NCBI GenBank assembly: GCA_017417055.1
Contig: JAFPZX010000099.1
Span: 1 to 37,515 of the forward strand
Length of the DNA stretch: 37,515 nucleotides
Origin: Anaerolineaceae bacterium
GTDB taxonomy: Bacteria > Chloroflexota > Anaerolineae > Anaerolineales > Anaerolineaceae
Reading direction: 5' to 3'
Shown here: in pieces, positions 1 through 37,515 of the stretch
How positions within the stretch are numbered: position 1 is the first letter of the stretch
Layout: the number at the start of each line of letters is the position of its first letter
Translations under genes and position numbers: made by a program
The notes under the pieces: generated by a model
The model's database searches: none
Told to the model about the DNA's origin: nothing
Seen by the model: only the letters and a program-made list of their open reading frames with translations

Positions 1-639
1 GGTGGATCATGGAAGGTCATCCTGAACGGATTGTGGGTGACGATACAAATCTCCGCTCTTTCACTTTTGTTCGGAACGATCCTTGGGGCATTGATCTGCC
101 TGCTGCGGACACGGAAAAATCCGTTTCTCCGCGGTATTGCTTCCGTTTATATTGCCATTCTTCGCGGCACACCGGTGCTGATGCTCCTGTTGCTGCTTTA
201 TTACGGCGTATTTGCCAGAGCAGGCATCAAACCGGTAATGGTGGCTGTGATCACCTTTTCTCTGAACGTTTCCGCTCATGTTGCTGAACTGCTGAGGGCT
301 GCGATGCAAGCCACAGATCACGGACAGGCGGAAGCTGCCCGGACGCTTGGATTTTCAGCCTGGGAAACATTCCGCCTCATTACGCTCCCGCAGATGCTTC
401 ATATTGCAAAACCGGTTTATCAGTCCACGATCACAAACCTGATCCAGTGGACCAGCGTGGTAGGTTATGTCACCATCACAGATTTGACACGTGTCATCAA
501 CAATATTGCCTCCCGTACCATGCAGCCGCTGCTCACCATTATTATCGGTATGCTGATCTACCTGGCCCTTTCCTATATTGTTTACGGCATTTTCAAATTG
601 ACAGACCGTGCTGAGAAGAAAAGGAGGGGAGAAGCATGA
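1..639 (+). CDS. Polar amino-acid ABC transporter permease (5' end outside window)
   Basis: This is the inner-membrane permease of a polar amino-acid (HAAT/His-Glu type) importer. The frame is open from base 1 and reads through LWVTIQISALSLLFGTILGA, the usual first membrane segment of this family, so the true start lies upstream. The EAA loop is present as EAARTLGFSAWETFRLITLP (about residues 100-120 of the visible part), which is where the ATPase docks. About five hydrophobic segments are visible and the C-terminus is short and basic. The stop overlaps the start of the ATPase gene (ATGA at 636-639), so the two are translationally coupled. The family call is firm. Substrate specificity cannot be read from the sequence. 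Some relatives carry a fused binding domain at the N-terminus, which cannot be tested here. Confidence 0.93.
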   Translation, partial: GGSWKVILNGLWVTIQISALSLLFGTILGALICLLRTRKNPFLRGIASVYIAILRGTPVLMLLLLLYYGVFARAGIKPVMVAVITFSLNVSAHVAELLRAAMQATDHGQAEAARTLGFSAWETFRLITLPQMLHIAKPVYQSTITNLIQWTSVVGYVTITDLTRVINNIASRTMQPLLTIIIGMLIYLALSYIVYGIFKLTDRAEKKRRGEA

Positions 640-1730
640 GCCTCATTGAAGTAAAAGGATTGAGAAAATCATTCGGCCGCCTCGAAGTACTGAAAGGGGT
701 AGATCTGAATGTCGAACAGGGAGAGCGTATCGCCATTATCGGGGGGTCCGGCTGCGGGAAGAGCGTATTTCTGCGTTCTCTGGTGCGTCTGGAACAACCT
801 GATGCAGGACAAATCTTCATTGACGGGCAGGAAATCACCGCAAAAGGCGCGGATGTAGACAAGATCCGACGCTCTGCGGGGATGGTATTCCAGAAGTTCC
901 ACCTGTTTTCCGAAATGGATGTGATGGACAATCTGTGCCTTGCGCCGGTCCGTCTCAAGTCGATGCCCCGGGAGGAAGCTGAGGCAAAGGCTATGGATCT
1001 GCTTGCTCAGGTCGGTCTTGCCAACCGTGCGCATGCCTGGCCGACTGTGCTTTCCGGCGGACAACAGCAGCGTATCGCTATTTGCCGCTGCCTGATGATG
1101 GAACCTAAGGGGCTGCTGTTTGATGAACCAACCAGCGCGTTGGATCCGACGATGGTCGGCGAAGTACTGGCAGTGATCCGAATGCTGGCCAAGCGGGAGA
1201 TGAGCATGCTGATCGTTACACACGAGATGAACTTTGCCCGTGAGGTTGCCAACCGTGTATTGTTCTTCGCTGACGGCGGTATTTATGAACAGGGAACGCC
1301 TGAGCAGATTTTCGACCATCCACAGAAGGAAAAAACAATCTCGTTTATCAACAAAATCAAGTTTTTCTCCTTTGAAATCACAGAAAAACAATTCGACCTG
1401 ATGGTACTTCAGGGCGGCATCCAGACCTTTGGCGAAAAGTACGGATTGACGACAAAAGAAATCTACCGCCTGCAGATCTGCTGTGAAGAGCTGATCTACG
1501 AGATGCTGGAACATAGTTATCCGAATGAAAGCCATGTCGAGCTCAGCCTGAATATCTCTTACGCTGAAACTGATGGATCGCGTAAAATTGAATTTACCTG
1601 CGGAGGTGCGGCTTATAATCCTTTTGATCAGGATGATGAAGGGCTGAGTGTAACGATTTTGAAAAATATGTCAAAGGAAATCAATTACGACTATATAAAC
1701 GGACAAAATCTTTTCAAAATCATTTTGTGA
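636..1730 (+). CDS. Polar amino-acid ABC transporter ATPase with C-terminal RsbW-like domain
   Basis: Residues 1-243 form a complete GlnQ/HisP-type ATPase: Walker A GGSGCGKS, Q-loop MVFQKFHLF, signature LSGGQQQR, Walker B GLLFDEPTSALDP and switch His in VTHEM. It would energise import through the permease encoded just upstream. Normal family members are about 240-250 residues; this one is 364. The extra 120 residues (from about 1377) resemble a GHKL/RsbW-type ATPase: an N-box-like EELIYEMLEH, a degenerate G-box TCGGAAYNPF, and a closing GQNLFKIIL. The usual Asn of the N-box and Asp of the G1 box are not evident, so ATP binding by this domain is doubtful. A role in coupling transport to a signalling partner is inference. 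The ATPase call is certain and the extra domain is a fold-level judgement. Confidence 0.92.
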   Translation: MSLIEVKGLRKSFGRLEVLKGVDLNVEQGERIAIIGGSGCGKSVFLRSLVRLEQPDAGQIFIDGQEITAKGADVDKIRRSAGMVFQKFHLFSEMDVMDNLCLAPVRLKSMPREEAEAKAMDLLAQVGLANRAHAWPTVLSGGQQQRIAICRCLMMEPKGLLFDEPTSALDPTMVGEVLAVIRMLAKREMSMLIVTHEMNFAREVANRVLFFADGGIYEQGTPEQIFDHPQKEKTISFINKIKFFSFEITEKQFDLMVLQGGIQTFGEKYGLTTKEIYRLQICCEELIYEMLEHSYPNESHVELSLNISYAETDGSRKIEFTCGGAAYNPFDQDDEGLSVTILKNMSKEINYDYINGQNLFKIIL

Positions 1731-1762
1731 TCCGGGTCATCATCCGGTCAGACATCTTTTTT
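1728..1762 (+). terminator. Possible weak intrinsic terminator after the ABC ATPase
   Basis: An imperfect stem (TGA-t-CCGG at 1728-1735 against CCGGTCA at 1744-1750) is followed six bases later by six Ts (1757-1762). The stem is short with a bulge, so termination would be weak. It would separate the permease-ATPase transcript from the binding-protein gene. Confidence 0.35.
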
Positions 1763-1777
1763 ATTTCCTTACTTCAG

Positions 1778-1827
1778 GGACGTATCTCGTGTGTCCTGCT
1801 GCGCTGCCGGGACACAGAGATACGTCC
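1778..1827. repeat. Long palindromic hairpin, REP-like
   Basis: GGACGTATCTC-g-TGTGTCC (1778-1796) pairs with GGACACA-GAGATACGTCC (1810-1827), giving 18 base pairs with one bulged G and a loop of about 13 bases. No T-run follows (next bases ttatgtacg), so it is not a classical intrinsic terminator. It could stabilise an mRNA end or be a copy of a dispersed palindromic repeat. Confidence 0.6.
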
Positions 1828-1914
1828 TTATGTACGTCGATCATAGTGAAAAGCTAAGCACACCTCCAATCTGCCTACCCACTGACCACTGCTCCCAAAA
1901 TCGATGAAATGGAG

Positions 1915-1920
1915 TATAAT
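1915..1920 (+). promoter_or_regulatory. Candidate -10 box for the binding-protein operon
   Basis: A perfect TATAAT lies 54 bases before the chosen start of the solute-binding protein gene. No good -35 box is visible at 16-18 bases upstream, so this is a tentative promoter. The rest of the gap 1731-1973 contains only the two hairpins listed separately. Confidence 0.35.
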
Positions 1921-1973
1921 AAAAAAGGACATTTATAAATCAATGGGAGTAACGGATCGGAGGGCTGATGAAC

Positions 1974-2903
1974 ATGAGGAGACAGAAAAGGTTCGTGTTT
2001 CTATTGCTGGCGGTTGTATTTTTATCAGCTGCTGTCGGTACTGCCGTCCTCGCTGAGGAAACGGAAGAGCAGTATATCGAAAACGAATGGAATTTCGTTG
2101 ACGGTTCCATGGACGTGAGTCAAGGAATTCCCGAAAATGCGGAAGGCGTCCTGGCGAATATCAGAGATGCACGTACACTGCGGGTAGCTACGGATCCCTA
2201 CTTCCCTCCGCAGGAGTTCATCGATCCGGCAAAAATCGGTCAGAACCGTTTTGCGGGTTCCGACATCAAATTAGCTCAGCTCATCGCGGACCGCATGGGC
2301 GTTACACTTGAAATTATCCCCATGGATTTTACCGAAGTCCTTCCATCCCTAAACGACAACATCTGCGACCTGGCTATTTCCGCATTGGCTTTTGTTCCGG
2401 CTCGGGCCTCGGCTTATGAGCTTTCCAAAGGATATTATTTTTCCGAAGACAATGCCGGCAGCGGGATCCTGATCCGTGCTGAAGACAGTGAACGTCTGAA
2501 AAGCATCGAGGACTTTTCCGATAAGGTAATCGCCGCGGAACGGAGCTCGCTGCAGGAATCCCTGATGGCCGACAATTTCCCAAAATATAAAGAATTTATC
2601 CGTTTCGGTTCTCTCCAGGAGGCTTATACCGCATTGGAAACCGGTAAAGTTGATGCGGTGATGGTTGATTCGGAAACCGCTCAAAATTACATCGAAAAAG
2701 ATCCGGAAAAAGGACTGATCCTGATGAGCGATATCAGTTTTACACTTGAGGAGCAATTCAAGGGTGACCGGATCGCGGCAAAGAAAGGTCAGCTCCAGCT
2801 GATTTATTTTGTCAACGGTGTGATTGATGAAGTGGTGGAGTCCGGACAATATATGGAATGGTACCGCGAAGCGGATGCGCTCGCGAAGAGTCTCGGATTG
2901 TAA
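1974..2903 (+). CDS. Secreted amino-acid-binding protein (SBP_bac_3)
   Basis: A 309-residue extracellular solute-binding protein of the polar amino-acid family. A signal peptide ends near AVLA/EETEE and there is no lipobox Cys, so it is either released or held by other contacts. The mature part has the family hallmarks: LRVATDPYFPPQEF at the start of lobe 1, GSDIKLAQLIADRMGVTLEI, and the lobe-2 hinge region VDAVMVDSETAQNY. The ATG at 1974 is preferred to the one at 1968 because GGAGGG at 1959-1964 is then nine bases upstream rather than three. It probably feeds the permease and ATPase encoded before it. Its position directly before a large sensory HD-GYP gene also allows a role as ligand-loaded signal for that receptor, which is inference. 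Confidence 0.9.
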   Translation: MRRQKRFVFLLLAVVFLSAAVGTAVLAEETEEQYIENEWNFVDGSMDVSQGIPENAEGVLANIRDARTLRVATDPYFPPQEFIDPAKIGQNRFAGSDIKLAQLIADRMGVTLEIIPMDFTEVLPSLNDNICDLAISALAFVPARASAYELSKGYYFSEDNAGSGILIRAEDSERLKSIEDFSDKVIAAERSSLQESLMADNFPKYKEFIRFGSLQEAYTALETGKVDAVMVDSETAQNYIEKDPEKGLILMSDISFTLEEQFKGDRIAAKKGQLQLIYFVNGVIDEVVESGQYMEWYREADALAKSLGL

Positions 2904-2964
2904 AAATAACGCAGCTTGAGGTTTCGTCCCCATGTGCTTTGGGTGAGGTGAAGGAGTCCAGCCT

Positions 2965-5900
2965 ATGAAAAAAATGAAAATCTATCAGTTCAGTATCTTT
3001 ATTATTATATGTCTGGCACTGAACTATTTCGGGAATGTACTTTCCGTGAGATTTAACCTTCCGATGTGGCTGGATACGCTCGGCACCATGCTGAGTGCCT
3101 ATCTGGCCGGTCCGGTCGTGGGCAGCATCGTAGGCGTGACCGGAAACCTGATGTACAGCATGGCTCACGGCGGATACCCTGTTTACGCGCTCACCTCTAT
3201 CACTTTGGCATTGATCCTGGGATTTTCCGCACGGAAAAAGATGCTGGACTCTCTGTTCGGCGCGATGACCGTGAGTGTGTTCATTTCCCTTGCCTCTCTG
3301 GTCATTTCCTTCCCGCTGAACCTGATTTTTTATGAAGGCAGGACCGGAAACCTGTGGGGGGATGGCGTGATCGACCGGTTGATCGAAATCGGTTCACCGA
3401 AAATCATAGCCCAAATCGCCGGACAGTTTTATATCGAATTTGTCGATAAACTCCTGACTATGTTTGTCCTTGTGCTCATCATCCGCCTGCTTCGTCATTT
3501 TACTAAAAATAACAAAGAAGAAACAGCTGCTGCCGCTGAGGAGAGCGAAAAACTGGCAGCGGTTTTGGCTATTATCTTTTTGCTTGGTTACAATAATACT
3601 TCTGTCCGTGCAGCGGACGTCCAGACGCCGCGGGTGGATTACAACAATTATGTCCAGACCGTGTATAGTTCCGAAAACGGGCTGCCCTGCGGTGAGGCGA
3701 ATGACATTGCCCAGACCAACGACGGTATTCTGTGGGTTGGGACTTACGCCGGGCTGTACCGTTACAACGGCAGTGAATTCCGCTGGATGGATGGTTATGA
3801 CACGGTCCGCAACGTCAACGCCCTTTTTGTTGATGAAGAGGGCCGCCTGTGGATCGGCACGAACGATAACGGACTTTCCATCGCTATCAACGAAACTATC
3901 ACCAACGTTCTCGACAAATCCACCGGGCTCCCCAGCAATTCCGTCCGTTCCATTATTCAAAGTTCTGACGGGTATTATTATATTGGAACCAGCGGGAGCA
4001 TGCAGGTTCTTTCGCTCAATAACGGGTTCAAAAATGTCAACATTTTGCGTGAGGTCAATTACGCGGACAGCAGCGCCGCGGATTCAGCCGGGAATGTGGC
4101 AGCCGTCACCAACAACGGCAGGCTGTTCCTGATGCAAAAAGGACAGATTCTCAGTTCTCGTCAGCTGACGGATGAGAGCGAAATTTTCCGTTCCTGTACT
4201 TTTTCCCCGACGGGGAAACTGCTGGCTGGCACGTCGAAGAATCATATTTATGTTTTTGATATTTCCGAAGGATATTTTAACGAGCAGTCCGTACTGACCA
4301 CCGGCACGCTCAACAGCATCAAAGACCTGCGCTACCTGGAAAACCAGGACCTTTTTGTGACGGCGGATAACGGCATTGGGTATTTTGATATCCGCGGCGC
4401 TTTCCGTGTGCTCAACACCAATGAGTTCCGGAATTCCGTTGACAACATGCTTGTGGACTATCAGGGAAACTTGTGGTTTTCCTCTTCCCGTCTCGGCTTG
4501 CTGAGGCTGGCTCCGTCTTCCTTTCTCAATATCTATTCCACCATCGGGATGGATCACCGCGTGGTGAACACCACCGCATTTTGGAAAGGTAATTATTATT
4601 TCGGAACTGACCGGGGATTGGACATCGTGAATGATGAGCTTTCCGAGCAGATCCATAATGATTTGACCGAGCGCTTTGAAAATATCCGCATCCGCTGCAT
4701 CTTTGTAGACTCCCGCGGCAGTCTGTGGATCTGCACCTATGGCAGCGGGCTGTTTGAGATCGAAGCGGATGGTACGGAACATGAATACAGTTCCAACAAT
4801 GTTATCTTCGGCAACCGCGTGCGCATGGTCATGGAACTTTCAGACGGAACGATACTGGCCGGGAGCGACGTCGGCGTAAGCTTTATCCGTGATCACGAAA
4901 TCGAGGAAACCATCACCAACACCATGATCCTCACCGCCACCGAGCTGCCCGATAAGCGTATTCTTGTCGGAACAGACGGGAACGGTCTGGTGATTATTGA
5001 TAATTACGAAGTTTCCAGGATCCTGACCCGCGAGGACGGGCTGAGTTCTGAGGTGATTCTGCGGACCATCTATGATAAAAAGGGTGAGGGTACCTTTGTC
5101 GTCACCAGCAACGGGCTGTGTTATATGGACAAGGACGATCATATCCGGATCCTGAGGAACTTCCCTTATTACAACAACTACGACGTTTACGTCAATGAAA
5201 ATGACGACCGGTTTTTTGCCGCGTCCAGCGCTGGTATTTTTGTAGCGAACCGTGAGGATGTCCTTCAGGATGAGGATGATTTGCAGTATGAGCTCCTTGA
5301 TGCCCGTACCGGTCTGGACAGCTCCCTGACCGCGAACTCATGGAATTATTGTAACGAGGCTGGTGAGTTCTTTATCTCGACTGATTCCGGTGTTTACATG
5401 CTGAACACAAATTCCTACCAGGCTTCAACGCATGTTTATCGGATGTCCATCACGTCGGTTTCTCTTGACGGCGAAAAGACCCCGCTTGATCGCAATAAGA
5501 ACATCGTCGTTCCCAGGAATATCAACCGTATTGATATCACTCCGGAAATCATCAACTATTCCGTGCAGATTCCCTCGGTGGGATATTATCTGGAAGGATT
5601 TGACGCTGATTGGCGCATTGTTCCGCTCGACCAGCTCCAGTCCGTGAGTTATACGAACCTGAATGTCGGGGAATACACCTTCCATCTCGGTGTGTTTGAC
5701 GCGAAACATCAAAACGTTTTGAGCCAACGAACCTATGGCGTTATCAAAGAAAAAGAGATTTACGACAACAGCTGGTTCACTGTTTATCTGGTCGTTGTAC
5801 CGCTCGCGGCAGCTATCTGGTTCACTGTATTTATAGTGCGGCGGCGCAACGAACGCGTTATGGCACTGCAGCGCAGTCAGTTAGCCCTTACGCAGCAGCA

Positions 5901-6537
5901 AGTGAAGATGAGTAATGACACGATCTTTGCCATTGCCAAGGCTGTGGACGCTAAAGACGCGCGTACCAGCCAACATTCCTGGCGTGTTTCAGAATACTCG
6001 GCTCTGATTGCACGGGAGCTGGGTATGGATGAAGAGGAAATTGAGAACCTGCGCCGTGCGGCTCTGGTTCATGACATCGGAAAAATCGCCATTCCAGATG
6101 CTATTCTGAACAAAGATTCCCGTCTGACTGACGAGGAATATGCCATTATGAAATCCCACACCACCCGCGGTTCGGAAATTCTGGAGGGATTGAAATTTAT
6201 TCCTCATATTCAGGATGGTGCTCTTTTGCATCACGAACGAATTGATGGACGAGGTTATCCACGCGGATTGAAAGGGGATGATGTTCCGCTCTTTGCCCGT
6301 ATTATCGGTGTGGCGGATGCTTTTGATGCCATGACCGCCAACCGTGTTTACCGCAAACAGATGGATTTCGGTTATGTTCTGAATGAGTTGGAAAAGGGAC
6401 GGGGAACGCAGTTTGACCCGCGGTGTGCCGATATTCTGCTGAAATTGATCAATGATGGGACTATTGATCTGAATAAACTTTACTCGGTTCCCAAAGATGA
6501 CTCCGGTGAGAAAAAAGATGAAGGAGGTGCCGCATGA
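2965..6537 (+). CDS. Membrane receptor: ECF-S-like domain, beta-propeller, Y_Y_Y, HD-GYP phosphodiesterase
   Basis: A 1190-residue signalling protein. Residues 1-180 form about five or six membrane segments with LDTLGTMLSAYLAGPVVGS, resembling S-components of ECF vitamin transporters. Residues 195-216 are a second hydrophobic stretch ending TSVRA-ADV that looks like an internal signal peptide. Residues 225-860 contain repeated two-component-regulator propeller motifs (such as DGILWVGTYAGLYRY, EGRLWIGTNDNGL, GSLWICTYGSGLF), followed by a Y_Y_Y domain (about 878-912), a membrane helix (937-960) and an HD-GYP domain with HDIGK (about 1035) and HHERIDGRGYP (about 1089). The latter motifs are intact, so c-di-GMP hydrolysis to pGpG or GMP is expected. 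AAGGAG at 2951-2956 supports the start. It is cotranscribed with binding-protein genes on both sides, so it probably senses an external nutrient and lowers c-di-GMP. Confidence 0.9.
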   Translation: MKKMKIYQFSIFIIICLALNYFGNVLSVRFNLPMWLDTLGTMLSAYLAGPVVGSIVGVTGNLMYSMAHGGYPVYALTSITLALILGFSARKKMLDSLFGAMTVSVFISLASLVISFPLNLIFYEGRTGNLWGDGVIDRLIEIGSPKIIAQIAGQFYIEFVDKLLTMFVLVLIIRLLRHFTKNNKEETAAAAEESEKLAAVLAIIFLLGYNNTSVRAADVQTPRVDYNNYVQTVYSSENGLPCGEANDIAQTNDGILWVGTYAGLYRYNGSEFRWMDGYDTVRNVNALFVDEEGRLWIGTNDNGLSIAINETITNVLDKSTGLPSNSVRSIIQSSDGYYYIGTSGSMQVLSLNNGFKNVNILREVNYADSSAADSAGNVAAVTNNGRLFLMQKGQILSSRQLTDESEIFRSCTFSPTGKLLAGTSKNHIYVFDISEGYFNEQSVLTTGTLNSIKDLRYLENQDLFVTADNGIGYFDIRGAFRVLNTNEFRNSVDNMLVDYQGNLWFSSSRLGLLRLAPSSFLNIYSTIGMDHRVVNTTAFWKGNYYFGTDRGLDIVNDELSEQIHNDLTERFENIRIRCIFVDSRGSLWICTYGSGLFEIEADGTEHEYSSNNVIFGNRVRMVMELSDGTILAGSDVGVSFIRDHEIEETITNTMILTATELPDKRILVGTDGNGLVIIDNYEVSRILTREDGLSSEVILRTIYDKKGEGTFVVTSNGLCYMDKDDHIRILRNFPYYNNYDVYVNENDDRFFAASSAGIFVANREDVLQDEDDLQYELLDARTGLDSSLTANSWNYCNEAGEFFISTDSGVYMLNTNSYQASTHVYRMSITSVSLDGEKTPLDRNKNIVVPRNINRIDITPEIINYSVQIPSVGYYLEGFDADWRIVPLDQLQSVSYTNLNVGEYTFHLGVFDAKHQNVLSQRTYGVIKEKEIYDNSWFTVYLVVVPLAAAIWFTVFIVRRRNERVMALQRSQLALTQQQVKMSNDTIFAIAKAVDAKDARTSQHSWRVSEYSALIARELGMDEEEIENLRRAALVHDIGKIAIPDAILNKDSRLTDEEYAIMKSHTTRGSEILEGLKFIPHIQDGALLHHERIDGRGYPRGLKGDDVPLFARIIGVADAFDAMTANRVYRKQMDFGYVLNELEKGRGTQFDPRCADILLKLINDGTIDLNKLYSVPKDDSGEKKDEGGAA

Positions 6538-7724
6538 AACGATATTACCTTACCACAATAATTATCTGTGTTTTGGCGCTGCTGGCCTTTAGCTTTATCT
6601 TCCATTTCTGGGATCAGGAACCGGAAATTAGTCTCATCAAAGTCGGATTCCTTTCCGAAAATGATGAGATGACTGCCAATACCTATAATTTTGAGCAGTC
6701 ACAGGCGATTCTCCAAAAGGAATTCGATGAACGGATCGAAATTATCTCGCTTACGAATGTCCGGTCGGATGAAACCGGAGCTGCTTTGGTCGAGCTTGTT
6801 CGGAATGGTTGTTCGATTATCTTCGCCAATACCCGGAGCCCCGAGGTCAAAACCACTGCTGCCCTTTATCCCGAAGTCCAGTTCTGTCAGCTTTCCAACG
6901 GTGTTCCCGCTGCTGTGAAGTCCGGAGACAATTACCATACCTTCAACGCGAAAATTTATCAGGGACATTATGTCGCGGGCGCTGTGGCGGGGATGAAGAT
7001 GCAGGAAATGATCAATAATGGCGTGATCAGCCAAACGGATGCGCTGGTGGGATATGTCGGGTCTTATCCGACTGCTGAGGTTATTTCCGGGTATACCGCG
7101 TTTATTCTCGGGGTGCGGTCTGTAGTGCCTGATGCCCTGATGCGGGTGCGTTATACGAATGTGCTGAGCAGCTTCAGTCAGGAAAAGGCTGCTGCCCGGC
7201 AGTTGATCAACGAAGGCTGCGTTATTATCGCCCAGAATTCCGGAACTTCCGGTCCGGCTGCTGCCTGCCAGGATGCGGCACTGACGCGGATGGTTTACCA
7301 TGTCGGATATAACGAGAGCATGGTGGATGTGGCTCCGATGGTTTCCCTGGTCAGTCCACGGGCAAACTGGGATCCTTATATGGTTTCAGCAGTTCGTGCT
7401 GTGATGACCCATCAGCCGATCGAGAAAGTGACCGCCGGTGAGGTGCATGGGAATGATCTTTGCGCCGGTTTCGAAGAGGACTGGGTCGAGATGCTGGAAT
7501 TGAACGAAAATGTGGCGGCGGCCGGGTCAAAGGCGAAAATCGCGGAGCTGACGAAAGATTTCAGAAATGGGAAAATTGATGTTTTCCGGGGCGATTATAT
7601 TGGTGTGAATCCGGATAATATGCGGATCACGTTCGATTTGAACGATGGTTTTACGGAAAACAGCGCATCTTCCAAGCCTGCCTTCCGCTATATTCTGCGC
7701 GGTGTGGTCACGGTGGTAAAGTAG
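6534..7724 (+). CDS. BMP-family (PnrA/Med-like) substrate-binding protein
   Basis: A 396-residue extracytoplasmic protein anchored by one N-terminal hydrophobic segment (residues about 5-25); no lipobox Cys is seen. It matches the basic-membrane-protein family of nucleoside-type binding proteins: IKVGFLSENDE at the first strand, YQGHYVAGAVAGM, GYVGSYPTAEVISGYTAF, and the second-lobe pattern AARQLINEGCVIIAQNSG. Members usually serve ABC importers of nucleosides, but no BMP-type permease or ATPase is present here. Its start overlaps the end of the HD-GYP receptor gene (ATGA) with a strong AAGGAGGTG at 6521-6529, so a role as a ligand-binding partner of that receptor is attractive. The family assignment is good; the partner is inferred. 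Confidence 0.85.
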   Translation: MKRYYLTTIIICVLALLAFSFIFHFWDQEPEISLIKVGFLSENDEMTANTYNFEQSQAILQKEFDERIEIISLTNVRSDETGAALVELVRNGCSIIFANTRSPEVKTTAALYPEVQFCQLSNGVPAAVKSGDNYHTFNAKIYQGHYVAGAVAGMKMQEMINNGVISQTDALVGYVGSYPTAEVISGYTAFILGVRSVVPDALMRVRYTNVLSSFSQEKAAARQLINEGCVIIAQNSGTSGPAAACQDAALTRMVYHVGYNESMVDVAPMVSLVSPRANWDPYMVSAVRAVMTHQPIEKVTAGEVHGNDLCAGFEEDWVEMLELNENVAAAGSKAKIAELTKDFRNGKIDVFRGDYIGVNPDNMRITFDLNDGFTENSASSKPAFRYILRGVVTVVK

Positions 7725-7751
7725 ACGTATGGCGTATGATGGTAAATGTTA

Positions 7752-7772
7752 TTAGATGTTAGACGTTAGATA
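7752..7772. repeat. Three tandem 7-bp repeats in the intergenic gap
   Basis: TTAGATG, TTAGACG and TTAGATA follow each other directly, then GATGATA, inside a purine-rich stretch (about 7750-7815) that looks non-coding. Function unknown. It lies in the 370-bp gap between the sensing operon and the polysaccharide operon. Confidence 0.6.
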
Positions 7773-7934
7773 GATGATAATAGAGGAAAGATGTATGAAG
7801 GATGATAGATGAAAAAATATTGTTGTCATTTATCCCGGAAATTCGCGTTTTATCCCTTAAACGGCTGAGATTGGAAAAAGAGAGTTTTTTTGATTTATAA
7901 TATTTCTGAATTGAGTTGCAATTTTTTTCGATTT

Positions 7935-7962
7935 TTGACAAATATCGGATTATAATTGTAAT
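7935..7962 (+). promoter_or_regulatory. Promoter of the exopolysaccharide operon
   Basis: TTGACA (7935-7940), a 16-base spacer and TGTAAT (7957-7962) form a good sigma-70-type promoter, with an alternative TATAAT at 7951 that is spaced too closely. Transcription would start near 7969, leaving a leader of about 127 bases before the first gene. This leader is AT-rich; I find no c-di-GMP riboswitch core in it. Confidence 0.6.
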
Positions 7963-8095
7963 GTTGTGTTTTGTTTGATTTTGTAATAATTCAGAATGAG
8001 TCAATGCAGCCTGTTCAGTTGATTCAATATTGTGTTAGCGAAAACAGGTCACTTTGACTTGGTATTGAACATTTACCTTTTTAGGTGGAAAAGAT

Positions 8096-9655
8096 ATGGA
8101 TCGCCTGGGAAAGATCATGATTTTTGCCGCGGTTGTGATGAGTCTTGTGCTCATCGTGGTGCTTATCTTTTTCCTGCACGGTTCCTTGTTTGGACCCAAA
8201 CCCGGGAATCAAAGCGTTCCTGCCGGGACGCAAGGTCCGGTTTCGATTGCGGCTCCGGAGGATCTGCTGCCAAAGCATTTGTTAATTGGGAAGGCTGCTC
8301 CTCCGGTTGTGTTTTCTTCTTCCGAAGGAACGTCTGTCTCTTTGGATGAGATCCTACAAAGTTCGGATAACGGTGTTTGGTTCTCTTTTGCCGGTGAACA
8401 GCCTGTCCCGGATCATGCAGCTCTTGCGCAAGCCTATGATATGACGATTGTCTTTGTTGGTGATGTCCCAGTGGAGGAATCGGATATCATGACCGTTTCT
8501 GACCCTGGAAATGTCTGTTATGAACTATGGGGCTTGCAGACGCTGCCCTCTGATATTGTTTTGAGCAGTGATGGACGTGTTCTGGAATTTCATGCCGGAG
8601 CTATGAACATAGGGGAAGCCGAGGGAATGCTCATACGGGCAAAGGAAGGCCGGGATGCGGCTGGTTTTGCCTTTATTGAAGGGATGATGTCCAATGGGAA
8701 TGGCGGTTTTTACACGAATACCGCGGTAAAAGGAAGTTCTCCTTCCGGTCAGGATGTACTGAGCGAGAGCCAGGGGCTTGTGCTGTGGTATGCGTTGGAA
8801 AAAGATGACCGTGCTTTGTTTGATTTGACCTGGCAGTTCACGAAAAACAATTTACTGAAAAACGGGATTGCTTCCTGGTACGTCGGTGCGGATGGAAAAA
8901 CGGCAAACGTCAATGCGCTTCTGGACGACCTGCGGATATGGTACGCGCTGTATCAGGCCGGCCAAAAATGGGATGGAATCTATTCGGAAGACGCTTCCGC
9001 GATGCTGAAAGCTATCAAGGAATTGTGTCTGGATAAAAAAAGCAGGCTTGTCGATTTTACGGATTTGACCAATGGAAAACGGGCAGATACCATTTCGCTG
9101 CAGTATCTGGACCTGGTTGTTTTGAAAGCGATGACAGCGGAAGATCCTGATTTCGAACCGGTTTATCAGAATGCAGAAAATGTACTTCTGGACGGGCGGA
9201 TCTCCGATGAATTTCCGCTGTATTACAAGAATTACAGTTATACGACTCGGACGTATGACGCGGGAAATCTGAATACCGCGGAAGCGCTTTATACGCTGTG
9301 GAACCTGAGCCGTGCGGGACTACTGCCGGAAGAGGCACATGCCTGGCTGAAGGACCGGGTCCTTTCGGGGACGCTTGGCGCGCGGTATCGGACCAACGGA
9401 GATGTTGTTTTTGGTTATGATTTTCATTCCACTGCAGTGTATGGTCTTGCCGCGTTGATCGCTCATGAGACCGGGGATGATGAAATGTTTGAAGCGGCGT
9501 TGCGGCGGATGGAACGGAAACTGGTGCTGGATGCAAATGATCCGGAATTTGGTGCTTATACACAGAAAAACGCGGTGATTTATTCCTTTGACCAGTTGAT
9601 ACCGCTTCTGGTAAATGCTGTGTTGGATGAGAGGCTTGGACATGCAGGAGAATAA
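8096..9655 (+). CDS. Membrane-anchored GH8-like glycoside hydrolase with thioredoxin-like domain
   Basis: A 519-residue protein with one N-terminal membrane helix (about 8-28), so the rest is outside. Residues about 60-185 look like a TlpA/AhpC-type thioredoxin fold (IGKAAPPVVF, VSLDEIL, then LQTLPSDIVLSSDGRVLEF), but the CxxC motif is absent. Residues about 190-515 resemble family 8 glycosidases (BcsZ-type cellulases): SESQGLVLWYAL places a putative general acid at E224, LLDDLRIWYAL matches the conserved Asp region (D277/D278), and VFGYDFHSTAVYGL may hold the base Asp (D442). BcsZ-like enzymes trim nascent cellulose in synthase operons, which fits its place as first gene here. AGGTGG at 8083-8088 supports the start. 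The GH8 assignment is by motif only; catalytic residues are inferred. Confidence 0.75.
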   Translation: MDRLGKIMIFAAVVMSLVLIVVLIFFLHGSLFGPKPGNQSVPAGTQGPVSIAAPEDLLPKHLLIGKAAPPVVFSSSEGTSVSLDEILQSSDNGVWFSFAGEQPVPDHAALAQAYDMTIVFVGDVPVEESDIMTVSDPGNVCYELWGLQTLPSDIVLSSDGRVLEFHAGAMNIGEAEGMLIRAKEGRDAAGFAFIEGMMSNGNGGFYTNTAVKGSSPSGQDVLSESQGLVLWYALEKDDRALFDLTWQFTKNNLLKNGIASWYVGADGKTANVNALLDDLRIWYALYQAGQKWDGIYSEDASAMLKAIKELCLDKKSRLVDFTDLTNGKRADTISLQYLDLVVLKAMTAEDPDFEPVYQNAENVLLDGRISDEFPLYYKNYSYTTRTYDAGNLNTAEALYTLWNLSRAGLLPEEAHAWLKDRVLSGTLGARYRTNGDVVFGYDFHSTAVYGLAALIAHETGDDEMFEAALRRMERKLVLDANDPEFGAYTQKNAVIYSFDQLIPLLVNAVLDERLGHAGE

Positions 9656-11183
9656 AGCCCGGACAGTCAAGGATTACTTCGATGACGGTCTGTCGTTTTT
9701 TCGGCGGGCTGTTAATTGGTTTAATCTGCGCCTCGGGAAGGTTTATTCTCCGAATGTAGCTGCAATCACCGGGACAATCATTGTGTTGGTGATGGCTGTG
9801 ATTATCCTGTTCCTGCCTCCGATTATGGGCGTTGCGGATGATGGGTCCCTTTCCGAGATTATGCTGGGAACCGGACTGGGGTACCGCGGGGATGACCTTG
9901 AAGCGCCGGTGGGGGCTTATTTCACGCGGCTCTATCTTCACTCAAACCAGCAGACGAGCGGGATTTCTACCCACCGGCTGTTGATCCAGTTCGCGAAATG
10001 GATCGATACACAGTTCACACATGATAACCTGTTTGATGTGCGGTATTTGGCCGCTATTTATCTGATTCTATATCTTCCCGCTGTGTATCTGACACTGCGC
10101 GGGATCGTGGCACGGGTTGACGTGGCTGCGGAAGCAACCGCATTGGTGATTGTCGGTGCGCTGGTTATGGGCGATGCCGCCATGATCACTTATTTCAACA
10201 GTCTTTATCCGGAAGCTTTCTGGCAGGTGTTCCTGCTTTACTGTCTGGGTTTTTGTCTCGCGCTGCAGCATGACCGGGAAGAGTGGACCCAAATCGGGCT
10301 GATCGGTCTGGCGATTGCGGGCAGCCTTCTGGCTTTATCCGAGCTTCATTGCGCCGCGGCCGGATTGGTTCTGATGATCTTCTGCGTTCGTCAGATATTT
10401 ATGGAAAACCGGAATAAACAGACTTCTACGCTGGCCATTATCGCTACGGTTGTTCTGCTGGCTTCCTCGCTGGCAAGCATATTGGGAGGAGCTAACCGAT
10501 TTACAGAATCATCAAAGCTGCACGCCATCACAAACGGGGTGATGCTGCGGGCAAACAATCCGGCGAATGTTTTGAAAGAATTTGACATCGACCCGCGTTT
10601 TGAGACGATGGCAGATATGTCTTCTTTTGCCGCATATCCTTATGTGCTTGTGGGAAATCCGGATGTGCAGCGTGATTTCCTGAGCCATTTTTCGCTGGGT
10701 ACGATTTTGCTCTACTATCTAAAGAATCCTTTTGACTACATTGGATTGCTGGAATTCGGTACAAAATCCGCATTTAATGTAAACAGAGGCTATGTCGGGA
10801 ATTATGAACAATCTCTCGGGCTTCCCGAACGGACGAAGAACCAGATCATGATTACCTACAGCAATTTCAAGACAAACTCTCTGCCGCAAACCATGGGATT
10901 CCTTGTGATATTGGTGATTGTTTATTTTATCTTATTCCGGAAACAAAAAGGACTGCAGCATAAAGTGCAGCGCTGGACTGCAAGGGAACGGCAGATCATG
11001 CTGGATACCTTTCTTTGTTTTTTGTTTATCGGAATTGCGGATATAACCGCAGTGATTTTTTTGAGCGGGACCGCAGAGCTTGAACGTTATCAAATGCTTT
11101 ACGGTATCTGTATTGATGGTGTTGTGATGCTGTTTATTTCGGAAATTTTACACCGGACGAACATTCTGGCTACGGAGGGATGA
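9642..11183 (+). CDS. Polytopic membrane protein, GT-C-like (same family as 22955-26173)
   Basis: A 513-residue multi-pass protein with about ten hydrophobic segments and an early periplasmic acidic loop (GVADDGSLSEIM) of the kind that holds the catalytic Asp in GT-C glycosyltransferases. FNSLYPEAFWQVFLLY in the middle and FDIDPRFETMADMSSF in a later loop recur, in diverged form, twice in the protein at 22955-26173, so they are one family. It would act in the membrane, using a polyprenyl-linked sugar or forming part of the export complex. The ATG at 9642 is chosen over 9615 because GAGG lies at 9631-9634; it overlaps the preceding gene. I do not know a named family for it; the GT-C call is from topology and loop pattern. 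Confidence 0.6.
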   Translation: MQENKARTVKDYFDDGLSFFRRAVNWFNLRLGKVYSPNVAAITGTIIVLVMAVIILFLPPIMGVADDGSLSEIMLGTGLGYRGDDLEAPVGAYFTRLYLHSNQQTSGISTHRLLIQFAKWIDTQFTHDNLFDVRYLAAIYLILYLPAVYLTLRGIVARVDVAAEATALVIVGALVMGDAAMITYFNSLYPEAFWQVFLLYCLGFCLALQHDREEWTQIGLIGLAIAGSLLALSELHCAAAGLVLMIFCVRQIFMENRNKQTSTLAIIATVVLLASSLASILGGANRFTESSKLHAITNGVMLRANNPANVLKEFDIDPRFETMADMSSFAAYPYVLVGNPDVQRDFLSHFSLGTILLYYLKNPFDYIGLLEFGTKSAFNVNRGYVGNYEQSLGLPERTKNQIMITYSNFKTNSLPQTMGFLVILVIVYFILFRKQKGLQHKVQRWTARERQIMLDTFLCFLFIGIADITAVIFLSGTAELERYQMLYGICIDGVVMLFISEILHRTNILATEG

Positions 11184-12043
11184 TGGATCAGGATACGAGT
11201 TCCAGCCGAATATTTCTTTACCAGGATCTGGGTATATTTTTGTATATGGCGGCGGTTTTGGCGGCTGCCCTGATAACCGTTTTGACGGATCGGACGCTGA
11301 TATATCAGCATGTGGTTCTTCTGATGGCGATGACGCTTGCTTCGCTGCTGCTGGGCTTGCGGGCGAGGATCGGCGGGATTGTTGTTTGCGGCGTGACGAT
11401 ATTGATCTTCGCGATCTACAAGCTGTATTACAACTTTGCTTACAGTGTCCCGATTGAGTGGACCGCATATATCTGGCCATTTGTGATCATCATCGCAATG
11501 CTGGGAATGACCGCTTTCATCTCCTATTTTTCTCAGGTGGAGGGTGTCAACAGTATTTTGAACCAGCGTCTGGATGAGCTGACCGTTATCGATCCGCTGA
11601 CCGGTTTGGAAAATAACCGTTCCATGGTGAGTTCTCTTTCCCGTTATATGGCGCTGAGTGAACGGAAAGGAACGGAAATGGGACTGATGATGATCCGCCT
11701 GCGTTATGCAGAGGAACTGAAAAAGGTTCTGACCTCGGTTCAATTCAATGAGCTGCGGCATAATCTGGCCCAGTCCGTTCAGGATATTATCCGTGTGGAA
11801 GACAGAGTGTTTTCAATTGACGATAACGGTTCTCTGGCGATTATTTATTTCAGTACCGGTGCATCCTTCCTGAAAGGGCGTATTCTGACCGCGATCAATA
11901 ACAAAAATCTGCTGCCGGATTTGAATCAGCAGCTGCTGACAGTTGATTTGAGCATTGTTTACAAACAATACGAAAAAGAACTGGGTAAAGACGCGATGCG
12001 TTTTATTACAGAATTGGAGAAAGAATTCGCGTATGAAGTTTGA
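11180..12043 (+). CDS. Membrane degenerate GGDEF protein, PelD-like c-di-GMP receptor candidate
   Basis: A 287-residue protein with four hydrophobic segments in residues 20-118, then a cytoplasmic GGDEF-type domain. The entry motif DELTVIDPLTGLENNRSM is normal for a diguanylate cyclase. The catalytic GG(D/E)EF is replaced by DDNGS (214-218), so no cyclase activity is expected. Exactly five residues upstream sits RVED (205-208), the spacing of the allosteric I-site RxxD that binds c-di-GMP. PelD, the receptor of Pel polysaccharide synthesis, has the same logic of dead catalytic site and retained I-site. The gene overlaps both neighbours and sits in the synthase operon, whose GT2 has no PilZ domain. 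The start is uncertain: ATG 11180 and ATG 11183 both lie close to GGAGG at 11174-11178. Confidence 0.75.
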   Translation: MMDQDTSSSRIFLYQDLGIFLYMAAVLAAALITVLTDRTLIYQHVVLLMAMTLASLLLGLRARIGGIVVCGVTILIFAIYKLYYNFAYSVPIEWTAYIWPFVIIIAMLGMTAFISYFSQVEGVNSILNQRLDELTVIDPLTGLENNRSMVSSLSRYMALSERKGTEMGLMMIRLRYAEELKKVLTSVQFNELRHNLAQSVQDIIRVEDRVFSIDDNGSLAIIYFSTGASFLKGRILTAINNKNLLPDLNQQLLTVDLSIVYKQYEKELGKDAMRFITELEKEFAYEV

Positions 12044-13610
12044 TCCGGTCCGGGTTTGCCTGCTGTTTATAGCTCTGTTTTGTATGGCGGTTTTGCAGGT
12101 GAATGCTGAAGATGAAGAAACTGTTCCGGAGTATGGGGAGATCCTTGTGGTCTATCCGGAAGAGGCTGTCAGACGCGGACGGGCGGATAATCTTTCCGCG
12201 ATTGCGCAGGTGTTGTTTGGCATGCGCTATCGTGTCGATTGGTCCGAGGCGGGAGAAGCCGGAGACAAAATTGAGTATTACGACAAGGTGATTTGGGTGA
12301 ACACAGCGGAATCCGAGCGTATGGACAGCGCTGTGTTGGATGGATTTGAAGGGTACCTGATGGTACTTGGTCAGGCGAAAGGTGTGGAAAGCTTCGGAAT
12401 TTATCCTGAACCTGCGTTAACGGGCAGTCTGATCGGTACCGGTGAATATATGTTTGATGATAATTTTCAGGCTCATGTCTCCGTGGAGACGCTGAATGCG
12501 GGTGTTTACAGGGAACCTTCTTATTCAAACGGAAACGTTTCTGTGCTGGGTGAGACGATCCCATTGGTGAGCGGCATGGGAAAGGTTCATTATATTCCGC
12601 TCATTGATTACACGACAAATTTCGCGAAAGCGCTGTTGACACAGGAGATAGGGAAATGGTTATGGCAGTGGTCTTCTCCAATGCATGCCTGGTCTCAGCA
12701 TGTTGTTCTGGATGCGGTTTATCCGTTTACGGACCCCTATCGGCTGAAAGAGATCGTGGAATACATGGTAGATCTGAAGATGAATTTTGTTATTTCCGTG
12801 ATGCCGATCTATGAACATGAAGACTATCCTGCCATGCAGCGGTTTTGCGAGGTGCTGCGGTTTGCTCAGGCAAATGGCGGAGGGATCATCCTGCATGCTC
12901 CGATTATTCAAACCAGTGTGGCTGCCGATACCCTTTCTCTGCATCTGACAACCGCCTTTGATAACTATTTGAAAAACGGTGTCTGGGTGCTGGGAATGGA
13001 AATTCCGTCTGAATGGGCTTTTCATGAAGATTTGCTGAATATTCTTGGCCGGACCCGAACGCTGTTTTTCTCAGAACTGGATGCCTTTGAGAGCCGGCCT
13101 GTGAGTGAGTATGATATGACTGCTTTTCTGAACTGCGGAAATCAGCAGGTGGTGCCTGCATTCCGGCTGGATGAAACGGGCATCAGCCATACAGCACGGT
13201 TTTCGACTGCTGTTTATGTGAATCTGGATATGACCAAAGACGATGTGCTCTATTCCGTGATCGATGCGGTCAAGGATGCGCCGATCCCGATGCAAAGTTT
13301 GTGGGATATGGAGGAGATGTTTTATGCGGATAATTTCAAATATCTTACCTGGGACCGCAGCACTTTGATCGTTAATGGAACGCAGCAGTTCAATGTTTAT
13401 GAACCTGCTGAAATCAGTGAAAATTATGACTATAAACGGAATATTTATTACCGTTTTGTCACGAATCTTGCCAACCAGAACCATTTTTTGATCGGACTGA
13501 GCGGAGTTGTGCTGGCTTTGTTTATCTTTTTGGTTTTTCAGTCAAGACAGCAGATGCATAAGCGTTTTTTGAAGAAAATACCGGAGCAATCGGAAGGAAA
13601 GGAATCCTGA
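12033..13610 (+). CDS. DUF2334 polysaccharide-deacetylase-like protein, membrane anchored
   Basis: A 525-residue extracytoplasmic protein: signal peptide (MKFDPVRVCLLFIALFCMAV, cut near VNA-EDE), large outer domain, and C-terminal membrane helix (FLIGLSGVVLALFIFLVF) with a basic tail. The middle resembles DUF2334, relatives of carbohydrate esterase 4: VLDAVYPFTDPYRLKEIVEY, MNFVISVMPIYEHEDYPAM and GGGIILHAPI. An Asp and His in these motifs are candidates for metal binding. Deacetylation of the nascent polymer is the natural hypothesis. The first third (LVVYPEEAVRRG onward) looks like an accessory domain I cannot name. The ATG at 12033 gives the signal peptide at the N-terminus, with GGAGA at 12016-12020, and overlaps the preceding gene by 11 bases. 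Confidence 0.7.
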   Translation: MKFDPVRVCLLFIALFCMAVLQVNAEDEETVPEYGEILVVYPEEAVRRGRADNLSAIAQVLFGMRYRVDWSEAGEAGDKIEYYDKVIWVNTAESERMDSAVLDGFEGYLMVLGQAKGVESFGIYPEPALTGSLIGTGEYMFDDNFQAHVSVETLNAGVYREPSYSNGNVSVLGETIPLVSGMGKVHYIPLIDYTTNFAKALLTQEIGKWLWQWSSPMHAWSQHVVLDAVYPFTDPYRLKEIVEYMVDLKMNFVISVMPIYEHEDYPAMQRFCEVLRFAQANGGGIILHAPIIQTSVAADTLSLHLTTAFDNYLKNGVWVLGMEIPSEWAFHEDLLNILGRTRTLFFSELDAFESRPVSEYDMTAFLNCGNQQVVPAFRLDETGISHTARFSTAVYVNLDMTKDDVLYSVIDAVKDAPIPMQSLWDMEEMFYADNFKYLTWDRSTLIVNGTQQFNVYEPAEISENYDYKRNIYYRFVTNLANQNHFLIGLSGVVLALFIFLVFQSRQQMHKRFLKKIPEQSEGKES

Positions 13611-14878
13611 TGTCAGCAGCAGAGATTATTTCAATTTATGCGATCGCGGCGATCTGGTTTATGATGATGCTCAATGTTATTTTGAGTATCGGCGGCTATT
13701 TTTATATTTTCCGCTGCAACCAGACCGACGGACATATTCCCGTCCCGAACAATGACTATCCGATGGTTTCCGTTCTGGTTCCGGCACATAATGAAGCGCT
13801 GGTGGTAAAACGGACGGTGCGTTCGCTGCTGAATTTTGATTATCCGAAAGATAAATATGAAATTATCGTCATCAACGATAATTCTTCGGATAATACGGAG
13901 GAGATTCTTTCTGACCTGGCGTCTGAATATCCGGAAAACCGGCTGATGTGCATCAGCACGGATAAAATCGTCGGCGGCACGGGAAAGTCCAACGCGCTGA
14001 ACATCGGTTTTTCTGTGGCAAAGGGCGAAGTGATCGCTATTTATGACGCGGACAATACGCCGGAACCGCAGGCGCTGCGGCTGTTGGTGGAAAACCTGGT
14101 GGCAGATCCCAAAGCCGGTGCGGTGATCGGAAAATTCAGGACCCGCAACCGCAATGCCTCGATCCTTTCCCGGTTTGTCAATATCGAAACGCTTTCACAT
14201 CAATGCATGAACCAGGCAGGACGGTTTTTCTTCTTCAAGCTTTGTACCATTCCCGGTACCAATTATGTGATCCGCCGCAGTATTGTTGAAACAGTGGGCG
14301 GCTGGGATGTCAAGGCGCTCAGTGAAGATACTGAAATCAGCTTCCGCATCTACCGGATGGGCTATTATATCAAACTGCTGCCGCAAGCTGTTACCTGGGA
14401 GCAGGAACCGCATCTGCTGCCGATCTGGTTCCGTCAGCGCGTACGCTGGGCGAAGGGTAATATTTATGTGATGATGAAAAATTTCAAATATACCTTTGAC
14501 AAAAATGCGGGTGCCATGCGGCTGGATGCTCTTTATTACGCGCTTACGTACAGCATTATGCTTTCCTCTCTCGTAGCCTCGGATATCATCTTTATTGGCG
14601 GCGTTTTGGGAATGGTTCAGGTCAGGCTGGGCGGTTTTTCCACCGCATTGTGGGGAATGGCGATTTTAGTGTTTATCGCGAGTATGATGCTCACGCTTTC
14701 GCTGGAAAGAAATGAGTTTACGCTGGAGTCGATGGGACTCGTGGCGATGATGATGTTTACGTACGCGAAATTGTGGGTTTTTGTTGTAGTCAAAGCGATG
14801 TGGGACCTGCTGATGGACGCAATCTTCAAGCGGGAAGTAAAATGGGATAAAACGGTTCGATATGTTGAAACGGATTAG
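13610..14878 (+). CDS. Processive GT2 glycosyltransferase, cellulose-synthase-like
   Basis: A 422-residue membrane glycosyltransferase, the likely polymerase of the cluster. One helix at the N-terminus precedes a GT-A domain beginning VSVLVPAHNEA, with donor-binding Asp in VINDNSSD, the YDADN metal motif (about residue 144), the acceptor or base Asp in LSEDTEIS (about 238) and the processive QxxRW motif as RQRVRW (about 275). Three to four helices follow. This set is diagnostic of cellulose, chitin and hyaluronan-type synthases. It ends without a PilZ domain, unlike BcsA, so c-di-GMP control would need a separate receptor. With a BcsB-like subunit encoded next, a beta-glucan product is most likely, but other beta-linked polymers are possible. 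Its start overlaps the preceding stop (TGATG). Confidence 0.9.
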   Translation: MSAAEIISIYAIAAIWFMMMLNVILSIGGYFYIFRCNQTDGHIPVPNNDYPMVSVLVPAHNEALVVKRTVRSLLNFDYPKDKYEIIVINDNSSDNTEEILSDLASEYPENRLMCISTDKIVGGTGKSNALNIGFSVAKGEVIAIYDADNTPEPQALRLLVENLVADPKAGAVIGKFRTRNRNASILSRFVNIETLSHQCMNQAGRFFFFKLCTIPGTNYVIRRSIVETVGGWDVKALSEDTEISFRIYRMGYYIKLLPQAVTWEQEPHLLPIWFRQRVRWAKGNIYVMMKNFKYTFDKNAGAMRLDALYYALTYSIMLSSLVASDIIFIGGVLGMVQVRLGGFSTALWGMAILVFIASMMLTLSLERNEFTLESMGLVAMMMFTYAKLWVFVVVKAMWDLLMDAIFKREVKWDKTVRYVETD

Positions 14879-14920
14879 TTTGCTGCCGTAATACTGTTGT
14901 TGATAGAAGAAAGGTGCTTT

Positions 14921-17137
14921 GTGAAAATGAAATTCTATGTTATTGTGAGTGTATTTTTTGCAATATTATGTATGTTGACACCTTCAGTGATTGCATTCCA
15001 AGTGGATTCACCGGAGAATATAACCACGGAAGAGCCGGTTTCTATAACCAATTATGTGCTTTCCAGTGATCCTGAATCTGCGGAGGAACCGCAGCGGGTG
15101 CGTCCGGAAACGCCGGAATCGCAGCATGTTCAGATTTTCAAGTATTCACAAAACATTGTTCTTCAAGGAATTTTCGAGAAGACGGGATATTTTTTCAAGG
15201 TCCAGAAATATTGGGATTCGATTTATGCCCTGGCACAGATCGAATATACAGTCAGTCCGCTGATTGCGGATGATGTCCCTGCTTCCCTGACATTCTTCAT
15301 CAATGACCAGCCGATCTATTCCTGCGCGGTGCATTATGAAGACGGCGCTCCGCAGATCGTTTATGTCCCGATCCCGACGGAATTGCTGAAAGAAGGCTTC
15401 AACGAATTTGCCATCACCGGGTATGTGCGGCTTTATGATGAGGACGGATGTCTGGATGACTTTTCCGGTGCGAACTGGATCAGCATTTCTGCTTCATCAT
15501 TCATTGAAGTCGGTTATGATCTGGCTGAATTCGGCGGAAAACTCAGTTATTATCCTTATCCGCTGGTCTCCTCTGTGGATCAAATCGGTGCGGAACTGAC
15601 GATTTTTGTCCCTTCCTCAGCCACTGAAGAGGAACTGCGGGCGGCTTTTATGCTGCGTGCGGATCTGGGAAATGAAACCACTACGGAAGACCGTATCGCA
15701 TTGCAGACACTGGCTCATTACGGGCGCAGCGGTAAAAACGCGCTGATCGTCGCGCAGCTTGACCGTCTTCCTGCAGAAGCCCGTGAACAGTATAATTCAC
15801 TCGGACAGTCTTTTGGCGAAGGGGCTGTGGTTTACGAATATGAGTCCGGTGACGGATATGTGATCGTTGTCACCGCATCTGACGAAAAGGACCTTTCTGA
15901 AGGTGCCGCGATGCTGATGGATGATGACCGTGTCTCTCAGGAAAAATACAGCTGGGCCTTTGTACCTTCCGGAAGCGCTCAGACAGTGGTTCAGAATTCA
16001 ACACTTTCTGCCCTCATTGCGAACGGTGAGACTATCAAAGGTCTGACCAATCAGGATGGGATCAATTTTATCGGCCCATTCCATCAGGCGACAAACATTT
16101 ATCTGCCCTTCAGCGGCGGTTTTGTTCTCGGAGAAGGCGGTAAGGTGGAAATCAAGATGCGCTACAGTGACAATCTTGATTTCGATCGCTCTTTGATGAC
16201 TGTTTATTGGGGCAGCACACCGGTTGCTTCCAAGAAACTTACCATGGAAAACGCAGACAATGACAGTTTTTCGTTCCTGATGCCTTCTGATGTGGTCGGA
16301 ACGCATGCGGACAGCATTATGATCGCTTTTGACCTGGAAATTCAGGAACTTTATTGTACCAAGCGTGCTGATCAAATGCCGTGGGCATATGTCAGCGGTG
16401 ATTCCACGTTCTACCTGCCTTCCGGTGTCAGCAGCACCTATGATCTGGGACTGCGGCCTTATCCGTTCCAGGTGTTGGGATTGTTCAATAATCTTGCGGT
16501 TGTGGTGCCGGAAGAGATGAGTGATACGGAATATACACTCTTCGGCCGGCTGGCCGCGCTGATGGGTACGAATGTTTCTCCTTACGGGACAATGAGTGTC
16601 TGGCGTGCCGGGAATTACCCGCTGGAGACTGAAAATGCCAATATGATTGTACTGGGAACATGGCATGACAACAGCGTGATCCGATCGCTGAATGACCAGC
16701 TGAGTTTCAAATTTGAGGATGAAGGCGCCCGTTTTGGCAGCAATGACCAGCTGCTTCTCAGCCCGCGCTATGCGGCTGAGATCAGCCTGCTCCAGATCAT
16801 CCGTCATCCCTATCAGGATGGCCGCGCGATTCTGGTGGTAAGCGGAGCGGATGATAATGCGTTATCGCTTGTAGACCGGTTTTCTGCGGTACAATCGAAT
16901 ACATGGTCCTTTGGTGGTGATACGTTTATTATTGACTCTGACCTGGAAACAAAGAGTTTCCGTTTTCTGGAAGTTTTGCCTGCGCAGCGGCTGACTCTTC
17001 AGGAAAGATTAGCACAGCATCAGGATGCGGTTCTGTTCACACTGATTTCGACCTCCGCGATGCTGATCCTCTTTGTGGGTGCGCTGCTGATTTTGCTGCG
17101 CTACCGCCGTAATGTCAATGAGGAGAGAAAGAAGTGA
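14921..17137 (+). CDS. BcsB-like synthase partner subunit
   Basis: A 738-residue secreted protein with a signal peptide, a long extracytoplasmic part and a C-terminal membrane helix (DAVLFTLISTSAMLILFVGA) followed by a basic tail. This is the topology of BcsB, which guides the nascent glucan and stabilises the synthase. Recognisable elements are FFKVQKYWDSIYALAQIEYT, LTFFINDQPIYS with LKEGFNEFAITGYVRLYDED (carbohydrate-binding beta-sandwich), and a later repetition of the same type (GGKVEIKMRYSDNLDFDRSL) separated by flavodoxin-like segments. Length is close to that of BcsB. A GTG at 14921 (AAGG at 14911-14914) is taken as the start; ATG 14927 is a near equal. It follows the GT2 by 42 bases, as in bcsA-bcsB pairs. 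Confidence 0.8.
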   Translation: MKMKFYVIVSVFFAILCMLTPSVIAFQVDSPENITTEEPVSITNYVLSSDPESAEEPQRVRPETPESQHVQIFKYSQNIVLQGIFEKTGYFFKVQKYWDSIYALAQIEYTVSPLIADDVPASLTFFINDQPIYSCAVHYEDGAPQIVYVPIPTELLKEGFNEFAITGYVRLYDEDGCLDDFSGANWISISASSFIEVGYDLAEFGGKLSYYPYPLVSSVDQIGAELTIFVPSSATEEELRAAFMLRADLGNETTTEDRIALQTLAHYGRSGKNALIVAQLDRLPAEAREQYNSLGQSFGEGAVVYEYESGDGYVIVVTASDEKDLSEGAAMLMDDDRVSQEKYSWAFVPSGSAQTVVQNSTLSALIANGETIKGLTNQDGINFIGPFHQATNIYLPFSGGFVLGEGGKVEIKMRYSDNLDFDRSLMTVYWGSTPVASKKLTMENADNDSFSFLMPSDVVGTHADSIMIAFDLEIQELYCTKRADQMPWAYVSGDSTFYLPSGVSSTYDLGLRPYPFQVLGLFNNLAVVVPEEMSDTEYTLFGRLAALMGTNVSPYGTMSVWRAGNYPLETENANMIVLGTWHDNSVIRSLNDQLSFKFEDEGARFGSNDQLLLSPRYAAEISLLQIIRHPYQDGRAILVVSGADDNALSLVDRFSAVQSNTWSFGGDTFIIDSDLETKSFRFLEVLPAQRLTLQERLAQHQDAVLFTLISTSAMLILFVGALLILLRYRRNVNEERKK

Positions 17138-19263
17138 CGATTCGCAAGAATTTCTTCTATTATTTCGCCGTTCTGGTCTATATCTTCTGTCTGCTGTTCT
17201 CCATTGTCTGCGTCTTTAACCGCATCGGGGAAGGGCAGGAGTATCCTTACCTGATGAAAGGTGTGTGGTTGATCGGGATGTTTGTTTTTCTGATCCTGCT
17301 GATGCTGTTCTGGACATTATGGTCCCGGCTTGACTTTAGCGGACTGATGAAACGTATTCCGAAAGTAAGCCTTGTGATGGAATTGGTTATCGTTTTAGCC
17401 ATCATCATCGCCGGAACGCTTTTGCGGTATTGGGTGGTGCATAATTTCCCGATGGAACCGGCTTCGGATTACAAGACTTATTATGAAATGGCAGTGATGA
17501 TCCATGACGGAACATTAATGGAAGAAGGCCCCGGGTATTGTGATTACGTTGCCATGTTCCCGCATGTCTATGGGTATCCTGCGGTTCTGGCATGGTTCTT
17601 CGGAATTTTCGGTCCGAGCGTACACAGTGCGTTGATATTTAACCTGATCGTTTCTGTTCTATCAATGATTCTGGTTTGGGCGATAGCAAGATTGGCAGGC
17701 GGCAGATTCTGCGCACTGACAGCATTATTCATATATACCTTTCTCCCGTCAGTGATCCTTTACTCCGATTTTGTGGCAAGTGAGCCGCTGTTTACCCTGA
17801 TTCTTTTGCTGGCGGCATACCTGTTTCTGCTTTCGCTGAAAGAGACCGAATGGAAAAAGAAACATCCCTGGTTCACAACGATTGAAATTGTTTTGATGGG
17901 CGTGACGCTTGCTTTCGGTTCTTTTATCCGCCCGATGGCGATGATCTTCCTTGTAGCCGCGATTATCTGTATGCTGCCGATTGTTCGGAAAGAATATGAC
18001 ATCCCGATCAATGATGTCCCACTGGGAATTCGGGCAACGGATACCGGGTGGAAGCGCTGTTTGATCCTTTTGGTGGTTTATATGGGATTGTCCCGCTTAT
18101 TCACAATGGGTACATCCTATGCAGTCGACCGGGAATTGGCGGGCAGTTCCGCTTCGTTTGGGTATAATCTGCTGGTTGGACTGAATCTGGAAAGCTACGG
18201 CGGATGGAATCAGGAAGACGCGGATTACCTGTATGATGCCTTTTATAAAACGGGATCGGCGCAGGAGGCTCAGCTCATTTGCCGTGATATGGCGTTTGAG
18301 CGTTTGAAGGTGGATCCGCGCGCACTGCTTAACCTGTTTGTTCATAAATTTGATGTTCTGTGGGGAAATGATGATTATGGCGCGTCCTGGAACATCTTGT
18401 TTATGGACCAGCAGAAGAACCTGACAGAAGACAGAGAGTCTCTCCTTTACAGAATGATGGATGTCAGCGATCTGATTTACCTGGTTTTGCTGCTGGAAGC
18501 CGGGATTTACGGGTTTGTGATGTTCCGTTTACAGCCGAATGGCCTTTATTCCTGTACGCTTCTTTATCTTGGAACGGCTGCGCTGCATCTGCTGGTGGAA
18601 AACCAGAACCGGTATCATTATCACGCTTTGGCATTTTTGGCGATCCTTGCGGGGGCTGCCGGAGCTGCTATGAAACAACGTATGCATGTTGCGGTGATGG
18701 CTCGGATCGAAGCGAAAAAGCGGGAAAAGCTTGCCGAAGAGGAACGCAAAGCTCATGTCCGAAAGCTGCAGGAAGAAGAAGCTGAACGGGTCCGTCTGCG
18801 TGCACAGGCTTTGAATGCGCAGTTTGATATGGGGAAGGCGATCTCAGAAGGGCATATCCGCATTGTTGCCAGCAAGGCAATTGAAGGCGCTTATGCACCG
18901 CAGCAAGCTGTTCCGCAGACTCCGGCAGCTGACGAAAAACCGGAAGCTGTCAGGACAAACTCTGTGGGACATGAAGCGGAAAACCTGACTGTCCGGGAAT
19001 TGGAAATGATGGCCGAACAGGATGAACAAAAGACTGTTTCCCAACAGAATCCGGATAACGATTCGGAAAGCAAGGCTGCTGAAACAGGTTATGAGACGAA
19101 TCCGGCAGCTAATGTTGATGCTGCACAACCGGAAACTGAGCTGAACCCGAAAGATGAATTGGGACCCGAAACCCCGAAGGATTCTTCCGGAATGTCTGAA
19201 AATTCTGCTGCGGAGGAGAATTCTTCCCATATGAATACCGAAAGTGATGTGAACGAAGGATAA
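17134..19263 (+). CDS. GT-C (ArnT/PMT-like) glycosyltransferase with charged disordered tail
   Basis: A 709-residue protein. About residues 1-520 are a multi-pass membrane domain of the dolichyl or undecaprenyl-phosphate-sugar mannosyltransferase superfamily; the first outer loop has EPASDYKTYYEMA with the expected Asp, and later VASEPLFTLILLLAAY is typical of these enzymes. It would transfer a sugar from a polyprenyl carrier, probably the product of the GtrB-like enzyme encoded at 29132. Residues about 525-580 form a very basic and acidic amphipathic helix (KKREKLAEEERKAHVRKL), and 590-709 are low-complexity, rich in Glu, Asn, Ser and Pro, apparently disordered and cytoplasmic. Translation starts at GTG 17134, overlapping the preceding stop, with GAGGAGAG just upstream. 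Confidence 0.8.
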   Translation: MTIRKNFFYYFAVLVYIFCLLFSIVCVFNRIGEGQEYPYLMKGVWLIGMFVFLILLMLFWTLWSRLDFSGLMKRIPKVSLVMELVIVLAIIIAGTLLRYWVVHNFPMEPASDYKTYYEMAVMIHDGTLMEEGPGYCDYVAMFPHVYGYPAVLAWFFGIFGPSVHSALIFNLIVSVLSMILVWAIARLAGGRFCALTALFIYTFLPSVILYSDFVASEPLFTLILLLAAYLFLLSLKETEWKKKHPWFTTIEIVLMGVTLAFGSFIRPMAMIFLVAAIICMLPIVRKEYDIPINDVPLGIRATDTGWKRCLILLVVYMGLSRLFTMGTSYAVDRELAGSSASFGYNLLVGLNLESYGGWNQEDADYLYDAFYKTGSAQEAQLICRDMAFERLKVDPRALLNLFVHKFDVLWGNDDYGASWNILFMDQQKNLTEDRESLLYRMMDVSDLIYLVLLLEAGIYGFVMFRLQPNGLYSCTLLYLGTAALHLLVENQNRYHYHALAFLAILAGAAGAAMKQRMHVAVMARIEAKKREKLAEEERKAHVRKLQEEEAERVRLRAQALNAQFDMGKAISEGHIRIVASKAIEGAYAPQQAVPQTPAADEKPEAVRTNSVGHEAENLTVRELEMMAEQDEQKTVSQQNPDNDSESKAAETGYETNPAANVDAAQPETELNPKDELGPETPKDSSGMSENSAAEENSSHMNTESDVNEG

Positions 19264-19272
19264 GGATAAAAG

Positions 19273-20784
19273 ATGCTTTTTAATTCGCTTGCCTATCTGG
19301 TTTTTTTCCCGGTCATTGTACTGGTTTATTTCCTGATCCCCTGGCATCGGGTCCGCAACGGGATGCTCCTCATCGCCAGTTACTATTTTTATATGCGCTG
19401 GGATCCCCGCTTTATCGTGCTGATCTTTGGGGTCACATTAGTCAGTTACCTGTGTGGTATTCTGGTGGATATTTCCCGGCGGGAGGACGCGGATGGGGTG
19501 GAACCGGAAAAACGGCGGACAGGCAACGCGAAGATCTATACAACAGTCACGATTGTTTCCATGCTGCTGGTTTTAGGCTGGTTCAAATACGCGAATTTCC
19601 TTGCCGGAAATCTTGTTTCGATTATGAAGCTCATTGGGATTGATCTCGCGATCCCGAAATTGAATGTAGCGCTGCCGGTCGGGATTTCTTTCTTTACCTT
19701 TCAGGCTATGGGGTATGTGCTCGATGTTTATCGCGGAACGACGCCGGTTGAAAAGAATATTTTCCGCTTTATGCTTTTCGTTGCTTTCTTCCCGCAGCTG
19801 GTGGCGGGCCCGATTGAGCGGTCGAATAACCTTCTGCAGCAGTTCAAGGTTAAACACGATTTTGATTCTCATCGTGTTCTAAAGGGGCTCATGCTGATGG
19901 TCTGGGGCTTCTTTATCAAGATGGTGCTGGCGGACCGGATCGCCATCATTGTGGATCAGGTGTTTAATTATTATACGTCCTACCAGGGCGCTATTTTGTT
20001 ATTGGGAGCCTGTCTGTTTTCTTTCCAGATTTATTGTGACTTTAACGGTTATTCTCTGATTGCTATCGGGTCGGCACAGGTGCTTGGGTTTGATTTGATC
20101 CAGAACTTTGAACAGCCATATCTGGCCCGGACGGTAGCAGATTTCTGGCGGCGCTGGCACATGTCCCTGACCAACTGGTTCCGGGATTATATCTACTTCC
20201 CGCTGGGCGGCAGCCGCTGTGCGCGATGGAAGAAATACCGCAATATTATGATCGTTTTTCTGGTTTCCGGTCTTTGGCATGGGGCAGACTGGACTTACGT
20301 GATCTGGGGTGGCATGAATGGACTGTTTCAGGTTATCGGCGATATAATCAACCCACTGCGGAAAAAGATTCTCGCGAAGCTGCATGTCAATGAGGAGTCT
20401 TTCGGACATCGGCTGGTTCAAACGTTTATGACCTATGTTTATGTCACAATTGCCTGGGTCTTTTTCCGCGCAACTTCGCTGCAGAGTGCTGTGGACATTA
20501 TTATTGGATCATTTAAGACATTTAATCCCTGGGTTTTGTTCGATGGTACTCTATATACGCTTGGAGTGAACCGGGTCGATTTTTGGATTATGATCGCTTC
20601 TTTATTGATTCTTCTTGCGGTTGATATTTTGCATGAGAACAAGATACAGATCAGAGAAAGGTTGCTGGTGCAGCCGCTTCCAGTTGGTTGGGCTGTAGTA
20701 TATGCAGCTTTATTCATGATTCTGTTATTCGGTGTTTACGGTCCCGGATATGACGCGGCAAGTTTCATCTATTTCCAGTTCTGA
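19273..20784 (+). CDS. MBOAT O-acyltransferase (AlgI/DltB family)
   Basis: A 503-residue multi-pass membrane O-acyltransferase that passes acetyl groups across the membrane for modification of an exported polysaccharide. Family motifs are present in order: PVGISFFTFQAMGYVLDVYR, VAGPIERSNNL, FWRRWHMSLTNWFRDYIYFP and SGLWHGADWTYVIWG, which contains the essential His. Length matches AlgI. It starts nine bases after the GT-C gene with AAGGAT repeats as ribosome site, and is followed 11 bases later by the SGNH-domain protein, its usual partner for the final transfer. In cellulose clusters such pairs make acetylated cellulose; here the acceptor is inferred to be the polymer of the GT2. The family call is secure. 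Confidence 0.93.
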   Translation: MLFNSLAYLVFFPVIVLVYFLIPWHRVRNGMLLIASYYFYMRWDPRFIVLIFGVTLVSYLCGILVDISRREDADGVEPEKRRTGNAKIYTTVTIVSMLLVLGWFKYANFLAGNLVSIMKLIGIDLAIPKLNVALPVGISFFTFQAMGYVLDVYRGTTPVEKNIFRFMLFVAFFPQLVAGPIERSNNLLQQFKVKHDFDSHRVLKGLMLMVWGFFIKMVLADRIAIIVDQVFNYYTSYQGAILLLGACLFSFQIYCDFNGYSLIAIGSAQVLGFDLIQNFEQPYLARTVADFWRRWHMSLTNWFRDYIYFPLGGSRCARWKKYRNIMIVFLVSGLWHGADWTYVIWGGMNGLFQVIGDIINPLRKKILAKLHVNEESFGHRLVQTFMTYVYVTIAWVFFRATSLQSAVDIIIGSFKTFNPWVLFDGTLYTLGVNRVDFWIMIASLLILLAVDILHENKIQIRERLLVQPLPVGWAVVYAALFMILLFGVYGPGYDAASFIYFQF

Positions 20785-20795
20785 TGGGGTGAGAT

Positions 20796-22922
20796 ATGAG
20801 TAAATTTAAGAATTTTTGCAAATCTGCCCTGAAGGTGATTCTTTTTGTTGGCGTTTTCGCTATTTTATTGCTGTTAGTGATGGATGTGCTTGTTTTTAAA
20901 CAGCATGATGGTACGCTGCCGATGCGGAATTATTATGATCTGCCGGCGGATACGGTAGATGTTCTGTTTCTTGGTTCTTCTCATGTTGGTGTAAATGTCA
21001 GTACAAATATACTTTGGGATGAATTCGGTATCGCTGCGTATAATTGCTGGGGCGCTATTCAGCCGATTTGGAATACATATTATTATTTGAAGGAATGTCT
21101 GAAAACACAGACGCCGAAGGTTATTGTAGTGGATGTCCTTGGAGCAGTTGTTAGTTATGGGGAATATCCTGATTATCAGTATCAGATTAAAAATTTGTTG
21201 GGAATGCGTCTTTCCCGTGAAAAAATTGAATCTGTCCTGGTAAGTGCTCCGAAAGAACAATGGGGAAATTTCATAATCGGTCTTCCTACTTTTCATACCC
21301 GGTACAATGAGTTGACACAGGAAGATTTTGAATATATGCCCTGGAATCATTATACAGAACGGCCTACGATCATCAATGAAGTGTCTGACAGAGTTACTCC
21401 GCAAACGATACGGTCTACTGACAGCGTTTCTAAGATGGAGCCGTTGGATGAAAAGCAGGAAAAATATCTTCGTGCTTTGATTGAATTATGCAGGGAACAT
21501 TCCATACCCCTTGAATTGGTATCTTCTCCCTATGAAGCCGGAGATATGGAACTGGCCAGATTTCTGGCTATTGATCAATTGACTGCTGAGTATGATGGGT
21601 TGCGGTTTACAAATTACAATAACTGCTATCAGGATTACGACATAGATCCGCAGCAGGATTATTATGACCCCGGACATTTTAATACTTTTGGTATGCCGAA
21701 ATATGCCAGAGCAATTGGACAGATGCTGGTGGATACCTATGATTTGCCGGACAGACGTTTGGATACAAATCATATCTGGTATGAATCCCCGGATAGTGAG
21801 ACTGAAGATGTGGAATCTGCTGATTCGGATGTATTGAATAAAGACAACGTGGAATCGGTTTATACTATACCCTATCGCTTTACCGGTGATGGGTTTGATA
21901 AATACATTAATACCGGTGTAAACCTGTTTAAAGACCCTGATTCCTCCTGGACTATACTTGGCCGTATTGATTCTGTTGTAGATACCGGTGATCGGGTTTA
22001 TTTTTCAAACTTTGTTGAAGAAGATGGCAACATGCAGGGAATTCTTGCACGCAAAGTGGATGAGAATCATGTGGAAATTTTATACGGAAAACTTTTGGGT
22101 GTAACGGCAGAATTTCCGGAAGATGGTGTTATGACACTGGCTATTGTGAAAAATGGAAGTGAGTACACTGTTTATGCCGATGGGAAGCTCATTGTAGACC
22201 ATATATCCTCTCCTACGGATCCTTTTGATCAGGAATTGCTGATTGGTTGTGAAATAACCCCGGATGGTTATATATTTAGATTATCAGGAACTACTGTTCG
22301 CAATCTGGAAATATTCAGTGGTGTGATGCGGGAAGAAGATATCCTGAATTGGAATCCGGAGGAATTATCGGCAGAACCCGAACCAGAACCTTCCGCTGTG
22401 GATTTCGTTTTGGAAAATGGCTTTATTGGAGACGGAAAGAAGCAATATCTGGATACGGGTATTCAGCTTTATGATGTTTCCGATAAAAATTGGTATTTGC
22501 ATTTAGTACTTGATAATTATGATAATGTTTCGGGTACCGCGATTTCCTGCTTTGCTGAAGACCCATCCAATTACCGCGGGCTGTTGGTGCGGCAGATTGA
22601 CGCGGAAACTTATGGGATAACTGTAGGCCAGGAATATGTTTCTGTTTCTGTGGATACACGGCATGTCGTTTTTGATATTATAAAGGATGTAAACCACTAC
22701 AAAGTATATGTCAACGGAGAATTAAAAGCAGAAATTGAAAGTAAAATCCGTTCGTGGGATGGAACACTTTTGGTCTGTGCGGAACGTTTATTGAACGGAG
22801 AGCCATTCCGCTATTCCAATGAGAGAGTTCGGAATCTTGAAATCTCTTCAATTCTTCCCTCTGATAATGAGATTATGGAGAATTACAATTTGACAAATGA
22901 TGTGAATATCATTCTGAAGTGA
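20796..22922 (+). CDS. SGNH-type acetyltransferase partner with two LamG-like modules
   Basis: A 708-residue protein with one N-terminal membrane helix (about 12-32). Residues about 40-310 form an SGNH or AlgX/AlgJ-like domain: VDVLFLGSSHVGVNVS carries the nucleophile-block Ser, and YYDPGHFNTFGMPKYA carries the DxxH catalytic pair near its end. It would take acetyl from the MBOAT and place it on the polymer. Uniquely, two homologous beta-sandwich modules follow (about 357-518 and 534-698), each starting with a Y-[IL]-[ND]-TG-[VI]-x-L motif (YINTGVNLF, YLDTGIQLY). They resemble LamG or concanavalin-type carbohydrate-binding domains, and a third copy is in the CotH-like protein at 26270. The linker between them is Glu/Pro-rich (EPEPEPSA). 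The coding sequence is visibly more AT-rich than the preceding genes. Confidence 0.78.
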   Translation: MSKFKNFCKSALKVILFVGVFAILLLLVMDVLVFKQHDGTLPMRNYYDLPADTVDVLFLGSSHVGVNVSTNILWDEFGIAAYNCWGAIQPIWNTYYYLKECLKTQTPKVIVVDVLGAVVSYGEYPDYQYQIKNLLGMRLSREKIESVLVSAPKEQWGNFIIGLPTFHTRYNELTQEDFEYMPWNHYTERPTIINEVSDRVTPQTIRSTDSVSKMEPLDEKQEKYLRALIELCREHSIPLELVSSPYEAGDMELARFLAIDQLTAEYDGLRFTNYNNCYQDYDIDPQQDYYDPGHFNTFGMPKYARAIGQMLVDTYDLPDRRLDTNHIWYESPDSETEDVESADSDVLNKDNVESVYTIPYRFTGDGFDKYINTGVNLFKDPDSSWTILGRIDSVVDTGDRVYFSNFVEEDGNMQGILARKVDENHVEILYGKLLGVTAEFPEDGVMTLAIVKNGSEYTVYADGKLIVDHISSPTDPFDQELLIGCEITPDGYIFRLSGTTVRNLEIFSGVMREEDILNWNPEELSAEPEPEPSAVDFVLENGFIGDGKKQYLDTGIQLYDVSDKNWYLHLVLDNYDNVSGTAISCFAEDPSNYRGLLVRQIDAETYGITVGQEYVSVSVDTRHVVFDIIKDVNHYKVYVNGELKAEIESKIRSWDGTLLVCAERLLNGEPFRYSNERVRNLEISSILPSDNEIMENYNLTNDVNIILK

Positions 22923-22954
22923 AAGATGTTTTGAATGAATAAAAGGATATATAC

Positions 22955-25900
22955 ATGATAAACAGCGAAACAAAAAAATCTACAGATATGAACAGAAAAT
23001 TACAAGGAAATGTTTTCATTTCCCGGTTATCAAATCGATTGACTGTTGCGGCTGTTTTCGTGTTTGCTGTTATTTGCCTGATTATTGGTTTTTCTCAAAA
23101 ACCTCAGGTTTATCCGGTAGATTATGGCCAGTATGAATGGATTCTTCCGGATGTTGGATTAAACTGGACAGCGGAAGATCTGGAACGTGGGGAACTGCAG
23201 TTTGACCGGCCTGTCACTACGTTTGATTATGTTCATTTCTCGTGGTCAAACCTGTTTACACCGGATGCGGGCAACAGTCTGGTGTATCAGGTCGCTGTGG
23301 TTCGTTTATTCACAGAACCGTTTGGTTTGAAATTCAATGTGGATTATCTGGCTGCAGTTTCTGCTGTTTTGCTGGTAATTGCTGTTTTATGGATGATGGT
23401 TGGTTTGCGAAGGCTTCTCGTTCGCAGCTGGTTTGTCCCGATAATTATTTTGTGCGTGATTTTCCTGGATGGAAATTTCTGCGCCATGTTTCGTGGGCTT
23501 TATCCGGAAGGCTCGGCTGTTATTTATTCACTGTTATTTGCCGCGAGTTTATTGTATACGTATAGCGTTCAAAAGAAAAAACGAATTAAGTATGCACCTT
23601 TGGTTATTTTTCTGTCATTCCTGATGCTGAAATCCGCAACCCCGCTCATTGTATTTTTCCCGTTTGTGGTTGTGATTGATCTTACGCTGATCATTACCTC
23701 TCTTTTCAGTGGGGAGCGGTCATATTTGATGGCCGCAGTCAGCTTAGTATTTTTTATTGCCGGCTGTTCAAGCAGTGTTAAGCTGACTTCAACGGATCCG
23801 GATTATTTCTCCAATGCTTCATTATATGAGTCGGTTTTTAATACAATGCTGCCTGCTTATGAAGATCCGAAATTGATGTTAATTGAATTTGGTCTGGATG
23901 ACAGTTATCTGCCTGATGTAGGGAAGTCCTATTATTTGTCGGAAGAGTCATATTCCCATAATCCCAGAAATCCTGAAGAGGCGGAAAAATTATTTGCTCA
24001 TGTGACTGTAAAAGATACGATTTTGATTTATTTACTGCATCCTGAACTGCTTTCGAGAATTATCCGGGATATGCCGCTTCATTATGAGCGTTTTTTTGAA
24101 AATAATCGTTATCGTACTATCAAAATAAATCAAAATATGACTCCGCTTTCTCGTTCGGAGAGCAGCCTGTTGACAATGGTTTTTCAGCTGCTGCCACATT
24201 CTTACCAATTCTTTTTAATAATGCAGATCATTTTTATTCTGTTCGGTATAGCAGCAGCTTTTATATGTAAGCATTATGAATATCTGTGTGTCAGTCTTAT
24301 CGCCGGCTGCTCTGCGGTTTATCTCCCGTTTTGTGTAATTCTGAATGGTTATGCCCTTGCATCTCAATATATCCTTTATCAGCATTTTCTTGAAATGATT
24401 TCACTGATATTTGTTCTGACTTTTTTCGTTTCTGTTACACCTTATATTGAACAATGGATTTCAAAATATATGGAAGATCCCTATCATCTGTCACCAATTC
24501 AAGTTGCTCCGGTTTCGAAAAAAGGGTTTTTTAATTATCTGAGAAAGAAAATCGGTGGTTTGATATTATCGATGGCCGGGAGCAGAAAAATTACAACCAT
24601 GGCAACAGCTCTTTTGGGTGCGGTTATGCTGATAACTGTTTTTCTTCCGGATTCTCATCCTGTAAGTGTCAATAACGGTGACTTTGGACGTTTGATGGCT
24701 CAAATGGATATTACCTGGCCCGGGAACATTTATTTTGATACCAGAGCTCAATCCGGGCATGAGGGTATTGAAGAATTTGGATATACAGCTCCTTTTTCCC
24801 CTTTGAAGTTAACGCCTTTAAAGCCTACATTTACACTTTACTGGTTTGTTTCAATTGTCAGGCTTCTGACGGAACCTTTCGGTAAACCATTTTCAACTTT
24901 GATCCTTTCATGGATTATGGGTGGGATTTCACTTTTGTGTGCGATAAAAATTGTGTATGACATTTATCCTTTGTTGAAAAAATGGTCGTTGACAGCAGGA
25001 ATATTATTATGTTTGCTTTTATATTCAGAAACCACACTCGCATGGTATAATGGCTTTTTCGGAGAAGGTACAATTCTGCTTGGGTTGTTTTTGAGTCTGA
25101 TGAGTTCAATTCACTTGTGTATGATGCCACGGCATGGTAAAGGTTGTTTTTTGTGGGTTTTTTGCCTTGCATGGTCGCTTTTTATTATGGTTGGAGCGAA
25201 ATCTCAGATGCTGGTTACTGTACCTTTTGCCTTATTGCTGTTTATATGGCTGGCTATATATCACTGTCCTTATCGATATGACCTAATGGCCTTATATTGT
25301 TTTCTTATGATTTGTTTATGTGGGGTGATAGTTTATTCTGGTTTTGGTGTCTATCAATCAGAACGCTCCGGTGATAGTGTTTCCTCAAAATCTAATATGT
25401 GGCATGCGTATTTTTATGGAATCTTTATGATTTCAGATGATCCAATTGCAGATATGGAAGAGCTTGGCGTTGATACAGCAATGGCGCCGGATATTGGAAA
25501 ATATGTGTCTTTTGATGATGATTCCTGGTATGTATATGCTCCTCTCTCTCCTGAAGCTGATGTGGCTTTCCATCAGCATGTCAGCATGCTGACAATTGTC
25601 AAATGGTACCTGTCGCATCCGCAAAAATTATGGTATATGCTTGATTATGCGGCAAAAATCACTCAGCGGCTTTATACTGATTTTCGTGTTTATAAAGGAC
25701 AGGATTATAGTGATCCGGGACATGACCCTGTGAATGGAATGAACTTTTGGCCCGGATGGCGTGCCTATTGGACACCTTCATTTTTTATCGGATATGTGGT
25801 TCTTTATGGCATTTCGCTGTTTTTGTGCGTTCGGATGCTTTTGAGAAGAAATGTTCCGGCGAGGAAAAAAGTGTTATGTTCAATCCCTGTCTTTTTGATC

Positions 25901-26173
25901 CTGACTGCCGCGATTCAATTTCCAATCTCGGTTATGGGGAATGGTTTCGGAGATAATCAGAAACAGATGTTTGGTTTTGAGCTGTGTCATGACCTGATCA
26001 TGATTGGGATTCTGGTTTTTGGTGCCCGGTACCTTTATCAATATACTGGCCAAATACATACTACGGAGATTCGCAGAAAATTATCTGAAATAAGCTTGCC
26101 GTCTTTTTGGAAAAGATCTAATGCTAAGGGAGAAAAAGAATTACAATTAAATCCGGAGAAATCAGATCTTTAA
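22955..26173 (+). CDS. Duplicated GT-C-like polytopic membrane protein
   Basis: A 1072-residue membrane protein built from two homologous halves (about residues 30-530 and 543-1045). Each half has a first helix followed by an acidic outer loop (YPVDYGQYEWILPDVGLNW; VSVNNGDFGRLMAQMDITW), then VVRLFTEPFG or IVRLLTEPFG, then a helix with FRGLYPEGSAVIY or YNGFFGEGTILLG, and later a loop with IEFGLDDSYLPDVGKSYY or MEELGVDTAMAPDIGKYVSF. The same elements occur once in the protein at 9642, so this gene arose by tandem duplication and fusion of that family. Both halves keep acidic loop residues, so two active sites are possible. The substrate is unknown; glycosyl transfer from a lipid carrier is inferred from topology. 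AAGGA upstream supports the start. Confidence 0.65.
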   Translation: MINSETKKSTDMNRKLQGNVFISRLSNRLTVAAVFVFAVICLIIGFSQKPQVYPVDYGQYEWILPDVGLNWTAEDLERGELQFDRPVTTFDYVHFSWSNLFTPDAGNSLVYQVAVVRLFTEPFGLKFNVDYLAAVSAVLLVIAVLWMMVGLRRLLVRSWFVPIIILCVIFLDGNFCAMFRGLYPEGSAVIYSLLFAASLLYTYSVQKKKRIKYAPLVIFLSFLMLKSATPLIVFFPFVVVIDLTLIITSLFSGERSYLMAAVSLVFFIAGCSSSVKLTSTDPDYFSNASLYESVFNTMLPAYEDPKLMLIEFGLDDSYLPDVGKSYYLSEESYSHNPRNPEEAEKLFAHVTVKDTILIYLLHPELLSRIIRDMPLHYERFFENNRYRTIKINQNMTPLSRSESSLLTMVFQLLPHSYQFFLIMQIIFILFGIAAAFICKHYEYLCVSLIAGCSAVYLPFCVILNGYALASQYILYQHFLEMISLIFVLTFFVSVTPYIEQWISKYMEDPYHLSPIQVAPVSKKGFFNYLRKKIGGLILSMAGSRKITTMATALLGAVMLITVFLPDSHPVSVNNGDFGRLMAQMDITWPGNIYFDTRAQSGHEGIEEFGYTAPFSPLKLTPLKPTFTLYWFVSIVRLLTEPFGKPFSTLILSWIMGGISLLCAIKIVYDIYPLLKKWSLTAGILLCLLLYSETTLAWYNGFFGEGTILLGLFLSLMSSIHLCMMPRHGKGCFLWVFCLAWSLFIMVGAKSQMLVTVPFALLLFIWLAIYHCPYRYDLMALYCFLMICLCGVIVYSGFGVYQSERSGDSVSSKSNMWHAYFYGIFMISDDPIADMEELGVDTAMAPDIGKYVSFDDDSWYVYAPLSPEADVAFHQHVSMLTIVKWYLSHPQKLWYMLDYAAKITQRLYTDFRVYKGQDYSDPGHDPVNGMNFWPGWRAYWTPSFFIGYVVLYGISLFLCVRMLLRRNVPARKKVLCSIPVFLILTAAIQFPISVMGNGFGDNQKQMFGFELCHDLIMIGILVFGARYLYQYTGQIHTTEIRRKLSEISLPSFWKRSNAKGEKELQLNPEKSDL

Positions 26174-26269
26174 GAAAAAAAGGTAATTGTAATTTCAGCT
26201 GATAATTTCAGCGAAGAAAAATCTATGGTCGGAGATAATGCTTAAATGCCGGAGGAAAGGTTGATTCTG

Positions 26270-28090
26270 ATGAAAAAATACTTAATTTTTCTATTCGTGA
26301 TCATACTGGCGGCAGCGGTTGGATCGATACCGGCAGGAGGAGATGCGGCGCCTGAAATGCCTCGGGTCGATCTGCTGGGTCTGGAAGAGCCGGGAATTCT
26401 TGATCTGACAGCAGTGTCGGAGAGTACTACCGCCTATATTATGTATCAATCGGAAGAAAACGGATTCATCCAACCGGTAACAGTCAGATTAGCGGATGAG
26501 GATACGCTCGGTTTTGAGAAAAAGGATTTCGAAATTGAGTTTTACCGGGATGACAGTTTTACCGAGCCGCAAATTGTTACGGTAGTGGAAGATTGGGGCG
26601 CTTACAGCAAATATTGTTTGAATGCAAATTATCTTGACAGCACGCATGGGCGGAATGTGGTTTCCTCGGAGGTCGCCGGTACGATCAACAGTACCTACGG
26701 GTTATTTCCTGATTCCCCGAATGGCGGTATGTCCGATGGGGTGCCGGTGGAGCTTTATATTGACCGGGAATACCGTGGAATCTATACGCTGAATATCGCG
26801 TTGGATCCGTGGATGTTCGGCATGGATCAAGGGAATGAAAACAACATTGTCATGAAGGCGGTAAATGGCTGGTCTGATTCTGTGGTGTTCATGGCGGAAG
26901 CAAGCGGCGTCAAAGGTGCTGACTGGGATATTGTCGTCGGGCCTGATGATTCGTCTCCAGCAGCTGCAGCGGTTTATGAAAAATTGAACCGGGCGATCCG
27001 TTTTGTGATAGAAAGCTCTGATGAGGACTTCAAAGCTCATTTCAGCGAATACTTCAATCTGGACGCCAGTTTGAATTATTATTGTCTGGCTGCTTATTTC
27101 AATGCGACCGGCAACATGGGTCGGAATATGCTGCTGGCAACTTTTGACGGGAATACCTGGTATCCCAGTCTGTACAATCTGGATACCTCTTTCGGGTTGT
27201 ATTATAACGGTGAAGGAATTTACAGTGTTGATAATCCGGTGGAAGCTTTTCAGGGTGGGAACAGCCTGTTTTGGAAGCGCCTGGTGGCAAATTTCCCGCA
27301 GGAGCTGGCTCAGCGCTATTGGAGGATGCGTCAAAGCTTTTTGAAGGAAAGCTTTGTGATGGGGTTGTTCAGCGCATTCAATGACAACATACCTGAGGAA
27401 GCCCGGGAACGTGACCTTGAAAGATGGCACGATATTCCCGGTGTGGAATATGATATTGAGAATGTACGGGAACAGATACAGGGCAGGGAGGAATATCTTG
27501 ATGCCTTTTTCACACAGATCATGCCGGAACCGGAACGCGTTGTCGATCCTCGTTTGCTCTTTGAACTGGAACTTCCCTACAAGGGGAAGGTCGGATCCTG
27601 GCTGGATACAGGCGTGAATCTGTATGCTGAGGATATGGATTTCACCATTTTCCTGAAGTTCAAAACCGGCCAGCAGGAACCTCGTTCCATGGTGATCCTT
27701 TCCGATTCGAACAATAATATGCATGGGCTGATCGTGCAGACTGCCGGAAACGGTACGGATGAATATACCGCCTTCTTTGCCGGCGAATATGTCTATGAGG
27801 CATTGTATCCTCTGGACAGTGATGGATATGCTTATGTTACGATCCGGAAGAAAGGCAATGATTATACCTTCTTTGGTAATAATATCAATGATACGCGGCA
27901 GATCAGCAGTGTGATTTCCACGGAAATTCAAACCAATCTGGTTTTGGGCGCCAGAATAAATCCTTTATGGGATGGAACATTGGAAGGTTTGGATTATTAC
28001 ACGGGAATGATCCGGCAATGCCGTGTTTACAATGAGGCATTGGAAGATGCGGAGATCGAAGAAATCCTTACAGCTCTGAAAATGGAATGA
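26270..28090 (+). CDS. CotH-like protein with C-terminal LamG-like module
   Basis: A 606-residue secreted protein. After the signal peptide, residues about 25-400 match the CotH family, atypical kinases known from spore coats and cellulosome-type proteins: KYCLNANYLDSTHGRN, VPVELYIDREYRGIYTLNI, YYCLAAYFNATGNMGRNM and WYPSLYNLDTSFGLYYNG. In family members I recall, the last two motifs usually carry extra Asp residues (pattern DxD-SFG), here partly replaced by Asn or Gly, so activity may be weak or lost. Residues about 425-600 are a LamG-like module (WLDTGVNLY) of the same type as in the SGNH protein. The start at 26270 has GGAGGAAAGG at 26251-26260 just upstream; the earlier ATG at 26246 would overlap that site. 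Surface attachment or modification of the polymer is inferred. Confidence 0.78.
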   Translation: MKKYLIFLFVIILAAAVGSIPAGGDAAPEMPRVDLLGLEEPGILDLTAVSESTTAYIMYQSEENGFIQPVTVRLADEDTLGFEKKDFEIEFYRDDSFTEPQIVTVVEDWGAYSKYCLNANYLDSTHGRNVVSSEVAGTINSTYGLFPDSPNGGMSDGVPVELYIDREYRGIYTLNIALDPWMFGMDQGNENNIVMKAVNGWSDSVVFMAEASGVKGADWDIVVGPDDSSPAAAAVYEKLNRAIRFVIESSDEDFKAHFSEYFNLDASLNYYCLAAYFNATGNMGRNMLLATFDGNTWYPSLYNLDTSFGLYYNGEGIYSVDNPVEAFQGGNSLFWKRLVANFPQELAQRYWRMRQSFLKESFVMGLFSAFNDNIPEEARERDLERWHDIPGVEYDIENVREQIQGREEYLDAFFTQIMPEPERVVDPRLLFELELPYKGKVGSWLDTGVNLYAEDMDFTIFLKFKTGQQEPRSMVILSDSNNNMHGLIVQTAGNGTDEYTAFFAGEYVYEALYPLDSDGYAYVTIRKKGNDYTFFGNNINDTRQISSVISTEIQTNLVLGARINPLWDGTLEGLDYYTGMIRQCRVYNEALEDAEIEEILTALKME

Positions 28091-28104
28091 AAGGAAAAAC
28101 GCAG

Positions 28105-29046
28105 ATGAAAAAAACAGTTTTGTCTTTGATTGTGATTTTTATCCTTCTGAGCATGTTTTCTGTCTGCATGGCGCAGGAAGATGAACCGAGCATTGCTCAA
28201 CAGTTTCCTGTCAAATTGATTAGAGACCGGTTTGATAAGGATTTTAAGGAGGAATATTACCGGTTCCCTACAATCAGGCCGATGTTTGAGCCCTTTGATC
28301 TGTCCTATTTCCCGCATGATTATATGTATGAATGGGACTGGTCCCTGCTGCGGCGCAAAGCATCTGCCGGACTTTTTGAACAGATGATCCTGTTGAGCAA
28401 ACCGGCTGAATCGATGGTTTTGCATGGAAAAGACGCAGGCAATTCTTATGGTGTATTAGGTGATTTTTATCTGTATGCAACGCTGTTTGCTGCGGATAAT
28501 TATCCTGCAGGCACCGGTTCCTGTTATGTATATTTTTCTGATTCTCTGATTCAGGGCTTATATCCCAGTCATGGAATTCTGCTGGATCCGGCATCCGGTA
28601 TATACAGAGTCGATAGTACATATGCCAATGTATATGAACCATCTCAAAGTTCACATACGTTAAAATTAATGAAATCTCTTTCCGCAGAGGACTATCCGCT
28701 TCCTGAAGACATTTCCCTGTCATCGTTTGCCGTGTCTGATTTTGATGGGACAGCGGACGAACAGTTTCTTGCTGATTTGAATGCAATGAACAAATCATTT
28801 CGGATGAAAGGAAGCCCTGAAGTGAAAGCATACCGATTAGAGATCATTCGGAAGGGATTTTATTCTGATTTGTATATCAATGGAAAAAGAATTGCCCATA
28901 TGCTTGACTTTATCACGGTGGAGGATGCAGAGGGTAATGAAATTCCGGATAAGGTTGCCTGGAGCTATGGACCGATCCTATATAAGGGCGGTATTACGAC
29001 CACCTGTTCAATCGGAGATTTGTATATATACGGACCGGAGAAATGA
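28105..29046 (+). CDS. Secreted concanavalin-like protein, paralog A
   Basis: A 313-residue secreted protein with a clear signal peptide (TVLSLIVIFILLSMFSVCMA) and no other membrane segment. It is not a family I can name. The core (about residues 120-310) has the pattern of a beta-sandwich lectin-like fold: FYLYATLF...GTGSCYVYFSDSL, then LEIIRKGFYSDLYINGKRIA, and a last strand CSIGDLYIYG. These three elements, in the same order, occur in the proteins at 30130 and 30933, so the three are paralogs. Binding or organising the exported glycan is a reasonable guess. The ATG at 28105 is chosen since AAGGA at 28091-28095 lies nine bases upstream. Confidence 0.6.
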   Translation: MKKTVLSLIVIFILLSMFSVCMAQEDEPSIAQQFPVKLIRDRFDKDFKEEYYRFPTIRPMFEPFDLSYFPHDYMYEWDWSLLRRKASAGLFEQMILLSKPAESMVLHGKDAGNSYGVLGDFYLYATLFAADNYPAGTGSCYVYFSDSLIQGLYPSHGILLDPASGIYRVDSTYANVYEPSQSSHTLKLMKSLSAEDYPLPEDISLSSFAVSDFDGTADEQFLADLNAMNKSFRMKGSPEVKAYRLEIIRKGFYSDLYINGKRIAHMLDFITVEDAEGNEIPDKVAWSYGPILYKGGITTTCSIGDLYIYGPEK

Positions 29047-29131
29047 TCAATTCCGACTCAGGTCTGAGTCTCCGGTGATAGTCCCGGTACTGAATAGGTG
29101 TAATATTTGTTGAAACTGGAGAGGATGGATT

Positions 29132-30133
29132 ATGGAAGCAAAACCAATTTTATGGATTGTTATACCCTGTTACAATGAGGAACAGGTGCTGCCGATGACA
29201 GCTCCTCTGTTTTTGAAGAAAATCAATGATCTCAGTGAAGCAGGAAAAATCAGCCCGAACAGCCGCATTTTGTTCGTCAATGATGGATCCAAAGACAAAA
29301 CCTGGGAGATTATCTCTGCACTGGCAAAAGAAGACGAACATTACATCGGAATTTCACAAAGCCGGAACAGGGGACATCAAAACGCGGTTCTGGCGGGATT
29401 GATGGAAGCGAAAGACAAGTGCGACATCACGATTTCCATTGACTGCGATGGACAGGATGACATCAATGCCATGGATGCCATGATTGATGAATATCTGAAC
29501 GGGTGTGAGATCGTTTACGGCGTCCGCTCGAAACGTGAGACGGATACCTGGTTCAAGCGGACGACAGCTGAGGGTTTCTATAAACTTATGAACGCTCTTG
29601 GGGCCGAAGTTGTATTTAATCATGCGGACTACCGCCTTGTCAGTTCTCTGGTGCTGCAGCATTTTGCAAATTATGAGGAAGTGAATATATTCCTGCGCGG
29701 CATGTTCCCTCTTGTTGGATTTAAGAGCACCAGCGTATATTATGAGCGGGCTGAACGTCTGGCAGGGGAGAGCCATTATCCGCTGAAAAAAATGCTGGGA
29801 TTGGCTTTTGACGGAATTACCAGCCTGTCCATCAAACCGGTCTCTCTGATTACGGGGATAGGTGTCGGTTTCAGCTGTGTTGGTGTATTGATTGCAATCT
29901 GGGCGATTATTCAGGCAATACTCAAGCATACAGTAGCCGGGTGGACTTCTACGATCTGTATTATCTGTTTGCTTGGTGGTATCCAGCTGATCAGTGTGGG
30001 TGTCATTGGACAGTATGTTGGAAAAACTTATCTTGAAACCAAGCGCCGTCCCCGTTATATTATCAGTGAGCGGACATGGGAACCACTTCAGAGACATTGG
30101 ATCGAAGAAAAAGATGAGGAATCTGAAAAATGA
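29132..30133 (+). CDS. GtrB/DPM1-like polyprenyl-phosphate glycosyltransferase
   Basis: A 333-residue GT2 enzyme with two C-terminal membrane helices. Motifs are IVIPCYNEEQVLPM at the start, FVNDGSKDKTWEII, SIDCDGQDDINAMDAMIDE (DxD-type metal site) and VYGVRSKRETDTWFKRTTA, then GVGFSCVGVLIAIWAI and LGGIQLISVGVIGQYVGK with ETKRRPRY at the end. This is the GtrB/YfdH/ArnC class, which moves a hexose from a nucleotide sugar to undecaprenyl phosphate on the cytoplasmic face. In this operon the product would supply the GT-C-like proteins (9642, 17134, 22955) with a lipid-linked donor for side-chain addition outside the cell. GGAGAGG at 29118-29124 supports the start. Sugar identity is not deducible. 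Confidence 0.88.
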   Translation: MEAKPILWIVIPCYNEEQVLPMTAPLFLKKINDLSEAGKISPNSRILFVNDGSKDKTWEIISALAKEDEHYIGISQSRNRGHQNAVLAGLMEAKDKCDITISIDCDGQDDINAMDAMIDEYLNGCEIVYGVRSKRETDTWFKRTTAEGFYKLMNALGAEVVFNHADYRLVSSLVLQHFANYEEVNIFLRGMFPLVGFKSTSVYYERAERLAGESHYPLKKMLGLAFDGITSLSIKPVSLITGIGVGFSCVGVLIAIWAIIQAILKHTVAGWTSTICIICLLGGIQLISVGVIGQYVGKTYLETKRRPRYIISERTWEPLQRHWIEEKDEESEK

Positions 30134-30933
30134 AGAAAAATTTATTCTGTACAATTCTGCTCTTTCTTTTTCTTTCGGTTTATTCTGTAGATGCTTATCA
30201 GCAGATCGATGAAAACACTGCTGTAAGTAACCAGGAACAGCAGGAAGATCTTGCAGATGATTCAGTAATGGCCTTAAATCCCGAAAAAGGTGTCGTGGTG
30301 CGGGGCGTCACCGACGTTCTGCAAGCGAACCATGAAAGTTTTTTCCCTATCACGATTGCGGACGATTCTTTTTCAAAACAGGTGGACGCGGTTCTGCATA
30401 ATATTGATTCGGATAGCGTGATGCGTGTTGTTACTGAATATGGACAGCAGGATATTGATCTTTTTGTCAATACAGATATGATCCATGATCATGTCGGCAA
30501 AATCAATTTTAACAGGGATTTTCCGCAGAATTTTGAAATCAGTGCGGATGTGACAGTGCGGGACGTTTATCCGAAATCCCGCGGCGGATGTTATGTCAGT
30601 TTTTCCGAAAAAGGTATGACGAATAATGCGGATGCTGCCGAGTACTATTTTGTCGCGGATGGACAAAATGTGATGCTGTATTATAAGACGGTAGGCAGCA
30701 GCAGCGGAAAGGTTTTCCCGGTCGGTACTGTTTCGGAAATGCCGGTAAAAATATCGATCATGCATTTGACTGGTCAGGTTTTCTTTTGGGTTAATGATGT
30801 TTGTGTCGGACAATATCATGATGGAAAAAACGGCTCTTTCCGTTTATCTTACGGTGCTTTGACGTATGCGGATGGTGAAACGGCATGTTGTTCATTTGAC
30901 AACCTGTTGATCAGAAAGGTCGGTGGTAAATAA
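30130..30933 (+). CDS. Secreted concanavalin-like protein, paralog B
   Basis: A 267-residue secreted protein; signal peptide MKKNLFCTILLFLFLSVYSV followed by a mature part with no membrane segment. It has FEISADVTVRDVYPKSRGGC followed by YVSFSEKG, then ISIMHLTGQVFFWVNDVCVG, and closes with CSFDNLLIRK, aligning with paralogs A (28105) and C (30933). The pattern suggests a LamG or concanavalin-type beta-sandwich. Its start overlaps the stop of the GtrB-like gene (ATGA at 30130-30133) and its stop overlaps the next start, so it is translated as part of the operon. No enzyme motif seen; function unknown, with glycan binding as the leading guess. Confidence 0.6.
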   Translation: MKKNLFCTILLFLFLSVYSVDAYQQIDENTAVSNQEQQEDLADDSVMALNPEKGVVVRGVTDVLQANHESFFPITIADDSFSKQVDAVLHNIDSDSVMRVVTEYGQQDIDLFVNTDMIHDHVGKINFNRDFPQNFEISADVTVRDVYPKSRGGCYVSFSEKGMTNNADAAEYYFVADGQNVMLYYKTVGSSSGKVFPVGTVSEMPVKISIMHLTGQVFFWVNDVCVGQYHDGKNGSFRLSYGALTYADGETACCSFDNLLIRKVGGK

Positions 30934-31634
30934 TGAATAACAGATTTTTATCAGGGATTCTCTTATTATTTCTGGTGTTGATCAATGTCTCTGCAAATGC
31001 TGAGAATGTGTATGATCCTGATGAGCTGCTGAAAATTGCCGATGAACAGATTTTCCAGCGGATTGGTCCATCCTATGATTTTTCCGAAAATCAGGGCTAT
31101 GTGAATGAAATCCTTGAAAACGGGGTGATTCATCAGCGTTATATTTATGACGGGAAAGGTACTGACACCTTATTATCCCTGTTCCCAGTTTCTGAAGAAG
31201 TAGTATCCGGCAGTAAATATCTGAAATTTGCGAATGCCGGGTTGAAGAATTTTCACGCAGCTTTGACAGTTCACCGGGTTGAAACAGTCCCGGAAGATGT
31301 TGGGGGCGGGTGCTGGATACGTATCAGCAATATTCTGATGACGGGCAGCGGAAGGGAAAAAGGTCTGATAATTGTTCCCGGGAATAAGGCATTGGAAGTA
31401 AATGCCGGAACCCAAACGGATTTTTATGATTTGTCGGGATTAGATATGGAAAAGCCGATAAAATTGGATTTTATCCGTATTGACGGTGCCATATATGTTT
31501 ATGCTGACGATGAGTATCTGTTTTGTTTTGAAGATGGTGTGTCCGGTTCTGTTTTTATTGATGCGGGATCGATGCTGTTTGATTTCGGTAATTGGGTTCG
31601 CTGCGATTTTGATGATTTTACTGTAAGATATTGA
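30933..31634 (+). CDS. Secreted concanavalin-like protein, paralog C
   Basis: A 233-residue secreted protein with signal peptide (FLSGILLLFLVLINVSANA, cut before ENVYD). It is the shortest of the three related proteins and keeps the shared signature: FHAALTVHRVETVPEDVGGG followed by CWIRISN, then LDFIRIDGAIYVYADDEYLF, and the final strand CDFDDFTVRY. The start ATG at 30933 shares one base with the preceding stop. Nothing suggests catalysis. A structural or binding role for the exported polymer is inferred only from fold type and operon membership. Confidence 0.58.
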   Translation: MNNRFLSGILLLFLVLINVSANAENVYDPDELLKIADEQIFQRIGPSYDFSENQGYVNEILENGVIHQRYIYDGKGTDTLLSLFPVSEEVVSGSKYLKFANAGLKNFHAALTVHRVETVPEDVGGGCWIRISNILMTGSGREKGLIIVPGNKALEVNAGTQTDFYDLSGLDMEKPIKLDFIRIDGAIYVYADDEYLFCFEDGVSGSVFIDAGSMLFDFGNWVRCDFDDFTVRY

Positions 31635-31654
31635 AAAAACAGGAGAATAAATTC

Positions 31655-32176
31655 ATGAAAAGAAAATCAGAATTGTTATTCTTTGTTTTTATGGTGTTTT
31701 GGATCTATATACCATGCTCAGCCGATATTGATCCGATACTTGTTGACAAACCTCATCCGACTGTTTTTGAATGCAGTCCTGATATGTATATTGAAATTCC
31801 CGGATCTGCTCGTATTTCATATACACTCGGTGACAGAAGCGCCGAAAAATTTTTTTTATACGTCAAAGCTGAAGTTTTATACCTGGAAGAAGGTATTTGG
31901 GATGGGATCGATAAAAGCAGTTTTGTGCTGAGACACAAGAAGTCGGATGGATCTGCCAGTGATTATTCTTTGAATTATATGATGACTGCCAGGGAAAGTT
32001 TGATCAATGAATGGCCGACAATGTCCGATCCGCTTTTCTTCAGCTGGCTTCTTCCTTTGAACCTGGTTTTCAATGTGCCTGAGATGGTCAAAGACGGATG
32101 GTCACTTGTATTTCGTCCTGCTGAGCGGGGCGGTGATGCGGTTTGTGAAGTCGAAGTACCTATTAAAATTCAATGA
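31655..32176 (+). CDS. Small secreted protein, DUF4352-like fold, member 1
   Basis: A 173-residue secreted protein: signal peptide ending near IPCSA, then about 150 residues of predicted beta-structure (FFLYVKAEVLYLEEG, SFVLRHKKSDGSASDYSLNY, WSLVFRPAERGGDAVCEVEV). It resembles the two proteins that follow in layout: a strand giving a comparative statement of interaction, a SFVL or ESFK strand, and a W-x-L/M-x-F/V strand near the end. That layout recalls DUF4352 immunoglobulin-like lipoprotein domains. ATG 31655 has AGGAGAA at 31641-31647. Function unknown; the similarity to members 2 and 3 is weaker than theirs to each other. Confidence 0.5.
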   Translation: MKRKSELLFFVFMVFWIYIPCSADIDPILVDKPHPTVFECSPDMYIEIPGSARISYTLGDRSAEKFFLYVKAEVLYLEEGIWDGIDKSSFVLRHKKSDGSASDYSLNYMMTARESLINEWPTMSDPLFFSWLLPLNLVFNVPEMVKDGWSLVFRPAERGGDAVCEVEVPIKIQ

Positions 32177-32190
32177 AGGGAGCGTCATTG

Positions 32191-32787
32191 ATGATAAACA
32201 GAATAAAAGCAAAAACTCTTTTACTGTTATTTTTATTCCTGATGATTTTCGTCCCTTCTGCATATGCTTTGGATGTGACGCCAATCTATCAATATCAATT
32301 TGAAGCGGATCCGGATATGCCGGAAATGCTCCCTGTCGGAAAAAATATTGCTTGCGGAAATTATTCTCTCCGTCTCTTGCAGCAGCCTGTCATCGGAAAA
32401 TATACAAACAAACTGATTTCCGATAATGACCTTGAATATTTGATGGTACGGGTTGAGATTACCAATACAAGCAGTGAAGCACTTGGATGGCTGACGCCTG
32501 AATCTTTCAAGGTTATCGATACTTACAAAGGACGTATGTACAGTGCTTATAATCTGGATGTCACTGCTTCTGCCGCGACTGTGCAGGGGTATGGTCAGAA
32601 ACTTTTTATTGAAAAAATTGGACCCGGCGATACGATGTTGACAACCCTGGTATTCAGTGTTTATCCGGATGTTGACGGATGGGTGATGCGGTTTTCGCCG
32701 CAGCATTATTATGAGGATCCAACCCAGAATATGATCTCCTTCCTGCTTCCGGAAGCAGTACGTTATTCGGAAGGAGTTTCGCGATGA
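32191..32787 (+). CDS. Small secreted protein, DUF4352-like fold, member 2
   Basis: A 198-residue secreted protein with signal peptide (LLLFLFLMIFVPSAYA). The mature part shows a DUF4352-type pattern: YLMVRVEITNTSSEALGWLT, then PESFKVIDTYKGRMYSAYNL, then LTTLVFSVYPDVDGWVMRFS. DUF4352 domains are immunoglobulin-like and common on surface proteins. The motif [LF]TPESFK is shared with the next gene. ATG 32191 is chosen because AAGGGA is about nine bases upstream; the ATG at 32173 lacks a site. Function unknown. Confidence 0.6.
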   Translation: MINRIKAKTLLLLFLFLMIFVPSAYALDVTPIYQYQFEADPDMPEMLPVGKNIACGNYSLRLLQQPVIGKYTNKLISDNDLEYLMVRVEITNTSSEALGWLTPESFKVIDTYKGRMYSAYNLDVTASAATVQGYGQKLFIEKIGPGDTMLTTLVFSVYPDVDGWVMRFSPQHYYEDPTQNMISFLLPEAVRYSEGVSR

Positions 32788-33413
32788 AAAAAGTATTCTT
32801 ATCCGTTATTGCATTCCTGATGATAGCCGTTGTCCATTTATCTGTGTGTGCATCTGATGAAGTAAATGCCATTTATGGTGAAACCTATCTTTGCGGAGAT
32901 TCTTTCGAAATCGTCATAATGGGTGAACCGATATTCACAACGATGATCACCCGTCATGCGTCCTGGGATAGACCCATTTTTGCTCAGGCAGGTAAATATG
33001 ATATGTTATTCGCGATTCGACTCAAAATCAGGAATTTGACCAGTGAATATTATGGCGGTTTTACTCCGGAAAGCTTCAAGCTTGTTGGTTTTGTGCGTGG
33101 ACGTCCGGTGGAATATACTCCGGAGGTGATGTCGCCTTATGATTATGGAATCGACAGAGCTTATTCCCTCTATGACAAGATGTATTATACGATGTATCCG
33201 ATGGCGCCATTGCGTGTATTTGATATGCAGCTGGTTTATCGGGTCAACCCGAACCTTGTTGACTGGGAACTGCATGTTGAGCCTCATGAAAAGGATTGGA
33301 TTTACACTTCAACTGAAAAGCCTATTACCGGGCTTGAACCTTGCAATGGCGTTTTTCAGCTGCAAACGGTTTGGAACGAAAAAACAAAGCGGATGATAAA
33401 GTATTACAGGTAA
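32784..33413 (+). CDS. Small secreted protein, DUF4352-like fold, member 3 (last gene of operon)
   Basis: A 209-residue secreted protein, signal peptide ending near SVCA-SDE. It aligns with the preceding gene: MLFAIRLKIRNLTSEYYGGF, TPESFKLVGFVRGRPVEY and MQLVYRVNPNLVDWELHVEP. The stop of member 2 overlaps its ATG (ATGA at 32784-32787), and AAGGAG is just upstream. It is the last gene before the terminator at 33454. Function unknown; probably a surface-exposed beta-sandwich associated with the polysaccharide. Confidence 0.6.
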   Translation: MKKVFLSVIAFLMIAVVHLSVCASDEVNAIYGETYLCGDSFEIVIMGEPIFTTMITRHASWDRPIFAQAGKYDMLFAIRLKIRNLTSEYYGGFTPESFKLVGFVRGRPVEYTPEVMSPYDYGIDRAYSLYDKMYYTMYPMAPLRVFDMQLVYRVNPNLVDWELHVEPHEKDWIYTSTEKPITGLEPCNGVFQLQTVWNEKTKRMIKYYR

Positions 33414-33453
33414 TGCCTGTTCTTTATTTCGAAAGTACTGATTAATTGTATTC

Positions 33454-33500
33454 GGGGACGGTTTTGCGCGAAACGCAAAACTGTCCTCTCTCTCTTTTTC
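33454..33500 (+). terminator. Strong intrinsic terminator of the polysaccharide operon
   Basis: GGGGACGGTTTTGCG (33454-33468) pairs with CGCAAAACTGTCCTC (33474-33488) around a five-base loop CGAAA, with G-T wobbles. It is followed by a pyrimidine tract ending TTTTT (33489-33499). It lies between convergent genes. The GGGGACGG core is also reminiscent of dispersed REP palindromes. The rest of 33414-33559 shows no gene. Confidence 0.8.
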
Positions 33501-33559
33501 GGAAATTGCTCAGGTATTCTTGAATAAAACGACAGGAGAGAATGTGCGATATATCGTGT

Positions 33560-35260
33560 TTATTGAGGCAGGTCTGACATTTTTCGCGTTTTCTTGTCCT
33601 TATACATTTGCTCATCAGCACGGTGAAGAACTTCTTCCACGTTTTTGTCATTTCCCGGTTCGTAAATTGCAATTCCTTTTGAAATATTGATCTGTTCCCA
33701 TTTTTTTCCTGTTGCAGCGTTGATTTCCGATGCTTTTTGATCAAAGAGTTGCAATAATTGCTCCCGGTTCGCAAAGTCCTGTTTCTGAAGAAGGACAACA
33801 AATTCATCTCCTCCGATGCGGAAAACAGGACTGTGGGAAAACACATTGCAGATCACGGAACTGGCTGTTTTCAGATATATATCCCCGTGGTCATGACCAA
33901 ATTCATCATTGATTTGTTTCAGATTGTTGCAGTCCAAAAGAATAAGGGCAAATTTCGGCGTGTCAACTTTATTGCCCATGCGGATGGAATCATTTAGCCT
34001 TTCCGCGAAGATGTTGAACGCTGCTTTATTCTTGATCCCGGTCAAGGCGTCATTGTACGCTCGGCTGTTCAGATCGCGGATATAAAGTTTCAGCCGGTCG
34101 CGCATTTGCTGGAATGAATTGGTCAGCACGCCGACTTCATCGTTCGCGTGATAGTTCAGTGCGATGTCATAATCACCCTCAGCCAGTTTTTGTGACGCGG
34201 CGGTCAGACGCAGCAGCGGCTTGATGATGTGATCCATAAGAACTGTAACAATAGCGGTAAAGATGATCAAAATGAGTACCGCAACCAGGACGAAAATATT
34301 AATTAATTGGCGCTGATATTTCGTGATTTCCGCAACCGGTGCGGTCACGACAAGTTTCATGCCATTAGAGAGCGTAGAAAAAGAAAGCTGCCGATATTCT
34401 CCGTTGGCGTTGTAGCGAATCAATTCGCTGCCATTGTTCTTTTGTTTCAGTACGTCCAGGCTGAGCTGTTTGTCTGCATAGTCTGGTCTGCTGCCCCATC
34501 CAAAATCCGGGTGGTAGAGAACGTTCCCTTTTTCGTCCAACAGAAAAACAAAACCGGTATCATAGATTTTTACCGAAGAAATCTGTTCAACCATGGTTTC
34601 AAACAGAATGTCCATTCCGAGAACGCCGAGCAGAATATCATTTTTGTAAATCGGAGCGACATAAGAAACCGTCAGCCGTTCGTTCAGGTAGTGAGCCAGA
34701 TAAGGCCCGATCCAGATCGGTGCGCCATGCTTGATTGGGGAATAATACCAGGTAGTGTGCTCCAGATCATTCGGATCCAGGTCATGGGAACGCAGCGGCT
34801 CCTGTTCTTCGAAGTTATCTTTCTCAACTTTTGAATAGAAAAAGCCGTTTTCCGAAGAGCCAAGATCCATGTTGATACAGTAGTAATATGTGACCACGCC
34901 GGCGGAGTTGTTGGCGATGCTGGTGAAAGAGTGCATGATCTGCGTGGAATGTTCTTTCAGAAACGCGTTCAATTTTTCCATCTGTTCAGGGGAATCAGCA
35001 GCTGCGGAAATCATTTCAGCTTCCAGTTCGGTGGTTGAGTCGTTGGCGATGTTGATTGCCATGTCAACGGATTGCTGCAGGCTGTTCAGATACACATCCA
35101 GTTTTTCCTGGATGTTTTCACTCAACAGGTTCATTTTTTCAACGGAACTTTGATTGCTGATAATACCGACAAAGAAAATCCCAATCAGGCCAAGGCTCAG
35201 TATGCTGGTGAGAATTGCTGCGATTGTTACAGCTGTGATTTTAGAGCGTAGTGAATGCAT
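33560..35260 (-). CDS. Membrane diguanylate cyclase: dCACHE, HAMP, GGDEF
   Basis: A 566-residue receptor on the minus strand. A membrane helix (about 8-32) is followed by an outer double-CACHE ligand-binding domain (about 40-310, with TVSYVAPIYKNDILLGVLGM and VFLLDEKGNVLYHPDFGW), a second helix (about 325-350), a HAMP segment ending in ANDEVGVLTNSFQQM, and a GGDEF domain with intact catalytic motif FRIGGDEFVVLL (483-487) and DCNNLKQINDEFGHDHGD. It should make c-di-GMP. The position five residues upstream of GGDEF reads FSHS rather than RxxD, so product inhibition by the I-site is not expected. Start at 35260 has AGGAG seven bases upstream; an earlier ATG at 35341 has no ribosome site. It converges on the polysaccharide operon and may supply its signal. 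Confidence 0.92.
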   Translation of the reverse strand: MHSLRSKITAVTIAAILTSILSLGLIGIFFVGIISNQSSVEKMNLLSENIQEKLDVYLNSLQQSVDMAINIANDSTTELEAEMISAAADSPEQMEKLNAFLKEHSTQIMHSFTSIANNSAGVVTYYYCINMDLGSSENGFFYSKVEKDNFEEQEPLRSHDLDPNDLEHTTWYYSPIKHGAPIWIGPYLAHYLNERLTVSYVAPIYKNDILLGVLGMDILFETMVEQISSVKIYDTGFVFLLDEKGNVLYHPDFGWGSRPDYADKQLSLDVLKQKNNGSELIRYNANGEYRQLSFSTLSNGMKLVVTAPVAEITKYQRQLINIFVLVAVLILIIFTAIVTVLMDHIIKPLLRLTAASQKLAEGDYDIALNYHANDEVGVLTNSFQQMRDRLKLYIRDLNSRAYNDALTGIKNKAAFNIFAERLNDSIRMGNKVDTPKFALILLDCNNLKQINDEFGHDHGDIYLKTASSVICNVFSHSPVFRIGGDEFVVLLQKQDFANREQLLQLFDQKASEINAATGKKWEQINISKGIAIYEPGNDKNVEEVLHRADEQMYKDKKTRKMSDLPQ

Positions 35261-35364
35261 TCCGACTCCTGCCAAAATATGAGTTTTCCTAATTCGCAGC
35301 TGTTCACAACTGAGACAAAGCGAAATGTTTTGTTGACTCATTTTGAATAGCTGCTATAAATTGT

Positions 35365-35392
35365 TTGACATAAATTCATTATTAAATATAGC
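35365..35392 (+). promoter_or_regulatory. Candidate promoter toward the T-box region
   Basis: TTGACA (35365-35370), a 16-base spacer and TATAGC (35387-35392) point to the right, about 165 bases before the T-box leader. A closer alternative for the leader is listed at 35542. The region 35261-35555 has no gene and is AT-rich. Confidence 0.4.
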
Positions 35393-35541
35393 ATATTTCA
35401 TTATTTTCTGGAAGAAATACAAAGAAAAAACATTTCGGATAATCGATTAATCAGTTCACTGTGATTCATGCATCAGGCAATATTAATCAACGTTTTCCTA
35501 ACTTATCGTCATTGAATTTTCATGGAAAACGGTTTCCGTTG

Positions 35542-35547
35542 TATAAT
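35542..35547 (+). promoter_or_regulatory. -10 box of the T-box leader transcript
   Basis: A perfect TATAAT would start transcription near 35554, exactly where the T-box structure appears to begin. The matching -35 is weak (TTCATG at 35519-35524). Just upstream, GGAAAACGGTTTCC (35524-35537) is a near-palindrome that might be an operator. Confidence 0.5.
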
Positions 35548-35555
35548 TCCAAACC

Positions 35556-35806
35556 GAAAGGCAGTGACGGAGAAAAGTACGCTGCAACGCGCAGACAGGG
35601 ACGGTGAGGGCAGAAGACTGAGACCCTCCCGATGAAAGCAGCAGCCGAAGTTCGCTCCAGAGCCGCCCGGGGGAACCCTTTACAAGGCAGTAGTTCGGGC
35701 CGTGGATCAGCGTTAATGATGAATGAGCGGGTCTGTTTGTTTCGGACAGATCAATCAGGGTGGTACCGCGGAATTTTTCGTCCCTCAGTTTTTGAGGGAT
35801 TTTTTG
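35556..35806 (+). ncRNA. T-box leader (tRNA-Phe type) with terminator, upstream of pheS
   Basis: The diagnostic T-box sequence AGGGTGGTACCGCG is at 35757-35770. Upstream is a long GC-rich structured region consistent with Stem I (GGAGAAAAGTAC near the start). A TTC at 35651-35653 within GAAGTTCGCTCC is a good candidate for the Phe specifier codon, in keeping with pheST downstream. The terminator is TCCCTCA (35781-35787) against TGAGGGA (35793-35799) followed by six Ts; the antiterminator would form from the T-box sequence when uncharged tRNA binds. Unusually, a small antitoxin-like gene lies between this leader and pheS. The T-box identity is firm; the specifier placement is a judgement without folding. 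Confidence 0.9.
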
Positions 35807-35884
35807 TTAAATCTTGTCAGAGGTTAAAAGCCGCAGAATTTTGTTTCATGCTATGATACAATTATGAAACAGGGAGGGATAAAA

Positions 35885-36103
35885 ATGGTTACAACTACAG
35901 CAATGGAATTAGAAAATAATATTTCGCAACATCTAAATCTTATGATTGCCGGAAATGAAATTGCAATAACTGTTAACGGAAATGAAATCGGCCGTTTTAT
36001 CCCAAAAGTTTCCCGTTTTGGCGCTTGCAAGGATATGTTTACAATTCCACCGGAATACTTCAATGAATGGGATAACGAAATAGCGGAAATGTTTGAAGAA
36101 TGA
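35885..36103 (+). CDS. Orphan Phd/YefM-like antitoxin
   Basis: A 72-residue protein resembling type II antitoxins of the prevent-host-death family: an N-terminal DNA-binding fold with TAMELENNISQHLNLMIAG, then EIAITVNGNEIGRFIPK, and an acidic C-terminal tail (FNEWDNEIAEMFEE) of the sort that binds and neutralises a toxin. Start is ATG 35885, with AGGGAGGGA at 35871-35879. No intact toxin follows. An ATG overlaps its stop (36100, the usual toxin position), but that frame ends after 18 codons, and another frame looks like a PIN-toxin C-terminus. It sits between the Phe T-box and pheS, so it should be cotranscribed with pheS unless it has its own promoter (a weak TATGAT at 35852). Confidence 0.7.
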   Translation: MVTTTAMELENNISQHLNLMIAGNEIAITVNGNEIGRFIPKVSRFGACKDMFTIPPEYFNEWDNEIAEMFEE

Positions 36104-36164
36104 AATTATCAGTACAGATTCAAAATTGGTTCAATATGCAGAAGCATGTCTTCTGAAAGTATAA
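36084..36164 (+). pseudogene. Possible remnant of a PIN-domain (VapC-like) toxin C-terminus
   Basis: In the frame one base after the antitoxin frame, the reading is open from 36084 to TAA at 36162 and gives EIISTDSKLVQYAEACLLKV, which resembles the last strand and helix of PIN toxins (pattern ITxDxxFxxYAxxxGLKV, with the fourth acidic residue). An ATGA overlap with the antitoxin stop supplies a normal toxin start, in a different frame. This fits an internal deletion of the toxin gene. The match is short and rests on pattern recognition only. Confidence 0.35.
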
Positions 36165-36180
36165 AAATAAGGAATAAATA

Positions 36181-37221
36181 ATGGCAGATCTTAATTTATT
36201 TGAAGCACTTACTGTGTTCGAGATCGAATCACTGAAGGCTTTGGATGATGCTTTGGATGAAGGAAGCCTGCAGCAGTGGAAAACACAGCGGCTCGGCAAG
36301 ACCTCCGTCGTACAGCAGGTCTTCAGCAAAATGAAGGAAGCCTCGAAAGAGGACCGTCCGAAGCTGGGGCAGGCGGCGAACAAAGTCCGTCAGCACCTGG
36401 AAGAGGCCCTTGAAGCCCGTCACGCAGCCCTGCATGAAAAGGCTCTGGCAGCTTCCCTGGAACGGGAAAAACTGGACATCACCCTCCCCGGACGCCGTCC
36501 GAATCCCGGACGGATGCACCCGGCTACCCAGAACATGCGCGAGATCCTCGATGTTCTGGCGCACATGGGCTTCCAGACCTTCCGCACCCCGGAAGTGGAA
36601 ACCGACGAATACAACTTCGAACTCCTGAACATCCCGCACTACCATCCGGCGCGTGACATGCAGGACACCTTCTACACCACCGACCCGAACGTGGTGCTGC
36701 GCACGCACACCTCCCCGGGGCAGATCCATTCCATGCGCAAGTTCGCACCGAACCCGATCCGCGTGGCACTGCCGGGCATGTGCTTCCGCTATGAACAGAT
36801 CAGCGCCCGTCACGAGATCCAGTTCAATCAAATCGAACTGCTGGTCGTCGGTCACAACATCACCTTCGGCGATGTCAAAGGCACACTGGACGACTTCGCC
36901 AAGCGGATGTTCGGTGAAAACGTCCGCACCCGCTTCCGCCCGTCCTACTTCCCCTTCACTGAACCGAGCGCGGAAATGGACGTGGAATGTTTCCTTTGCG
37001 GCGGCAAAGGCTGCAACATGTGCAAAGGTTCCGGTTGGCTTGAGATCCTTGGCTGCGGTATGATCCATCCGGTCGTCCTGCAGAATGGAGGCTATGACCC
37101 GAACGAATTTTCCGGCTGGGCTGCCGGGATGGGACCGGAACGTATCACCATCCTCCGTCATCATGTGGATGACATCCGCAATTTCTGGGGCAATGACATT
37201 CGATTTTTGGAGCAGTTCTGA
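36181..37221 (+). CDS. pheS: Phenylalanyl-tRNA synthetase alpha subunit
   Basis: A 346-residue class II synthetase subunit that, with PheT as an alpha2-beta2 tetramer, charges tRNA-Phe. The N-terminal coiled coil (about 1-90) precedes the catalytic core: HPATQNMREILDVLAHMGFQ, motif 2 as VALPGMCFRYEQISARHEIQ with a normal Arg, FNQIELLVV, and the terminal motif 3 GMGPERITILRHHVDDIR. RFRPSYFPFTEPSAEMDV contains the Phe-specific FPFTEPS. Residues about 271-283 carry four Cys in CFLCGGKGCNMCKGSGW, a metal-site-like insert I associate with Chloroflexota and some other phyla. AAGGAAT precedes the ATG. The gene is clearly more GC-rich and codon-biased than the region before it, as expected for high expression. 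Regulation is probably by the T-box leader at 35556. Confidence 0.97.
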   Translation: MADLNLFEALTVFEIESLKALDDALDEGSLQQWKTQRLGKTSVVQQVFSKMKEASKEDRPKLGQAANKVRQHLEEALEARHAALHEKALAASLEREKLDITLPGRRPNPGRMHPATQNMREILDVLAHMGFQTFRTPEVETDEYNFELLNIPHYHPARDMQDTFYTTDPNVVLRTHTSPGQIHSMRKFAPNPIRVALPGMCFRYEQISARHEIQFNQIELLVVGHNITFGDVKGTLDDFAKRMFGENVRTRFRPSYFPFTEPSAEMDVECFLCGGKGCNMCKGSGWLEILGCGMIHPVVLQNGGYDPNEFSGWAAGMGPERITILRHHVDDIRNFWGNDIRFLEQF

Positions 37222-37515
37222 TGAATATACCTCTTTCATGGCTTAAAGATTATGTTGATGTGAACCTTCCGCTCGAGGAGATCGCCCGCGTTTTGACTAT
37301 GAGCGGTCTGGAAGTGGATGAGGTCGAACTGATCGGTCTGCAGGGACCGGACAATGACAAACACGGTTTCAAATTCGAAGGCCTTTCCTGGCCGGAGGAT
37401 AAATTTGTCGTCGCGGAGATCAGTGAAGTCAACCAGCTTCCGGACGCGGATAAACTGACGCTCTGACAGCTGGATGACGGGACCGGTGAGCAAACCATCC
37501 TCTGCGGCGCCCCGA
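37221..37515 (+). pseudogene. pheT: Phenylalanyl-tRNA synthetase beta subunit, 5' part, interrupted by in-frame TGA
   Basis: The frame starts at ATG 37221, sharing one base with the pheS stop. It gives MNIPLSWLKDYVDVNLPLEE, the usual N-terminus of PheT, then the tRNA-binding (EMAP/OB-like) domain with KFVVAEISEVNQLPDADKL. At 37464-37466 a TGA interrupts it, yet the same frame continues with QLDDGTGEQTILCGAP, which is also typical PheT, up to the window end. In other PheT proteins the interrupted position is normally Cys (pattern ADKL-xxC-xVDxG), so one base change from TGC or TGT explains it. PheT is essential, so a sequencing or assembly error is the most likely cause. A real nonsense mutation or recoding is less likely. 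The gene is incomplete at the window edge. Confidence 0.85.

Follow-up and report, generated by a model that had tools for sequence, protein, structure and literature searches.

The DNA analysed here, called the window, is a stretch of 37,515 nucleotides (contig JAFPZX010000099.1) from a rumen Chloroflexota bacterium of the family Anaerolineaceae. It carries an operon for a GT2 synthase and a BcsB-like subunit, within which lies the gene for a membrane protein with a degenerate GGDEF domain. Its relevant features are listed below.

2965..6537, + strand: HD-GYP protein, putative c-di-GMP phosphodiesterase with HDIGK and HHE..GYP motifs (Pfam, motifs)
8096..9655, + strand: GH8-family protein, YdaJ-like and BcsZ-like (Pfam PF01270, 41.4 bits)
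9615..11183, + strand: WsfD-family hexose transferase (NCBIfam NF051875, 318.7 bits against a cut-off of 80), with homologues in the Listeria and E. faecalis loci
11180..12043, + strand: YdaK/PssE-type receptor of 287 aa (ORF list, Pfam, structure model)
N-terminal part of the receptor: four predicted membrane helices, residues 2-35, 38-59, 63-88 and 94-134 (structure model)
within 11180..12043, + strand: degenerate GGDEF domain, about residues 131-287 (Pfam, model)
11663..11665, + strand: R162, placed like a secondary I-site arginine (PleD R313, YdaK R157-R160 region) by presumed correspondence; invariant, 62/62
11792..11803, + strand: primary I-site RxxD, R205-V-E-D208 (motif; invariant, 62/62)
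11819..11833, + strand: DDNGS (214-218), the pseudo active site, where active cyclases have GG(D/E)EF; GG[DE]EF is absent in 62/62 aligned rows
11879..11881, + strand: R234, placed by alignment like the third I-site arginine (PleD R390, PelD R402); invariant, 62/62
12032..12040, + strand: conserved C-terminal tail Y285-E-V287 (alignment), possibly an output contact
12033..13610, + strand: YdaL-like DUF2334 protein (Pfam PF10096, 28.6 bits against a cut-off of 26)
13610..14878, + strand: GT2 synthase, PssC/YdaM orthologue with no PilZ match (Pfam, alignment)
14897..17137, + strand: BcsB-like (YdaN-like) subunit (Pfam PF03170, 142.6 bits)
17134..19263, + strand: PMT-type transferase, probably for decoration (Pfam PMT_2; a homologue lies beside the GT2 in 43 of 80 loci)
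19273..20784, + strand: MBOAT O-acyltransferase, probably for O-acetylation (Pfam MBOAT; in 17 of 80 loci)
20796..22922, + strand: 708-aa protein with no Pfam match, whose homologues follow the MBOAT gene in related operons (12 of 80 loci)
33560..35341, - strand: dCache-HAMP-GGDEF protein, putative cyclase with an intact GGDEF motif and no RxxD at the I-site register

Pfam bears out the GH8, BcsB and GT2 neighbours that the first-pass annotation had named. After the operon, on the same strand, positions 22955-28090 encode a 1072-aa WsfD-like protein and a CotH-kinase/lectin-like protein, which are possibly part of the same surface module. At the Rfam gathering score, the window yielded no c-di-GMP riboswitch, and transcriptional control by such a riboswitch was rejected on this ground. 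The T-box alone matched; its leader (35555-35788) lies upstream of pheS (36181) in this Chloroflexota genome. The HD-GYP protein has a homologue at two loci of one genome (L200 and L208). The host's own genome contains 40 GGDEF matches, the receptor domain included.

According to Pfam and the structure model, the receptor consists of a short four-helix membrane part at the N-terminus and a single GGDEF-like domain. Pfam places this domain at residues 136-277 (28.8 bits against a cut-off of 23.8), and the NCBIfam model TIGR00254 matches below its cut-off (20 against 37.4 bits). The DPLTGL motif begins at residue 138. RVED, the sole RxxD within the 287 residues, is followed by five residues (RVFSI) and then by D214-D-N-G-S218. 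Reading of the ORF thus confirms a dead cyclase motif with RVED exactly five residues before it, as first described. The claim that this is the I-site register was also right: when the family profile is aligned with the GGDEF domain of DosC, both RxxD residues (R and D) and the dead motif fall in canonical columns. From composition, the chance of finding R and D at one fixed register is about 0.0024. No GAF domain was matched in the receptor by Pfam at E values up to 0.01, GGDEF being the only match, and the GGDEF-like domain directly follows the four membrane helices.

It has been in print since 2014 that an I-site receptor, instead of PilZ, controls a synthase of this kind. B. subtilis YdaK is described as a 283-aa protein with four membrane helices, in which an RxxD (R202-D205) stands five residues ahead of the dead motif SDERI (PMC5422440). 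YdaK is needed for the EPS made by the ydaJKLMN operon (PMC5422440, PMC7064775), and the R202A and D205A substitutions abolish this EPS (PMC5422440). In addition, c-di-GMP alters the HDX pattern of YdaK, and the R202A variant is unresponsive to it (PMC7064775). Listeria PssE has a degenerate GGDEF domain in which RxxD stands five residues ahead of DKDDA. It binds c-di-GMP with a Kd of 0.79 uM at about two molecules per protein, and is essential for Listeria EPS (PMC4125290). The published work found, as far as the sources were accessible, concerns YdaK and PssE in Bacilli and Clostridial cellulose synthases. No description of Chloroflexota or Clostridia members of the YdaK/PssE family was found in these sources, which is weak evidence of absence.

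The window receptor shares with YdaK the four helices and the RxxD five residues before a dead motif. The ydaJ, ydaL, ydaM and ydaN genes encode GH8-like, DUF2334, GT2 and BcsB-like proteins. The window operon differs in having a WsfD gene between the GH8 and receptor genes, PMT and MBOAT genes downstream, and a Chloroflexota host. A Bacilli locus (L327) has the order GH8-like, receptor, DUF2334-like, GT2 and BcsB-like, in which the receptor was named by Pfam and the other genes by eye and by the GT2 match.

The PssE orthologue of L. innocua was found by the family profile. It aligns with the window receptor over its length at 19% identity, shares the anchors D16, W99 and a C-terminal YxV, and keeps all four I-site positions. 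The L. innocua locus encodes WsfD-like, DUF2334, GT2 and BcsB proteins and then a 284-aa "diguanylate cyclase", so that this operon ends with the PssE gene, unlike the window operon with its receptor gene. No GH8, PMT or MBOAT homologue was recognized in 15.2 kb of this locus. In E. faecalis the gene order is the same, preceded by a GH8-like gene whose match lies below the Pfam cut-off.

A scan of named genomes with the GT2 alignment gave 374 confirmed places, of which 80 were kept as loci. A YdaK-like gene was recognized in 76 of them. Three others (L216, L221 and L270) are cut off by the contig end at the expected place of the gene, and the fourth, L225, has no recognizable YdaK despite 9.7 kb upstream. 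The receptor, DUF2334, GT2, BcsB and WsfD genes occur together in 75 of the 80 loci; in 63, GH8 lies no more than 8 kb away. In 56 loci the receptor gene comes before the GT2 gene, and in 20, namely those of Paenibacillus and close kin, it comes after it, as in Listeria.

The window GT2 is 53.6-54.8% identical to the Listeria and E. faecalis proteins in the search, and in the alignment 53% identical to L. innocua PssC and 54% to the E. faecalis protein. Because of this kinship and the shared genes, the window operon is a pss/yda system. The GT2, BcsB and GH8 gene set resembles that of BcsA-PilZ cellulose synthases, from which the window GT2 differs by the lack of a PilZ match. At E values up to 0.01, PilZ was matched in 0 of 34 and 0 of 43 BcsB-linked GT2s, the window GT2 included, in agreement with the original description of a synthase without PilZ. 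The 43 are those scanned from a short GT2 set of 47, 4 being left out. Except for the proteins of the window and of two further genomes (G045 and G046), these short GT2s are only 16-22% identical to the window GT2 and are therefore not its orthologues.

The operon had been called cellulose-like. This description was not supported, as its GT2 is a PssC orthologue and Listeria Pss is a ManNAc chain with galactose (PMC5422440). Cellulose as the product is unsupported; the host genome encodes a UDP-GlcNAc 2-epimerase (519 bits), as synthesis of a ManNAc polymer would require. The identity between the window GT2 and PssC makes such a polymer, by analogy with Listeria, a likelier product than cellulose. 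Related GT2s (31-41% identical to that of the window) are also found on plasmids of Acinetobacter (L207) and Lactobacillus (L205 and L206). UDP-GlcNAc 2-epimerase genes (wecB) lie close by in L206 and L207, and epimerase-like ORFs, named by eye, occur in L319-L322.

The conservation of the receptor was followed in 62 of 77 proteins, the window's included, after 15 partial or near-identical ones had been dropped. These proteins were gathered via the GT2 and then the YdaK profile, by which very deviant receptors would escape. Identity to the window receptor drops to 18% among them, and D16, N145, R162, R205, D208 and R234 are invariant in 62/62. In the cytosolic part, 5 of 160 positions are invariant (N145, R162, R205, D208 and R234), and four of these five are I-site positions, an enrichment with a p value of 1.9e-7 uncorrected for kinship. 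The I-site positions are kept in 31/31 rows less than 60% identical. GG[DE]EF is lost in all 62 proteins, and positions 173, 175, 181 and 182 are basic (R or K) in 41, 61, 55 and 41 of them, respectively. The proposal of a dead GGDEF domain with an intact I-site is thus supported by conservation, by the predicted fold and by published work on such proteins.

In PleD, the c-di-GMP ligands are R359, D362 and R390, plus R313 from the other protomer (PMC7288161). The invariant R162, R205, D208 and R234 appear to occupy the positions of these four ligands, R162 being matched to R313 by position. The arginines that fill the secondary I-site role are not always homologous, according to another report (PMC8041772). 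The secondary site proposed for YdaK, R157-R160 (PMC5422440), lies about the same distance before RxxD as R162 does in the window receptor.

In a wider set, strict RxxD is found in 81 of 82 rows, two rows being duplicate genomes and ten deviant or distant rows being counted apart. The sole exception among the 82 is E. faecalis (L203), in which R205, D208 and R234 are lost and D16, W99, R162 and a YDV tail are kept. The L327 receptor keeps RxxD with a lysine at the third arginine and a glutamate at D16. The tail reads mostly Y-D-V or Y-E-V in relatives of the window receptor. Like the membrane aspartate D16, it hardly varies, also in E. faecalis, where RxxD is lost.

Beside what is observed directly, namely the sequence, the predicted fold, the invariance of four positions, the loss of the active site, the identity of the operon and the GGDEF proteins in the genome, a mechanism can be proposed. 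The window protein is very probably a YdaK/PssE-type c-di-GMP receptor, in which binding at the I-site activates the adjoining PilZ-less GT2-BcsB synthase. By analogy with YdaK and PssE, its GGDEF domain would no longer make c-di-GMP and would bind it at the I-site, through RxxD and R234. A probable intercalated c-di-GMP dimer may also engage R162 of a second protomer. The bound receptor, anchored by its four membrane helices, would then activate the synthase, presumably by contact. The DUF2334, GH8, WsfD, PMT and MBOAT proteins may process and decorate the polymer.

The domain might instead be a structural scaffold of the synthase with a relic I-site, the real gate lying elsewhere, in transcription or in another c-di-GMP protein. 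This account fits E. faecalis, which has altered R205, D208 and R234 and yet keeps the tail and membrane anchors, so that the protein seems to have a ligand-independent role. We nevertheless consider it improbable, for in a relic R162, R205, D208 and R234 would not stay unchanged beside variable GGDEF positions, YdaK I-site mutants are inactive (PMC5422440), and the window has no c-di-GMP riboswitch at Rfam gathering scores.

A PelD-type receptor belonging to the Pel system family would follow the same logic, and the first-pass annotation had seen PelD-type logic in a Bcs setting. PelD has a dead GGDEF domain that serves as an I-site receptor for polymer synthesis, and combines RxxD with a third arginine (R367, D370 and R402, or R363, D366 and R395 in B. 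cereus) in a GAF-GGDEF architecture (PMC7112168). Neither a GAF domain nor Pel partner genes were found in the window, where Pfam matched GGDEF without GAF at E values up to 0.01 and no pel partner genes were seen among the ORFs scanned with Pfam and NCBIfam. PelD membership was rejected on both counts. Moreover, the operon partners are those of yda/pss, and L. innocua PssE aligns over its length with the same anchors. In the comparison of the predicted fold by VIA-align, PelD was not among the 50 entries listed, which has no bearing either way. The matching system is YdaK/PssE, for which I-site gating is published with the R202A and D205A mutants (PMC5422440). Membership of the window receptor in that system, with closest kin other than PelD, is well supported, and membership of the Pel family is very unlikely. 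Least credible of all is that the old active site binds a different ligand. The basic residues that replace acidic ones there may hold something acidic, but the invariant residues sit at the I-site and PssE binds c-di-GMP directly (PMC4125290).

The state of the receptor I-site was compared with the GGDEF content of the genome. Where the receptor is intact, the genome also has GGDEF matches, in 37 of 37 tested. Of 89 Bacilli genomes with a match to a PssC-like GT2, 59 were chosen; GGDEF matches occur in 54 of these, including one with a single weak match (G988), and are absent from five (G1041, G808, G1077, G926 and G842). The proteins beside the GT2 in those six genomes (L318-L323) were examined, and the five distinct ones were aligned, L321 being nearly identical to L319. 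Together with the two Lactobacillus plasmid proteins (L205 and L206), they have lost R162, R205 and R234 in 7/7 and changed D208 to E in 6/7. Their relationship to YdaK is no more than fair by hhalign (probability 67, E 5e-5). Loss of the receptor I-site thus tracks the absence of GGDEF proteins suggestively and with exceptions. The tracking is imperfect because three further proteins lack strict RxxD: two distant Bacilli proteins, one with RxxxD (L324) and one with no R (L325), come from genomes with 12 and 2 GGDEF matches, and a Priestia plasmid copy (L204) also has RxxxD. The L327 genome, with RxxD kept, has 7 GGDEF matches, and no receptor was seen in the 5.5 kb of L326, whose genome has 8.

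These observations can be joined in a broader reading, which we offer tentatively as possible rather than probable. Such I-site receptors would be a general gate of PilZ-less GT2-BcsB machines, with c-di-GMP cross-linking two receptor domains through the four-residue I-site, so that a feedback-inhibition site becomes an "on" switch. The old active site, inverted from acidic to basic, would form the output surface to the synthase with the Y-D/E-V tail and D16. Where the I-site is gone, as in E. faecalis and in relatives whose genomes have no GGDEF proteins, the machine would no longer await c-di-GMP.

Other arrangements related to c-di-GMP occur at BcsB loci. Within the same order and phylum as the window, such loci encode a protein of some 375 aa in which a Wzz chain-length domain is joined to a degenerate GGDEF domain (L145:10918-12051, L084:7702-8841, L114:10797-11963 and others in L069-L198). 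Both domains are present in 5/5 fusions scanned. There are 50 candidate ORFs in 49 loci, 48 with RGxD and 2 with KGND, and 34 of the 50 lie within 400 bases of BcsB. To our knowledge, a c-di-GMP-gated co-polymerase has not been known before, and no account of one was found in a literature search. MshEN is a c-di-GMP-binding domain, and 20 of 34 long GT2s beside BcsB match it (L069 and 19 other loci, alignment A1). The 1321-aa GT2 of L069 has six MshEN stretches, and a 298-aa protein with a degenerate GGDEF domain also lies beside BcsB there, so this locus possibly has two c-di-GMP inputs on one synthase.

The origin of the window operon was traced through its GT2. The best named matches are from uncultured Chloroflexi RUG13159 and RUG11948 (91 and 87% identity), followed by nine Clostridia bins (81-86%), several from rumen or other gut samples. 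In a quick tree, the window and two Chloroflexota rows form a clade (SH-aLRT 99) inside a 16-row group (SH-aLRT 99) with 13 Bacillota rows. The pheS gene at the window end is 94% identical in DNA to that of G047, 87-90% to those of G042, G045 and G046, and 72-79% to those of seven more genomes of the same genus; the region is matched in 12 of 14 genus genomes, its own included. Since pheS of this Chloroflexota genus lies on the same contig, the possibility of a mis-binned contig was rejected. The DUF2334 protein of the operon has a near-full-length match in 3 of 147 family genomes (its own included) and a weak fourth. Because the GT2 nests among gut Clostridia while pheS ties the contig to the Chloroflexota genus, the operon was probably transferred from gut Clostridia, the direction being read from the nesting with bin labels taken as given.

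The YdaK/PssE system thereby gains a new host phylum, a view of how broad its operon family is, and conservation evidence for the complete four-residue I-site. The system is now found outside Bacillota, in rumen Chloroflexota, probably by transfer, and dozens of operons from Clostridia and Paenibacillus contain the same receptor, which was recognized in 76 of the 80 loci. The invariance of the four residues makes it testable whether c-di-GMP activates by cross-linking receptor domains. It likewise makes testable through which surface, be it the basic pseudo-active site, the C-terminal tail or the membrane aspartate, the signal may reach the PilZ-less synthase.
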